IMG/VR virus record: IMGVR_UViG_3300042485_002515 | Span: 1 to 51,616 of that record | Source of the DNA: a virus | Direction: 5' to 3' (one strand) | Length of the DNA stretch: 51,616 nt | Shown here: one piece after another, positions 1 to 51,616 of the stretch | How the letters are laid out: every line of letters begins with the position of its first letter | Position numbering within the stretch: the first letter of the stretch is position 1 | The notes under the pieces: generated by a model | Database searches by the model: none | Seen by the model: the letters and a program-made list of their open reading frames with translations, nothing else | Told to the model about the DNA's origin: nothing | Translations under genes and position numbers: made by a program

Positions 1-2
1 AT

Positions 3-530
3 GACATGGGCGACGGTGATGATGACGACGATAACGACATGGGCGACGATGATGAATTTAAAATGATGGAAGCCGATGATGACAACGAAGAAGATGGAGA
101 AATGACCGAAAGCCGTCGTCCTATGCAAAAAACAGCAGTTGATCTAATGCGTGAATACGTAGAGAAAATCAACACACCCAGCAACACCGAATTTACTCCA
201 GTGGGAACCGGTGCAGGTGGCGACAAACCAGCTGGTAACACCAAGAACCCACTTGCTGGTAAAAACGACATGGGCGGTAGCGCAGCTAATATTGCAAAAG
301 GCGGAAATGAAAGTGCACCAGATGGTCAACGTCCGCATGGCAAAGCCGGCGGCTTTCTTAAAGGCGCACAAGAAATTGATGTAGCAAAACGCAATGTTAA
401 CAAGCCAGGCGGCAACAAAGGCGCACAAAACTGGTATAGTAACAAGGCAAAAGCTAAATCTGGTGAAGGCCAAACTACTGATGGATCAGTTCCAGTTCAG
501 AAGAAAAGCATTGAACCAGGCGGCAACTAA
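3..530 (+). CDS. Acidic head-region protein, 5' truncated
   Basis: The frame is already open at the left edge, so the N terminus is missing; the first ATG at 6 falls within an Asp run and is probably internal. The first ~35 visible residues are almost all Asp/Glu with a few Met. Then comes a short helix (LMREYVEKI) and a Gly/Asn/Lys-rich, low-complexity tail with no recognisable domain. It lies 14 bp before the gp21-gp22-gp23 block, where T4-like phages keep small acidic prohead-core proteins (gp67/gp68). A prohead-core or internal-head role is therefore inferred from position and charge only; no homology to gp67 or gp68 is visible. Confidence 0.6.
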   Translation, partial: DMGDGDDDDDNDMGDDDEFKMMEADDDNEEDGEMTESRRPMQKTAVDLMREYVEKINTPSNTEFTPVGTGAGGDKPAGNTKNPLAGKNDMGGSAANIAKGGNESAPDGQRPHGKAGGFLKGAQEIDVAKRNVNKPGGNKGAQNWYSNKAKAKSGEGQTTDGSVPVQKKSIEPGGN

Positions 531-544
531 GTTAGGGCAATAAT

Positions 545-1186
545 ATGGCTTTGTACCTAAAAGAGAATCTTACTTTCGACCGAGCTCAGATAGAGGTCCT
601 AACCGAAGACTCTACAATCGGCGAAGGTAAGAATCTATATATGAAAGGGATATTCATTGAGGGAGGCGTAAAAAATGCCAACCAACGTGTTTATCCTATT
701 TCTGAAATTCAGAAAGCCGTAACACAAATCAATGAACAAATTAAAACAGGACATTCTGTTTTAGGCGAAGTTGATCACCCTGATGACCTAAAGATTAATT
801 TGGATCGTGTTAGCCACATGATTACTGAAATGTGGATGGACGGTCCTTGCGGCCACGGTAAGCTAAAAATCCTGCCAACACCCATGGGCAAGCTTGTCGA
901 AGCAATGATTACTTCAGGCGTTAAATTAGGTGTTAGTAGTCGTGGTAGTGGCGAAGTTAATGAAAGTACAGGACATGTCAGCGGTTTTGATATTATCACC
1001 GTTGACATTGTAGCACAGCCTTCGGCTCCGCATGCATATCCTAAAGCAATCTATGAGGGCTTGATGAATATGCGTCACGGACACCGAGTGTTAGATGTGG
1101 CTCGTGATGCCACACAAGATCAAAAAGTACAGAAGTACCTGAAAGAAGGCATTACACGCCTTATCAAAGACCTTAAGTTAAAATAG
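545..1186 (+). CDS. 21: Prohead core protease (gp21-like, S80 family)
   Basis: Serine protease that cleaves scaffold, capsid protein and internal proteins during prohead maturation. The 213-residue length matches T4 gp21 (about 212). Family motifs are visible: NQRVYP near residues 46-51, the catalytic His in EVDHP (H78), and the catalytic Ser in GVSSRG (S131/S132). The IVAQPSAP segment follows, where the family has its C-terminal core. Start ATG at 545, with a TTAGGGC ribosome site upstream. The next gene is the scaffold gp22 after 10 bp, then gp23, the T4 order 21-22-23. The family cuts after [LI]-x-E, relevant to the candidate internal proteins at 34952-46200. Confidence 0.93.
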   Translation: MALYLKENLTFDRAQIEVLTEDSTIGEGKNLYMKGIFIEGGVKNANQRVYPISEIQKAVTQINEQIKTGHSVLGEVDHPDDLKINLDRVSHMITEMWMDGPCGHGKLKILPTPMGKLVEAMITSGVKLGVSSRGSGEVNESTGHVSGFDIITVDIVAQPSAPHAYPKAIYEGLMNMRHGHRVLDVARDATQDQKVQKYLKEGITRLIKDLKLK

Positions 1187-1196
1187 GAGAAACCTG

Positions 1197-2303
1197 ATGT
1201 TATTAGATGCTATCAAACCATTGGTAGACAGCGGCATCATAAACGAAGATACGCAACAGGCGATCACGGAAGCGTGGGAAGCAAAGCTTCTTGAAGCTCG
1301 TGAAAGTGTTCGTGCAGAACTTCGTGAAGAATTTGCTACTCGCTATCAGCATGACAAACAAGTTATGGTTGAAGCTCTGGACAAAATGGTAACTGAATCT
1401 CTACACAGTGAACTTGAAGAGTTTGCAGCAGAGAAACAAGCATTAGCAGAAGATCGTGCGAAATTCAAAGTTCACATGATGGAAAGCAGCGAAAGGTTCA
1501 ACAATTTCTTAGTTGGTAAGTTAGCCGAAGAAATTAAAGAACTACGTGAAGATCGTAAACAATATGAAAACAGTGTTAGTAAGCTTGAATCATTTGTGAT
1601 CAAATCACTCGCAGAAGAAATTCAAGAGTTTGAGCAAGACAAGCAAGCAGTAGTTGAGACAAAAGTTCGTCTAATTGCTGGTGCTAAAGATAAACTTGCC
1701 GAACTGCAACAGAATTTCATTGCTCGTTCTGCAGAACTTGTTAAAGAATCAATTACCAGAAAACTGGAGTCAGAAATGACTCAACTCAAAGAAGACATCC
1801 AACTTGCTCGTGAGAACATGTTTGGTCGTCAAATCTTTGAAGCTTTTGCAAGTGAATTTGCAGTTACTCACCTAAATGAGAACAAAGAAATTCGCAAGCT
1901 ACAAGCTGTTGTTGCTGCTAAAGAGCAAGCTTTACAAGAAGCACAAGCTCATGTAGAAAAAGCTGCAATGATTGTTGAATCAAAAGAAAAAGAAATTAAA
2001 GTTATTAAGGAATCAGCAGAACGCAAAGAAATACTTGCAAGTCTGTTAAAACCTTTAAACAAGGAGAAAGCTACAGTAATGAGCGAACTTCTTGAAAGTG
2101 TGCAAACTGTAAAGTTACAGAGCGCATACGACAAGTATCTACCAGCTGTTTTAAACAACACAGCACAGAAGCCAACACAGCAAAAAACTGTATTGTCAGA
2201 AAGCCGTGTAGAAGTAACTGGTGATAAATCTGCTAATTCACTCGCTGTGGAAGAAAACGCCAATAACGTTTTTGAAATCAAGCGATTAGCAGGGCTAAAG
2301 TGA
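1197..2303 (+). CDS. 22: Prohead scaffold core protein (gp22-like)
   Basis: Major scaffolding protein of the prohead core, expected to be degraded by gp21 before DNA packaging. Almost the whole 368 residues are charged alpha-helix or coiled coil rich in Glu, Lys, Ala and Gln (EELREEFATRYQHDK near 40-55; long heptad-like runs at 60-300). That composition and the place between gp21 and gp23 identify it. It is longer than T4 gp22 (about 269). The C terminus ends EIKRLAGLK; the RLAGL motif recurs in candidate internal head proteins of this window (see findings). Start ATG at 1197 follows TAGGAGAAACCTG, a good ribosome site. Confidence 0.88.
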   Translation: MLLDAIKPLVDSGIINEDTQQAITEAWEAKLLEARESVRAELREEFATRYQHDKQVMVEALDKMVTESLHSELEEFAAEKQALAEDRAKFKVHMMESSERFNNFLVGKLAEEIKELREDRKQYENSVSKLESFVIKSLAEEIQEFEQDKQAVVETKVRLIAGAKDKLAELQQNFIARSAELVKESITRKLESEMTQLKEDIQLARENMFGRQIFEAFASEFAVTHLNENKEIRKLQAVVAAKEQALQEAQAHVEKAAMIVESKEKEIKVIKESAERKEILASLLKPLNKEKATVMSELLESVQTVKLQSAYDKYLPAVLNNTAQKPTQQKTVLSESRVEVTGDKSANSLAVEENANNVFEIKRLAGLK

Positions 2304-2305
2304 AC

Positions 2306-2313
2306 CCTAAATA
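2306..2313 (+). promoter_or_regulatory. Late promoter-like element before gp23
   Basis: CCTAAATA, six of eight matches to the T4 late -10 element TATAAATA (TAAATA core at 2308-2313). It begins six bases after the last sense codon of gp22 and overlaps the region of its stop codon; predicted RNA start near 2319, 11 bases before the gp23 ATG. The strong ribosome site AGGAGAAAAGGA spans the predicted start. Confidence 0.5.
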
Positions 2314-2329
2314 GGAGAAAAGGAAAATT

Positions 2330-3541
2330 ATGTCACAAGCACTATTAGAAAGCCGTTGGGGCGAAACAAAAGACGCTCTGCTCGAAGGCTTAAACGGTTC
2401 GAAAAGAACCACAATGGGTGTAATTCTTGAAAATACCCGCAAGCACTTGATGGAAACTGCAACTGCAGGTGCCACTGCTGCTTCAAATGTAGCTACACTT
2501 AACCGTGTAATTCTACCAGTAATTCGTCGTGTAATGCCGACAGTTATTGCTAACGAAATCGTTGGTGTTCAGCCAATGACTGGACCTGTTGCTCAGATCC
2601 ACACACTACGTGTTCGTTATGCTGACAACACTACTGATACCACAAGTGGATACTATCCAGCAGGTGAAAACGGTAGCACAACAGCAGGCGACGAAGCACT
2701 AAGTCCGTTCAAGATTGCTGTTGCTTATTCTGGTTTAACCAATGGTGGCACTGCTACTAACGGTAGAGCAGCTTCAACAAGCACACTTGAAGGTGTAACA
2801 GGTAACAGAATCAACGTTCAGATTCTAAAGCAAGTTGTGGAAGCCAAGACTCGTAAGTTATCAGCTCGCTGGACTTTCGAAGCTGCACAAGATGCACAAG
2901 CCATGCATGGTTTAGACATCGAAGCAGAAATCATGGCAGCTCTTGCACAAGAGATCACTGTTGAGATCGACCAAGAAATTTTAGGTTCACTACGTAGCCT
3001 TGCAGCAACTGAGTTTACATTTGACCAAGCTGCTGTTAGTGGTACTGCTACTTTCGTTGGTGACGAACACGCTGCTTTGGCTGTTCTAATCAATCGTACA
3101 GCAAACCTAATCGCTTCACGTACACGTCGTGGCGCTGGTAACTGGGCAGTTGTAAGTCCAGCAGCTCTAACTGTGTTACAGAGCGCAACAACTTCAGCAT
3201 TTGCTCGTACAACTGAAGGTACATTTGAAGCACCTACTAACACTAAGTTTGTTGGTACACTAAACGGTGCAATGCGTATCTATGTTGACAGCTATGCACG
3301 CGACAGCCAGGCTGTTTTAGTTGGTTATAAGGGTTCAAGCGAGGCTGATGCAGCCGCGTTCTACTGCCCATATATTCCTCTAATGAGTTCTGGTGTTGTG
3401 TTAGATCCAAGTACATTTGAGCCAGTAGTTGGTTTCATGACTCGTTATGGTTATATCGAGTTAACAAACACAGCGTCATCGTTTGGTAACGCTGCTGACT
3501 ACCTTGGCGAAATTGCTGTTTCAAATCTATCGTTCCAGTAA
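2330..3541 (+). CDS. 23: Major capsid protein (gp23-like)
   Basis: HK97-fold major head protein; the precursor is cleaved by gp21. It is 403 residues, shorter than T4 gp23 (521) but similar to marine T4-like versions. The N terminus (ALLESRWGETKDALLEGL) and the region RVILPVIRRVMPTVIANE-IVGVQPMTGP are typical of gp23. A gp21-type cleavage site L-M-E|T is present at residues 40-42, which would remove an N-terminal peptide of 42 residues. The C-terminal part (GFMTRYGYIELTNT) also matches the family. Start ATG at 2330 follows a purine-rich ribosome site. A strong terminator lies directly behind it (3566-3588). Confidence 0.95.
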   Translation: MSQALLESRWGETKDALLEGLNGSKRTTMGVILENTRKHLMETATAGATAASNVATLNRVILPVIRRVMPTVIANEIVGVQPMTGPVAQIHTLRVRYADNTTDTTSGYYPAGENGSTTAGDEALSPFKIAVAYSGLTNGGTATNGRAASTSTLEGVTGNRINVQILKQVVEAKTRKLSARWTFEAAQDAQAMHGLDIEAEIMAALAQEITVEIDQEILGSLRSLAATEFTFDQAAVSGTATFVGDEHAALAVLINRTANLIASRTRRGAGNWAVVSPAALTVLQSATTSAFARTTEGTFEAPTNTKFVGTLNGAMRIYVDSYARDSQAVLVGYKGSSEADAAAFYCPYIPLMSSGVVLDPSTFEPVVGFMTRYGYIELTNTASSFGNAADYLGEIAVSNLSFQ

Positions 3542-3565
3542 TTTCCACTCGGGATGGGAAACATT

Positions 3566-3588
3566 AAACCGCCGCAAGGCGGTTTTTT
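3566..3588 (+). terminator. Rho-independent terminator after gp23
   Basis: Perfect 8-bp stem AAACCGCC/GGCGGTTT (3566-3573 with 3578-3585), GCAA tetraloop of the stable GNRA class, and a T6 run at 3583-3588. It ends the head operon. Confidence 0.95.
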
Positions 3589-3607
3589 GTTGAGTACAGT
3601 TTCTGTT

Positions 3608-3635
3608 AATAAATATCTTTGTAGCAACAGCTACA
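3608..3635 (+). promoter_or_regulatory. Late promoter with 5'-terminal stem-loop
   Basis: AATAAATA (3608-3615) is a late -10-like element; the predicted RNA start (six bases after its last base) is G3621. The RNA would begin with a hairpin, GTAGC-AACA-GCTAC (3621-3634, extendable by T3620-A3635). A stem-loop at the 5' end usually protects mRNA. The leader then runs about 50 nt to the ribosome site AAGGAGG. Confidence 0.65.
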
Positions 3636-3672
3636 GCTCGTGTTTACACACATACACACAAGGAGGAAAAAT

Positions 3673-3900
3673 ATGAGCAAAACACCATACGAGATCCGTC
3701 TCGAACTTTTACATTTGGCACAAAGTATTTTACAAACGCCAGTCTATCAAACCCGAGAAGCAAAAATTAATGAATATCATTCTAAGTTAACTGATGCCAA
3801 TCGAGGAACTCTTCCGTATCCAACTCTGCCAGATTTTCCAACCAGCACTGATATTATCAGCAAGGCCGAGGAGCTTAAGAAGTTTGTAGATCAAGCGTAA
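3673..3900 (+). CDS. Small conserved-type phage protein, function unknown
   Basis: 75 residues beginning MSKTPYEIRLELLHLAQSIL. A longer frame begins at 3640, but the ATG at 3673 has an ideal ribosome site (AAGGAGG, 3660-3666) and the upstream residues look like untranslated leader. The N-terminal half is an amphipathic helix; then a Pro/Thr-rich stretch (TLPYPTLPDFPTSTD) and a short C-terminal helix. It has no known motif. It is a single-gene unit: own late promoter at 3608 and terminators on both sides (3566 and 3902). Strong signals suggest high late expression, so a minor head or tail component is possible, but this is inference. Confidence 0.8.
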   Translation: MSKTPYEIRLELLHLAQSILQTPVYQTREAKINEYHSKLTDANRGTLPYPTLPDFPTSTDIISKAEELKKFVDQA

Positions 3901-3901
3901 A

Positions 3902-3924
3902 AGAGCCCCGCAAGGGGCTTTTTG
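3902..3924 (+). terminator. Rho-independent terminator
   Basis: AGCCCC/GGGGCT stem (3904-3909 with 3914-3919) closed by a GCAA loop, extended by A-T and G-T pairs, followed by T5. The stop codon TAA of the 75-residue gene immediately precedes it. Confidence 0.93.
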
Positions 3925-3934
3925 TTATCCGTAC

Positions 3935-3964
3935 TATAAATATACTTGTTCATAAGAACTTATG
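3935..3964 (+). promoter_or_regulatory. Consensus T4-type late promoter and structured leader start
   Basis: TATAAATA (3935-3942) is an exact match to the T4 late -10 element. The predicted RNA start is G3948, and the RNA would open with a small hairpin (GTTC-ATAA-GAAC, or alternatively CATAA/TTATG, within 3948-3964). Further short inverted repeats, GCGG/CCGC (3964-3977) and GGC/GCC (3981-3993), precede the ribosome site AAGGAG at 4000-4005. Confidence 0.8.
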
Positions 3965-4013
3965 CGGAGCCAACCGCGTAGGCCTGGAACGCCAATTTTA
4001 AGGAGACAACAAA

Positions 4014-4505
4014 ATGGCACGTGGTTTAAAAATCAGTCACGAAAGAAGTGACGGCACATTAGTAGATCAAGAAGTTAGTACAACAATTAGTTCAATTGGT
4101 GGCACCGGCGGCATACCGCAATGGGTTACCGTACAAGGTGTAAAAACTGTAAAAGTACAATATAGAACAGATGCAGGGATCCTTCATGCAAATGCTTACA
4201 TTATTGCTCAAAAAGGTTCCAAGCAATTTTTAGTAGCAAACGCAACCGGTGCAGTAAACGGCGCAACACACAGTAATGCAAGTGTAACCGTAGGTACTTT
4301 AACCGCAGGCGCTGATGCTGCTAACGCAACTCCAGCAACAGGATCAAGCACTATGACTGTAACTGGATATAATACAAGTAACACTCGTTTTTATGTAAGC
4401 AGAATTTCCAACAAGTATGTTTGGGATCAAAGCAACAACAGGTATCGCTGGAGAACAAGCGATAGTGTTGCTACATCCACATTTGCCAACGTTGAATGTC
4501 ATTGA
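4014..4505 (+). CDS. Probable abundant small virion protein, function unknown
   Basis: 163 residues, beta-rich and full of Thr, Ser, Ala and Asn, with no Cys until the C-terminal ECH. Visible segments include GGIPQWVTVQGVKTVKVQYRT and RFYVSRISNKYVWDQSNN. No enzyme motif is present. It is monocistronic: exact consensus late promoter (3935), structured leader, ideal AAGGAG ribosome site, and terminators before and after. Those signals are as strong as or stronger than those of gp23, so an abundant virion protein such as a head decoration or fibre component is inferred. The start ATG at 4014 is 8 bases from the ribosome site. Confidence 0.8.
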   Translation: MARGLKISHERSDGTLVDQEVSTTISSIGGTGGIPQWVTVQGVKTVKVQYRTDAGILHANAYIIAQKGSKQFLVANATGAVNGATHSNASVTVGTLTAGADAANATPATGSSTMTVTGYNTSNTRFYVSRISNKYVWDQSNNRYRWRTSDSVATSTFANVECH

Positions 4506-4522
4506 TCAAAATGTTGTAAAAG

Positions 4523-4547
4523 AAACCCGCCAATGGCGGGTTTTTTT
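4523..4547 (+). terminator. Rho-independent terminator
   Basis: Nine-bp perfect stem AAACCCGCC/GGCGGGTTT (4523-4531 with 4535-4543), three-base loop, T7 run at 4541-4547. It separates the 163-residue gene from the fibre array. Confidence 0.94.
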
Positions 4548-4571
4548 ATGGAAACACAAACTATTTCTCAG

Positions 4572-4579
4572 CATAAATA
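4572..4579 (+). promoter_or_regulatory. Late promoter of the fibre array
   Basis: CATAAATA, seven of eight matches to TATAAATA; predicted start near 4585, 16 bases before the ATG at 4601. Ribosome site AAGGAT at 4588-4593. It directly follows the terminator at 4523-4547. Confidence 0.75.
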
Positions 4580-4600
4580 CACTGAATAAGGATAGTATAA

Positions 4601-5242
4601 ATGCCTTCTGTACAAAATTTTAATACAGATTTATTAATTAGCACTCAGGTAAATCCAGCAGCGGATATTACATTAGCTACCCGTACGGTTTTTATTGACG
4701 GAAATCTTCAAGTTGGCGGAAACACTACCACTGTAACTAAAACTGAATTGGAAGTTAGCGACAATATAATCACCATTAACAAAGGTGGTGGCGGCGCAAG
4801 TGGTGTGGTTTTGGGTACAGCCGGTATTGAAATTGATAGAAAAAACAGTGCAGGATCAGGACTTGCAAATGTATCAATACGTTGGAATGAAACGTTTGAT
4901 AAATGGCAGCTGACAACAGATGGCACAACTTACGGTAATATTGGATCAAGTTCGGGTTCAGGAGCCAGCGCAGTGGCTGATGATCCTAACCCAAGCTTAG
5001 GTGGTAATCTCAACACGTTGGCAAGGACAATTTATAGTGGTAATGTTGCTGTAGTCACTTTTGATAGTAATTTATCAGTAAAAAATACCGCAGTGGTTCC
5101 CAGTGCCATAGCAGGCTACAATGTCATATATTCACAGACTCCCAATGCAGGAGGTTCTGGCTTATATGTAACCAATACCACAAATACAAATAGAGAACTT
5201 GCCAGTGTTAAAAAAGCAATTGTATACTCACTGGTATTATAA
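4601..5242 (+). CDS. Fibre/appendage protein, first of array
   Basis: 213 residues, beta-rich, no Cys. Residues ~33-60 carry the phage-fibre module with GNLQVGGNTTTVTKTELEV followed by a segment DNIITINKGGGG; the same kind of module recurs in the 1414-residue fibre (GNLSVSGNTTTVNSIDTTV). A Gly/Ser hinge (GSSSGSGAS) near 120 divides it from a C-terminal domain ending KKAIVYSLVL. It is the first gene after a late promoter and leads a run of ten co-directional fibre-type genes joined by short gaps. The role is inferred as a trimeric fibre or collar component; its exact place on the virion is unknown. Confidence 0.75.
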   Translation: MPSVQNFNTDLLISTQVNPAADITLATRTVFIDGNLQVGGNTTTVTKTELEVSDNIITINKGGGGASGVVLGTAGIEIDRKNSAGSGLANVSIRWNETFDKWQLTTDGTTYGNIGSSSGSGASAVADDPNPSLGGNLNTLARTIYSGNVAVVTFDSNLSVKNTAVVPSAIAGYNVIYSQTPNAGGSGLYVTNTTNTNRELASVKKAIVYSLVL

Positions 5243-5251
5243 GGAATAAAA

Positions 5252-5575
5252 ATGGCAATTCATAATAGCGTTTTATTAGATTCAGGACAAGCAGCAGCAA
5301 ATGTATTTGCTTGTGCTTCAACCAATGGTGATGCAATTACTACAATGTATTTTTGTAATCGTAACGGTTCAACAACCACATTTAATTTATATGTAGTACC
5401 AGCTGGATTTGAAGCTAACTCAAACAATATTGCATATACTAATAAAACAATTACAGCCGGCGACACTTATATTATAGATTGGGAAAAATTAGTGTTAGGC
5501 CCCGGTGATAGCATCAGAGCTAATGCTAATGTAGGTAATGCAATTGTAGCGACCGTAAGTACCATAGGCTTATAA
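5252..5575 (+). CDS. Small beta-sandwich appendage protein
   Basis: 107 residues, nearly all predicted beta-strand. The pattern VLLDSGQAAANVF, TMYFCNRNGSTTTFNLYVV, NKTITAGDTYIIDWEKLVL, GPGDSIRANAN and IVATVSTIGL resembles a small jelly-roll or sandwich domain frequently found as a stand-alone gene within phage fibre cassettes. Ribosome site AAGGAAT sits over the stop of the preceding gene, so the pair is translationally linked. It probably caps or connects a fibre. No enzymatic residues are seen, and the function is inferred from context. Confidence 0.7.
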   Translation: MAIHNSVLLDSGQAAANVFACASTNGDAITTMYFCNRNGSTTTFNLYVVPAGFEANSNNIAYTNKTITAGDTYIIDWEKLVLGPGDSIRANANVGNAIVATVSTIGL

Positions 5576-5577
5576 CA

Positions 5578-6000
5578 ATGGGAAGATATTTAAAAAATAC
5601 TCAACTTGAAGGAGGCAGCTATGCAGTTCAACTGCCGCTTGGTAGTAGCAGCGTAGGCCCAGATGTACCTATAAACGGCCAGATAAGATTTAACACATCT
5701 AACAACAAGGTAGAATTATTTTTTGCTGGGGTTTGGAATCAAGTGGCAAAAATTGGATCTGTCAATATTGTTGTTGATGAATTTACCGGCGACGGAGTTA
5801 CAACTAACTTTACTATGAGTCAGTCTGAAAGTTCAGACAATGCTGTATTAGTATCAATTGGCGGAGTTTATCAACAACCTACTACAGCGTACACAGTATC
5901 GGCAACCACAATCAGTTTTACCAGCCCCCCGCCTGCACCAGGGATAAACCCAAACAAAATTGTTGTTGTTCATAATTTAAACAGCACAAACGCTGCATAA
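5578..6000 (+). CDS. Fibre-associated module protein
   Basis: 140 residues made of two modules. Residues ~34-55 (GQIRFNTSNNKVELFFAGVW) are a short W-ending beta motif, and ~70-135 (VLVSIGGVYQQPTTAYTV) form a second domain that recurs at the C-terminal parts of the next two fibres and in the 349-residue fibre. There is no clear ribosome site: the ATG comes two bases after the stop of the upstream gene, so translation is probably coupled. It acts as a fibre part or adaptor by inference; it may be a fibre C-terminal fragment that became a separate gene. Confidence 0.7.
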   Translation: MGRYLKNTQLEGGSYAVQLPLGSSSVGPDVPINGQIRFNTSNNKVELFFAGVWNQVAKIGSVNIVVDEFTGDGVTTNFTMSQSESSDNAVLVSIGGVYQQPTTAYTVSATTISFTSPPPAPGINPNKIVVVHNLNSTNAA

Positions 6001-6008
6001 GGAACACA

Positions 6009-7916
6009 ATGGCAATTGGGCGTATATCCGGACCAATGCTGTTTAGCAACCTTGAACGACAAGGTGTTGATCTTGCATTTCAATCAAATCTTCTTTATCT
6101 GGATGTTAACAACCTAAGAGTAGGTGTTCTTAATGCCAGTCCGCAATATGTATTTGACAGTTCTGGAAATGTCAAGATGGCAAATATTGTCATACTTGGT
6201 AATACTATAACAAGTAATACCGGTGTTATTAATCTTGGCAGCACGTCTAATATTGTAATTACCGGTGGATCTTCAAACAATGTTTTATACACAGATGGTT
6301 TAGGTAATCTACGATGGGGACAGATTAGTGAACTTGATATTACCTATGACAATTTTACGGTAACAACCGGCAACGCAGGTGTATGGTATGCTACAACGCT
6401 AAATTCAACTACAGCAAATGTATCAGACACACTATATACAGGAAATTTTAATACTGCTAATGCAGTAATTTCTGGTGGCTACATCAATAACTTAGCCAAT
6501 CTTACAGCGACCACTGCACAAGTTAATAATCTAAGTTCTGCTAATGCAGTAATTTCTGGTGGTTATATTAATAGTCTATCTAATCTTACAGCGACCACTG
6601 CACAAGTTAATAATCTAAGTTCTGCTAATGCAGTAATTTCTGGTGGTTATATTAATAGTCTATCTAATCTTACAGCGACAACAAGTAATGTAGGTGATTT
6701 ATATGTAACTACACTTAATGCAACTTCGGCAAACATATCAGGGTCGTTGTTTACTTCAAATTTATATACCGCTAATGCAGTAATTAGCGGCGGATATTTT
6801 GATGGATTATCTAATATTACAGTAAACACCGGAAACTCGAGCGCATGGTACACTACAGTTATAAACTCGTCCAGTGCCAACATAGCGACAGGAAATATAA
6901 CTAATTTTAGCACAGCCAATGCAGTAATCACTGGTGGATATTTTACAGAGATATCCAACATAACATCCAGCACAGGAAATGTTAGTAGTTGGTACGCAAC
7001 AACTTTAAATTCAACAACAGCAAACATAACTTCGGCCACTGTTACAAATTTGAGTACGTCAAATATTATAATTGGAGGAGGTAATGTCACCGCCAATTTG
7101 ACAGGAAACATTTCGGGCACCAATGCAACGTTTACAGGAAATATTGATGCCAGCTGGTTTGTTGGAAATGTACAAGGCACAACGGGTAATTTTGGTAATA
7201 TAAATGTTTCGTCAAATATCAATGTTACCGGCACTGTAACTGCTACAGGTAACATTGTTGCTCAAAAAATTACCAGCTCAACTGGCGATTTGCATATAAG
7301 TGCGGCAACAAATAATCCTAATAACATCATAAGATTTGACAGCGTGAGCGCATTTGATATACCGTCGGGCACCACAGCAGAAAGACCACCAAATCCAGAT
7401 TATGGATATGTTAGGTACAATACCGACCTTGGATCAATCGAATGGTGGGGCGGATCAAGTTGGGTAGCTGGAGCAAACTTAATTAGTACTCAACAAATTG
7501 TGCCCGACGGTCTCAACACTGTTTATACTCTTACACAAGCCACAGTAGAAAATGCTATCTTGGTCAATATCAATGGTACAATTCAACAAGCCGGAGCTGG
7601 AGCCTATAGTGTAAGTGGCAATCAAATCACGTTTTCAGAATTACCATTAGTCACTGATATTATTGAAATAAGATATTTGGCCTCTGGTGTGGCGGCACTC
7701 ACAGTTAATTTTGCAAATATTGCCAGCAACGTAAGTCCTGCTGCAAATGTAACCTACGATCTTGGGTCTATAAACAATCAATGGGCTAATTTACATGTCG
7801 GCGGAAACGTAAATCTTAGTTCCACTACAGGAACACCAAGCAATACTGCAAGTCCAGCAAGCTGGCTAAAAATTTACGTAAGCGGCACGCAATATTTCCT
7901 TCCTTTGTATCAATAG
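6009..7916 (+). CDS. Repeat-containing tail fibre protein
   Basis: 635 residues. The N terminus (GRISGPMLFSNLERQGVDLAF) is probably the attachment end. Residues ~120-390 are repeats of a ~28-residue unit around TANAVISGGYINSLSNLTAT, consistent with a beta-helical or triple-beta shaft. Three units are near-identical at DNA level (6456-6679). The C terminus has the W-ending motif GYVRYNTDLGSIEWWGG (~475-490) followed by the ILVNINGTIQQAGAGAYSV module (~517-560) also seen in neighbours, and ends with a short domain. Start ATG at 6009 follows AAGGAACAC. The place on the virion (long, short or side fibre) is not decided by sequence. Confidence 0.82.
   Translation: MAIGRISGPMLFSNLERQGVDLAFQSNLLYLDVNNLRVGVLNASPQYVFDSSGNVKMANIVILGNTITSNTGVINLGSTSNIVITGGSSNNVLYTDGLGNLRWGQISELDITYDNFTVTTGNAGVWYATTLNSTTANVSDTLYTGNFNTANAVISGGYINNLANLTATTAQVNNLSSANAVISGGYINSLSNLTATTAQVNNLSSANAVISGGYINSLSNLTATTSNVGDLYVTTLNATSANISGSLFTSNLYTANAVISGGYFDGLSNITVNTGNSSAWYTTVINSSSANIATGNITNFSTANAVITGGYFTEISNITSSTGNVSSWYATTLNSTTANITSATVTNLSTSNIIIGGGNVTANLTGNISGTNATFTGNIDASWFVGNVQGTTGNFGNINVSSNINVTGTVTATGNIVAQKITSSTGDLHISAATNNPNNIIRFDSVSAFDIPSGTTAERPPNPDYGYVRYNTDLGSIEWWGGSSWVAGANLISTQQIVPDGLNTVYTLTQATVENAILVNINGTIQQAGAGAYSVSGNQITFSELPLVTDIIEIRYLASGVAALTVNFANIASNVSPAANVTYDLGSINNQWANLHVGGNVNLSSTTGTPSNTASPASWLKIYVSGTQYFLPLYQ
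6456..6679 (+). repeat. 84-bp tandem repeat in fibre gene
   Basis: Units begin at 6456, 6540 and 6624 with an exact 84-bp period (28 codons). Units 2 and 3 are identical for their first ~56 bases; unit 1 differs in the middle. The third is cut short near 6679. The period is a whole number of codons, so copy changes would lengthen or shorten the fibre shaft in frame. Confidence 0.93.
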
Positions 7917-7940
7917 TAGCCAATCAATAACATTGTTCTT

Positions 7941-7972
7941 TTGGTAAATACTACAATTACAGTATAAACCAA
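7941..7972 (+). promoter_or_regulatory. Late promoter nested in a hairpin
   Basis: GGTAAATA (7943-7950) carries the TAAATA core. It lies in the 5' arm of an inverted repeat: TTGGT-AA-ATACT (7941-7952) pairs with AGTAT-AA-ACCAA (7961-7972) around an AA/AA internal loop, with an 8-base loop. The ribosome site AAGGA (7971-7975) begins inside the 3' arm. Predicted RNA start near 7956, in the loop, so a locally started RNA lacks the hairpin. Confidence 0.6.
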
Positions 7973-7982
7973 GGACTTTGCG

Positions 7983-10900
7983 ATGGCCGTTACAAGAATT
8001 AAGAATAATCAGATTACTGATAGTACAATTACTTTCCAAAAAATTGCGCCAGGAACACTGGTGGGGTCAGTTTTTAACGCCAATCTTAACTTAAATTCTA
8101 ATGTTACAATTACTGGAAATCTTTCGGTCAGCGGTAACACTACCACTGTTAATTCAATTGACACTACAGTTAACGATCCATTGATTGTTTTTAATAGTGG
8201 TTATGTTGGAGTACCTGCTTACGATGTAGGATTTTTAGCAGATCGAAGTTTAGGTACACTCGATAACTATGGTGGCGTAAATGCAGCCTTGGTATGGTCA
8301 GAATCTGATGGCGCATTTATCACAGTTTTAACCACCGAAACAGGAGCCACTAAAGGCTCTATTAACAGAAAATTTCAAGCAAATTTAATAACTGGAAATC
8401 TTACAGTTTCAAATGCAGCCACAATTCAGACAGCCAGAATTACCAATTTATCAGTTAGTAGTATTGCTGCTGTCAGTGGCAATCTTGTAGCAGCATCAGG
8501 CACAAATGCAACCAATTACACAACTGGTGCTATTGTAGTACCAGGCGGCGGTGGTGTAGGAATAACTGGCGACCTATGGGTGCAAGGACCAAGCACATTT
8601 GCCGGAAATATCACAGCTGGTAATATTCAACTTAGCGGCAATATTAATGTTCCTGTAGGTGGCACATTCTCTAACACTGGTGTATTCTTTGGTAATGCCG
8701 GCGGCATTGGTGCGTTATATGCAGGTACTACCACATACACAGCGTTACCAACTACTGTGCTTCAGATGTCTGGCAATGTTGACACTTATGCACAGGTTAA
8801 CTTTCAGAATATCAATAGTGGGACCAAAGCATCAACAGACTTTGTACTAACGGCAGACAACGGTAACGACACCGATGGATTTATTGATTTAGGTATAAAT
8901 TCAAGCACTTATAACGATGCCAATTACCCAGGATCATATGCAAACGACGGCTATCTAATTCATCATTCAGGATTAAGTACCGGTAATTTAGTAATCTTTT
9001 CACATACTGAAGGTTCAGCAATCAAACTTCACGTTGGGGATTATGGCGATGCCAACACCAAGGCCACCGTTACCAATATAGGATTCAGGGTAAACACCTC
9101 TACAGCCAGTTCGTCAACCACATCAGGTGCATTGATAGTGGATGGAGGAGCAGGAATCGCTGGTGCGGTGTATGCCGGCAGTATACAAAATACACCCATA
9201 GGCACAAGCACTGCCTCAAGTGGTTATTTTACAACATTAAATGCAACAAATGCCAGTACTGGCAACATTGTAATTTCTGGCGGATATATTAGTGCATTAA
9301 CTAATGCTTACATAACTACTGGCAGAACTGAAAACTTCAGCACAGGTAATGCACGAATCAGTGGCGGTAATATTGTAATGATTACAGGTGCTGGTGGCAA
9401 CACATATGTCACGGCCGATCATGTTGAAGCATTTGATACTAATTTTGGCAATGTTAATACAGAAAATGCTTATATTGCCAATATAATGGCACTAAACGGA
9501 ACCATAACAGGAATTACAAATTTTGCAACCAGTTTTGCGAATATTGCAGGCGGGTATCTTGATAATGTTGCCATTGGTGCAAATGTAGCAGGACCTGCAT
9601 CGTTTACTACAGCCAATGTTAGCAGCACGTTTAATGTTACCAACAGTACCGAGTCTACATCATCATCAACAGGCGCAGTGCAGATTACTGGTGGTGTTGG
9701 TATAGCCAAAAACTTGTATGTTGGGGGTAACGCAGTAGTAGCAGGCAACTTGGTGGTATTAGGAACTACAGCGAGCGTTGATAGCATTGATCTGATAGTA
9801 AAAGACAGTTCAGTTAAATTACATACCTTTGCCAATGGGGCACCTTTAACTACCAATGATGGCAGAGATATTGGTGTACTTGGAAACTATTATCTTGGAT
9901 CAGACAAATATTTCTTCTTTGGTCAAAAGAATAGTTCAACATACTTTGAATATTTTGCAGACGCCACTGAAGATAGTAGTAATGTTGTTAGTGGCACTTA
10001 CGGTACAATTAAGTCTGGCGGGCTAATTATATCAAATTCAACATCGTCGACTAATACTATTACAGGTGCAGTGACAGTAGCAGGCGGTGTGGGCATCACA
10101 GGCAACCTTAATGCCGGCACTATATATGCAGGTAGTATAAATGCCACACCAATTGGTAACGCTACTCCAAGCACTGGTGTGTTTACTACTTTGGTATCGA
10201 CCGGTGCTTCTACCCTTAACAGTTTAACAGTAAACAATCAAGCTGTCATTGCGACACTTAACGGTACTGCAAATGTATATCTTGCACCACAATCAGGCGC
10301 AGCCACAGTAACAATTAACCCATTAATTATTGGTACTATTGACAATATGTCAATTGGTGCCACTGCTGCTGCAAACGCATATGTTACCAATCAACGAGTG
10401 TCTACCAGTATCAATGCTCCTACCACCGGACCAATTTGGTTAAGTGCAGGCACAGGTACCAGCGGAATTCAAAACATTCCAATTGGTAGCGTTACTCCAA
10501 GCACTGGCGTATTTACACAAGCCAATGTACAAGGTCTATATGCAACAATATTGAATTCTACAACTGCCAATATCACAACGTTAGCAGTCACTTCTGGCCT
10601 AAGTACAGGTAATGCGGTAATTTCAGGTGGATATATTTCTGCGTTATCTAATGCTACTATCACTACAGGTAATGCAGCATCATTCTATGCAACGTCACTG
10701 AATGCTACCACCGCCAATATCACAGGTGCAGTAACATTTGGAAGTTTTACTACAGCAAATGCAGTTATCAGTGGCGGATTTATTTCAACAGTGGCCAATA
10801 TAACTGTTACAGATATTATTACTGCATCAACTGCAAATATTGGAACTTTAGTTACTACAGGCACAACAACTTCAGCCGGTAATATAGTTGGTAACAGCAG

Positions 10901-12227
10901 CACAACAAGTACCAGCACAACTACTGGTGCATTGGTATTAACCGGGTCTGGTGGCGCAGGTATTGGTGGAAATATCAATGTTGGGTTAGGTGCAACAATT
11001 AACAGTACTAAGTCTGCGTTTGACACCACTATTAGTGGACGTAATGAAAATACTTTATTATGGGCACACTCAGACTCTGTATACGACCAGGTGGTAATTG
11101 GCGGAAATTTAACTGTAGCAAATACAACTCAAGGCGCCAAACTGATAGTAAAAAGCAATGATTCGTTTATTGTTCCAGTAGGAACAAGCGCACAACGGCC
11201 AAGCGGTCAAGGATATACTGACGTTGATGGTATGTTAAGATTTAATTCAACCACCGGTATACTTGAGTATTACGGCAGTGGTCAATGGAATAATACCGGA
11301 TCAGCATTTACTGTTATTACAGCAAGAACTTTTGATGTAAGTACAGGCAATCCGTATGGTAATGTAGATGGAGTCAATTCAACTTTTACTTTAGCAGCAA
11401 ATGCAACAACATCTGGCACATTGGTTACAATTAACGGTGTTGTACAAATTCCAAGCTCTGCATACTCAGTAAGCGGAGCACAGTTGGTGTTTACCGAAGC
11501 ACCTGCTCTTGGTGACGTAATAGACACAAGAGTGTTAGCCACTACTTCTGTTGTAACTCAATTAGCAAGTGACAACGGATTTAATCAATTTGTTGCTAAT
11601 AATACCTGTTTAAGTTTTTATACTGGTAATGTTTCATTGGGCACTATTGAAAATTGGCGCATTGATACAAACGGTGATTTTTATCCAATTACACAATCAA
11701 ACATTGGAGCACCAAGTAATCGAGTTGATTATTTGTTCGCAAGTAATATCAATCTGAGTGGCGGCACAATCAGCGGAGTGGCACTAACTGGCGGTCCTAT
11801 TGATGACACACCAATTGGTGGTAATGTTGGTAACACTGGTAACTTCACTACCTTGACTGCTAATGTATTCCAGGCTAATACAAGTGTAACTATCATTGCA
11901 GGTTTAATGACCATTGATAATACCGCTAACACATCTATCGTAGGCGGAACAACAGGTATTATTGACACATTTGATAAAACTGTACATCGTAGTGGTAAAT
12001 TCTTTGTACAGGTAAGCAATGAAGGTACTGGCGAATATCAAGCCACAGAAGTTATTTGTGTACACGATGGCACAACTCCACAAGTGGCAACTTACGGTGT
12101 CACATTCACTGGCGCAGCTAATTTGGCTACATTTAGTGCAAATATTTCAGGTAACGATGTGAACTTAAATGCCACACCAGTTGGTAATGTAAACATAAAG
12201 ACATTTGCTACACTAATGAAGATATAA
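7983..12227 (+). CDS. Giant tail fibre protein
   Basis: 1414 residues, the largest gene of the window and very rich in Thr, Ser, Asn, Gly and Ala with almost no Cys. Residues ~40-60 hold the GNLSVSGNTTTVNSIDTTV fibre module. The motif [TI]PIG-x4-[ST]-[ST]G-x-FT recurs near 403 (TPIGTSTASSGYFTTL), 722, 833 and 1275, interspersed with ANAVISGGYIS-type shaft units like those of the preceding fibre. Near 1075-1185 are the W-ending motif and the LVTINGVVQIPSSAYSV module shared with neighbours. The C terminus (VHRSGKFFVQVSNEGTGEYQ onward) looks like a compact beta-sandwich, possibly the distal domain. It has its own promoter at 7943. Confidence 0.82.
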   Translation: MAVTRIKNNQITDSTITFQKIAPGTLVGSVFNANLNLNSNVTITGNLSVSGNTTTVNSIDTTVNDPLIVFNSGYVGVPAYDVGFLADRSLGTLDNYGGVNAALVWSESDGAFITVLTTETGATKGSINRKFQANLITGNLTVSNAATIQTARITNLSVSSIAAVSGNLVAASGTNATNYTTGAIVVPGGGGVGITGDLWVQGPSTFAGNITAGNIQLSGNINVPVGGTFSNTGVFFGNAGGIGALYAGTTTYTALPTTVLQMSGNVDTYAQVNFQNINSGTKASTDFVLTADNGNDTDGFIDLGINSSTYNDANYPGSYANDGYLIHHSGLSTGNLVIFSHTEGSAIKLHVGDYGDANTKATVTNIGFRVNTSTASSSTTSGALIVDGGAGIAGAVYAGSIQNTPIGTSTASSGYFTTLNATNASTGNIVISGGYISALTNAYITTGRTENFSTGNARISGGNIVMITGAGGNTYVTADHVEAFDTNFGNVNTENAYIANIMALNGTITGITNFATSFANIAGGYLDNVAIGANVAGPASFTTANVSSTFNVTNSTESTSSSTGAVQITGGVGIAKNLYVGGNAVVAGNLVVLGTTASVDSIDLIVKDSSVKLHTFANGAPLTTNDGRDIGVLGNYYLGSDKYFFFGQKNSSTYFEYFADATEDSSNVVSGTYGTIKSGGLIISNSTSSTNTITGAVTVAGGVGITGNLNAGTIYAGSINATPIGNATPSTGVFTTLVSTGASTLNSLTVNNQAVIATLNGTANVYLAPQSGAATVTINPLIIGTIDNMSIGATAAANAYVTNQRVSTSINAPTTGPIWLSAGTGTSGIQNIPIGSVTPSTGVFTQANVQGLYATILNSTTANITTLAVTSGLSTGNAVISGGYISALSNATITTGNAASFYATSLNATTANITGAVTFGSFTTANAVISGGFISTVANITVTDIITASTANIGTLVTTGTTTSAGNIVGNSSTTSTSTTTGALVLTGSGGAGIGGNINVGLGATINSTKSAFDTTISGRNENTLLWAHSDSVYDQVVIGGNLTVANTTQGAKLIVKSNDSFIVPVGTSAQRPSGQGYTDVDGMLRFNSTTGILEYYGSGQWNNTGSAFTVITARTFDVSTGNPYGNVDGVNSTFTLAANATTSGTLVTINGVVQIPSSAYSVSGAQLVFTEAPALGDVIDTRVLATTSVVTQLASDNGFNQFVANNTCLSFYTGNVSLGTIENWRIDTNGDFYPITQSNIGAPSNRVDYLFASNINLSGGTISGVALTGGPIDDTPIGGNVGNTGNFTTLTANVFQANTSVTIIAGLMTIDNTANTSIVGGTTGIIDTFDKTVHRSGKFFVQVSNEGTGEYQATEVICVHDGTTPQVATYGVTFTGAANLATFSANISGNDVNLNATPVGNVNIKTFATLMKI

Positions 12228-12257
12228 TAAGAATAATACATAGGGGAATATGGAACC

Positions 12258-13307
12258 ATGGCTAATAAAAATTTTGTAGTACACAATGGCTTAGAAGTAG
12301 GCGGAGTAAAAATATTTGCTGCCAATAGTGATATTGTTCTAAGCGGCAATGTTACATCTACTAATTCTGCCAGTGTGACTCAAATTGCAGTAACAAAATA
12401 TGTTATGCAGTTGCCTCCTGCATTAGGAGCTGGTGCGTGGTATAATTTAGGCACATTCAGTGTAAACAGCGGTGCAGGAGCAGGCGAGGCAGTAGAAATT
12501 ACTGTTATTGCTGGACAAGGTTATGCTGGCGACGCACAAGTTAAAGATATAATATCTGTTCGCTTTCAAAACGGTTCAAGTCCCAATATAGAGGCAAACT
12601 ATTACAGTCAAGGTTATCGTGAAGGCATCCAAGGTGTAAAAGTTAAGAGTGTTAACGGAGTCGGAACTGGAACAAGTTGGGATGTATTTGTTTATATAGC
12701 AACAGACCTTGGAAAAGGTTTTGCCGAAGTAAAAACAACTACCGATGCCAAATTTACTTGGATTCAAACTGCAGATAGTGATCCGGGAACTGCTGCGGCT
12801 AATTTGGTCGTGGCAACAAACAAGTTTGTCACTGCAACCAGTAATGTTGTAATTACAACTGGTAATTTGTATGTAGGCGGTAACATCTATCAACAAGGTC
12901 AACAGGTATCAACCAGTGTAGGAAACGGATTGACCACAGTTGTTATTAACGGTAATGGCACAAGCGGACCATTTAACTTAGGACAAACACCAGCCAATTC
13001 CGATCAGATTCAAGTTTGGTGGAACGGTATATATCAACCCAAAAGCACATATAGTTTAGCAGGCACCAATCTAACATTTACGGAACCAATTCCGTCTGGT
13101 TCGCGGGCCGAAGTTAAAATTTTAGCTGGTACAGGTGCCCAACAGTTAGGAACCTTAGAAGATGTTAATTTTACTCCATCGCCCACAGACGGGCAGTTCT
13201 TATCATACAATGCTGCCACTGGTAAATGGATTCCTGCAACTTCTGCAGCACAAGCAAGCGTTACAAGAACAGCTATTACCTATGCGGTTGTTTTTGGTGG
13301 GTTTTAA
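12258..13307 (+). CDS. Tail fibre / appendage protein
   Basis: 349 residues. N terminus NFVVHNGLEVGGVKIFAANS resembles the start of other fibre genes. Residues ~50-175 (YNLGTFSVNSGAGAGEAVEI; QGYREGIQGVKVKSVNGVG; DVFVYIATDLGKGFAEVKT) form a beta-sandwich. The ~200-290 segment contains the QVWWNGIYQPKSTYSL module found in the genes at 5578, 6009 and 7983. The C-terminal LEDVNFTPSPTDGQFLSYNA-type segment is a repeat motif common in phage fibres. No TAAATA promoter is found upstream; the gene follows 30 bp after the giant fibre and probably shares its transcript. Confidence 0.75.
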   Translation: MANKNFVVHNGLEVGGVKIFAANSDIVLSGNVTSTNSASVTQIAVTKYVMQLPPALGAGAWYNLGTFSVNSGAGAGEAVEITVIAGQGYAGDAQVKDIISVRFQNGSSPNIEANYYSQGYREGIQGVKVKSVNGVGTGTSWDVFVYIATDLGKGFAEVKTTTDAKFTWIQTADSDPGTAAANLVVATNKFVTATSNVVITTGNLYVGGNIYQQGQQVSTSVGNGLTTVVINGNGTSGPFNLGQTPANSDQIQVWWNGIYQPKSTYSLAGTNLTFTEPIPSGSRAEVKILAGTGAQQLGTLEDVNFTPSPTDGQFLSYNAATGKWIPATSAAQASVTRTAITYAVVFGGF

Positions 13308-13312
13308 AATAC

Positions 13313-13320
13313 GATAAATA
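13313..13320 (+). promoter_or_regulatory. Late promoter-like element
   Basis: GATAAATA, seven of eight matches to TATAAATA; predicted start near 13326, 16 bases before the ATG at 13342. Ribosome site GAGGA at about 13328-13332. No terminator precedes it and no hairpin covers the ribosome site. Confidence 0.65.
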
Positions 13321-13341
13321 TGGCATAGAGGAAAATTTATA

Positions 13342-15936
13342 ATGGCAAAGAAAACTTATTCATCGGGGTACATTTTTACAACAGGTACCAGTGGCAACAC
13401 ACAGATTACATTACCGGATCGAGTATCTCCGGAACAGTTATTACTGATTATTCACGTACCAAGTAAAACTGTCTTATACAATTTTAATGATACCACATTT
13501 AATGCGGTAACCTTTACAAATATACAAAGAGCTCTCACAGTTGCCGGAACCACTGCAAGCGGTAACACAGCAATAAGTATGACGAGTGGGCAGTTCAATA
13601 CATTAAACTATAATAGTACCGGTGTACAGCAAGGATGGCGTGTAACCGGCACAGGTATGCCCTCAAACGGTAATACTGTTGACTATACTGATGGCACAAA
13701 TATTATCTATTTGGATACACCTGCTACTGCAACAGGTACCAATGTCAGCCTCACGTACACTGATCGAAATTATCAAACCAGAGTAGGCAATATACCAGTA
13801 GATACAAGTGCTTACAGCTCTACTGATAAACTATTAATCATTGCAGATTCAGAACCGGCTCCTTTAGTATCATTTAGAGACTTTTTAGTTGATCCGGTTG
13901 GAAAATTACGGGTTAGTCAACCACAAAGTTTGATTGATACCGACTTTGAATACGGTCCACAGTCTACAAAATGGCAAACTATGAAGTTTATTAACAACTA
14001 TTTTGCCAGTTACGGCCGTAATACTGATGCACCCCTGAGTCAAACAGCCAACATAAGCACTATAGCCGGTAACGGTACATCTATAGTATCAATTACTACG
14101 TCTGCTTCTCACGGGCTAATAGAAGGACAACCCATTACGGTCGTTGGTACCACTGATGAACAAGCCAACGGAGAATTTTTAGTTTCTTTAATTAATTCAA
14201 CCACTTTCAGATATACCGGCACAGGAACCGTCACTGCAGGCAGCATAAATCAAAACGGAGTTGCAATTTATCCAGGGGCGTTTTTTACCGGAGCCAATAT
14301 TGGATTTGCAGCCGTAAAAACATTTGGTAACACCACAGTACAAGTTATTACAAATAGCAATCACGGATTAAAAGTCAACAACACATTGTCGGTGGTCAAC
14401 TTTAGTTGGGCAAACATTACAGGCGCTCAAACTATTGCCACAGTATCAAATACCAAGGCATTTGAATATACAGTTGGCACAACTTTAGGTACTACTTCAT
14501 TTGCAGCCAGTGCAGGTAATGTTTATGTTAGGCCGCAAGGGGTAGCATATGCCGCTCCGGTTGATGGCGGTATTACAATGACCACAAACGACACACAACC
14601 TAATAGTCGTATCATTAGACAAAGCCGTAAGTATTTTCGGTATCAGTCTGGTAAAGGTGTTCAAGTTTCGTTTGCTGTGGCATTTAATAATCCAGCACAG
14701 GCTGCAAGCAATATTCAAAACAGAGCTGGTGTATACGATGATCAAAACGGTGCATTCTGGGAATGGGATGGCTCTACGTTATGGGCAGTTCGTAGATCAA
14801 GTACAAGGCAGTTGTCAGGCACAATTACTGTGACCCGAGACTCGGGGGTTTTTTCAGGCAGTGGTACAGCATTTGACACCGAACTCAAGGCCGGAGATTT
14901 CATTGTGGTAAAAGGAAACAGTTACAAAGTTGTGTCGGTAAACAGTGCAACCAGTATTGATGTGGCTCCGGCCTATCGTGCAGACACATCAATTACGTCA
15001 TTGTCGGGCGTTAAAGTAAGCGTCACTATTGATGCACGTATTCCACAGAGTGGGTTTAACATTGACAAGGCTGATGGTACAGGCCCAACTGGTTTCAATT
15101 TGGACATCAACAAGATTCTCATGTATTACATTGATTATGCCTGGTATGGTGCGGGTACAATCCGTTACGGTGTCAAAGATCAAGACGGTGAAATTGCCTA
15201 CCTACACAAGTTTGTACACGGAAATAACAAAGTGGAAGCATACTTCCGTTCTGGTAACCTACCTGTAAGATACGAAGTGTTAAATGGAGAGACAGCACCA
15301 AGTGCACCACCTACCCTGTTCCATTGGGGTACTTCCATGATCATGGATGGTTTGTTTAACGAAGACCGCGGCTATACATTTAGTGCCACTGGACAATTAA
15401 ATACTATTAACCAATTTAGTCCATATACTATTTTGAATCTTAGATTGGCACCAACTGCGGATTCCGGCATTCCGGGCGGGTTTGGCGTAAGAGACTTGTG
15501 TAACCACATGCAAGTATGGCCGTTGAGTCTCGAAGTGGCAGCAAGTGATGCGTGTCAGATGCAAGTAATTTTAAATGGAATATTGAGTAATCCTGCACCA
15601 ACCTGGATAAATGTTGGAGGTAACAGTTTGTGTCAGTACGATGATTCGGCAACATTGACCACTGGCGGTGAAATAGTATGGCAAGGAATTATACCAGCGC
15701 CAGCACCACGACAAAATGCTGTAAATTATTCTGGTTCTCTTACTACTGGTGGAGTTAATTACAGTACCATTGTGTATGATTTATCAAAGGTAAAAGAACT
15801 TAACAACAGTTTGTTGGGTGGATTCAACACATTCCCAGACGGCCCAGACACACTTAGTGTAGTAGTTACTCCACTTAACAATAATATTCGTGTGTTTTCA
15901 AGAGCAGTGCTACGTTGGCAGGAAAATCAGGCCTAA
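13342..15936 (+). CDS. Large virion structural protein of appendage array
   Basis: 864 residues, not repeat-built like the other fibres. The segment SFRDFLVDPVGKLRVSQPQS (near 175-195) starts the central part. Two related modules follow, around SASHGLIEGQPITVVGTTDE (~255) and SNHGLKVNNTLSVVNFSWAN (~335). A third small barrel-like module contains GDFIVVKGNSYKVVSVNS (~515-535). The C-terminal third contains an aromatic-rich domain (DINKILMYYIDYAWYGAGT; FHWGTSMIMDGLFNEDRGY) and ends RVFSRAVLRWQENQA. Organisation suggests a collar, baseplate or fibre-base structural protein; I cannot name a T4 equivalent. It has its own promoter (13313). Confidence 0.72.
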   Translation: MAKKTYSSGYIFTTGTSGNTQITLPDRVSPEQLLLIIHVPSKTVLYNFNDTTFNAVTFTNIQRALTVAGTTASGNTAISMTSGQFNTLNYNSTGVQQGWRVTGTGMPSNGNTVDYTDGTNIIYLDTPATATGTNVSLTYTDRNYQTRVGNIPVDTSAYSSTDKLLIIADSEPAPLVSFRDFLVDPVGKLRVSQPQSLIDTDFEYGPQSTKWQTMKFINNYFASYGRNTDAPLSQTANISTIAGNGTSIVSITTSASHGLIEGQPITVVGTTDEQANGEFLVSLINSTTFRYTGTGTVTAGSINQNGVAIYPGAFFTGANIGFAAVKTFGNTTVQVITNSNHGLKVNNTLSVVNFSWANITGAQTIATVSNTKAFEYTVGTTLGTTSFAASAGNVYVRPQGVAYAAPVDGGITMTTNDTQPNSRIIRQSRKYFRYQSGKGVQVSFAVAFNNPAQAASNIQNRAGVYDDQNGAFWEWDGSTLWAVRRSSTRQLSGTITVTRDSGVFSGSGTAFDTELKAGDFIVVKGNSYKVVSVNSATSIDVAPAYRADTSITSLSGVKVSVTIDARIPQSGFNIDKADGTGPTGFNLDINKILMYYIDYAWYGAGTIRYGVKDQDGEIAYLHKFVHGNNKVEAYFRSGNLPVRYEVLNGETAPSAPPTLFHWGTSMIMDGLFNEDRGYTFSATGQLNTINQFSPYTILNLRLAPTADSGIPGGFGVRDLCNHMQVWPLSLEVAASDACQMQVILNGILSNPAPTWINVGGNSLCQYDDSATLTTGGEIVWQGIIPAPAPRQNAVNYSGSLTTGGVNYSTIVYDLSKVKELNNSLLGGFNTFPDGPDTLSVVVTPLNNNIRVFSRAVLRWQENQA

Positions 15937-15957
15937 TAGAAAAAGGAAACAAGAGCT

Positions 15958-16476
15958 ATGGCATTACAAAGAATTGATACAGCGTTTGGGCCTAATCCAA
16001 TTAGATTTAATGGAAACATTCAGCCACAAGCAAACGCAAACGTATATTTAGGCAATTTAACCTTTCGTTTTGCAACCATATATGGTGTTTCTCACAATGC
16101 CTTATATGCTGACTTGGCAGAAATGTATACTGCAGATCAGCTGTACGGTCCGGGCACTGTGGTGCAGTTTGGCGGCACTGAAGAAATTACTCAAGCACAA
16201 GCAGGCACAACCAGAGTAGCTGGAGTAGTTTCTACTAACCCTGCTTATTTGATGAACGACAGCTTGACTGGTAGTCATATAACAGCAGTGGCGCTTATTG
16301 GGCGGGTTCCGTGCCGAGTAGTAGGTCCAGTGGAAAAAGGCGATATGCTTGTGTCGGCTGGCAACGGATTTGCAAGTGCTTGCAGCACTCCAACCATTGG
16401 ATCAGTTATTGGTAAAGCATTAGAGAAATTTGATGGCGAAACAGGTACTGTGGAAGTGGTAGTTGGCCGGTTATAA
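15958..16476 (+). CDS. Short fibre with conserved C-terminal domain
   Basis: 172 residues. After ~45 residues of short N-terminal adaptor comes a domain (48-172) with ALYADLAEMYTAD, GPGTVVQFGG, TRVAGVVSTNPAYLMN, ALIGRVPCRVVGPVEKGDML and a final VEVVVGRL. The same domain closes the 419-residue fibre at 18440 (293-419). It resembles the C-terminal domain of many T4-like fibres; a relation to the self-cleaving G2/IMC fibre domains is possible but not shown. The short N terminus makes it look like a detached fibre tip. It ends the transcript: a strong terminator follows at 16495. Confidence 0.75.
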   Translation: MALQRIDTAFGPNPIRFNGNIQPQANANVYLGNLTFRFATIYGVSHNALYADLAEMYTADQLYGPGTVVQFGGTEEITQAQAGTTRVAGVVSTNPAYLMNDSLTGSHITAVALIGRVPCRVVGPVEKGDMLVSAGNGFASACSTPTIGSVIGKALEKFDGETGTVEVVVGRL

Positions 16477-16494
16477 TTTGGGCAATTTTGTAAC

Positions 16495-16518
16495 AAGGGC
16501 TCTTAGGAGCCCTTTTAT
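16495..16518 (+). terminator. Rho-independent terminator
   Basis: Eight-bp stem AAGGGCTC/GAGCCCTT (16495-16502 with 16507-16514), TTAG loop, followed by a T-rich run. It lies directly before the next late promoter. Confidence 0.9.
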
Positions 16519-16552
16519 TTTTTCCATAAATACAAAATATTATGGATAAAAG
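16518..16552 (+). promoter_or_regulatory. Late promoter nested in a hairpin
   Basis: CATAAATA (16525-16532), seven of eight to the late consensus. CCATA (16524-16528) pairs with TATGG (16541-16545) and the stem continues through T23-A46 and, after one T-T mismatch, four more A-T pairs (16518-16521 with 16548-16551). The weak ribosome site GGA (16544-16546) is in the 3' arm, and ATG 16553 follows directly. Predicted RNA start near 16538, in the loop. Confidence 0.6.
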
Positions 16553-18430
16553 ATGGCATTAACCCGAGCACGCCTTGCACAAGTAAACACTACCGTAGCC
16601 AGCCTGCAGGATCCTATTACACTAATTAATAGGGGCGCAGACACTGCCAATGTTGATGTTGGCTTTGTTTTTAATAGAGATGCCGGCAGTAACTCAAATG
16701 TTGCCATAATTTGGGACGAAACAAATGATCTCTTTACTACTGTTTTCACTGATAGCACAGGTGGAACAAACAGTAATATTAACGTTGTAAACTTTGCTAA
16801 CCTAAAAATAAACAATCTTTTTGCTAATATAGGTGGCGGCACCTCGCAAGCAAACATATATGTCACAGGTTCTTTATTACCAAGTGCAAATATAACTTAT
16901 GATTTAGGATCTGCTACTAACCGATTTAAAACTTTGTGGTTGGCAGGTAATACTTTGGACATAGGTGGCGAAACTATTTCTGTTGGCGAAAGCGGTACCT
17001 GGAACTTTAGTAGCAACGGCACCGTGATCAGTTTAGGGCATTCTGCCCCCTTTAACCCTGTATCGATAAACAGTACAAGCGGTACCTTTACCATACTCAC
17101 GACTACTGGTACAACAGTTTTAGCTAATACAAGCGGTAACACAGTAGTAGCATCAACTACTCAAAGTACCGGAGCCACATTGGGTGCCTTGGTTGTAAAA
17201 GGTGGTGTAGGTATAGCCAAAGATCTTTGGGTGGATGGCAATTTGATTGTAGCAGGAACATCTACTACACTCAATACTGCAACTTTGGATGTGACTGATC
17301 TCAATGTTACATTAGCCAAAGGTGCTCCAACTGCGTTTGCTGCTGATGGTGCCGGAATTACCATTGATGGCGCTGGTGCCACGTTGTTGTACAACAATGC
17401 AAATGATGCTTTTGATTTTAATAAAGTTGTACGTGGACCAGGGTTGTATCTTACAACAGCAAATGTTACCACAGGAAACATAGTCACAGCTGATGTAGTG
17501 ACACTTAATGCATCAACGGGTAACATAACTACTCTCACTGGTTCAACTGTAAATGTGCAGTCCACCACATCAACGGTGTTGAATGTAACAACTGCCAACA
17601 TTGGATCAACAATCACAGCCAGTGGCAATATTGTTGCTGCATCGGGAACAGAAAGTGTAAGCACTACTACTGGTGCAGTAGTTGTTGTTGGCGGTGTTGG
17701 TGCCAGCGGCAATGTTACTGCATCAAAATTGTACACCGGCGGCGGATTATTTTGGTCGGCAAACGGTGTCAGTGCGCTATCAGCAGCAGGTACTACAGCA
17801 AGCACAAGCCCACCTGGCAGTGCCAAATACGGTGACTTATGGTACAATACCGCCACCGACGTGGTATATCAATATCTAAATGATGGTGTTAGTGACTACT
17901 GGATTGATATATCATCACAGACTATTGCAGCCAATACATCAAATGTTGTTAGTGGTAATTTAAGTATCACTGGAACATATCAAGTTGGTGGCAAACAAGC
18001 TGTCAATGGTCCTGCTTTTAGAGCCTACATAGCTACTGAACAAGCGATCACTTCGGGCAGTCAACAAAAAGTAACATTTGGTACAGAAACATTTGATACT
18101 AACAGTAACTTTAGTTCAAGCCGCTTTACTCCTACCATAGAAGGCTATTATCAACTCAACGCCACAGTTCGTATTGAAGGTAATTCAGGCACAGGCGAGT
18201 GTATGATCACTATATGGAAAAACGGCAGTGAATATGCTCGTGGCACCAATGAACAAGGCACTGAACAAGGTGCAAACTGGTATTCAATGCAGGTATCAGA
18301 CTTGGCCTATGCCAACGGCACTGGAGACTATTTTGAGATTTATATACAACAAGGCAGTGGTGGCAATAGAAATACAACTGCTGGCACAAACATCTCGTAC
18401 TTCAGTGGCGCCATGGTAAGAGGAGCATAA
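16553..18430 (+). CDS. Tail fibre with C1q/TNF-like tip
   Basis: 625 residues. N-terminal ~130 residues repeat the fibre theme (RARLAQVNTTVASLQDPITL); a shaft of Thr/Asn-rich units covers ~130-400 with WVDGNLIVAGTSTTLNTATL at ~224. GDLWYNTATDVVYQYLND with a closing YW is a W-ending module near 427-450. Residues ~485-625 look like a C1q/TNF-type jelly roll: GPAFRAYIATEQAITSGSQQ, KVTFGTETFDTNSNF, FTPTIEGYYQLNATVRIEG, ANWYSMQVSDLAYANGTGD and ISYFSGAMVRGA follow the order of that fold. Such tips form trimers and bind receptors, so this is the best receptor-binding candidate of the array. It has its own promoter (16525). Confidence 0.82.
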   Translation: MALTRARLAQVNTTVASLQDPITLINRGADTANVDVGFVFNRDAGSNSNVAIIWDETNDLFTTVFTDSTGGTNSNINVVNFANLKINNLFANIGGGTSQANIYVTGSLLPSANITYDLGSATNRFKTLWLAGNTLDIGGETISVGESGTWNFSSNGTVISLGHSAPFNPVSINSTSGTFTILTTTGTTVLANTSGNTVVASTTQSTGATLGALVVKGGVGIAKDLWVDGNLIVAGTSTTLNTATLDVTDLNVTLAKGAPTAFAADGAGITIDGAGATLLYNNANDAFDFNKVVRGPGLYLTTANVTTGNIVTADVVTLNASTGNITTLTGSTVNVQSTTSTVLNVTTANIGSTITASGNIVAASGTESVSTTTGAVVVVGGVGASGNVTASKLYTGGGLFWSANGVSALSAAGTTASTSPPGSAKYGDLWYNTATDVVYQYLNDGVSDYWIDISSQTIAANTSNVVSGNLSITGTYQVGGKQAVNGPAFRAYIATEQAITSGSQQKVTFGTETFDTNSNFSSSRFTPTIEGYYQLNATVRIEGNSGTGECMITIWKNGSEYARGTNEQGTEQGANWYSMQVSDLAYANGTGDYFEIYIQQGSGGNRNTTAGTNISYFSGAMVRGA

Positions 18431-18439
18431 GGATAAACA

Positions 18440-19699
18440 ATGGCATTTCCAACAACACCAACAAACGGCCAAATTGCCACAGTAAACGGAATAACATTTT
18501 CCTATAGCTCGTCTACAAACAGCTGGACCAGAGTAAGCAGTGCTTTATACAATATCGCAAACATTGTTATTACCAGTAATGCCAACGTAGGTAATCTCAA
18601 TGCAATCAACAATGTAACTGGTAGTACTGGTAATTTTAGTGGCAATGTTTTTGCTGCAGGCGTAGTAGGAACTACCTACTACGGTCAGATTAACTTAGGT
18701 ACTACCAGTGTCAACTTAGATCGTACAAGCGGAAGTCAAATCCTTAATGGCGTGGGTATTGGTGGCACTGCCGCCACTGCAACTGTTGCTATTAATAATC
18801 AAATTACAGCGAACACCAACGCCGGTACAGCCTACATAACATTTGTAGACAAAACTTCTGGCAATGCAGGAGAAAATGCAACAACCAGCCTGACATTTAA
18901 TCCAGCAACAGGCAATATTACTGCACAAGGCATGTTTACTGCCACTGGCGTATATTGGGCAGGAAATGGCGCAGCATTTGCTTCTGCACCTGGCGGAACC
19001 ACTGGGCAAATACAATTTAACAATGCTTCAACATTTGCTGGTGCTGCAGGTTTGACATATTTTCCAGTATCAGGGAACTTGTATCTCTCTACAAATACTC
19101 AATCTACCAGCGTTACTACCGGAGCATTAGTAATTGAAGGTGGACTGGGATTAGATTCTAATTTGTATATTCAAGGCTCTGCAGGAAATTCAATTGTGGC
19201 CACTGGTAATGTAAATGTACGTGGTAATCTTGTTCCATTTGGTTGGGCATCGGGATCAGGTAACATTGGCAGTCCAGGCCGAGCCTGGAACACAGTATTT
19301 GCAAAAGCTACATCTGCTCAGTATGCTGACTTGGCAGAAAATTACATCGCAGACAGTGATTATGCTCCAGGCACTGTGTTAATTTTTGGTGGCGACAAAG
19401 AAGTTACTGTTACAGAACTTTCGCACGATACCAGAGTAGCCGGTGTGGTATCAACTGAACCTGCATATTTAATGAACTCGATGAATGGTAATGTGCCTGT
19501 TGCATTAACTGGTAGAGTGCCGTGTTTTGTTCGCGGGCCAATTTATAAAGGATCACTATTAGTGACCAGTGACATACCAGGTGTAGCCGAAGCTATGTCT
19601 ACCGGTCTTTATAGACCAGGTTGTGTAATTGGTAAAAGTTTAGAAGAAATACAAACAAACGAAATACAAACTATCGAAGTTGTAGTAGGGAGAACATGA
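18440..19699 (+). CDS. Tail fibre with conserved C-terminal domain
   Basis: 419 residues. N-terminal motif PTNGQIATVNGITFSYSSST with a closing SWTRV is another W-ending module (~7-35). A shaft (35-290) follows, with GNVNVRGNLVPFGWASGSGN just before the last domain. Residues 293-419 (AQYADLAENYIAD, APGTVLIFGG, TRVAGVVSTEPAYLMN, GRVPCFVRGPIYKGSLLV, VEVVVGRT) are a paralogue of the 172-residue protein at 15958. Ribosome site AAGGAT overlaps the end of the previous gene region. The last gene of the fibre array; its stop overlaps the start of the next gene (ATGATG). Confidence 0.8.
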   Translation: MAFPTTPTNGQIATVNGITFSYSSSTNSWTRVSSALYNIANIVITSNANVGNLNAINNVTGSTGNFSGNVFAAGVVGTTYYGQINLGTTSVNLDRTSGSQILNGVGIGGTAATATVAINNQITANTNAGTAYITFVDKTSGNAGENATTSLTFNPATGNITAQGMFTATGVYWAGNGAAFASAPGGTTGQIQFNNASTFAGAAGLTYFPVSGNLYLSTNTQSTSVTTGALVIEGGLGLDSNLYIQGSAGNSIVATGNVNVRGNLVPFGWASGSGNIGSPGRAWNTVFAKATSAQYADLAENYIADSDYAPGTVLIFGGDKEVTVTELSHDTRVAGVVSTEPAYLMNSMNGNVPVALTGRVPCFVRGPIYKGSLLVTSDIPGVAEAMSTGLYRPGCVIGKSLEEIQTNEIQTIEVVVGRT

Positions 19700-20457
19700 T
19701 GCAAAAATTAACTAAAATTTATAGAAAAGATTATCGCGGCGAAGATGTGATTATAGATAGAATCTACAAAAATTCAGAGTGGAATCCTCGAGCTGAATTT
19801 GTACCCAAGACATTTAATTTTATCCCCGAACAACCTCGTGCAGTTGTTATTGGTAACGGAACGTCAAGGTTAGATTTTGATCTACGTATGTTCTTAGAGT
19901 ATAGAGAAGGTAATTTTCAAAATTGGAAGCCAGCATCAATAAAAAGAACATTTTATACCTACGGATGTAACGCAATTTTTAGAGATTATGTGACCGACTT
20001 TATCGCAATTACTGGCGAAGGTTTATTAGATGAATTTGTTAGTACTGTACAAAGACAGGAAGTTATTGCCTACGCTAACAATCAATTTTTGTATAAACAT
20101 CCATCAAAGTTTAGTTTGATTCCACAAAATCCCAATCTAAATAGCGGAGCCATTGCTTCTTATCTGGCCGCCTTTGATGGCCATAGTCAAATTTACATGT
20201 TAGGATTTGATGGTAACGATACGCCAAATTACAATTATAATGTATATGCTAACACATCTTATTATCCAACCTTGTATGAAAACGTACAAGAAGATTTTTG
20301 GGTTAAAAGCCTGTCAACAATAATGAAAGTTTACAACGATACAGAATTTGTTAGAGTGATGCCAACCAGCAGTTCAAGAATTCCTGAACCATGGAAGTAT
20401 TTTACTAATTTTAGACAAGTAAATTTTAATCAATTTGCATCTGAGATTGGTTTATAA
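19696..20457 (+). CDS. MptE/DUF115-like Rossmann-type protein
   Basis: 253 residues, not structural in composition. Motifs: AVVIGNGTSRLDFDL (~49-63), a nucleotide-binding-like loop after a beta strand; YTYGCNAIFRDY (~90-101); and GAIASYLAAFDG-HSQIYMLGFDGND (~153-176). This combination (VIGNG-S, YG-NAI, G-x-A-x-A, YMLGFD) resembles the MptE/DUF115 family linked to glycan or sugar-nucleotide handling. That assignment is by eye and tentative. It is translationally coupled to the last fibre gene by a 4-base overlap, which suggests a role related to fibre or surface glycans. Its last 32 bases overlap the convergent Nudix gene. Confidence 0.6.
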   Translation: MMQKLTKIYRKDYRGEDVIIDRIYKNSEWNPRAEFVPKTFNFIPEQPRAVVIGNGTSRLDFDLRMFLEYREGNFQNWKPASIKRTFYTYGCNAIFRDYVTDFIAITGEGLLDEFVSTVQRQEVIAYANNQFLYKHPSKFSLIPQNPNLNSGAIASYLAAFDGHSQIYMLGFDGNDTPNYNYNVYANTSYYPTLYENVQEDFWVKSLSTIMKVYNDTEFVRVMPTSSSRIPEPWKYFTNFRQVNFNQFASEIGL

Positions 20458-20872
20458 CCTGTTCCACCGTTTTAATCTTGTCGATAATTGATTTAAAGCT
20501 AAAGGTACGCCATACCCCTGGATGCAATGGTTTTGGATGATCCTCTAAACCGGTCCAAGCATACCCGCGATGTTCGGTATTTAACCGTGGTATAAATTCG
20601 TCGTCTACAACAATCAAATAGGTATGATATTCAAAGTTGTTGGTATCACTGGTAAATTTTTCTAAGGGTATAATTTTGGTAGTCGTAATTTGACCAATTT
20701 CTTCGCAGATTTCTCGTTGTAATCCTTCAATTGGGGTTTCATGTTGTTCCAATCCACCACCTACCAATCCCCAAGACCCTGCATGACGTTTTTGATTACG
20801 TAGTAAAAAAAGATATCTTTGAGTTGACTTACTGTAAATTAAAGCACCACAACCTATATGATTAGACTCCAC
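20426..20872 (-). CDS. Nudix hydrolase
   Basis: 148 residues. A complete Nudix box is visible: G39-x5-E45-x7-R53-E54-I-C-E57-E58-I-G60, with only the last hydrophobic position (Q61) off consensus. Members hydrolyse nucleoside diphosphates linked to other groups, coordinating metal with the box glutamates; the substrate here (capped RNA, oxidised nucleotides, NAD or sugar nucleotides) cannot be read. Start is GTG at 20872 inside the end of gp15 (19-base overlap), with GAGGTGG as ribosome site; no later Met offers a better start. Nudix genes are common in T4-like phages (T4 NudE). The 3' end overlaps the gene at 19696 tail to tail by 32 bases. Confidence 0.9.
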   Translation of the reverse strand: MESNHIGCGALIYSKSTQRYLFLLRNQKRHAGSWGLVGGGLEQHETPIEGLQREICEEIGQITTTKIIPLEKFTSDTNNFEYHTYLIVVDDEFIPRLNTEHRGYAWTGLEDHPKPLHPGVWRTFSFKSIIDKIKTVEQVINQSQMQID

Positions 20873-22209
20873 TCACCACCTCGATAAACACCTTCTACAC
20901 TCTTGACCCACTCCTCACCAGTCCATCTGTACTGTGTGTTGGTATTGGTATTGGTTACATATTCTATTTGATCGTTAGCTGCACTGTTAAATACCACTGT
21001 CCACTGCGAGCCATTGTATTCTATTATATCGTTCTGATACGCAACTATTTCACCCCATTCGCTGTAAAACTGATTTTCAGCTGATCCAACATTGTCTGTA
21101 AGCAGGTATCTTGTACCTGCTGTGGGTGTTAGTAGAGCACTGTCAACATCTATGTTCAAAGGATTAATGATAGCATCAACTGGATCTATAGTATTCAAGG
21201 GCATGGTATCTTCAATTGCCGTGAACAAAAGAATGTTTGGATCCGATGGGTGATAGGTAATTGATCCTATCAGTTCGTTGCCAGTGGGCAATTCTATTCT
21301 GATTTCACTTTGCCCAGTTACCAGACTACCATAAATGTCAATAAAAGCACGCCATGTATCTGGAGCACCCACATTGGTAATGTTTGCTTGATCGTCTACC
21401 ACTTCCTGCGGTTTCAGCAAGCGCAATTGATTACCAGCAAAGAATATGCCATAGTTCATAGGAGTTACTCGAACTCTACTTACCAAATTAGATAACACTG
21501 TTTCTTCACTGAATGCGCCTTGCTCGTCGTAAATGTTAGCGATGAATTTTTGTATCACACCAAGACGTTTGACCTTGGCCGGTGCACTGATCCAGATTGG
21601 CATTTCAAAAGTCAATGTTGCAACATCAATTGGTTCTTCAGTGCTGGTTGGAATAGTGCGCGAACTCCACATCATCTCGGTCAATTGCACGTAAGTTAAA
21701 CTGGTCCAATCTATATAATTGTCAGTGCTTTGTATTTCCAGACTGGGATTGAACAGCACAGCCAATTGTTCAATGATCTGCATTTTTTGTTCGGTATTAC
21801 TGGTCCATATATCTAACTTTGCTGTAAGTTTGTAAGGAACCGGCATCAAGCGTTCAATAGTGTAACTGTCACCTTGATTGGAGTTATACAAACCGGTATC
21901 AGGATCAAATTCACGTTCACGCAAATGCATCTTGCTTACAAAGTTTGGCTCTTGCATGCGAGCTTGATCGTAATTTAAACCGTCGATGTAGACAGCCATT
22001 GCAGGAACTGCATTCAGTGTATTCTCGCTGTTACCCTTGAGTATTACAGCAGCCTGTCTACTTTGGTCTCCATAGTACACTGGTACACGTTGCAAAGATC
22101 TCACGCCTTGACTGTTTTTACCAAATTCCACATCAATTCCGCTCACAATTCGCATGAATTGAACCAAGAATCTACGTAACTGACCATCATAAAAAAATTG
22201 TTGAGCCAT
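20854..22209 (-). CDS. 15: Tail sheath stabiliser/completion protein (gp15-like), extended
   Basis: Caps the tail tube and sheath and connects to the neck. The N-terminal part matches gp15: FFYDGQLRRFLVQFMRIVS, RVPVYYGDQSRQA, MPVPYKLTAKLDIWT, EQKMQIIEQLAVLFNPSLEI and the strand TFEMPIWISAPAKVKRLGV (residues ~5-260). It is 451 residues against about 272 in T4. The extra ~190 C-terminal residues are beta-rich and hold two W-ending modules (IIEYNGSQWTVVF; YRWTGEEWVKSV) like those of gp14, gp18 and the fibres. Start overlaps the gp14 stop by one base (TAATG), so the two are coupled on the minus strand. Confidence 0.85.
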   Translation of the reverse strand: MAQQFFYDGQLRRFLVQFMRIVSGIDVEFGKNSQGVRSLQRVPVYYGDQSRQAAVILKGNSENTLNAVPAMAVYIDGLNYDQARMQEPNFVSKMHLREREFDPDTGLYNSNQGDSYTIERLMPVPYKLTAKLDIWTSNTEQKMQIIEQLAVLFNPSLEIQSTDNYIDWTSLTYVQLTEMMWSSRTIPTSTEEPIDVATLTFEMPIWISAPAKVKRLGVIQKFIANIYDEQGAFSEETVLSNLVSRVRVTPMNYGIFFAGNQLRLLKPQEVVDDQANITNVGAPDTWRAFIDIYGSLVTGQSEIRIELPTGNELIGSITYHPSDPNILLFTAIEDTMPLNTIDPVDAIINPLNIDVDSALLTPTAGTRYLLTDNVGSAENQFYSEWGEIVAYQNDIIEYNGSQWTVVFNSAANDQIEYVTNTNTNTQYRWTGEEWVKSVEGVYRGGEWSLII

Positions 22210-23594
22210 TAGTTATCTGCCTTTGGTCTAAGTGCCTGACTTAAACTTTGTCTAATTGTAACATTGCCGGTGTTGTTGACATAAGTTTCGGTATTGTTAA
22301 CAAAGCCGCTGCGTTGTGTCTTGTTGTCTGCACCAAGGGTGAGTGTTGTGCGTACATTGTCTTCAATCTTGACCCATCTACGACCCTCCCATCTAAATAG
22401 CCTGTTAGGCAAATAGTCGGTTCTTAATGCATAATCACCAATTTGCGGATTGACAGGAAAGGCTATACCGGTGGTCATTGGCAAGCCGTTTGGCGGCCCT
22501 CCTACACCAGTTAGATAACCATGTACAGTATCGTCTGGTGACAAAATACCCGTATCTGTTCCTATGATCCCAGTGTCGCCGGTTACTGCATCGCTATCTG
22601 TTGTGATTCCGGCAGGATCGCCAGGCGCCTCATCAACTGTTTTAGATTTAATATAAAGATGGCTGATATCATAACCACTGTAAGGTACATTGGTTTCTGC
22701 TTCTTCAAGAATAGCATTGTTGATGGTTTGGTACTTGCTGATAATACTGGAAACAGAGCCTAATGAAATATTACCCAAAGTTGGATCACCCTCAGGAGCA
22801 TCAACTTTGATCTGATTGAGAATGTCTTTGTATTCTTGACTGTCAGTCAACGGATTAATCTTGCAACGCCATAAATGCGGCCACCAGGTAGGACTAAATC
22901 CTTCAGAAGCATTGTTACAGTCGCTTATTTCATAAAATCTTTTCAGTGCCACTGGTAACGTGTCGTCCAGCGGATAATAGTCTTTGAGATGCATGAGTTC
23001 AATGACATCGCCAGGCATCAACTTGCGTCCTATTGTTTCAATCATGTCGTTGATATGAAAAACTATAAACAAGGTACCTGTTTGCAAGAACATACCAAAT
23101 TGGCTAAGATCAAAGGTTACATCTTGTGTTTGATAGATACCACGCATGGCATACACGCTGGTATCATATTTTCTATCGCGATTTTCTAAGAAAAACAGAT
23201 CTTGAATGTTTTGTGCGCTTTGATTGATATAACTTGGTTTACTGGCATTTTCATAAAACTTTACAGTTGAATTACTGGTCAGCGCAGTAGTGGTATTTGA
23301 GCTCAATGTCACTGTGTTTGCGGTTTTTGCAATTACAGTTGTGTTGGCTGCTATACCAGTACCAACAACAAAGTTACCAAGCATGACATCGCCTGTAGCG
23401 CCAAAATTCAAAATTGGACTTGCATTTGCTTGAGATACTGAAGTGATTTTTACCGTGTTCTGTTCGTTTATACCAAGATATTTGTGAACCAAAATACCAG
23501 TGCCGCCCAGAGTAAACATTTCGCTTATTCTGCGATCAAAAAATTTATAGTCGTTGCTGTGACGTCCGTCTTTCCAAAGTGATAATCTTGGCAC
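22209..23594 (-). CDS. 14: Neck protein (gp14-like)
   Basis: Head-tail connector component. Family-type segments: RRISEMFTLGGTGILVHKYL (~22-41), FGMFLQTGTLFIVFHINDMI and ETIGRKLMPGDVIELMHL, then YEISDCNNASEGFSPTWWPH-LWRCKINPLTDSQEYKDIL. 461 residues, longer than T4 gp14 (256), partly from an inserted beta segment at ~45-110 and a C-terminal tail with a W-ending module (RLFRWEGRRWVKIED). Start is GTG at 23594 with AGGA seven bases upstream. A late-like element GCTAAATA lies on the minus strand at 23622-23615. It is first of the minus-strand unit gp14-gp15-Nudix. Confidence 0.8.
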   Translation of the reverse strand: MPRLSLWKDGRHSNDYKFFDRRISEMFTLGGTGILVHKYLGINEQNTVKITSVSQANASPILNFGATGDVMLGNFVVGTGIAANTTVIAKTANTVTLSSNTTTALTSNSTVKFYENASKPSYINQSAQNIQDLFFLENRDRKYDTSVYAMRGIYQTQDVTFDLSQFGMFLQTGTLFIVFHINDMIETIGRKLMPGDVIELMHLKDYYPLDDTLPVALKRFYEISDCNNASEGFSPTWWPHLWRCKINPLTDSQEYKDILNQIKVDAPEGDPTLGNISLGSVSSIISKYQTINNAILEEAETNVPYSGYDISHLYIKSKTVDEAPGDPAGITTDSDAVTGDTGIIGTDTGILSPDDTVHGYLTGVGGPPNGLPMTTGIAFPVNPQIGDYALRTDYLPNRLFRWEGRRWVKIEDNVRTTLTLGADNKTQRSGFVNNTETYVNNTGNVTIRQSLSQALRPKADN

Positions 23595-23614
23595 AATTGT
23601 ATCCTGTTATTTTA

Positions 23615-23622
23615 TATTTAGC
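23615..23622 (-). promoter_or_regulatory. Late promoter-like element for gp14
   Basis: On the minus strand, GCTAAATA has the TAAATA core. Predicted RNA start near 23609, 15 bases before the GTG at 23594, with AGGA (23605-23602) between. It lies head to head with the sigma70-type promoter of the plus-strand gene at 23670. Confidence 0.5.
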
Positions 23623-23633
23623 GGACTCCTACT

Positions 23634-23662
23634 TTGACATAAATTAGGGTATACTATATAAT
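23634..23662 (+). promoter_or_regulatory. Perfect sigma70 consensus promoter
   Basis: TTGACA (23634-23639), 17-bp spacer, TATAAT (23657-23662): both hexamers and the spacing are exact bacterial consensus. Predicted start at 23669-23670, that is, on the ATG of the next gene (23670). It should be recognised by unmodified host RNA polymerase, so it is an early-type promoter. Confidence 0.93.
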
Positions 23663-23669
23663 ACACACA

Positions 23670-23951
23670 ATGAGTGAATTTAAAAGTTTACACGACTGGC
23701 AAGAAATTGAAACGCAAATCAAGCGTTCGTTATGGTCCTTGTACAATTTACAGCACAAACGAGAGCTGGAACGCATGTACAAAAACTTAATGAACACTGT
23801 GACTGATTTGAGCCGAGCAGATGTAGACAGACGCAGGTATGGGCATAGCATTAAGTATGACGAACAGTTAGCAAAAGTGCAACAACAGTTGCAAGAATTG
23901 CAATCCTGGCTCATGTTTGCAACACTACTTGACGAAAAACCCAAAGAATAG
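23670..23951 (+). CDS. Small helical protein, probable early gene, function unknown
   Basis: 93 residues, charged and helical throughout (SEFKSLHDWQEIETQIKRSL; HKRELERMYKNLMNTVTDL; KVQQQLQELQSWLMFATLL), likely a coiled coil. No known motif. The ATG at 23670 has no ribosome site and coincides with the predicted RNA start of a perfect sigma70 promoter, so the mRNA would be leaderless. The gene is thus expected to be transcribed straight after infection. This separates it from the late virion genes around it; an early host- or phage-regulating role is possible but not shown. A second sigma70-type promoter overlaps its 3' end. Confidence 0.8.
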   Translation: MSEFKSLHDWQEIETQIKRSLWSLYNLQHKRELERMYKNLMNTVTDLSRADVDRRRYGHSIKYDEQLAKVQQQLQELQSWLMFATLLDEKPKE

Positions 23952-23957
23952 TATAAT
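23929..23957 (+). promoter_or_regulatory. Sigma70-type promoter for the 395-residue gene
   Basis: TTGACG (23929-23934), 17-bp spacer, TATAAT (23952-23957): one base from perfect consensus. The -35 box is inside the 3' end of the 93-residue gene. Predicted start near 23964, giving a 24-nt leader with ribosome site AAGGAG at 23976-23981. Confidence 0.88.
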
Positions 23958-23987
23958 TGTAAAGTTGTAAATATCAAGGAGCCTGCT

Positions 23988-25175
23988 ATGGCATTAGCAC
24001 AATCTGTTAAAGCACCTAAAAAAGCACCACCAAAAAAACGTGATCCGCTATTTGCTGATGAAAAGTACACCGGACGTGAACCAGTCTGGGATACAGAACG
24101 AGCACTTGCAATGACACAAGAGGAGTTTGATCATCACTTGCGTAAAAGTTTTTTTTACTACAACTACTTTTATGTACAAAAAGATCTCAAAAAACATGCA
24201 GTAAAGTGGATGCAAGACAACAAATACAGCAAAGCAGAAGTTTCTGCCTTTGTTCGCAGCCCAGACCGCGCAGTTACAATGACTGCTTACAGTCTGCTTA
24301 TGTCAAGTCTGCAAGGTATGCCGTTCCGTGAAAAAGAACTTGCTTACTTCAAGCAACAAATTGCCAATGCCATCAGTTCAGCTGACGCAGAGCCAGCAGA
24401 AACTGTGACAGGCGCAAAAGCAGCGGTGCCGATTGCGGCAGTGCGAGTGCCCACTATTCAGGACAGGCTCAACGAAAAAACCAGCGAGCATCTGGCACAC
24501 TTTGAAGGACTGTATGACGAAGTGTGCATGGGCACCACTGTTGATCCCAAAGCCTACGATTATCTGGTTTCAAACGCAGTGCCACAAAGCCAGATTAAAA
24601 AGTTTGAAGACCTGTTCATGCGGCGCAAGACCGAGTTGGGCGAAGCTGTAGGTAAAGTTGACGAACAAATAGTGGAAGCGTACCGGCATTACAAAACTGC
24701 GGACTTTAAACGGTTGCATGCGTTTATTCAATGCATCTTAGACGCTCTGGACCAATACCGTTCAGTTAAAAAAGCTACAAAGAAGGCTCGCGTAAAACGT
24801 GCGCCCAACAAGGAAAAAGTTGTCAGCAAGCTCAAGTACATGAAGGAAGAAAAGACACTCAAGCTGGTGAGTATTAATCCAGTTGATATCATTGGCGCAC
24901 AAGAGTTGTGGACATACAACACAAAGACCCGTAAACTGTACAAGTACATTGCCGACAGCTTGCACGGACCGTTGGGTGTAAAAGGTACCAGCCTAACCGG
25001 ATTTGATGACGCCAAATCTGTAGGTAAAACTTTGCGTAAACCCGATGAAAAGCTCAAGGAGTTTGGCCGAGCCAGCAAGGTACAGCTACGCAAGTTCTTG
25101 GACGAAATCAAAGCCACAGAAACTGTAGGTAACGGGCGTATCAATGCTGACATGATTCTGCTTCGAATCAACTAA
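23988..25175 (+). CDS. Basic protein, probable early/middle gene, function unknown
   Basis: 395 residues. The N terminus is Lys/Pro-rich (KAPKKAPPKKRDPLF), followed by a conserved-looking helical part (YYNYFYVQKDLKKHAVKWM; VRSPDRAVTMTAYSLLMSS). A flexible Ala/Pro segment near 125-150 separates it from a second helical part. Residues ~255-285 are strongly basic (VKKATKKARVKRAPNKEKVV). The C-terminal domain contains QELWTYNTKTRKLYKYIA and VKGTSLTGFDDAKSVGKTL. The basic character suggests nucleic acid binding; no family is recognised. Start ATG 23988 has AAGGAG seven bases upstream. It is driven by a sigma70-type promoter, unlike the flanking structural genes. Confidence 0.82.
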   Translation: MALAQSVKAPKKAPPKKRDPLFADEKYTGREPVWDTERALAMTQEEFDHHLRKSFFYYNYFYVQKDLKKHAVKWMQDNKYSKAEVSAFVRSPDRAVTMTAYSLLMSSLQGMPFREKELAYFKQQIANAISSADAEPAETVTGAKAAVPIAAVRVPTIQDRLNEKTSEHLAHFEGLYDEVCMGTTVDPKAYDYLVSNAVPQSQIKKFEDLFMRRKTELGEAVGKVDEQIVEAYRHYKTADFKRLHAFIQCILDALDQYRSVKKATKKARVKRAPNKEKVVSKLKYMKEEKTLKLVSINPVDIIGAQELWTYNTKTRKLYKYIADSLHGPLGVKGTSLTGFDDAKSVGKTLRKPDEKLKEFGRASKVQLRKFLDEIKATETVGNGRINADMILLRIN

Positions 25176-25181
25176 GAGCAA

Positions 25182-25212
25182 GGTGTCCTGGTAAATACAC
25201 TATCAGGACACC
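25182..25212 (+). promoter_or_regulatory. Late promoter nested in a hairpin hiding the gp13 ribosome site
   Basis: Perfect 9-bp inverted repeat GGTGTCCTG/CAGGACACC (25182-25190 with 25204-25212). The loop holds the TAAATA core (25192-25197). The gp13 ribosome site AGGA (25205-25208) is wholly in the 3' arm, and ATG 25216 follows. Predicted local start near 25203 is just before the 3' arm, so that RNA could not form the hairpin; read-through RNA could. Confidence 0.75.
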
Positions 25213-25215
25213 CAA

Positions 25216-26142
25216 ATGGCCACAGCAGATACAACCAACTTTTACGCCAATGGCGTAATGATTACAGACAGTCTTTACAATCCAGTTACTGGAACAGGCA
25301 CTGGGCACATTGCCTATGATCCCAACGAAACACTCGGGAACATTTCTGCGCCCGAACTTGACACAGTCAATAATAAACGTACCGAAATCACGGACTATAT
25401 TAGACTGCGTTTAGCCGACGGTATAGTAGACGTAGAATTAGATAAAGAGCATTATGATTTAGCCATTAACCAAGCTCTTATCAAATATAGACAACGTGCC
25501 GCCAACAGCCAAGAAGAGTCTTACGCTTTCTTAAAACTAAAACCTGAAACACAAGAATATATATTACCCAACGAAGTTATGGAGGTACGTGCTGCCTATC
25601 GCAGAGGTATAGGATCAGTTACTGGTACTACAGCCAGCCAATTTGAGCCATTTAGTTCCGGGTACCTGAACACCTACATGCTTGTAGCTGGCAGAGTGGG
25701 CGGACTGTTAAGCTATGAACTATTTGTTGATTATCAGAAAATGTCAATGAAGATGTTTGGCGGATACTTAAATTTTTATTTTAATAAAACAACTAAAAAG
25801 TTAACTCTTATACGTAAAATTCCATATGCTGGTGCAAATCAACAAGAAGAACAAATGGAAGATTGTTTGCTGCACATATACAATTACAAACCTGACAGCA
25901 TGTTGTTAAACGATTTCCAAGCGTTTCCTTGGATCCAAGAGTATGCATACAGCTTTGCCAAACGTATCCTGGGCGAAGCAAGAGAAAAGTTTGGCAGTAT
26001 TGCAGGTCCACAAGGCGGAACGCAACTGAACGGTGCCAGTTTAAAAGCAGAAGCAGTAAATGAAATTACCGAATTAGAAAAGCAACTGTTAGACGCAGTA
26101 GATGGCTCTATTCCTACGTCAGCATTTTTTGTTATAGGTTAA
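25216..26142 (+). CDS. 13: Neck protein (gp13-like)
   Basis: Head-completion/neck protein that joins portal and tail. 308 residues, as T4 gp13 (309). Family-type segments: TDYIRLRLADGIVDVELDKE, YDLAINQALIKYRQRAANSQ-EESYAFL (~85-110), EYILPNEVMEVRAAYRRGIG (~117-136), and the C-terminal WIQEYAYSFAKRILGEAREKF with GGTQLNGASLKAEA. gp13 acts with gp14, which lies on the other strand 2 kb away, so the T4 13-14-15 block is split and partly inverted here. Its ribosome site is inside a hairpin (25182-25212). Confidence 0.88.
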   Translation: MATADTTNFYANGVMITDSLYNPVTGTGTGHIAYDPNETLGNISAPELDTVNNKRTEITDYIRLRLADGIVDVELDKEHYDLAINQALIKYRQRAANSQEESYAFLKLKPETQEYILPNEVMEVRAAYRRGIGSVTGTTASQFEPFSSGYLNTYMLVAGRVGGLLSYELFVDYQKMSMKMFGGYLNFYFNKTTKKLTLIRKIPYAGANQQEEQMEDCLLHIYNYKPDSMLLNDFQAFPWIQEYAYSFAKRILGEAREKFGSIAGPQGGTQLNGASLKAEAVNEITELEKQLLDAVDGSIPTSAFFVIG

Positions 26143-26143
26143 C

Positions 26144-26518
26144 ATGAAAATCAAAGACATTATCATTGAGCAAAAAGGTGTGTTAAAAGATCGGGCACGA
26201 TTGGCCACACGTGGGTTAAATAAGTTCTCAGACGCAAAAAAATGGAACGGCGATTACACACTTTATAGACTTGGTTTGGCGTTGGCGTCCACAGACGGTA
26301 AAGAAATGCCAGATGTTGACGAAGAATCTTGGATTGGTAAGTGGAAACTGGCAGCACCCTATACTCAAGCTGAGCAAGACATGCTAAACTTGGCATACAA
26401 AGCAGTGGATGCAAATGTTGAAGATATGAATCACGGAGATATGAAAAGTCAAGAATGTCACACTGTGAACAAATCCAGTCCGGTAGCTGTAAACAAAAAG
26501 AACAAATATGGTGTTTGA
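26144..26518 (+). CDS. Small protein with capsid-targeting-like N terminus
   Basis: 124 residues. N terminus MKIKDIIIE|QKG resembles the T4 internal-protein targeting peptide (MKTYQEFIAE|A) and contains an I-I-E site for the gp21 protease at residue 9. The rest has the segments YTLYRLGLALAST, PDVDEESWIGKWKLAAPYTQ and EDMNHGDMKSQECH, which look like a conserved small domain of unknown role. It follows gp13 by one base with TAGGTT as ribosome site. The packaging idea is inference from the N terminus only. The stop TGA lies inside the promoter region of the gp1 gene. Confidence 0.78.
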   Translation: MKIKDIIIEQKGVLKDRARLATRGLNKFSDAKKWNGDYTLYRLGLALASTDGKEMPDVDEESWIGKWKLAAPYTQAEQDMLNLAYKAVDANVEDMNHGDMKSQECHTVNKSSPVAVNKKNKYGV

Positions 26519-26543
26519 CTTGTGCTTAAAAATAAATTAAAAT
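26515..26543 (+). promoter_or_regulatory. Sigma70-type promoter for gp1
   Basis: TTGACT (26515-26520), 17-bp spacer, TAAAAT (26538-26543): five of six matches in each hexamer with optimal spacing. Predicted start near 26550, immediately after the 5' arm of the terminator hairpin that overlaps the -10 box. Confidence 0.72.
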
Positions 26544-26564
26544 GCTCCTTAGGGGGCATTTTTT
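26541..26564 (+). terminator. Terminator hairpin that also covers the gp1 ribosome site
   Basis: AATGCTCC (26541-26548) pairs with GGGGCATT (26553-26560, one G-T pair), TTAG loop, T6 at 26559-26564 immediately before ATG 26565. The ribosome site AGGGGG (26551-26556) is in the loop and 3' arm. Read-through from the gp13 unit should terminate or be untranslatable; RNA from the promoter at 26515 starts after the 5' arm. Confidence 0.82.
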
Positions 26565-27230
26565 ATGATCATAGGTATTACAGGTTTTATTGGATCTGGT
26601 AAAGACACAGTAGCAAATTATCTTGTTGCCAAACATGGATTTGTAAGAGACAGTTATGCTGGTACGCTTAAAGATGCTGTTGCACAAGTATTTGGGTGGG
26701 ATAGAGAACTGTTAGAAGGACTAACACCCGAAGCCAGAGAATGGCGAGAACAAGTAGACCCGTGGTGGGCAAAACGACTGGACATGCCCCGACTCACTCC
26801 TCGGTATATGCTGCAACTTTGGGGGACAGAAGTTTGCCGTAAAGCATTTCATAATGATATATGGATTGCCAGCTTAGAAAATAGACTCCGTAAAACCACT
26901 GAAGATATTGTTATCAGTGATGTGCGTTTTCCTAATGAAATAGCTGCTATTAGAAAACACGGTGGAATCTGTGTATGGGTAAAACGTGGATCATTACCAC
27001 AGTGGTATGATTGTGCGTTACGTGAAAACACCACACACGAACATAGCCAATGGCTATTAGAAGATGCCGGACAGCTTATGCCGCAACAGTATCCTGATGT
27101 GCATCACAGCGAGTGGGCTTGGATTGGGCAAGCATTCGACTACGAACTGGACAACAACGGCACAGTAGAAGATTTATACCAGCAAGTTAATAATCTGCTA
27201 CAAGCGGACTCTCACGCCAAGTTGTTTTAG
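26565..27230 (+). CDS. 1: Deoxynucleoside monophosphate kinase (gp1-like)
   Basis: Phosphorylates dNMPs to dNDPs for phage DNA synthesis. 221 residues (T4 gp1 is 241). The P-loop is at the start, GFIGSGKDT (residues 6-14); then DSYAGTLKDAVAQVFGWDRE, PRYMLQLWGTEVCRK, the strand-loop VISDVRFPNE (~117-126) and the basic NTTHEHSQW segment near 150, all typical of the dNMP kinase family. It carries an early-type promoter and a hairpin at its ribosome site, in keeping with a metabolic gene set among late structural genes. Its last 44 bases overlap the convergent HNH gene. Confidence 0.93.
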   Translation: MIIGITGFIGSGKDTVANYLVAKHGFVRDSYAGTLKDAVAQVFGWDRELLEGLTPEAREWREQVDPWWAKRLDMPRLTPRYMLQLWGTEVCRKAFHNDIWIASLENRLRKTTEDIVISDVRFPNEIAAIRKHGGICVWVKRGSLPQWYDCALRENTTHEHSQWLLEDAGQLMPQQYPDVHHSEWAWIGQAFDYELDNNGTVEDLYQQVNNLLQADSHAKLF

Positions 27231-27537
27231 AGTTATCAATATCAATTCTACAGTTAGCACAAACTGACCGTAGATTTGTCCAATCATTGTTCTTGAGATT
27301 GCCGTCAATGTGAAAAACAAACATTTGATTGGCGGTTTTTGCTTTAAAATTGCAACGGTCACACGCTAATTTTTTCTTATACCCGGTCTTGATCCAACCG
27401 GGCGAAACACGATTCTTTTTACCCTTGCGTAAACAACCTGCACACATTTTCCTGTAGCGTGTTTTTTCACCTGAATGATAATTAATAGCTACAGGATTGC
27501 CATGACATGCTGCACATAATGGTCTATTCATAGTCAT
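27187..27537 (-). CDS. HNH-type endonuclease (small, Cys-rich)
   Basis: 116 residues with eight Cys arranged in CxxC pairs: RPLCAACHGNP (5-15), MCAGCLRKGKK, LACDRCNFKA, and CANCRIDI near the C terminus. MFVFHIDGNLKNNDWTNLRS is the HNH-like core (H-I-D-G-N, N-x-x-N-L). Such free-standing nucleases occur as mobile genes in T4-like phages; here it sits alone on the opposite strand between gp1 and gp18. Two starts are possible (27537 or 27531). A perfect TATAAATA on the minus strand (27544-27537) predicts RNA starting exactly at the second ATG. Overlaps gp1 tail to tail by 44 bases. Confidence 0.8.
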   Translation of the reverse strand: MTMNRPLCAACHGNPVAINYHSGEKTRYRKMCAGCLRKGKKNRVSPGWIKTGYKKKLACDRCNFKAKTANQMFVFHIDGNLKNNDWTNLRSVCANCRIDIDNSKTTWRESPLVADY

Positions 27538-27562
27538 ATTTATATATAAACCTTTCGAAAGG
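27537..27562 (-). promoter_or_regulatory. Minus-strand consensus late promoter and palindrome
   Basis: TATAAATA on the minus strand at 27544-27537 overlaps the first ATG of the HNH gene; predicted start 27531 is the A of the second ATG, a leaderless arrangement. Upstream is a 12-bp perfect palindrome CCTTTCGAAAGG (27551-27562) of unknown role. Confidence 0.5.
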
Positions 27563-27586
27563 CACCTGTACAGCCATAAAATAATA

Positions 27587-27623
27587 TCCTTTTAATAAAT
27601 ACACAAAATGTTTGTTAAAAGGA
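27587..27623 (+). promoter_or_regulatory. Late promoter nested in a hairpin hiding the gp18 ribosome site
   Basis: Perfect 9-bp inverted repeat TCCTTTTAA/TTAAAAGGA (27587-27595 with 27615-27623). The late element AATAAATA (27594-27601) sits at the arm-loop border. The ribosome site AAAAGGA (27617-27623) is completely in the 3' arm; ATG 27631 is seven bases on. Predicted local start near 27607 lies in the loop, so locally started RNA keeps the site free. Confidence 0.78.
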
Positions 27624-27630
27624 AAAAAAC

Positions 27631-30600
27631 ATGGCACTCGTATCCGCAGGTTTAGAAATTAGCGTAACAGACGAAAGTCAATACGTACCAGGAGCAGTGG
27701 GCACTATCCCACTTATTATAATGGCCACAGCGCAAGATAAAACAAATCCGTCTGGCGCTATTGCAACTGACACTACATCGGCAAGAGCTGGCAAATTATT
27801 AGCATTTAGTAGTCAGCGAGAACTTATCAGTGCTATGGGCTATCCAAGCTTTAAGCAAAGTGCAGCTGGCACCCCATTACATGGCGATGAACGCAATGAA
27901 TACGGTTTGATGGCAGCTTATAGTGCGCTGGGCAACGTTAATAGAATCTATGCCATACGTGCAGACGTTGATTTAAATGCCTTAGAAGGTACCAGTGTCA
28001 GACCTACCAACCCAGTTGCTAATGGTACACATTGGTTAGACTTGTCAGAATCAACCTGGGGCATTAACGAATGGGATGCTGTAAATTCTACTTTTAGTTT
28101 AAAATCTCCTTTATTAGTAACAGACAATGCCAATGACACAACTTCAGTAGGTGGAATTAATACACCTAAAAGCAGTATTGGACAAATTGGACAGTATGCA
28201 ATTGCTTGGACAGGTACCAATGCACATATGTTTTACAAAGCAGGCTCAAGTTTGCCAGTTCAAGGCGTGGTACAGGCACCTGCGACAGATTCTAAATATA
28301 ACGTATGGGTAAGATTAGGTACAGCAGATTGGCAAAGATCTTGGGCCACTGTCAAAGGCACAGTTACAGTTACAGATGGTAATGCAGATCTTATTCCTGC
28401 AAGTACACCGGCTGCATCTATTACAATTAATGGCACCACAATCACGGTTGGTAATACCGGTGCAGCCAGAAGTCTAAATCAGGTGGTTACAGCTATTACT
28501 GGTATCACAGGTGTCACAGCAGCTAATGTAGGTGGTAAGCTGTTCTTGTATGCCACAAGTTTGGCAGAAAGCGTTCCAGGTACCGCAGATGGTAAAATTT
28601 TAATTGGTAACAGCTCAGGGACTCCGTTGGCTACGTTAGGAATTACAGCCGGCGAATACGCAAACACACAACTTGAATATGGAAATTTTGCTCAAATTCC
28701 AAGTTGGAGAAGCACAGATACTACACCACGACCAAGTGGTAGTGTATTTGTCAAAATTGGGGCAACAGGTAGCGGTGCCGATCAAGTAATTAAACGATAC
28801 AGTGCATCAACTGGTCAGTGGTTGACTCTTGCTACAGAATTTTACGAGAGAGCCGAAGATGCGCTATTTGGTTTAGATCCAAGCGGTGGCGGTAATGGTA
28901 TTGCAGCAGGCACAGTATGGGTAGGATACGATCCATTAAGAACACAAACTGGAGGATACAAGCCATTTAGACGCAGGGTTTCTGGACAAACAGTAGTAAG
29001 CGGTAGCGCCACAGCAGCCAATCCATTTACAGCAGCCGATGCGTTAATTATTGGCGTAACAGAAATTGGTTCTGCCGATATCACGGAATACACTGTGACA
29101 CTGACTGGTACAAGCACAGGCAGTTTTGTAAGTGACGTATTAGCTACAAATATTCCTGAAATAAACGTAAGTGTGAGCACTTCTAATGTGATCACATTTA
29201 CTCATATCTATGGAGGTGACATCTATCTTACCGACGATGTTGGAACTCCAACAGCTGATGCAGGATTTACCAGTACCACAACAGGAACTATCGTATATGG
29301 GTCAACTCTGGCACTAACTAATTGGGAAATTCCTAACAGCACCAGTTTTATTGTAACTTACAGTACCACAGAACCGTACCAAGAGCCAGCAGACGGTACT
29401 TTATGGTACTACAGTGATCCTGCTACAGTTGACATCATGATTAATGAAATTGGTGGTTGGAGATCTTATCATAGCAGCTATTACGACGGCTCTACCACAG
29501 ACGCAAGAGGCTTTGATCTAAGTCTAACCGATCCTGAAGGTGTTATTATCAGTGCAAGTCAGCCTACACAACAAAGTGATGGCGTAACGGCATTAGCAGC
29601 AGGAGATTTATGGTTAGACAGTGGTGACCTTGAAAATTATCCAGTGCTGTACAGATATGATGGCTCAGACTGGATTCTGATTGATAACACCGATCAGGTA
29701 GGGCAAAATGGTATATTATTTGCTGATGCCCGTTGGGATACATCAGGTACAACTGATATTATCACTGACAGTTTACCATCAATTACTGATCTATTAGAAA
29801 GCGATTATTTAGATCAAGATGCACCTGACTTTAGATTGTATCCGCGTGGTATGTTATTGTTTAACACAAGACGCAGTGGTTACAATATCAAACAGTATGT
29901 GAGTAATAAATTTAATGCAACAGCATACCCTGATTTACCAGCCGTGCCAGGCGCCGGAGGTAGTTTGCCAGCAGTGAAAAATACATGGCAAACAGCCAGT
30001 GGGTTGAAAGACAACGGAAGTCCGTACATGGGTCGCCAAGCACAGCGTAGAATGATTACAGCAGCTATGCAGGCAGCGTTGATAGCCAGTACCGAAGTCC
30101 GTGAAGAACAATTTGCATTCAATATTATTTGTGCACCAGGTTATCCAGAAGTAATTGATGAGATGGTAGCATTAAATAACGATCGTGCAAACACAGCATT
30201 TATCATTGGCGACACACCGATGCGACTTGCACCAAATGCAATTGACATTGCCAATTGGAGCAACAACGCCAACGGTGACGGTCTGGCAATATCTGATCCT
30301 TACCTGGGCGTGTATTATCCATGCGGTCAGACAAGTGATTTGCAAGGCAACTCGATTGTAGTACCAGCCAGTCATATGGCATTACGTACAATGATTTTTA
30401 ATGACAATGTAGCCTATCAATGGTTTGCTCCAGCCGGAACACGAAGAGGCTTAATTGATAATGCCAGCAGCATTGGTTATATTGATGCCAATACTGGTGA
30501 GTTTAATTTTAACAGCATACGTGTGGGACTAAGAGACACATTGTATGAAAATAGAATTAATCCTATTACAAACTTACCTGGTGTTGGTCTTGTTGTATGG

Positions 30601-30957
30601 GGGCAGAAAACTCGTAACCCAACTGCAAGCAGTCTGGATCGTATCAATGTTGCAAGACTGGTCAACTATATAAGAACTATTCTTGCAAATGTGGGCAATG
30701 GTTTCTTGTTTGAACCAAACGATAAAATCACTCGTGATCAGATCAAGAACGTAATTAGCGGAGCTATTAACGATCTTGTGTCAAAACGCGGTATTTACGA
30801 CTATCTTGTTGTTTGTGACGATACTAACAATACACCAACACGTATTGCACGTAATGAATTGTACGTTGATATTGCAATTGAGCCTATGAAAGATGTAGAG
30901 TTTATTTACATTCCAATTCGTTTAAAGAACCCAGGTGACATTGCAGCAGGAGTATAA
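27631..30957 (+). CDS. 18: Contractile tail sheath protein (gp18-like), enlarged
   Basis: 1108 residues against 659 in T4. The N-terminal part (AGLEISVTDESQYVPGAVGT; MGYPSFKQSAAGTPLHGDER; YSALGNVNRIYAIRADVDL) and the C-terminal part (GVGLVVWGQKTRNPTASSLD; RINVARLVNYIRTILANVGN; FIYIPIRLKNPGDIAAGV) match sheath proteins, and both form the conserved handle domains. The middle, ~130-750, holds inserted beta-rich material with repeated short modules ending in W (GTHWLDL ~132, QWLTL ~390, GTVWVGYDP ~428, GTLWYYSDP ~589, GDLWLDSGDL ~658). These insertions probably decorate the outer tail surface. The gene is a single transcript start with a regulated ribosome site. Confidence 0.9.
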   Translation: MALVSAGLEISVTDESQYVPGAVGTIPLIIMATAQDKTNPSGAIATDTTSARAGKLLAFSSQRELISAMGYPSFKQSAAGTPLHGDERNEYGLMAAYSALGNVNRIYAIRADVDLNALEGTSVRPTNPVANGTHWLDLSESTWGINEWDAVNSTFSLKSPLLVTDNANDTTSVGGINTPKSSIGQIGQYAIAWTGTNAHMFYKAGSSLPVQGVVQAPATDSKYNVWVRLGTADWQRSWATVKGTVTVTDGNADLIPASTPAASITINGTTITVGNTGAARSLNQVVTAITGITGVTAANVGGKLFLYATSLAESVPGTADGKILIGNSSGTPLATLGITAGEYANTQLEYGNFAQIPSWRSTDTTPRPSGSVFVKIGATGSGADQVIKRYSASTGQWLTLATEFYERAEDALFGLDPSGGGNGIAAGTVWVGYDPLRTQTGGYKPFRRRVSGQTVVSGSATAANPFTAADALIIGVTEIGSADITEYTVTLTGTSTGSFVSDVLATNIPEINVSVSTSNVITFTHIYGGDIYLTDDVGTPTADAGFTSTTTGTIVYGSTLALTNWEIPNSTSFIVTYSTTEPYQEPADGTLWYYSDPATVDIMINEIGGWRSYHSSYYDGSTTDARGFDLSLTDPEGVIISASQPTQQSDGVTALAAGDLWLDSGDLENYPVLYRYDGSDWILIDNTDQVGQNGILFADARWDTSGTTDIITDSLPSITDLLESDYLDQDAPDFRLYPRGMLLFNTRRSGYNIKQYVSNKFNATAYPDLPAVPGAGGSLPAVKNTWQTASGLKDNGSPYMGRQAQRRMITAAMQAALIASTEVREEQFAFNIICAPGYPEVIDEMVALNNDRANTAFIIGDTPMRLAPNAIDIANWSNNANGDGLAISDPYLGVYYPCGQTSDLQGNSIVVPASHMALRTMIFNDNVAYQWFAPAGTRRGLIDNASSIGYIDANTGEFNFNSIRVGLRDTLYENRINPITNLPGVGLVVWGQKTRNPTASSLDRINVARLVNYIRTILANVGNGFLFEPNDKITRDQIKNVISGAINDLVSKRGIYDYLVVCDDTNNTPTRIARNELYVDIAIEPMKDVEFIYIPIRLKNPGDIAAGV

Positions 30958-30966
30958 TATGGGTAA

Positions 30967-30985
30967 GGGGGTGTAAAATACCCCC
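30967..30985 (+). terminator. Weak terminator-like hairpin after gp18
   Basis: GGGGGT/ACCCCC stem (30967-30972 with 30980-30985) but followed by GAAAAATTTT rather than a clean T run. It may attenuate or only stabilise the 3' end. Confidence 0.5.
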
Positions 30986-31006
30986 GAAAAATTTTGGAAA
31001 AAATTT

Positions 31007-31014
31007 GATAAATA
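31007..31014 (+). promoter_or_regulatory. Late promoter-like element for gp19
   Basis: GATAAATA, seven of eight to TATAAATA; predicted start near 31020, ribosome site CAGGAG close behind, ATG at 31035. Follows the hairpin at 30967-30985. Confidence 0.7.
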
Positions 31015-31034
31015 CCTATAACAGGAGAATATAA

Positions 31035-31658
31035 ATGGCAATAGCCTCATTAAACAGATTTACAGTACCTTTAGCAACTAATCAAAGTGCGAGCACCCAA
31101 GGTCTGCTAATGCCTAAACTAAAGTATCGCTTCCGTGCGATATTTGAAAACTTTGGTGTAAGCAGCGACAGAGTTGAACTAACAAAACAAGTGGCAAGTA
31201 TTAGCCGTCCTAACGTAAACTTCAATCCTTTTGTCATTGAGGCTTATAACAGTAAGGTTAACTTGGTTGGTAAACCAAGTTGGGAACCAGTCACTGTCAC
31301 ATTACGTGACGATGCCGGCGGCAATGTGAGCAAATTGGTTGGTGAGCAGATTCAGAAACAATTTGATTTTATGGAACAGGCATCAGCAAGCTCTGGCATT
31401 GATTACAAATTCCTTTTAAAGTTTGAAATGTTAGATGGTGGCAATGGTGCTAACCAGCCTACCGTATTAGAAACTTGGGAACTGTATGGAGCGTTTGTTA
31501 ATCAAGTAAATTATGGTGAAATGGCATATACTGAGAGTTCTCCAGCAGATATTACATTGACAGTGACTTACGATAATGCAATCCAGACTCCAACTGGAAC
31601 AGGAGTAGGAACATTGGTAGGACGTACACTGGGAACATTGGTTACTGGTGTAAGTTAA
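31035..31658 (+). CDS. 19: Tail tube protein (gp19-like)
   Basis: Builds the inner tube of the contractile tail. 207 residues against 163 in T4. Fold-typical segments: PKLKYRFRAIFENFGV (~27-42), ELTKQVASISRPNVNFNPF, KVNLVGKPSWEPVTVTLRDD (~73-92) and YGAFVNQVNYGEMAYTESS followed by ADITLTVTYDNA (~150-185). It directly follows the sheath gene, as in T4, and has its own late promoter and a strong terminator behind it, in keeping with the high copy number of the tube. A Gly/Thr-rich tail of ~20 residues extends the C terminus. Confidence 0.93.
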   Translation: MAIASLNRFTVPLATNQSASTQGLLMPKLKYRFRAIFENFGVSSDRVELTKQVASISRPNVNFNPFVIEAYNSKVNLVGKPSWEPVTVTLRDDAGGNVSKLVGEQIQKQFDFMEQASASSGIDYKFLLKFEMLDGGNGANQPTVLETWELYGAFVNQVNYGEMAYTESSPADITLTVTYDNAIQTPTGTGVGTLVGRTLGTLVTGVS

Positions 31659-31675
31659 TTATTTTGATTGTAGAA

Positions 31676-31707
31676 AAAATACCCGGTCAAATCCGGGTAT
31701 TTTTTTG
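31676..31707 (+). terminator. Strong Rho-independent terminator after gp19
   Basis: Eleven-bp perfect stem AAAATACCCGG/CCGGGTATTTT (31676-31686 with 31693-31703), six-base loop, T run of seven at 31700-31706. Ends the gp19 transcript. Confidence 0.95.
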
Positions 31708-31708
31708 G

Positions 31709-31716
31709 CATAAATA
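31709..31716 (+). promoter_or_regulatory. Late promoter
   Basis: CATAAATA, seven of eight to TATAAATA, two bases after the terminator. Predicted start near 31722; ribosome site AAAGG (31721-31725); ATG 31734, leader only about 12 nt. Confidence 0.75.
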
Positions 31717-31733
31717 TCTAAAAGGTAATCATA

Positions 31734-33398
31734 ATGGGAATATTTGACGGTTTCTTAAAGCAACTTGCCACTGGCGATCAAATAAAAGATTTCAAACATG
31801 CCAGTCGTTTGTATGTTGACAATAACTACGCTCTAAGCCCTAAATATGATTGGCTTTATCATGTGTACTTTGATTTAGATCCTACCTTGACCAAGGTAGC
31901 AAGAGATAGAGTATTAGAAGCAGGTATGCTGGTCAAGTCGGTTGATTTACCCAAGTTTAATATAGACACCAAAACTTTCAACATGTATAACAGACCAGAT
32001 GTTATACAAACAAAAATAAAATATGACAACATACAAATAACTTTTCATGACGATCAGTCTGATGTGGTAAGAAATTTTTGGTTTGATTACATGCATCATT
32101 ACTACAGAGATATGGATGCAAGTTATTCAGACAGTTCGGGTCAAATTCATCCGTTATATCATTCAAAAACACAGTATAGACTTGGTCAAAGGGATGTACT
32201 TAACAATTTTGGATATAAGCCAAGAAATGGTGGCGGAGTCAACGGCGCACAGTATATCCAAGCAATAAGAATTTACAGTTTACATCAAAAAAGATTTAGT
32301 GAATATACACTTGTAAATCCCACTATAATTAGTTTCAGTCACGGACAGCATCAGGCCAGCAGCAACGGGAGCCTGGAACATTCAATGACATTGGCCTATA
32401 CTACCTTGCTTTATGCCAGCGGATATGTCACAAGAAACACTGTCAAAGGCTTTGCAGACTTACACTATGACAAATCGCCAAGTCCTTTAACCGCAGCGGG
32501 CGGCGGTACTAACAGCATATTAGGCCCTGGTGGTATAGTATCGGCGCTGGACAGTTTTGTACAAAACCCAGTGCGCGGAGCATTTGGATTATTTAGATCT
32601 TTTGAAAAAAATCAGAATGTTGACTTGGGTGGATTGGCAGCGGCAGAATTGTTGTCCGCCGGAACCGATATCTTGAATGGCAGAGATCCCAGAGACAGAT
32701 TTTTTGTACCTTCAATTGGCAGTTTAGCCAATAGACCATCATCGGGTGGTTTTAGTCTTCCTGGCATACCCGGAGTATCGTCGGGCTCGGTCAACAGTAA
32801 CGGATCGTCAATTGGACTTGGAACAGGTCTGGCTATTGGTGGTGCAGCACTGGCACTGACAGGCAAACCAGAATTGGGTGTAGGTGTGGCCATTGCAGGC
32901 TTACTGGTTAATAATAAAAATCAAATCACCGGCGGTGAATTGGATAAAACTGTTGTAACAGACAAACCCGGCACTCCTGGAGCAGCAGAAACTGCAACAG
33001 CACTTACAGCGGTAGGCAGTGAATCTCCGTTCGCTGCGTTTAGTTTTGGAGGAGCAATCTTGAAAGTGGCCAAAGAACGCGAAGCCAAGGCCAAAGCAGA
33101 ACAAGAGAAAAAGAATCAAGAACAAGCAGATGCTTATAGAAATTATTTTAGTTCTCCATCAAATGCTCCTACATATTTTTCAGGCACAAACCAAGTTGCA
33201 TCAACAACTGGTGCATTAGCTCAAACACCATATGGCGGCACTGTGATAGCCAGCAGCGGTCAGTTTACCGAAGTGGCAGCATTTAGAAATGTAGCAGGTG
33301 CTGAAGCAGGACAATTTATTCAAAATGGTAATCCACAACCGGCTTTGAGTTATGCAGGATACCCAACGTCGACTAATGCTGCAAAAGGAAACGCATAA
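31734..33398 (+). CDS. Tube-like baseplate protein (gp54/gp19-like), C-terminally extended
   Basis: 554 residues. Residues ~30-240 look like a tube-fold protein: YDWLYHVYFDLDPTLTKVAR, the strand pair MLVKSVDLPKFNIDTKTFNM, YDNIQITFHDDQSDVVRNFW (~103-122), and NPTIISFSHGQHQASSNGSL-EHSMTLAYTTLL (~195-230). This resembles gp19-related baseplate tube initiators such as T4 gp54; I cannot separate gp54 from other tube-like proteins by eye. The remaining ~300 residues are Gly/Ala/Ser-rich with a short charged helix (KVAKEREAKAKAEQEKKNQE). Its stop overlaps the next start by one base. Confidence 0.75.
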   Translation: MGIFDGFLKQLATGDQIKDFKHASRLYVDNNYALSPKYDWLYHVYFDLDPTLTKVARDRVLEAGMLVKSVDLPKFNIDTKTFNMYNRPDVIQTKIKYDNIQITFHDDQSDVVRNFWFDYMHHYYRDMDASYSDSSGQIHPLYHSKTQYRLGQRDVLNNFGYKPRNGGGVNGAQYIQAIRIYSLHQKRFSEYTLVNPTIISFSHGQHQASSNGSLEHSMTLAYTTLLYASGYVTRNTVKGFADLHYDKSPSPLTAAGGGTNSILGPGGIVSALDSFVQNPVRGAFGLFRSFEKNQNVDLGGLAAAELLSAGTDILNGRDPRDRFFVPSIGSLANRPSSGGFSLPGIPGVSSGSVNSNGSSIGLGTGLAIGGAALALTGKPELGVGVAIAGLLVNNKNQITGGELDKTVVTDKPGTPGAAETATALTAVGSESPFAAFSFGGAILKVAKEREAKAKAEQEKKNQEQADAYRNYFSSPSNAPTYFSGTNQVASTTGALAQTPYGGTVIASSGQFTEVAAFRNVAGAEAGQFIQNGNPQPALSYAGYPTSTNAAKGNA

Positions 33399-33580
33399 TG
33401 ACAGCCAACAGTGCTATATTTTCAACTTCGTTGTTTGGAAACAGCAGTGGTAGTACTGCCGCCGAACAGGCAGAAATAGATACACATGCTAAAGAAATAT
33501 TCTTGGCAAAAACAAGCACAAACAATTTACGTACAAAAGTACCTGTTGTGCCAAGCAATCAAAAGTACATGAGAGATTAA
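33398..33580 (+). CDS. Small protein, function unknown
   Basis: 60 residues: a Ser/Ala-rich N terminus (NSAIFSTSLFGNSSGS), a short helix (EQAEIDTHAKEIFLAK) and a C-terminal tail with Pro-Val and NQKYMRD. No motif. Start ATG overlaps the stop of the preceding baseplate-type gene (TAATG), and the next gene begins one base after its stop; both are tight translational couplings that support it as real. It is probably a small virion or assembly protein by context. Confidence 0.65.
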   Translation: MTANSAIFSTSLFGNSSGSTAAEQAEIDTHAKEIFLAKTSTNNLRTKVPVVPSNQKYMRD

Positions 33581-33581
33581 A

Positions 33582-33983
33582 ATGGCAAACATTTTAAAAA
33601 AAACAGTCACTGAACCAACCAATTTAGAACGTATCAACTTAAATACCTTTGATCCACCAAATGTGACCAAGTATTTTAATAATTTTTTTGAAATACCAGT
33701 AAACGTAAGCAGTAATGTTGACGCTGCAATTGTTGCTTATTTTCAGCAAATAGCAGATAACGAAATTGAAGCTCGAGCCCTGGCCAGTGCTGTAATTTAT
33801 ACCAGTGTCAAACAAGGTATCAATCCTATGGAAACACTGAAACAGTTTCAGCGTCTACCGCCAGGTGAACTTGATGCATACACAGCATTATTTTTAAACT
33901 TTGAACGTAAGGGCACAAGTTATCTTGGTGTTACCAATCAGCCTGTGCAGAACAAATATATACAACGCAGTATAAGACCCTAA
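33582..33983 (+). CDS. Conserved-type T4-like phage protein, function unknown
   Basis: 133 residues, helical. Segments KYFNNFFEIPVNVSSNVDAA, VAYFQQIADNEIEARALASA and QGINPMETLKQFQRLPPGEL-DAYTALFLNFERKGTSYLGV give a compact domain that I associate with small hypothetical proteins next to structural genes in marine T4-like phages; its role is unknown. It sits between a baseplate-type gene and gp4 and overlaps gp4 by one base. A virion-assembly role is inferred from context. Confidence 0.75.
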   Translation: MANILKKTVTEPTNLERINLNTFDPPNVTKYFNNFFEIPVNVSSNVDAAIVAYFQQIADNEIEARALASAVIYTSVKQGINPMETLKQFQRLPPGELDAYTALFLNFERKGTSYLGVTNQPVQNKYIQRSIRP

Positions 33984-34420
33984 TGGCAGCAAAATTTGCA
34001 AATGGTTTTTACCAAATTTTAAACCCAGACAAATATGTAGGAAAGAAAGTTCCACATTTCAGAAGCAGTTGGGAACACACATTTATGAGATTTTGTGACA
34101 CTAATCCGGCGGTGTTGCAGTGGGCCAGTGAAGCAATACACATACCATATCGCAATCCTTTTACAAACAAAAATACAATTTATGTGCCTGATTTTATGAT
34201 CATGTACGTGAATAAAAATGGTGACAAGTATGCAGAACTTATTGAAGTAAAACCTACTAAAGAAACCAATCTTCAAGAAGCACGTAGCGAAAGAGACAAA
34301 GCCTCGGCAATTTTAAATATGTACAAATGGCAAGCAGCCCAAGCCTGGTGCAGCCAAAATGGTTTACGCTTTCGTGTTATAACTGAAAATGATATCTTCC
34401 ATCAAGGACGAGCTCGGTAA
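33983..34420 (+). CDS. 4: Head completion protein (gp4-like, PD-(D/E)xK fold)
   Basis: Needed to finish the packaged head before tail joining. 145 residues (T4 gp4 is 150). Motifs: NPDKYVGKKVPHFRSSWE with E31, VPDF (D70) and ELIEVKP (E88, K90), which together form the PD-(D/E)xK nuclease core also seen in T4 gp4/gp50-type proteins and TnsA-like enzymes. WQAAQAWCSQNGLRFRVITE near the C terminus matches the family. Its 3' end contains the late element and hairpin that precede gp16. Confidence 0.9.
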   Translation: MAAKFANGFYQILNPDKYVGKKVPHFRSSWEHTFMRFCDTNPAVLQWASEAIHIPYRNPFTNKNTIYVPDFMIMYVNKNGDKYAELIEVKPTKETNLQEARSERDKASAILNMYKWQAAQAWCSQNGLRFRVITENDIFHQGRAR

Positions 34421-34428
34421 ATACGAGC
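34412..34428 (+). promoter_or_regulatory. Late element in a small hairpin abutting the gp16 start
   Basis: GGTAAATA (34416-34423) lies in and around the loop of GCTCG/CGAGC (34412-34416 with 34424-34428). The predicted RNA start, six bases after the element, is 34429: the A of the gp16 ATG, so local RNA would be leaderless, while read-through RNA carries a hairpin directly against the start codon. Confidence 0.5.
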
Positions 34429-34926
34429 ATGACCAAAAAACTCTCAGAACTCTTTGATCTTCCTACTAATTTGCCTTCAACAGAATCTGCTGAATCAAAC
34501 GAAGCTTTGAAAGCCATTGCTGACAACAAAGAAATAATTGCCCGAGTAGACGAAGCTATAGACAAAATTGATATAGCATTGCCTACAGTGCGTGATCTCG
34601 AAGCCAGTGACCAAGAAATGGACGAACTTGCAAACTTGGCTAAAGACAAATTTAACGATCTGATGGATTTAGGCATGAACATGGATCCAAGATTTGGCGG
34701 AGTGGTATTTCAAACAGCAGGCACATTGCTGGGTCATGCTATCACAGCCAAAACAGCCAAAATGGACAAAAAGCTACGTATGGTACAACTACAGCTACAG
34801 AAGGCCCGACTGGACCACCAAGTGAGCAAAGACGCACCAGAGGATCGTCCTATAGATGGACAAGGCATTGTGCTTGACCGTAATGCATTACTGGAACAGA
34901 TTCTCCAAAAGAACAAAAACACATAA
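34429..34926 (+). CDS. 16: Terminase small subunit (gp16-like)
   Basis: DNA-recognition subunit of the packaging motor. 165 residues, essentially the length of T4 gp16 (164), all-helical. The two central helices with DLMDLGMNMDPRFGGVVFQT and LGHAITAKTAKMDKKLRMVQ-LQLQKARLDHQ (~83-135) correspond to the oligomerising coiled-coil hairpin of the family. The C-terminal tail has RNALLEQILQKN. There is no clear ribosome site; see the hairpin before it. The large subunit gp17 is not adjacent as in T4 but 13.6 kb downstream, separated by the internal-protein operon. Confidence 0.8.
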   Translation: MTKKLSELFDLPTNLPSTESAESNEALKAIADNKEIIARVDEAIDKIDIALPTVRDLEASDQEMDELANLAKDKFNDLMDLGMNMDPRFGGVVFQTAGTLLGHAITAKTAKMDKKLRMVQLQLQKARLDHQVSKDAPEDRPIDGQGIVLDRNALLEQILQKNKNT

Positions 34927-34929
34927 ATA
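34922..34929 (+). promoter_or_regulatory. Late promoter of the internal-protein operon
   Basis: CATAAATA, seven of eight to TATAAATA, overlapping the stop of gp16. Predicted start near 34935; ribosome site AGGA (34940-34943), ATG 34952. No other late-like element is found upstream of the next ten genes, so it probably drives the whole run to about 48 kb. Confidence 0.7.
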
Positions 34930-34951
34930 CTCTATAAACAGGATTTTACCT

Positions 34952-35572
34952 ATGAAAAGTCTCCACGATTATATAGCAGAACGAAACTCAAACTACAGTT
35001 TTAGGATCAAGGTAGCAAAACAAAACCCCAAAGATATCATGGAAGAAATCAAGAACGCTCTTGATGCTTACGAACTTGTAGATATCACCACACCAAAAAG
35101 TATGCCGGTACAAGAGCATAGAGAATTTCCCAAGTGGGGTGCATGCGAATGTTGGCAATTTGAAGCCACAGTGGCATATCCTACTACTACAGTACAAATC
35201 GCACAATTACTTAAAGAACGCACAGGCATGCAGGCCGAGTGGGTTTGTGTGTACGGCAAACAACAAGCAGATCAAAACGATTATGCCGAAGCTTATGGCA
35301 AGGATCACGAAGGCGCACTATTGTTAGACGGAGAACTCAAAGACGTACCCGGTGGGCAAGATCTTGTGGCAGAAAAGCGCAAAGACAGCTTATTAAAAGA
35401 ACTTGATAAGAAGAGTCCATTACTAACAGGCCCTGGCGAACCAGACTTAGTGACTACCCACGCAAAAGAAAGAACCAAGCCAGCACAAACAACTAATGCA
35501 CTTCCGCAAGGTACTAAGAGTCCTGTAGGTAGCCAACAAAACAAATTACCCCCAATTAAAGGAAGAAAATAA
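34952..35572 (+). CDS. Candidate internal head protein with T4-like targeting peptide
   Basis: 206 residues. The chosen start is ATG 34952 (AGGA upstream, right after a late promoter) rather than an in-frame ATG at 34856 inside gp16. The N terminus MKSLHDYIAE|R closely matches the T4 internal-protein capsid-targeting peptide MKTYQEFIAE|A, including the I-A-E gp21 cut site. Residues ~15-95 form a mixed alpha/beta domain (YSFRIKVAKQNPKDIMEEI; KWGACECWQFEATVAYPTTT). The C-terminal third is a Lys/Pro/Gly-rich tail. No enzymatic motif. Packaging into the head is inferred from the N terminus. Confidence 0.8.
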   Translation: MKSLHDYIAERNSNYSFRIKVAKQNPKDIMEEIKNALDAYELVDITTPKSMPVQEHREFPKWGACECWQFEATVAYPTTTVQIAQLLKERTGMQAEWVCVYGKQQADQNDYAEAYGKDHEGALLLDGELKDVPGGQDLVAEKRKDSLLKELDKKSPLLTGPGEPDLVTTHAKERTKPAQTTNALPQGTKSPVGSQQNKLPPIKGRK

Positions 35573-36549
35573 TGAGCAACAATATCTATGACATCTTGAA
35601 AAAGATGCAACGCCTTGAGTCACCCAAGCAGGTTCTTGCAGAAGGTAAAAAAGCAAAACCTGATTTTGCAGACCTTGACAAGGATGGTGACAAAAAAGAG
35701 CCTATGAAAAAAGCTGCCAAAGAAAAAAACAAAGGCGCAATCGCAGAAGCAGTTGCTCGAGTTGAAAAGAATTTAGCAGAAAAGTACATGAGCTACAAGA
35801 AACGACTGGGCGAAGAGTCTGACATGATTAGAAAAGTTATTCCGGTCAATGTCATTGATGGCCCTGGCGGTTACGAAGAAGCACAAAAGCGTATTAAAGA
35901 TCATGAATCATCAAAAGTAAAGAGACAAGAAATGCCAGGTAAAGAGTTACCTCCAGTAGACGATAGATCTCGACCAGCCGACAAGCCCAAGACTAAAGAA
36001 GTAGATGAAAGTGGCTTACAAGCGTATCTTGGCAAAAAGAAGTATGGCAAAGAAGGTATGCAGGCATTACAGAAAGCAGGCCGCGAAGGTGCAAGTAAAG
36101 AAAAAATGGCCAGCATTCGTGCCCGTCATGACAAGATGGATGAAGACGCATACAATGAAGACATGCTGAGTCCTAAGCAACAAAAAATTGCTCGTATGGC
36201 CGGGGATCCTAAAAAAATTGACGCCAACGATCTAAAAGCTTTGCGAGCCGGTAAGAACAAAAAAGCCGAAGGCAATGCTTTTAGTGGCGCTTTAGATGCA
36301 GCAAGAGACGCTGGCAAATCTGAATTTGAAGTCGACGGAAAAAGCTATAAAGTAAAAGAAGGCTGGGACGAAATGCTAAAAGCACAAAAAGAACGTAGCG
36401 GTCCACAACCCAGTGGCGGATCAGGCATTAAGCAAGGCAAACGTTATGGTGGCGGCGCACAAACCGACGAACCAGACACAGATAACGAAACAGGTGAAGT
36501 AGCTAAAAAAGGCCGCGGTCGCCCTAAAAAAGATAAATTTGCAAAATGA
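35572..36549 (+). CDS. Lys-rich candidate internal protein with AT-hook
   Basis: 325 residues, about a quarter Lys and Arg. The N terminus MSNNIYDILKKMQRLESPKQ runs to a V-L-A-E|G site at residue 24. A DxDxDG loop (DLDKDGD, 34-40) resembles a calcium-binding loop. Short charged modules follow: YLGKKKYGKEGMQALQKAGR (~145-165), ARMAGDPKKIDANDLKALRA and KSEFEVDGKSYKVKEG. The last residues, KKGRGRPKKDKFAK (312-325), contain an AT-hook core (RGRP with flanking Lys), a minor-groove DNA-binding motif. A DNA-binding internal head protein is the best inference. Starts within the stop of the gene before (TAATG). Confidence 0.8.
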   Translation: MSNNIYDILKKMQRLESPKQVLAEGKKAKPDFADLDKDGDKKEPMKKAAKEKNKGAIAEAVARVEKNLAEKYMSYKKRLGEESDMIRKVIPVNVIDGPGGYEEAQKRIKDHESSKVKRQEMPGKELPPVDDRSRPADKPKTKEVDESGLQAYLGKKKYGKEGMQALQKAGREGASKEKMASIRARHDKMDEDAYNEDMLSPKQQKIARMAGDPKKIDANDLKALRAGKNKKAEGNAFSGALDAARDAGKSEFEVDGKSYKVKEGWDEMLKAQKERSGPQPSGGSGIKQGKRYGGGAQTDEPDTDNETGEVAKKGRGRPKKDKFAK

Positions 36550-39500
36550 AAATTCGTGAAATAGCCAAACAGTCTTCATTACAAGAAGGTGCAATATCTA
36601 ACAAAGTGTTACCTGGTTTGAGTTTTGCTGACGCTGGTATCAGAGTGGCTGAAAAAGATTATCCCGGTGCCGCCATTGCTGGCACAGCAGCTGGGCTAAG
36701 TCTAATACCAACAATACCCACACAAGCTGCCAGTATTGGTTTAGAGGCATTTAATCAATTACGCGACGAAGCTGCGCGACGCGGTGGTTGGGGAAATCTT
36801 GGCAGAGATATGATGAAGTCTGTCAGGGATGGTGATTTTGATCATATCCATATGCTACCAGAAGAATTTGACAAATTAGATCAATTAGAACGAGCAGGCA
36901 AACTTGACGAAGGTGGTTTAACAAGTATTCCAGGCTGGATAGCCAAATACGGTGATGATGCTGTTCGGTGGTTAAAAACTGTCGGAAGACGCGATAAACC
37001 AGATGCTCCTGCTTCTAAGCCAGAAGTACCAGATGCCTCGGTACCTTCTAAGAAGCCATACACCAGAGACGAAGATTTGCCTATTGTGGGGCGAGATACA
37101 CCTACTCCACCACCGGCCTCAACTCCTGTAGAATTACCAAAACAAAAACGATTTGAATCAGACAAAGCATATTTAGACAGATTACAAAAAATGGGTCCTG
37201 AGTTTGTGCAAAAGAAAACACAAATGGATCAAGCTCTGATTAGTGCTAATCAAGCAAAAGAGTTAAGTAAAGGACCAGTTAGAAAAGGATTAGAAACAAC
37301 TGGAAAATTCTTAGTAAGGAACCCAATAACATGGGGTGCAGGGGCATACGGAGGATACGAAGCAGCTAAAGAATACGGACCAGATATAGGACGAAAATCG
37401 ATTGAATGGTGGCGACAAGGTCCTGAAAAAGAAATTCTCCAAAAAGCTCCTGAAGGCGAATTGCTGTCAGACATTATAAAAGGTGTAACAGCACAACCTC
37501 CAGCCAATGCACCGGCTCCGGTGACACCAGAAAAACAGCAAGAACTCCCACCGCATATAGATCCTGCCACCGGCAAAACAAGGGACCAAGGCGCCAGACT
37601 TGATGACAAAGAAAAAACATTGACTGAGAAATATCAACAGTTTCTCAATGACGATAAAAAGCCGCAATACACCAAGGAACAGTTTATTCAATTGGCTGCA
37701 AAATATGCCAAGCAGTATGATGTTCCATTGCCTGTAGTCTTACATGCCATGCGTAAGGAAACTGGTGCGTATGATGCAAACACCGCAGCCACAGTTCTTG
37801 GACCCAAAACCAAATATGGACAAGCAGTTGGTGTCATGCAGTTGATGCCATCATTCTTTAAAACATTAAAACCTGAAGATCTAACAAATCCAGATCGAAA
37901 CATTGAAGCTGGTACAAAATTTTTAGCAAACTTGTACAAGACATACGGCAGTGCCGAAGCAGCCCTGGCAGCATACAACGCCGGACCATATAATAAAAAA
38001 TTTAAGGCTTGGCTTAAATCCAATGATCCAAAAGATTTACCGGCACAGACCAGAGAATATCTCTACGGCGATCCACGAAAGAAAACTGTTGGCTATGTTG
38101 ATGATGTAGCACAACAAGTTGCGCTATTGAATCCACCGAGCACCAGAGATAAAGTTGTAAAGGTAGCTACAGACGTATTGGCTGCTGCCACAGGATCAGG
38201 CGACGCACAAGCAGCAAACAGCAAAAAATCTAAAGCTGAAGTCATCAGCGGCCCTCAATATCCACCTCACGGTACACCAATAGAGAAAGTACAACTACCT
38301 GGTCATTGGACCAATCCTGTATTGAAACCTTTAGATGGTAGAGTACACATGCAGTTGCAAGATTTAAGTGGCGAGTTTAAAGCGGCCTTAGATAAAGCCA
38401 TGGCCGATTATGCCAAAGACAATCCAGGAGTTACAATTACTGTAACCAGCGGAGTGAGAACTCCCGAAGATCAAAAGGCTTTGGCCAAGCGAGCAGCAAT
38501 AGAATATGAAAAAATGAAAAGGGGAGAGCCGAACAATTATATACCTGCCTCAAAAGAATTAGCCGGACATGCAGGATATGCCATTGACATGAACACTCCT
38601 GATCTGGTAAAATTTTCCAAATGGTTGCGAAAAAACGATCCATATGACAAAAAAAATCCAAGCAACACAAAATACGGATTGCAAGACGGATTCGAAATAG
38701 CAGACCGTGTGCATTTACAATTGAGAGGCTACGAGCAATTAGATTCAGAAAAGGCCAGAAGAGCATACAATAAAAACTTGCCTATAGATAAACAAATTCT
38801 AACTGCCTCTGATTGGGAATCGTATGTACAACGCACAGAAGCCGAAAAACTGGCTTTAGCGCAGCCTAAAGACAAGAAACTAACCGATCCCGGACTTGGT
38901 GGTGCTCCAGAAGCCCAGGCTGATACAACATCAAAAGCAGATAACAGTAAACCTCTCAAATTTCCTTCTATTAGATCAGATATACCATCCGTTGATTACC
39001 AGTCTCAAGGTGATGACACACCGGCTAAATCAGCTGAAAAGAAAGCAGAAAAGCCAGCTGATAAACCTGCCGACAAAGACAAATCTAAAGCAAAAACTCG
39101 CGTTACAACAGATGCAACGGGAAGAGAAACAACATATACTCAAAATGAAAAAGGCCAATGGGTCGATCCTCGAGGCAATATTATGCCCGCACCCGAAAAA
39201 CCAGGATCAAGAAAAGATCTTGATATCACTGACAAAGGCGGAGACCCCAGTGCAGCAGATTTAGAAAAATCAAGAAACATAACCGGTCGTAAAGATCCTC
39301 TCATCGATCCTGACACTGGTTTTCCTACCACAGAAAAAGCCTTACGCGACAAACTTACTCAGCGTGCCGCCGACGAAAAGGCAGCAGCAGAACGAGAAGC
39401 CAAGCGTATTGCTGACTTAGAAAAAATTCAACGAGATGCAGAAGCCAGGAAAAAGGCCGAAAAACCAGCCGACAAAGAAGCAGGTAAAGCAGATGCAGGC

Positions 39501-40367
39501 ACAGGTCTTGCTGGCACAGACACAGGCAAAGACAAAGGTAAAGCAGATAAACAACAACGTGTGCCAGCTGCACCTGCTGCTGAAGTTCCTGCTGCAGACG
39601 CAAAAGATAAGTCTGCTAAAATAAATGTACGTAAAGAATTTGAAAAGGCCTTTGCAGCAGCAAGAGCCGCACAGGCGTTAAAGACCGGAAAAGGCAGTGG
39701 AGGAACATTCACATGGACAGATCCACGAACTGGTAAAGAAAGTACATATACTACAGACTACGGTGATGAGGTCAAAGATAAAAAGTCAGTAAAGGTGGTA
39801 CCTAAAGCTGAACCTAAAGCCGAACCAAAAGCCGATGCTGGTGCTGACACATACTGGGTAGATCCAAGACTATCAAAAGTGCCATACGATGTTATACGCA
39901 AGCAGATTAAACCTGATTATACAGTGGATGCAGATCCGGATGCAATAAAAGTTCCACGAGCTACAGAACCTGATACAGATACAAAATTGCCATCACAGAC
40001 ACGTAGTGTGAGCGAGCCAGACCGTGCCAATGTATTACGTTCCACAGACGGCACCCCAGTTACATCAGGCACAGGCGAACCGTGGGGTACCGGCACCAGT
40101 ACCAAGAAAGATATAGAACGTGCCAAGGATGAATTGCAGAAAAAAATTGATGATGAAAAATTCAAAAAAGAATTGCAAAAAATTAGTCCTGATTTGTCAG
40201 AACCCGAACAAGGTAATAGATGGATTGACAAATGGAATCAAGGCATAGAAGCACTAACTGGTAAAGAAAGAATGACACCCGATGACATGAACAGGATACG
40301 TGTTCCAGAATCGGTAAATACAGAACTGAATGACATATTATGGTTGGCTGGAAGGGTAAAAAGATAA
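36546..40367 (+). CDS. Large peptidoglycan-degrading virion protein (SLT plus M15-like peptidase)
   Basis: 1273 residues. N terminus MKIREIAKQSSLQE|G has an L-Q-E gp21-type site at residue 14. Residues ~25-65 are hydrophobic and Ala-rich. A lytic transglycosylase (SLT) domain spans ~375-510: catalytic Glu E405 in AMRKE, GVMQLMPSFFK, NIEAGTKFLANLYKTYGS and AALAAYNAGPYNKKFKAWL. A VanY/M15-like domain spans ~595-745: TSGVRTPEDQ (~635), GHAGYAIDM with H675 and D681, and RVHLQLRG with H723. The H-to-D spacing is one residue shorter than the usual HxxGxAxD. The rest (750-1200) is Lys/Ala/Glu low complexity. It probably opens the cell wall during DNA entry. Confidence 0.86.
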   Translation: MKIREIAKQSSLQEGAISNKVLPGLSFADAGIRVAEKDYPGAAIAGTAAGLSLIPTIPTQAASIGLEAFNQLRDEAARRGGWGNLGRDMMKSVRDGDFDHIHMLPEEFDKLDQLERAGKLDEGGLTSIPGWIAKYGDDAVRWLKTVGRRDKPDAPASKPEVPDASVPSKKPYTRDEDLPIVGRDTPTPPPASTPVELPKQKRFESDKAYLDRLQKMGPEFVQKKTQMDQALISANQAKELSKGPVRKGLETTGKFLVRNPITWGAGAYGGYEAAKEYGPDIGRKSIEWWRQGPEKEILQKAPEGELLSDIIKGVTAQPPANAPAPVTPEKQQELPPHIDPATGKTRDQGARLDDKEKTLTEKYQQFLNDDKKPQYTKEQFIQLAAKYAKQYDVPLPVVLHAMRKETGAYDANTAATVLGPKTKYGQAVGVMQLMPSFFKTLKPEDLTNPDRNIEAGTKFLANLYKTYGSAEAALAAYNAGPYNKKFKAWLKSNDPKDLPAQTREYLYGDPRKKTVGYVDDVAQQVALLNPPSTRDKVVKVATDVLAAATGSGDAQAANSKKSKAEVISGPQYPPHGTPIEKVQLPGHWTNPVLKPLDGRVHMQLQDLSGEFKAALDKAMADYAKDNPGVTITVTSGVRTPEDQKALAKRAAIEYEKMKRGEPNNYIPASKELAGHAGYAIDMNTPDLVKFSKWLRKNDPYDKKNPSNTKYGLQDGFEIADRVHLQLRGYEQLDSEKARRAYNKNLPIDKQILTASDWESYVQRTEAEKLALAQPKDKKLTDPGLGGAPEAQADTTSKADNSKPLKFPSIRSDIPSVDYQSQGDDTPAKSAEKKAEKPADKPADKDKSKAKTRVTTDATGRETTYTQNEKGQWVDPRGNIMPAPEKPGSRKDLDITDKGGDPSAADLEKSRNITGRKDPLIDPDTGFPTTEKALRDKLTQRAADEKAAAEREAKRIADLEKIQRDAEARKKAEKPADKEAGKADAGTGLAGTDTGKDKGKADKQQRVPAAPAAEVPAADAKDKSAKINVRKEFEKAFAAARAAQALKTGKGSGGTFTWTDPRTGKESTYTTDYGDEVKDKKSVKVVPKAEPKAEPKADAGADTYWVDPRLSKVPYDVIRKQIKPDYTVDADPDAIKVPRATEPDTDTKLPSQTRSVSEPDRANVLRSTDGTPVTSGTGEPWGTGTSTKKDIERAKDELQKKIDDEKFKKELQKISPDLSEPEQGNRWIDKWNQGIEALTGKERMTPDDMNRIRVPESVNTELNDILWLAGRVKR

Positions 40368-40368
40368 A

Positions 40369-43300
40369 ATGAACATGCGAGAACTAATAAATCTAATAGA
40401 GGCACCGGCTCCTAAACAAGGTGTTACTGGACAAAAACTTGCTCAAACAAGTGGCGGCCAATTTATGAATCGAGCCGATAGAACCAATCAAGCCAAAGTT
40501 GATGCAGCGTTAGGCCCAGGATTCAAAGCAGGAAGTGCAGCAGCCAATCAGGCATTAGCTAAAAAATTCAGTCAGCCACAAGCTGTACCGGCAGCAAACA
40601 CAGCAAGTGCTCAACAATCAGCAGCATTAGACACTTCCAAGGCAAATGCAATTGGTGGGCAACAGGCAGCAACCACGGCAGCAGCACCAGAACCAGACAC
40701 AAGAGGTGCAGCAGCGATGGCAAGTAGATCGGCCCCGGCCGCTGCAAATACAGAGCCAGTTCAAGCAGCAGCTCCTGCTCAAACTTCAGATCAGATTGCA
40801 ACCGCTGCACTAAATGCACAAGATTCAACACCACAAGCTGACACAAGAGGTGCAGCAGCAATGGCCAGTAGATCAACAAGTACTCCTGCTCAAACTTCAG
40901 ATCAGATTGCAACCGCTGCACTAAATGCACAAGATTCAACACCACAAGCTGACACAAGAGGTGCAGCAGCAATGGCCAGTAGATCAACAAGTACTCCTGC
41001 TCAAACAACTCCGGATCAAATACCAACTCAAACAGCAACAGCTCAAAGTATAGGTGCTACTAATTTGCAAGGCGAAAATCCAGCAGCACCAGCACAACAA
41101 AATACAGCAGCACCTGCTCAAGCAGGCGGATATGCTCAGAGTGCCACTGCCGCCACCAATAATCCTGCACCCAAGAGTGACTATCAGCCTGTAGCTGGAA
41201 GTTCTAATTTAGTCTCAAGAACCTCCGATAAAATTGCAGCAGACGCAAAAGCTGGGCCTGGTGGGCAAAATCCTGCAACAAAAAGTTATGCCAGTTTTGG
41301 TGATTTTGCCAGTGCTGTAGGAAACAAAGTTAAAGGTTTTTTTGGTGGCAATCAACCAGCACCAGACGCAACTGCAGGTACTGGTCCTAATTTAGGTACA
41401 GGAACATTAGGCAGCACACCAAATGCACAACAGCCGCCTGCATTTGTGCCGTCAGCTACAACAGCCGGCACCCCAGCTGCGTTTGGTAAAGTTGCCGAAG
41501 CTGATGCGCCAGTGAATTCCGCACCTCAGCAGCCGGCAGCAAAAACTCAAAAAGCACCAAGCATGTACGATGTTGACAAGGCCAACAGAAAAGAAATAGC
41601 AAGTCAATTTGACCCTAATTCAACTTATGTAAATCCCCATGACAAAGATACACGAGCGTCTGCTCCAGGATCAAAGGCAGTAAACACCATGGCTGACTTT
41701 GAAGAAGATGTTGATCATGCATTGGCAGAGATGATGCGCTTGAGTGGTTTAACTTTGAGTGAAAAAGCACCACCAGGCAAGAAGGCCGAACGCATGGTTA
41801 AACACATTAAAAAAGGTTATGCCAAGGACGGTAAACTCACAGACAAAGAAAAGTCAATTGCATTTGCAACTGCATGGAAACAGCACAACAAAGAAAAGGT
41901 AAACGAAGGCATGGACATTATGTTAGACGAAGATGGGCATACACTAAAACATATCGTTAATAGATTCAAACATGAAACTAAAAATTTCATGAATACAGGA
42001 TTTATGGCAGAGAACTTGTATGATGCATTATATGATTATTATCTGGATAGAGGCGACATGCCTTACGGTATTGCCAAGGCAAGAGAAGGTGATCCATACG
42101 AGTGGGTAGAAGAACACTTCTATGCAGACATGGGCAGTCAAATGAGTGAAGGTGCTGTAGCAGAACAAACTGTGGACCCACTGAGTGAATTAGCACGTTT
42201 GGCTGGATTGTCAGAAGACGGTCCTGGATCTGCTATGCTAAATGCCCCAAAGAAAGACACTGATTCATTTGCAGACAGAATGAGAAGTGCAGGAAAAGAA
42301 ATTAGGCGTACGATTGATCGCGCAACATTGCCAGCTGCAATGAGAGCAGATTATGATAGAATTGAAGCAGAAAAAGAAAGAGCCTCAGCTCCTGTAGCAA
42401 CACCAGCAGTCGCTAAAGCTGATGCATTTAAAGATGCAATGGGTTCTGGATCCAACAAAGCACAAGCAGATGACAAATTGAAAGAAATGGGCGACAGTCC
42501 ATTGGCAAGACTCAATCAAATGCCACAAACTAAAGGACAAGAACCAAGTTCGGGTGCAGCGAGCTCGTTCGCACCACGTGAGCGCGAGCGTGTGGTTAGC
42601 CCCAAGATTGACAAATACGAAAAAGACAAAGAACGTGCAGAAAAAGCCAGAAGAGATATTGTTGATAGAGAAAGTCCAGATGCTAATACATTTGGTCGTA
42701 AAATAGGCAAAGCAGTATCAGAACCAGTTGCAGCAATCAAGAGTGCATGGCACGGTGCAACAGATGCCTGGGATCATACTATGGGCAATGATACAGCCCC
42801 AGATCCAAAACCACCAGTTAGTGTTGTTAACAAAAGAGACTGGAAAGGTGACAAGGATAATCCTGCACTAAAAGAAAATGACGAGTTAAATCGTATGCGT
42901 AAAATTGCCGGACTACAGGAATGTGGAGATATGGGCATGGAACGCGATCATATGCAACAAAAAGATCGATTGAATGTTACCACAAACATGAGCAGTGATG
43001 GTACCAAGGACGTCACTATCAATGCACAAGGTGACGCCGCAGAAGATCTACTGTCTATGTTGAAACTGGCAGGTATGGAAAGACATCATCAGCCTACAAT
43101 GGTCATGATTGACCGCGATGAAGAAATGATGGAACGAGAAGAAACTCCTGTACCTGATGATGGTAATGTATTAGGTGGTATGGGAGATTTTGAACAAATA
43201 GATGCAATAGACGAAGCCAAGAAGAAGCGTATTACACGTCATAGCAACACACCCGACGAAGAATATCAAACCGTAGATAGTATTCTACGTCAAGGCAATG

Positions 43301-43902
43301 ATCTCAACAGAGAAAAACGCCAGTACAAGAAAGAATACCCCGGCGACAATCCAATGTCTGAAAGCATGCTTGATCAAGACTTAAACGACATCCTTGAGAG
43401 CATCTTGATTCGCGAAGAACCTATTCCAACTACTACAGATCCTGAGACAGGACGAGTAAAAGCAACATTACCCTCAAATTTTTTCCGTCCTGGTAAAAAA
43501 CGTGATCGTGCCAGTCAAGAGATACCAATGGAACCTGAATCGCCAGAATCTCGTGTAACTGGGCCACGCAGTATGAAAATACCTGGTGAGCGAACAGGTA
43601 CAGAAAACTTTGGTAAAGACAAAGAAGTTGACGAAGGTTGGGAAGATGTAAAAACAGGTGTATCTAACTTTGTTGGAGATCTTTTTAACACAGACGACAG
43701 TATACGCAGAAGAAGCGGGCAGTTTCGTGATCTTGAAGCTATGCAACAAAAGTATAAACCTGGAACTCCAGAGTATGATCAATTGGAAATGCGTAAGACC
43801 AAGCAAAAAGAAAGGTATTACGGAGACCAAGGTGAAGTGGTAGGTAAAGACGGCGAACCAATTAAAGTATTACCACCTGATCAATGGAAAGGTGGCAAGT
43901 GA
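40369..43902 (+). CDS. Ala/Gln-rich candidate internal polyprotein
   Basis: 1177 residues with no enzyme domain. N terminus MNMRELINLIE|A has an L-I-E gp21-type site at residue 11. Residues ~20-400 are Ala/Gln/Pro-rich disordered sequence containing two identical 37-residue repeats (DNA 40773-40994). Short modules of the form RLAGL plus Glu recur: EMMRLSGLTLSE (~454), ELARLAGLSED (~607), RMRKIAGLQEC (~842), LLSMLKLAGME (~895). Charged modules include AERMVKHIKKGYAKDGK (~475) and NVTTNMSSDGTKDVTINAQG (~866-885). Many L/I-x-E sites could let gp21 cut it into pieces. The last base of its stop is the A of the next ATG. Confidence 0.8.
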   Translation: MNMRELINLIEAPAPKQGVTGQKLAQTSGGQFMNRADRTNQAKVDAALGPGFKAGSAAANQALAKKFSQPQAVPAANTASAQQSAALDTSKANAIGGQQAATTAAAPEPDTRGAAAMASRSAPAAANTEPVQAAAPAQTSDQIATAALNAQDSTPQADTRGAAAMASRSTSTPAQTSDQIATAALNAQDSTPQADTRGAAAMASRSTSTPAQTTPDQIPTQTATAQSIGATNLQGENPAAPAQQNTAAPAQAGGYAQSATAATNNPAPKSDYQPVAGSSNLVSRTSDKIAADAKAGPGGQNPATKSYASFGDFASAVGNKVKGFFGGNQPAPDATAGTGPNLGTGTLGSTPNAQQPPAFVPSATTAGTPAAFGKVAEADAPVNSAPQQPAAKTQKAPSMYDVDKANRKEIASQFDPNSTYVNPHDKDTRASAPGSKAVNTMADFEEDVDHALAEMMRLSGLTLSEKAPPGKKAERMVKHIKKGYAKDGKLTDKEKSIAFATAWKQHNKEKVNEGMDIMLDEDGHTLKHIVNRFKHETKNFMNTGFMAENLYDALYDYYLDRGDMPYGIAKAREGDPYEWVEEHFYADMGSQMSEGAVAEQTVDPLSELARLAGLSEDGPGSAMLNAPKKDTDSFADRMRSAGKEIRRTIDRATLPAAMRADYDRIEAEKERASAPVATPAVAKADAFKDAMGSGSNKAQADDKLKEMGDSPLARLNQMPQTKGQEPSSGAASSFAPRERERVVSPKIDKYEKDKERAEKARRDIVDRESPDANTFGRKIGKAVSEPVAAIKSAWHGATDAWDHTMGNDTAPDPKPPVSVVNKRDWKGDKDNPALKENDELNRMRKIAGLQECGDMGMERDHMQQKDRLNVTTNMSSDGTKDVTINAQGDAAEDLLSMLKLAGMERHHQPTMVMIDRDEEMMEREETPVPDDGNVLGGMGDFEQIDAIDEAKKKRITRHSNTPDEEYQTVDSILRQGNDLNREKRQYKKEYPGDNPMSESMLDQDLNDILESILIREEPIPTTTDPETGRVKATLPSNFFRPGKKRDRASQEIPMEPESPESRVTGPRSMKIPGERTGTENFGKDKEVDEGWEDVKTGVSNFVGDLFNTDDSIRRRSGQFRDLEAMQQKYKPGTPEYDQLEMRKTKQKERYYGDQGEVVGKDGEPIKVLPPDQWKGGK
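40773..40994 (+). repeat. Identical 111-bp tandem repeat
   Basis: Two adjacent copies (40773-40883 and 40884-40994) are identical base for base; a partial third begins at 40995 and a diverged partial copy lies upstream near 40697. The period is 37 codons. Identity at synonymous positions points to recent duplication. Confidence 0.95.
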
Positions 43903-44960
43903 TGAAAACGTTTCGCGAATATCTCAACGAAGCAGAACTGACAGAAGGAAATCCTGCTGTTGGGGATATTTTTGAGTTAGAAATAGCCAGAGACGAAACT
44001 TTGCTCGAAACTTATATTGTTGATGTGTTTGAGGATGGAATAGTATTAGAAGCAGACGACACCATGATGAGAATTTTAACGCATGTTGGATATATAACAG
44101 AAGATTCAAACATGCCCACTGCTCGAGATTCTATCAGTCCAATACATTCAAATGTGAACAGAGACAAAAGCTCCGATGACGACCTCATGGACAAAGACTC
44201 AGGTGCCACACCACCTGCTCGTCCTACACGCGATGCGGTAGACACTAAGCCGCTAACCGAGCCAAAAAACAAAAAAGATCCCAAAGACTACATGGTGCAT
44301 GAGGCGCCCGAAGGATGGGGACAAGATACCATGACCAACAAAGACGGTTCGGTGATGAAATACAACCCCGATGATGACAGTTACAGCATGGTATCTCCTC
44401 CTACGGTAAAGCCTACTAAAACGTCAATGTCGGTGATTGATACTCATAGATCACAAGATCGCAGCTCGTCTAAAGGAGATAGTACACACAAGCAGGAATT
44501 TACATCTGCTTCGTTTGCAAGAGATCCCAAAACTGGCGCAGGCGATTATTACATATCTCGATCAACAGATGATGATTACGACGATGACTTTCAGCAAGAT
44601 GTAAGTGCCCCTTGGATGAACTATACGCAAGCCAAAGCAAAATATGATTCAGATCTTATGTTTGGTAAAAAAACAGCCATGCCTCAAGGGCCAATGAGTC
44701 AGTTCAGAGCACCAACCAATGAAGCCAAATATCAAGGTCGTGAAGTTCCGTTAGGCAAGAAGATGAAGGGCGATGTTAAGAAGAGTAAAGTGTATGTAAG
44801 AGGACCCAAAGGTAATGTAGTTAAAGTGAACTTTGGCGATCCTAACATGACAATCAAAAAGTCAAATCCAGCCCGTCGTAAAAGTTTCAGAGCAAGACAC
44901 AATTGCGCCAATCCAGGACCAAGATGGAAAGCAAGGTACTGGTCATGTAGGAGTTGGTAA
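43902..44960 (+). CDS. Candidate internal protein with T4-like targeting peptide and basic C-terminal domain
   Basis: 352 residues. The start at 43902 is chosen over an in-frame ATG at 43884 because it gives MKTFREYLNE|A, nearly the T4 internal-protein targeting peptide MKTYQEFIAE|A, with a second L-T-E|G site at 13-15. Residues ~20-65 (VGDIFELEIARDETLLETYI; VFEDGIVLEADDTM) form a small beta domain. The centre is Asp/Ser/Lys-rich. The C-terminal ~75 residues are a strongly basic unit: REVPLGKKMKGDVKKSKVYV, GPKGNVVKVNFGDPNMTIKK, ARRKSFRARHNCANPGPRWK and the end RYWSCRSW, with two Cys. That unit may bind DNA or metal; it is unassigned. Confidence 0.82.
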   Translation: MKTFREYLNEAELTEGNPAVGDIFELEIARDETLLETYIVDVFEDGIVLEADDTMMRILTHVGYITEDSNMPTARDSISPIHSNVNRDKSSDDDLMDKDSGATPPARPTRDAVDTKPLTEPKNKKDPKDYMVHEAPEGWGQDTMTNKDGSVMKYNPDDDSYSMVSPPTVKPTKTSMSVIDTHRSQDRSSSKGDSTHKQEFTSASFARDPKTGAGDYYISRSTDDDYDDDFQQDVSAPWMNYTQAKAKYDSDLMFGKKTAMPQGPMSQFRAPTNEAKYQGREVPLGKKMKGDVKKSKVYVRGPKGNVVKVNFGDPNMTIKKSNPARRKSFRARHNCANPGPRWKARYWSCRSW

Positions 44961-45745
44961 TGACAGATCCAAGATTTTTTAGACAGTATTTAGAGATATT
45001 AAAAGAAGGCCCTCCTGCAGGTGTTGGTCCTAATGCACCTATAAAACAACCTGTGCAGCAGCCAGCTAATACCAGTCAAGAACCAAGCCAATTTCAACAG
45101 GCCAAGGATGCAGTAGGGCAACAATATCAAAATTACAAAGATATATCGGGACAACTTGATCAAGGTGTACAACAAGGATTAATCAGCAAAGATGTGGCCG
45201 ATAAAACAAGAAGTTATGCACAAGGTTCAATGTTAAGAGGTGGTTGGGAGGCAGGTAAAGCAGCAATGCAAGGTCGTGATCCATCATCGGCCTATGTAGG
45301 TAGCTTGATTAGATCAATGGGTAATTTGGCTGCTGATTCTGGTCTTGATGATGCTGCAAAAAAACTTGGACAATTTGCAAGTCAGTATCGAGGTCCTAAT
45401 GCCAAAGATATAACAAAAGATCCCGCATACCTAAAAGCATCACCGGAACAACAAGCACAAGCCCGTAAAGATTTTGAAGCAATTAAATCATTGCCTGATG
45501 ATGAATACAATTATATTTTTGGTGGCAATGCGTTTAAGGAACGTGGCGCACAGGCAGCTCAAGTTGGTCAAGACATGATTGATCAAAAAGATTGGGGTAC
45601 AGGTCGTAGCGCAGGGTTTTCACCAAAAGCAAATGAACTTTTTGGATTAGATCCAACTCGTCAGGCAACTGATGCAGAAATGCAAGCGGCAGCAACAGGT
45701 ACCAACGAAGAATTAGATAGACTCAAACAACTTATTAGAAGATAA
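44960..45745 (+). CDS. Candidate internal protein (DPRFFR family)
   Basis: 261 residues. ATG 44960 follows TAGGAG; a TTG six bases earlier in frame is less likely. N terminus MTDPRFFRQYLEILKE|G ends in an L-K-E gp21-type site at residue 16 and is paralogous to the next gene's start. The body is helical, Gln/Ala-rich (QQYQNYKDISGQLDQGVQQG; YVGSLIRSMGNLAADSGLDD; SPEQQAQARKDFEAIKSLPD). It ends ELDRLKQLIRR. No known domain. It overlaps both neighbours by one base and lies in the middle of the internal-protein run. Confidence 0.78.
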   Translation: MTDPRFFRQYLEILKEGPPAGVGPNAPIKQPVQQPANTSQEPSQFQQAKDAVGQQYQNYKDISGQLDQGVQQGLISKDVADKTRSYAQGSMLRGGWEAGKAAMQGRDPSSAYVGSLIRSMGNLAADSGLDDAAKKLGQFASQYRGPNAKDITKDPAYLKASPEQQAQARKDFEAIKSLPDDEYNYIFGGNAFKERGAQAAQVGQDMIDQKDWGTGRSAGFSPKANELFGLDPTRQATDAEMQAAATGTNEELDRLKQLIRR

Positions 45746-46200
45746 TGAGCGATCCAAGATTTTTTAGACGATACTTAGATATTCTTGACGAACAACCTGT
45801 CACTGCAAACATTGATGACTACACAAGCGTGACTGTTGATCCTACAGCAAAAAATCTTGCAATGCAAACCAAGATTGGGGACTTGGATCTCAAAGCAACG
45901 CATGACCGTTCCGCAATCCCGGCCAATCAAATTTCAGCCAATTACCAAGTGGACCCTAAATTAAAGGTTGGCGGCACACACACTCAAGCAGGATATAAAG
46001 GACAAATGACTCCTACCACTCAAATTTCAGCCAACTACGACGATCCTGATGTTGGTAAAGCTGATCTACAAGTAGATAAAGGTGCCATGTTCCAGGGTGC
46101 AGGAAAAAATATTCAGCAAGGAAATCCCGCTATCGTAACTGCCAAATTTACAAACCCACAAGGCCAAACAGCCACTTACAATACAAACAGAAACTTATAA
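45745..46200 (+). CDS. Candidate internal protein (DPRFFR family), beta-rich
   Basis: 151 residues. N terminus MSDPRFFRRYLDILDE|Q is nearly identical in pattern to that of the gene before and has an L-D-E gp21-type site at residue 16. After it, the sequence is beta-rich with a repeated strand motif QISANYQVD (~62-70) and QISANYDDP (~93-101), suggesting an antiparallel barrel or beta meander (TKIGDLDLKATHD; LKVGGTHTQAGYKGQM). It resembles outer-membrane-type beta hairpins in pattern, but it is too short to call a barrel. The function is unknown. The start overlaps the preceding stop by one base. Confidence 0.75.
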   Translation: MSDPRFFRRYLDILDEQPVTANIDDYTSVTVDPTAKNLAMQTKIGDLDLKATHDRSAIPANQISANYQVDPKLKVGGTHTQAGYKGQMTPTTQISANYDDPDVGKADLQVDKGAMFQGAGKNIQQGNPAIVTAKFTNPQGQTATYNTNRNL

Positions 46201-46209
46201 GGAAAATCA

Positions 46210-46644
46210 ATGAAAAAATTATTAGCAATTCTATTATTAGCACCTACTCTTGCACTTGCTCAAAAACAACCACAAGGTGTTATGTATGATGCACAAATTG
46301 TGAGAGTAAACGATGGCGACACAGTAGTCATTGCTGCTCCATTCTTGCCAGCTCCACTCAAGCCCGAGTTGGCTGTGCGTGTTTATGGAGTGGATACTCC
46401 TGAAAAAGGCCATAGAGCCATGTGTCCAAGCGAAGCACAAAGAGGTGAAGCAGCCACAGCGTTTACAAAAAATGCAGTGGCCAAATCAGTCAAGCGTCAG
46501 GTAGTGCTTTACGGTTGGGACAAGTTTGGTGGGCGAGTATTAGGCGACATGATTCTTGATGGACAAAGCTTGCGAGCTCAACTTATTGCCAATGGATACG
46601 CAAGAGAGTATTATGGTGAAGCCAAACAGTCATGGTGTAACTAA
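46210..46644 (+). CDS. Secreted staphylococcal-type nuclease (SNase)
   Basis: 144 residues. N terminus MKKLLAILLLAPTLALA|Q is a clear Sec signal peptide with an A-L-A cleavage site at ~17. The mature part is an SNase domain: DGDTV with D35 and D37, RVYGVDTPE with R57, D62 and E65 (same spacing as SNase R35, D40, E43), and DKFGGR with R109 as the second arginine. It is a Ca2+-dependent DNA/RNA nuclease, here aimed at the periplasm or outside. Nine bases after the preceding gene, with AAGGAAAAT as ribosome site. A role in degrading foreign or competing phage DNA at the cell surface, or host DNA, is inference. Confidence 0.9.
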   Translation: MKKLLAILLLAPTLALAQKQPQGVMYDAQIVRVNDGDTVVIAAPFLPAPLKPELAVRVYGVDTPEKGHRAMCPSEAQRGEAATAFTKNAVAKSVKRQVVLYGWDKFGGRVLGDMILDGQSLRAQLIANGYAREYYGEAKQSWCN

Positions 46645-46699
46645 AGGACCAGACACACCTGATGACGATCGTCCGGTTGTGCCTTACAGTGATCATTAA
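46613..46699 (+). CDS. Possible 28-residue peptide overlapping SNase
   Basis: ATG 46613 opens a short frame, MVKPNSHGVTKGPDTPDDDR followed by PVVPYSDH, that ends at TAA 46697-46699. The stop is directly followed by the ATG of the next small gene (46700), an arrangement that allows coupling. No ribosome site is obvious and the length is near the noise level, so it is only a candidate. Confidence 0.35.
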   Translation: MVKPNSHGVTKGPDTPDDDRPVVPYSDH

Positions 46700-46867
46700 A
46701 TGAAATGGATTTTTGTTCTAATGGTGTTAGTGGTTGATGATGGAGTATGGAGAGCATGGAACAGTTATCCTACTTTAGCAGAATGCGACGAAGTTATACA
46801 AGTGATAACTCATCATAGAGAAGAAAAAATTAAAGCCTATTGTTTGGCCAGGCAAGTAGATGAATGA
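46700..46867 (+). CDS. Small membrane-anchored or secreted peptide
   Basis: 55 residues: MKWIFVLMVLVVDDGVWRAW, then NSYPTLAECDEVIQVITHHR and EEKIKAYCLARQVDE. A short positively charged start and a hydrophobic run (IFVLMVLVV) suggest a membrane anchor or signal; two Cys could form a disulphide. It begins right after the stop of the candidate 28-residue frame and overlaps the next gene by eight bases. The function is unknown; it follows the secreted nuclease and could act in the same compartment. Confidence 0.6.
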   Translation: MKWIFVLMVLVVDDGVWRAWNSYPTLAECDEVIQVITHHREEKIKAYCLARQVDE

Positions 46868-47069
46868 TATTGAACAATTACGAGTATTAGCTGGTATTAG
46901 TAACCGTGCAGTGATGCAGGAGTACAAAGGCTTTCCGGGTAGTAATATCTCTGTTACCGGAAATGAAAAAGGCGAACTCATGAAAAAACATGACATTCGC
47001 CCCGGTACTGATGCTTGGTTTAAACTTTGGTTCAGCAAGCCATATTTAACTGGTGAACGGCCAATATGA
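46860..47069 (+). CDS. Small protein with LAG(I/L) motif, function unknown
   Basis: 69 residues. N terminus MNDIEQLRVLAGISNRAVMQ includes the LAG(I/L) motif that recurs in the scaffold and the internal proteins. The C-terminal half (GNEKGELMKKHDIRPGTDAW, then FKLWFSKPYLTGE) looks like a compact conserved domain. Its start overlaps the previous gene by eight bases and its stop overlaps the next start (ATGA). The function is unknown; a minor internal or assembly protein is suggested by the shared motif only. Confidence 0.7.
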   Translation: MNDIEQLRVLAGISNRAVMQEYKGFPGSNISVTGNEKGELMKKHDIRPGTDAWFKLWFSKPYLTGERPI

Positions 47070-48016
47070 GAGTCTTAGTTGATCAACTTTATGCTCATGT
47101 TGTTCCGTCAAATTTAACATACGATTTTTTAGATCAAAAGATAGATATTGATTCTTTAAATTATCAAAGTAATAAAGTAAACATAGTTGATCTATCACAG
47201 AATTGTCTTACTGAACTTGATAAACAAGCTTATCATAAGTTTTTGCAAACTTCCGATTCAGTAATAATTTTACATCCTGACCCAAGAATACACGACGAGT
47301 CAGTAATTTATTATCCGTTCTGGCAAATTTATGGAATGCGTGAATGGGAAAGAAATAATTTCACTTATTCAAGAAATTGTATAATGAGTTGTCTTAACGG
47401 GAATCCGCACGAACATCGGTGGTATATTTACAGAAATTTAATAAAAATGGATTACAATGATGTTATGTATTCATTTCATAATAATTCTCATTACGATTTA
47501 AATTATACCAATTGCGGATCAGAACTATCTCATTATTTCCAACAAGAAAAACATAGTTTTCCGGAACGATCCAGTAATGATTTATCAATATCTCACGACG
47601 CCTATAAAAAATCTTTTGTAAATCTTGTTACAGAAACATCAATTGAGGACAACTTGTTTATAAGTGAAAAAACATGGAAACCAATTGCAAGCGGCCAGTT
47701 CTTTATAATTGCAGGCCCAAAGGGAATTATAAAATATTTACGCGAAACAGGAATAGATGTCTATGACGATATAGTTGATCACAGCTATGACACGATTGCA
47801 GATTGGAGAATTAGAATGGACGCGGTACTCCAATCTGTTAATAAGTTAATCAATCAAGATCTAAATATGCTGTTTGCACAAACTTCGGCACGTAGAAAAC
47901 AAAATGTTGAACATTTTTTTTCGGGTAGTATAGCACAACCCTATTTAGAAAAATTAGAAAAACTAATTAACTCTAAGCTGCCGCAGCATCTCTACCCAAA
48001 TACTGATTCCATTTAG
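47066..48016 (+). CDS. Glycosyltransferase-like protein
   Basis: 316 residues, with lower Ala/Thr and higher Ile/Asn/Tyr content than its neighbours. The best clue is the C-terminal third: ETSIEDNLFISEKTWKPIAS then GQFFIIAGPKGIIKYLRETG (~193-232) resembles the donor-site region of GT10/fucosyltransferase-type enzymes (F-x-[ST]-EK-x-W/Y, small residues, then a hydrophobic strand). The N-terminal half has no clear motif. Assignment is tentative. Sugar transfer to a phage or host structure is possible. The last 44 bases overlap the convergent HNH gene. Confidence 0.6.
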   Translation: MRVLVDQLYAHVVPSNLTYDFLDQKIDIDSLNYQSNKVNIVDLSQNCLTELDKQAYHKFLQTSDSVIILHPDPRIHDESVIYYPFWQIYGMREWERNNFTYSRNCIMSCLNGNPHEHRWYIYRNLIKMDYNDVMYSFHNNSHYDLNYTNCGSELSHYFQQEKHSFPERSSNDLSISHDAYKKSFVNLVTETSIEDNLFISEKTWKPIASGQFFIIAGPKGIIKYLRETGIDVYDDIVDHSYDTIADWRIRMDAVLQSVNKLINQDLNMLFAQTSARRKQNVEHFFSGSIAQPYLEKLEKLINSKLPQHLYPNTDSI

Positions 48017-48503
48017 GATCTTTTACTCTAAATGGACTGTTTTTCCATGCCGCCGCTAATGCCCAATAATCCGGGCGATATGGTTTGCGAACAGGTTTCA
48101 TAAAATTTTTGTCAGCTTTTTTAAAATTACAGGCTTTGCAACTGGTTACACAATTGGTCCATTCAGTTTTGCCACCTTGACTTATAGGGGTAACGTGATC
48201 AATCGTAAGATCTTGGAAATCGAATGTATCTTCACAATACTGGCACTGATAAAGGTCGCGTAGATACATGTTGTATCTTGTGAAGTTGACCTTGCGTTTA
48301 AAATTGAAATATTCGCGAGTGATAGCAACACTGGGCACATTGATAGCAAGCTTTTCGCTCCTTATAATCCAGTCTGGGTATGTTTCAATCACCTGAATTC
48401 TACCCAGATACATGAGCTTGACAGCATGTTGCCAGTGGATAACACTTAGCGGGAGTACACTAATTGGAGTGTAATCTTTATTCAAAAGTAAAGTATGTGA
48501 CAT
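47973..48503 (-). CDS. HNH endonuclease (McrA-like)
   Basis: 176 residues from ATG 48503 (a longer frame to 48533 runs into gp17 and lacks a ribosome site). N-terminal LLLNKDYTPISVLPLSVIHW is typical of a family of phage and bacterial HNH proteins. CQYCEDTF (CxxC), the core DLTIDHVTPISQGGKTEW (first HNH His-Asp pair DH), NCVTSCKACNFKKADKN (N and CxxC) form a complete zinc-bound HNH. It may nick DNA in packaging, as HNH proteins often sit beside terminases, or be a mobile gene. It starts 11 bp from gp17 in divergent direction and overlaps the convergent gene at 47066 by 44 bases. Confidence 0.9.
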   Translation of the reverse strand: MSHTLLLNKDYTPISVLPLSVIHWQHAVKLMYLGRIQVIETYPDWIIRSEKLAINVPSVAITREYFNFKRKVNFTRYNMYLRDLYQCQYCEDTFDFQDLTIDHVTPISQGGKTEWTNCVTSCKACNFKKADKNFMKPVRKPYRPDYWALAAAWKNSPFRVKDPKWNQYLGRDAAAA

Positions 48504-48514
48504 AAGTAATTTAT

Positions 48515-50083
48515 ATGAAAACCAATGATACAACTATTATAAAGAGTCCGTACCAAAAGGTCAACTTTTCTGAGGATCAAATTGTAGAGTTTATGCGATG
48601 TGCTGATCCTGAATCGGGACCAGAATACTTTATGAGCAACTATTTCTACATTCAGCACCCGGTTCGGGGAAAAATGCTATATCAACCTTTTGAGTATCAA
48701 CGGAAACTTATAGATACTTATCACAATAATAGATTTAGCATCAGCCTGATGCCTCGACAAACCGGCAAAACCACAAGTGCCGCAGGATACTTGCTTTGGT
48801 TTGCTATGTTTAGACCAGATTCAACCATATTAATTGCAGCACACAAGTATACCGGTGCCCAAGAAATCATGCAACGTGTTCGTTATGCCTACGAACTATG
48901 TCCAGACTGGATCAGGGCAGGTGTTACCAGCTATAACAAAGGATCAATTGATTTTGAAAATGGAAGTCGCATTGTAAGCCAAACAACAACAGAGACTACC
49001 GGCCGAGGTATGAGTATTACCCTACTATACTGTGACGAGTTTGCATTCGTTAGACCCACAATTGCCAAAGAGTTTTGGACTTCAATATCACCGACACTCA
49101 GCACTGGAGGTAAAGCAATTATTACCAGTACACCTAATAGTGATGAAGATCAATTTGCGTTTATATGGAAACAGGCAAATAAAACCATTGATGAGTTTGG
49201 AAATCCACGAACAGATGGCTTGGGCGTAAATGGATTTAAAGGATATCAGGCCAGCTGGTGGGAGCATCCAGATAGAGACCAACAATGGAAACAAGAAGAG
49301 ATTGGTCGAATTGGGGAAGAACGTTTCAGACGCGAGCACGGGTGTGAGTTTTTGATCTATGACGAAACCTTGATTAACTCAATTAAACTGTCAGAACTGG
49401 TGAGTAAAGAGCCGCTTGAATTACAAGGACAAGTAAGGTGGTTTCAAAAACCGCAGAGAAACAAAACATATGTGATTGGACTTGATCCCAGTTTAGGAAC
49501 AGGAGGCGACTATGCAGCAATTGAAGTTTTTGAATTGCCTACGATGGTACAAGTGGCCGAGTGGCAGCACAACAAGACACCTGTGCAAAGACAAATCGCT
49601 ATTCTTAAAGAAATTTGTGAGTACATATACGATACCGTTGGTACTACCAATGACATATACTATAGTGTAGAGAATAACACCTTAGGTGAAGCAGCCTTGG
49701 TAGTTATAGCAGAATTTGGCGAAGAAAATATTAAAGGAACATTTTTAAGCCAACCTATAAAAGCCGGGCAAGCAAGACTTCATAGAAAAGGATTTACAAC
49801 TACAAATAAAACAAAATTAGCAGTATGCGCCAAATTGAAAAATTTAATTGAAAACAACAAAATGACACTAAACAGTAAAAATTTAATTAGCGAGCTAAAA
49901 ACATTTGTAGCCAGTGGCGCAGGATTTGCAGCCAAAATTGGAGAAACGGACGATTTGGTATCAAGCACTTTATTGGTACTTAGAGTAATACAGGCTTTGC
50001 AAAGTTTTGATGCAGAGCTTGATGAAAAATTACGTGACAAAACTGATGACTACTTGGCACCAATGCCATTTATATTGGTATGA
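48515..50083 (+). CDS. 17: Terminase large subunit (gp17-like)
   Basis: ATPase and nuclease that packages DNA. 522 residues (T4 gp17 610). Walker A is RQTGKTT (81-87, K85) preceded by SLMP; Walker B is LLYCDE (170-175, D174/E175); a coupling segment IITSTPNSDED is near 202-212. The C-terminal RNase H-type nuclease starts VIGLDPSLGTGGDYAAIEVF (D324) and ends with the acidic GETDDLVSS motif (~490-500). The first ~25 residues precede the ATPase domain; the ribosome site is weak. Start ATG 48515 is the upstream-most that does not enter the HNH gene. Its stop overlaps the next start (ATGA). Confidence 0.95.
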   Translation: MKTNDTTIIKSPYQKVNFSEDQIVEFMRCADPESGPEYFMSNYFYIQHPVRGKMLYQPFEYQRKLIDTYHNNRFSISLMPRQTGKTTSAAGYLLWFAMFRPDSTILIAAHKYTGAQEIMQRVRYAYELCPDWIRAGVTSYNKGSIDFENGSRIVSQTTTETTGRGMSITLLYCDEFAFVRPTIAKEFWTSISPTLSTGGKAIITSTPNSDEDQFAFIWKQANKTIDEFGNPRTDGLGVNGFKGYQASWWEHPDRDQQWKQEEIGRIGEERFRREHGCEFLIYDETLINSIKLSELVSKEPLELQGQVRWFQKPQRNKTYVIGLDPSLGTGGDYAAIEVFELPTMVQVAEWQHNKTPVQRQIAILKEICEYIYDTVGTTNDIYYSVENNTLGEAALVVIAEFGEENIKGTFLSQPIKAGQARLHRKGFTTTNKTKLAVCAKLKNLIENNKMTLNSKNLISELKTFVASGAGFAAKIGETDDLVSSTLLVLRVIQALQSFDAELDEKLRDKTDDYLAPMPFILV

Positions 50084-50631
50084 AAATAACTGCTGTCGAT
50101 GACAAAAAAGATTTATTTCTTGTAGAAGATATCTTACCTGACAATATAATCGGCGCGATACAACAATTGGATCTTGATAGTTTGGATTGGGAATTACAAT
50201 CTGGGCAAGAAGTATGGAAAAGAAAGAAGCTGATTCCGCCCGCGTCATGTGTTTTAAACGACGTAGATCCCTATTTAAATTCAGTGCGATTGCAAATAGC
50301 TGACACGATTGGAATAGAATTAGTAGAATATGATTGTTGGAGCAGTTTCTGGTATGATACAGAAGGTTTTACCACAGATATTCATTTAGATGGTACTTTG
50401 CCAAATGCTATGCAGCTATATTTAAAAAACGGTCCTGAAAATTTTGGAACAGTATTTTATTACAATAATAGCGTGCCGTGGAAAGTAAGGTATAAATTTA
50501 AATACAAACCAAATACAGGGTATATAATGTTAAACAATCCTGATCAATGGCATGCTGTGCCTGTGGTTCTGGCAGCAGGACAATCCAGGTTTAGCAGTTA
50601 CACTTACTTTGGTAACTATAGCCATAAATAA
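50080..50631 (+). CDS. 2-oxoglutarate/Fe(II) oxygenase-like protein
   Basis: 183 residues. A double-stranded beta-helix dioxygenase pattern is visible: H102-x-D104 (IHLDG), then YYNN, NTGYIMLNNPDQWHAVP with H158, and QSRFSSYTYF with R170 as the 2-oxoglutarate ligand. These are the canonical HxD...H iron triad plus Arg, about 54 residues apart as expected. Such genes are frequent in marine T4-like phages; substrates (nucleic acid, protein or lipid) cannot be read. It is coupled to gp17 by a 4-base overlap. A terminator is not seen after it; the next late promoter follows at 50623. Confidence 0.85.
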   Translation: MKITAVDDKKDLFLVEDILPDNIIGAIQQLDLDSLDWELQSGQEVWKRKKLIPPASCVLNDVDPYLNSVRLQIADTIGIELVEYDCWSSFWYDTEGFTTDIHLDGTLPNAMQLYLKNGPENFGTVFYYNNSVPWKVRYKFKYKPNTGYIMLNNPDQWHAVPVVLAAGQSRFSSYTYFGNYSHK

Positions 50632-50640
50632 TACATTATG
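50623..50640 (+). promoter_or_regulatory. Late promoter with start codon in a hairpin
   Basis: CATAAATA (50623-50630), seven of eight to TATAAATA. CATAA (50623-50627) can pair with TTATG (50636-50640), which contains the ATG at 50638. Predicted RNA start near 50636 would give a nearly leaderless RNA with no hairpin. The stem is only 5 bp. Confidence 0.55.
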
Positions 50641-51616
50641 CGTGAATTAGATAAAATATCAGCTGCTTTATTTGACAAAATACGTGCTCGCTTTGATCAT
50701 GTGAATATTGGCGACGAAAATGCCCAAAGAGTTACAGACCCAGAAAAAGCAAGATTTCTAAATTTTGATTACATCAGCGAAGATGGTGAGAATTTTGGTA
50801 ATGTTACTATCAGTCTAATAGATGAAGACAGTTTAAAAATCTACTTTGGCGCAAATATTACCGAAGCACTGGACGAAGAACAAGAAACAGAATGGTATAA
50901 ATTTTTGCGTGGGCTCCGCGAGTTTGCAAGACGTAACATGTTGAATTTTGATGTTAGGGATATTAATCGTAGTAATTTAGATCTTAAAGACATTAAACAA
51001 CAGAGTGTATCAGACGCCACTTACGATAAAGAAGAATTGGCCATTGCCGAAGGAAGATTGTACGGACACGGCAATAACCGCAGAGTAAGTTTCGGTGATG
51101 TAGGCGAACACAAACTTATTATCAAGCACAGAGATCAAATTGATCCAGAACGGCACGGTGCAAGAGCCAGACAAATAGAACATGTGTTCATCGAAACTCC
51201 AGTTGGAGAAAGATTCCTATTAGATCATACCAATTTACATGGTGCCAGAGCTACAGCCAATCATTTACGCCACGGTGGTAACATTGGCGACGAAGGTAGT
51301 CAATTAATTAACGAAATGGTCAAAGAAATGGCCAGCATGCGCCATTTTGTGCGTTCGATGAAAAATAGAACATTTGAAGATGCTGAAACTTCGGGCATGG
51401 TGGAAGCAGCCATTTATCGCTACAACGAAGTTAAAAATAATTTGAAACGTTTTCAAGGTCGAAAAGGCCATGAATTACTAATAGACATGTGTGATCGCCG
51501 TTACAATGACATGGACGAAACAGTGGATGTAGACTCATTGCGCGAGCGTTTTGTGAAGAAAATTTACGATGATAGGTTCAACGAAGCACTACCATATGTT
51601 TATCGTGCATACAAAA
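50638..51616 (+). CDS. Conserved-type phage protein, 3' truncated
   Basis: The frame from ATG 50638 stays open to the window end, at least 326 residues. N terminus MRELDKISAALFDKIRARFD; then YISEDGENFGNVTISLIDED, TEWYKFLRGLREFARRNMLN, and RRVSFGDVGEHKLIIKHRDQ with IEHVFIETPVGERFLLDHTN and LHGARATANHLRHGGNIGDE (~165-215). The centre is rich in His and Arg; the C-terminal part is helical (KEMASMRHFVRSMKNRTFED). There is no ribosome site before the ATG (see late element). I do not recognise the family. A virion or assembly role is suggested by the late promoter and position after gp17. Confidence 0.75.
   Translation, partial: MRELDKISAALFDKIRARFDHVNIGDENAQRVTDPEKARFLNFDYISEDGENFGNVTISLIDEDSLKIYFGANITEALDEEQETEWYKFLRGLREFARRNMLNFDVRDINRSNLDLKDIKQQSVSDATYDKEELAIAEGRLYGHGNNRRVSFGDVGEHKLIIKHRDQIDPERHGARARQIEHVFIETPVGERFLLDHTNLHGARATANHLRHGGNIGDEGSQLINEMVKEMASMRHFVRSMKNRTFEDAETSGMVEAAIYRYNEVKNNLKRFQGRKGHELLIDMCDRRYNDMDETVDVDSLRERFVKKIYDDRFNEALPYVYRAYK

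What the first reader, a model, noticed from the sequence alone, without database searches (positions are those of the whole stretch)
34952..46200. A run of seven proteins with capsid-targeting-type N termini: candidate head-packaged arsenal
Starts are MKSLHDYIAE|R, then one with V-L-A-E24|G, MKIREIAKQSSLQE|G, MNMRELINLIE|A, MKTFREYLNE|A, MTDPRFFRQYLEILKE|G and MSDPRFFRRYLDILDE|Q; another, MKIKDIIIE|Q, is at 26144. The T4 internal proteins begin MKTYQEFIAE|A, a peptide that directs them into the prohead and is removed by gp21 after [LI]-x-E. Two of the starts here match almost position by position, and all end in [LI]-x-E. Gene 21 is present. If right, this phage packs about 3,800 residues of distinct internal protein, including a cell-wall enzyme and an AT-hook protein, far more than T4's known IP set.
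Basis: partly seen in the sequence, partly recalled or inferred. Interest (0 to 1): 0.88.

Follow-up and report, generated by a model that had tools for sequence, protein, structure and literature searches.

The report
Cleavable head-loading tags in jumbo phage
This giant T4-like phage appears to put short removable address labels on a set of unrelated proteins, several of them cell-wall-cutting enzymes, so that they are loaded into its head before the DNA, which extends a known but small T4 trick and suggests a second label copied from the phage's own scaffold.

Summary
The seven starts are real: each reaches [LI]-x-E within 10-24 residues, and all seven genes are contiguous (Fisher p 6e-5 against the rest of the window). 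A bare [LI]xE means little alone, but relatives make the case. Across about 100 related loci the N-terminal peptides behave as exchangeable signals. One peptide, M[ST]DPRFFRxYLDILxE, sits on seven unrelated bodies. One body (57-71% identical) carries either of two peptides. The E is invariant, the residue two before it is L/I, the one between is free, and conservation stops right after the E. One pattern covering these peptides finds only ipI-III in 46 kb of T4, nothing in lambda or T7, and in PA5oct only mass-spectrometry-detected virion proteins. So T4-type capsid targeting with gp21 cleavage is the best explanation, unproven experimentally. Corrections: protein 1's site is not conserved; protein 4 is rich in internal sites and is probably core that is cut up; the cell-wall protein is depleted in sites and looks like retained cargo. 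New: a second tag, [LIV]xE|S...ELxxILxLAGxxK, ends the scaffold gp22 and the cell-wall proteins (SLT, GDSL, GH19, LysM), which look like interchangeable cargo carrying both tags. Verdict: new variant of the T4 capsid-targeting system.

The parts
545..1186 (+). gp21 prohead protease (Peptidase_S77), the predicted processing enzyme
   Evidence: Pfam PF03420, 89 bits, E 3e-25; GVSSRG and DHPDDLKINL motifs read from sequence
1197..2303 (+). gp22-type scaffold; 18 [LI]xE sites in body (7.6 expected); C-terminal tail VFEIKRLAGLK (2268-2300) preceded by VLSE|S (E335)
   Evidence: tblastn to the PA5oct-Phosso-Atu_ph07-GAP32 gp22 position; site count; tails of relatives
2330..3541 (+). gp23 major capsid protein; likely propeptide end HLME|TATAG (E42)
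   Evidence: 68-70% identical to gp23 of PA5oct and Phosso; site read from sequence
26144..26518 (+). 124-aa protein with start MKIKDIIIE|Q, same type as MKINEII-E starts of relatives and of PA5oct 0150 and 0238
34952..35572 (+). Protein 1: MKSLHDYIAE|R; conserved virion structural family, CTS-like helix but E10 not conserved
   Evidence: alignment A2, PHROG of PA5oct homologue, AlphaFold helix 4-11 then ferredoxin-like fold, pLDDT about 90
35572..36549 (+). Protein 2: MSNNIYDIL...VLAE24|G, AT-hook GRGRPKK at C-terminus (36505-36531)
36546..40367 (+). Protein 3: MKIREIAKQSSLQE14|G; SLT transglycosylase (37692-38006); weak VanY-like region (38382-38639); C-terminal cleavable tail VPE|SVNTELNDILWLAGRVKR (40311-40364 after the cut)
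   Evidence: Pfam; tail conservation; body [LI]xE depleted 4 vs 8.2
40369..43902 (+). Protein 4: MNMRELINLIE11|A; LAG helices at 41722-41751, 42181-42210, 43048-43077; 11 internal [LI]xE (5.2 expected)
   Evidence: N-terminal module swap in relatives
43902..44960 (+). Protein 5: MKTFREYLNE10|A, small beta domain, disordered linker, widespread C-terminal domain ending ARYWSCRSW
   Evidence: AlphaFold helix 4-16 and two small folded ends
44960..45745 (+). Protein 6: MTDPRFFRQYLEILKE16|G
45745..46200 (+). Protein 7: MSDPRFFRRYLDILDE16|Q, same start as protein 6 on a different body
48515..50083 (+). gp17 terminase large subunit, downstream border of the cargo block
   Evidence: 55% identical to PA5oct gp17
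50638..51616 (+). Head protein (phrog_13484), cut by the window end; relatives end in V[NSQ]E-[DE]-[LI]xx[LI]xxL[AS]GLxK
   Evidence: tails of relatives

Best explanation
The block between the gp16-like gene and gp17 encodes prohead core and cargo proteins of a T4-like jumbo phage. Each begins with a short amphipathic targeting peptide that docks the protein on the gp22-type scaffold core, and gp21 removes it after [LI]xE during head maturation, as for the T4 internal proteins. The block holds two kinds of protein. Core-like ones (protein 4, perhaps 2) are cut many times. Cargo (protein 3 with its cell-wall-cutting domain, proteins 5, 6, 7) keeps a whole body that stays with the DNA and is probably ejected with it. 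The cell-wall slot also carries a C-terminal tag, [LIV]xE|S then ELxxILxLAG[RL]xK, which resembles the scaffold's own tail and is probably removed at the same step. Shown by sequence: the peptides, their exchangeability, the P3/P1 conservation, the protease gene, the shared tail. Inferred: docking on the core, cleavage, presence in mature heads, ejection, role in cell entry.
For: Seven of seven contiguous genes carry the site. In relatives 98 of 198 distinct block proteins have [LI]xE ending at residues 8-26 against 33 by shuffling; outside the block it is 97 of 414 against 65. The peptides are exchangeable both ways: DPRFFR-type starts on 7 unrelated body clusters, and protein-4 bodies 57-71% identical over 300-435 aa carrying MNMKKLLKLFE or MNPKLMRQYSDILNE. 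In 21 DPRFFR starts E is invariant, P3 is L/I in 20 and V in 1 using seven codons, P2 is free (2.4 bits). In 19 MKINEII-type starts E9 holds in 18, and conservation collapses from residue 10. One pattern finds ipI-III only in 62 T4 ORFs, 0 of 71 in lambda, 0 of 44 in T7, and in PA5oct 3 of 83 MS-detected against 0 of 286 others. Strict pattern in whole relatives: 6 of 171 and 3 of 424 genes against about 0 shuffled. Internal sites are enriched in gp22 (18 vs 7.6) and protein 4 (11 vs 5.2), scarce in protein 3 (4 vs 8.2). T4 rules: targeting by residues 4 and 7, processing by 8 and 10, L/I-x-E (PMC9026906).
Against: No proteomics for this phage. Protein 1's site is absent in PA5oct, Phosso, L154 and L109. 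Some protein-5 relatives have MKTLREYIEQVEES, which needs V at P3. The bare site is not enriched in PA5oct virion proteins, and a matrix trained on the window block plus T4 internal proteins gave only weak enrichment there (4 of the top 6 MS-detected, p 0.02; no overall shift). The pattern used was written after seeing the T4 and family starts, so T4 recovery is not an independent test. Few starts have aromatics at both 4 and 7.
Confidence: 0.8

Rival explanations
1. The peptides are core-docking signals, but the block encodes accessory scaffold proteins that gp21 destroys and that leave the head, like T4 gp67 and gp68, not cargo delivered to the cell.
For: Protein 4 has 11 internal [LI]xE sites against 5.2 expected, gp22 18 against 7.6. 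LAG helices are followed within 9 residues by [LI]xE in 33 of 75 cases against 5.5 expected.
Against: Protein 3 and several of its relatives are depleted in sites (4 vs 8.2, 4 vs 8.4, 3 vs 8.1), proteins 6 and 7 have none in the body, and enzymes of several kinds fill one slot.
Confidence: 0.3
2. The cell-wall proteins are tail or baseplate enzymes for entry, and the N-terminal peptides dock them on the tail, not in the head.
For: Virion peptidoglycan hydrolases of T4-like phages are usually tail proteins, for example gp5 in the T4 baseplate. PHROG matches of protein 3 are annotated as lytic tail fibre.
Against: The same starts sit on proteins without enzyme domains; the C-terminal tail of these enzymes is that of the scaffold gp22; the genes lie between head-closure and terminase genes.
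Confidence: 0.12
3. Chance: [LI]xE is short and common, and the first reader picked the run after seeing it.
For: Background rate is roughly one protein in six to four; no enrichment of the bare site in PA5oct virion proteins.
Against: Conservation at P3 and P1 with free P2 across dozens of relatives, codon variation at fixed residues, and swapping between unrelated bodies.
Confidence: 0.04

Closest known systems
T4 internal proteins IPI, IPII, IPIII and Alt with capsid targeting sequence, cut by gp21
   Same: Short N-terminal peptide, MKT[FY]xE[FY] form in protein 5, cut expected after [LI]xE, unrelated mature bodies, gp21/gp22/gp23 present; T4 Alt is also cut at its C-terminus (PMC9026906).
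   Different: Six or more cargo or core genes in one cluster beside the terminase, several peptide families (DPRFFR, MKINEII, MNMRELI), large multidomain cell-wall proteins, and a scaffold-like C-terminal tail absent from the T4 stretch examined.
phiKZ-like and SPN3US ejection proteins processed by a gp21-like protease
   Same: Many inner-head proteins with propeptides removed by the prohead protease after x-x-E (PMC5694885, PMC9026906).
   Different: Those propeptides are mostly over 100 residues and no gp22 counterpart is confirmed there (PMC5694885); here they are 9-24 residues and a gp22-type scaffold is present.
T7 gp16 internal virion protein with an endolysin (transglycosylase) domain
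   Same: A large cell-wall-cutting protein carried inside the head (T7 gene 16 annotation).
   Different: T7 gp16 belongs to a core stack, with no cleavable peptide and no prohead protease; here the phage has a contractile tail (sheath at 27631).
PA5oct (Wroclawvirus) virion proteins EST35_0150 and EST35_0238
   Same: Start MKINDIITE|G and MKIKDILVE|S, both MS-detected in virions.
   Different: Isolated genes; the gp16-gp17 interval of PA5oct holds only two other structural proteins, not this cluster.

Membership tests
T4-type capsid targeting sequence (CTS) | Short N-terminal peptide ending in [LI]xE | tested here: met
   All seven, P1 at 10-24; conserved in relatives for proteins 2-7, with exceptions in protein 5 relatives
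T4-type capsid targeting sequence (CTS) | Site conserved in the family of protein 1 | tested here: not met
   Only 10 of 18 homologues have [LI]xE; PA5oct, Phosso, L154 and L109 lack E10
T4-type capsid targeting sequence (CTS) | Aromatic or hydrophobic residues at 4 and 7 that carry targeting | tested here: inconclusive
   Met by proteins 1 and 5 (MKSLHDY, MKTFREY); the DPRFFR, MKINEII and MNMRELI starts have a different spacing
T4-type capsid targeting sequence (CTS) | gp21-type protease and gp22/gp23 in the same phage | tested here: met
   Peptidase_S77 at 545-1186, gp22 and gp23 downstream; S77 also in 5 of 8 larger contigs examined
T4-type capsid targeting sequence (CTS) | Peptide is independent of the protein it is attached to | tested here: met
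   One peptide on 7 body clusters; one body with two peptides
T4-type capsid targeting sequence (CTS) | Protein inside mature head with neo-N-terminus after E | not testable with these tools
   No virion proteomics for this phage; PA5oct annotation gives detection only
T4 internal proteins (IPI-III) as homologous family | Sequence homology of the mature body | tested here: not met
   No Pfam or PHROG match of any block protein to T4 IP families; resemblance is in the peptide only
Lytic transglycosylase (SLT, PF01464) | Domain above curated cut-off | tested here: met
   60.9 bits, cut-off 21.3, residues 383-487 of protein 3

The most novel reading that the evidence does not exclude
Besides the N-terminal peptide, these jumbo phages use a second, C-terminal and cleavable head-loading tag: a [LIV]xE|S site followed by an amphipathic LAG helix. 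It copies the tail by which the scaffold gp22 holds its partner (capsid, portal or core). Cell-wall enzymes of unrelated families carry both tags, so this phage group has a plug-in slot for head-carried enzymes that open the cell wall from a T4-like contractile virion.
Probability: 0.5. Interest if true: 0.85.

Novelty: new variant of a known kind. Interest (0 to 1): 0.72.

Why it matters
T4 internal proteins are few and mostly small, so how general and how modular head loading is has stayed open. Here the same logic serves a whole cluster, with swappable peptides and swappable cell-wall enzymes. That gives natural fusion experiments and a list of short peptides to test. The shared scaffold tail makes a testable claim about what gp22's C-terminus binds. 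If it holds, cargo and likely cut sites of many unannotated jumbo phage virion proteins could be predicted from sequence, and new peptide pairs would be available for loading proteins into phage heads.

Tried and rejected
Bare [LI]xE as a predictor of virion proteins: no enrichment in PA5oct MS data. A matrix trained on the window block plus T4 internal proteins: weak enrichment only. M15/VanY reading of protein 3: seen by eye, only a sub-threshold Pfam match and no PDB sequence match. AlphaFold of protein 5: two confident ends, no convincing PDB fold. AlphaFold of protein 1: ferredoxin-like fold with generic PDB matches; best viral matches are uncharacterised phage proteins. LAG motif as a general phage feature: not supported; 7 against 5.4 expected among 1,056 proteins of other viral contigs, and in 447 further proteins 8 against 1.6, some of which look like membrane segments. 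The first LAG search of PA5oct, strict form, gave p 0.04. An RNA-level reason for the conserved starts was rejected because fixed residues use several codons. Atu_ph07 virion proteome (131 proteins) lies in a supplement that could not be read.
Full report
What the window is. The window is a 51.6-kb fragment of an uncultivated T4-like jumbo phage. Its major capsid protein is 68-70% identical to those of Sinorhizobium phage Phosso (469 kb), Vibrio phage 2.275.O (349 kb) and Pseudomonas PA5oct (287 kb). Its terminase is closest to PA5oct, Phosso and Agrobacterium Atu_ph07. gp21, gp22 and gp23 are at 545-3541, the tail sheath at 27631, a head-closure protein at 33983 (phrog_218) and gp17 at 48515. 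The finding lies between a probable small terminase (34429; inferred from position) and gp17.

Observation. All seven starts are present as described, with [LI]xE ending at residues 10, 24, 14, 11, 10, 16 and 16. Elsewhere in the window 7 of 39 genes have such a site ending at residues 8-26, three of them gp21, gp22 and gp23; Fisher p is 6e-5, or 1e-5 without those three. The motif is short and the block was chosen after seeing it, so relatives are the real test.

Relatives. Scans with gp17, proteins 3, 4 and 5 and a DNA pattern for MSDPRFFRxY gave about 100 related loci. Starts were called without reference to the motif. Between the gp16-like gene and gp17, 98 of 198 distinct proteins carry [LI]xE ending at residues 8-26 where shuffling predicts 33; other genes give 97 of 414 against 65. 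The starts fall into families: MK[ST]xxxYLxE, M[ST]DPRFFRxYLDILxE, MKINEIIxE, MKIxEIxKQSPLxE, MNMRxLIxLxE and MSNNIYDIL...LxE.

The peptides are separate modules. DPRFFR-type starts sit on seven body clusters with no detectable similarity. Conversely the body of protein 4, 57-71% identical over 300-435 residues, begins MNMKKLLKLFE in L108 but MNPKLMRQYSDILNE, MNPNLIRKYSDILGE or MDPKLLRMYSNMLGE in L102, L209 and L215. In 21 distinct DPRFFR starts the P1 E is invariant, P3 is L or I in 20 and V in one, and P2 is the freest position of the peptide (2.4 bits). P3 is encoded by seven different codons, so the constraint is on the protein. In 19 MKINEII-type starts E9 is kept in 18, position 7 is I or L, position 8 is free, and conservation collapses from residue 10. 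That is the pattern expected of a targeting peptide ending in a gp21 site, and it fits the T4 rules as reviewed in PMC9026906.

Outside tests. One pattern covering these families finds exactly ipI, ipII and ipIII among 62 ORFs of T4 60-106 kb, nothing in lambda (71) or T7 (44), and in PA5oct three proteins, all MS-detected, against none of 286 undetected (by hand about p 0.01). The T4 form was written into the pattern, so T4 tests specificity, not discovery. In whole larger relatives the pattern finds 6 of 171 and 3 of 424 genes against about zero after shuffling. Weaker results are also reported: bare [LI]xE is not enriched in PA5oct virion proteins, and a matrix trained on the window block plus T4 internal proteins ranks four MS proteins in its top six (p 0.02) with no overall shift.

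Core or cargo. gp22 has 18 internal [LI]xE sites against 7.6 expected, protein 4 has 11 against 5.2, while protein 3 has 4 against 8.2 and proteins 6 and 7 have none. The simplest reading is that protein 4 is core that is cut up, and proteins 3, 6 and 7 survive as cargo. Protein 2 ends in a conserved AT-hook, GRGRPKK, consistent with lying among packaged DNA. Protein 1 belongs to a conserved virion-structural family (PA5oct 0202, phrog_14802); its N-terminal helix keeps K2 and Y7 but the site is present in only 10 of 18 homologues.

The cell-wall slot. The gene at the position of protein 3 encodes SLT transglycosylase in the window, L093 and L096, GDSL-type hydrolase in L116, L103 and L152 (one or both GDSL models near cut-off), GH19 in L102 and L117 (sub-cutoff in L108), with LysM or peptidoglycan-binding domains in neighbouring proteins. 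Where the N-terminus is complete these start with targeting-type peptides, and nearly all end in a common tail.

A second tag. The tail is ELxxILxLAG[RKL]xK, preceded 16-21 residues from the end by [LIV]xE|S or G in 13 of 14 proteins examined. The scaffold gp22 ends the same way in the window (IKRLAGLK), PA5oct (LRRLAGIK), Atu_ph07 (LKRLAGIKK), Vibrio 2.275.O (LTKIAGIRK) and GAP32 (IAKLSGMDKKR), each with an upstream [LI]xE followed by S or G. Of 24 distinct LAG-ending proteins other than the phrog_13484 head protein, 18 have the site within 32 residues upstream; for all 64 LAG-ending proteins the shuffled expectation is 3.2. Relatives of the head protein at 50638 end in the same helix directly after V[NSQ]E. 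Block proteins hold 98 LAG motifs against 1.6 expected, and 33 of 75 non-terminal ones are followed at once by [LI]xE against 5.5 expected. The motif is not enriched in other viral contigs (7 against 5.4). I propose that it is a second, C-terminal core- or capsid-binding tag removed by gp21; T4 Alt is known to be cut at its C-terminus too (PMC9026906). Its partner is unknown, and no literature on it was found, though text search for such a motif is hardly possible.

Known and new. Capsid targeting sequences, gp21 cleavage and variable internal proteins are established in T4. Large sets of processed inner-head proteins are established in phiKZ-like phages, with long propeptides (PMC5694885). 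New here are the extent and clustering in T4-like jumbo phages, the several interchangeable peptide families, the exchangeable cell-wall enzymes, and the shared scaffold tail. All statements about location, cleavage and ejection are inference until proteomics is done.

Noticed in passing
window 46860-47069 and homologues in most gp17 loci: A 60-150-aa protein with an N-terminal LAG helix (IEQLRVLAGI) and a conserved end GSNISVTGNEKGELMKKHDIRPGTDAWFKLWFSKPYLTGE; no PHROG match.
   Followed up: partly
   Followed up: partly
window 41752-41919 (protein 4, residues 462-517); L168-L205: Module KAPPGKKAERMVKHIKKGYAKDGKLTDKEKSIAFATAWKQHNKEK follows the first LAG-[LI]xE site and recurs in many other viral contigs (phrog_30733, unknown function).
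   Followed up: no
L038:1539, L039:733: MKTFI[EQ]FISE-type starts fused to a nucleotidyltransferase-like sequence (FAFGRFNPPTVGH) in other viral contigs, so head-targeting-like starts may occur on metabolic enzymes too.
   Followed up: no
L168, L174, L182, L191, L196, L199, L204: MRAFEFLTE|-type starts recur on 365-455-aa proteins sharing GREFNHLEDLVF in another group of viral contigs.
   Followed up: no
window 46210-46644: Nuclease-like protein (VYDAQxVRVNDGDTVVI) with a signal peptide directly after the cargo block; other relatives have a different signal-peptide protein there.
   Followed up: no
window 34429-34926: Probable small terminase by position (upstream of the block, phrog_16202 of unknown function); if right, the cargo block has been inserted between gp16 and gp17.
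   Followed up: no
L207:18768-21587, L206:18431-19927: Phosso and PA5oct place one or two other structural or LAG-bearing proteins between gp16-like and gp17 but not this cluster, so the cargo block varies by lineage.
   Followed up: partly
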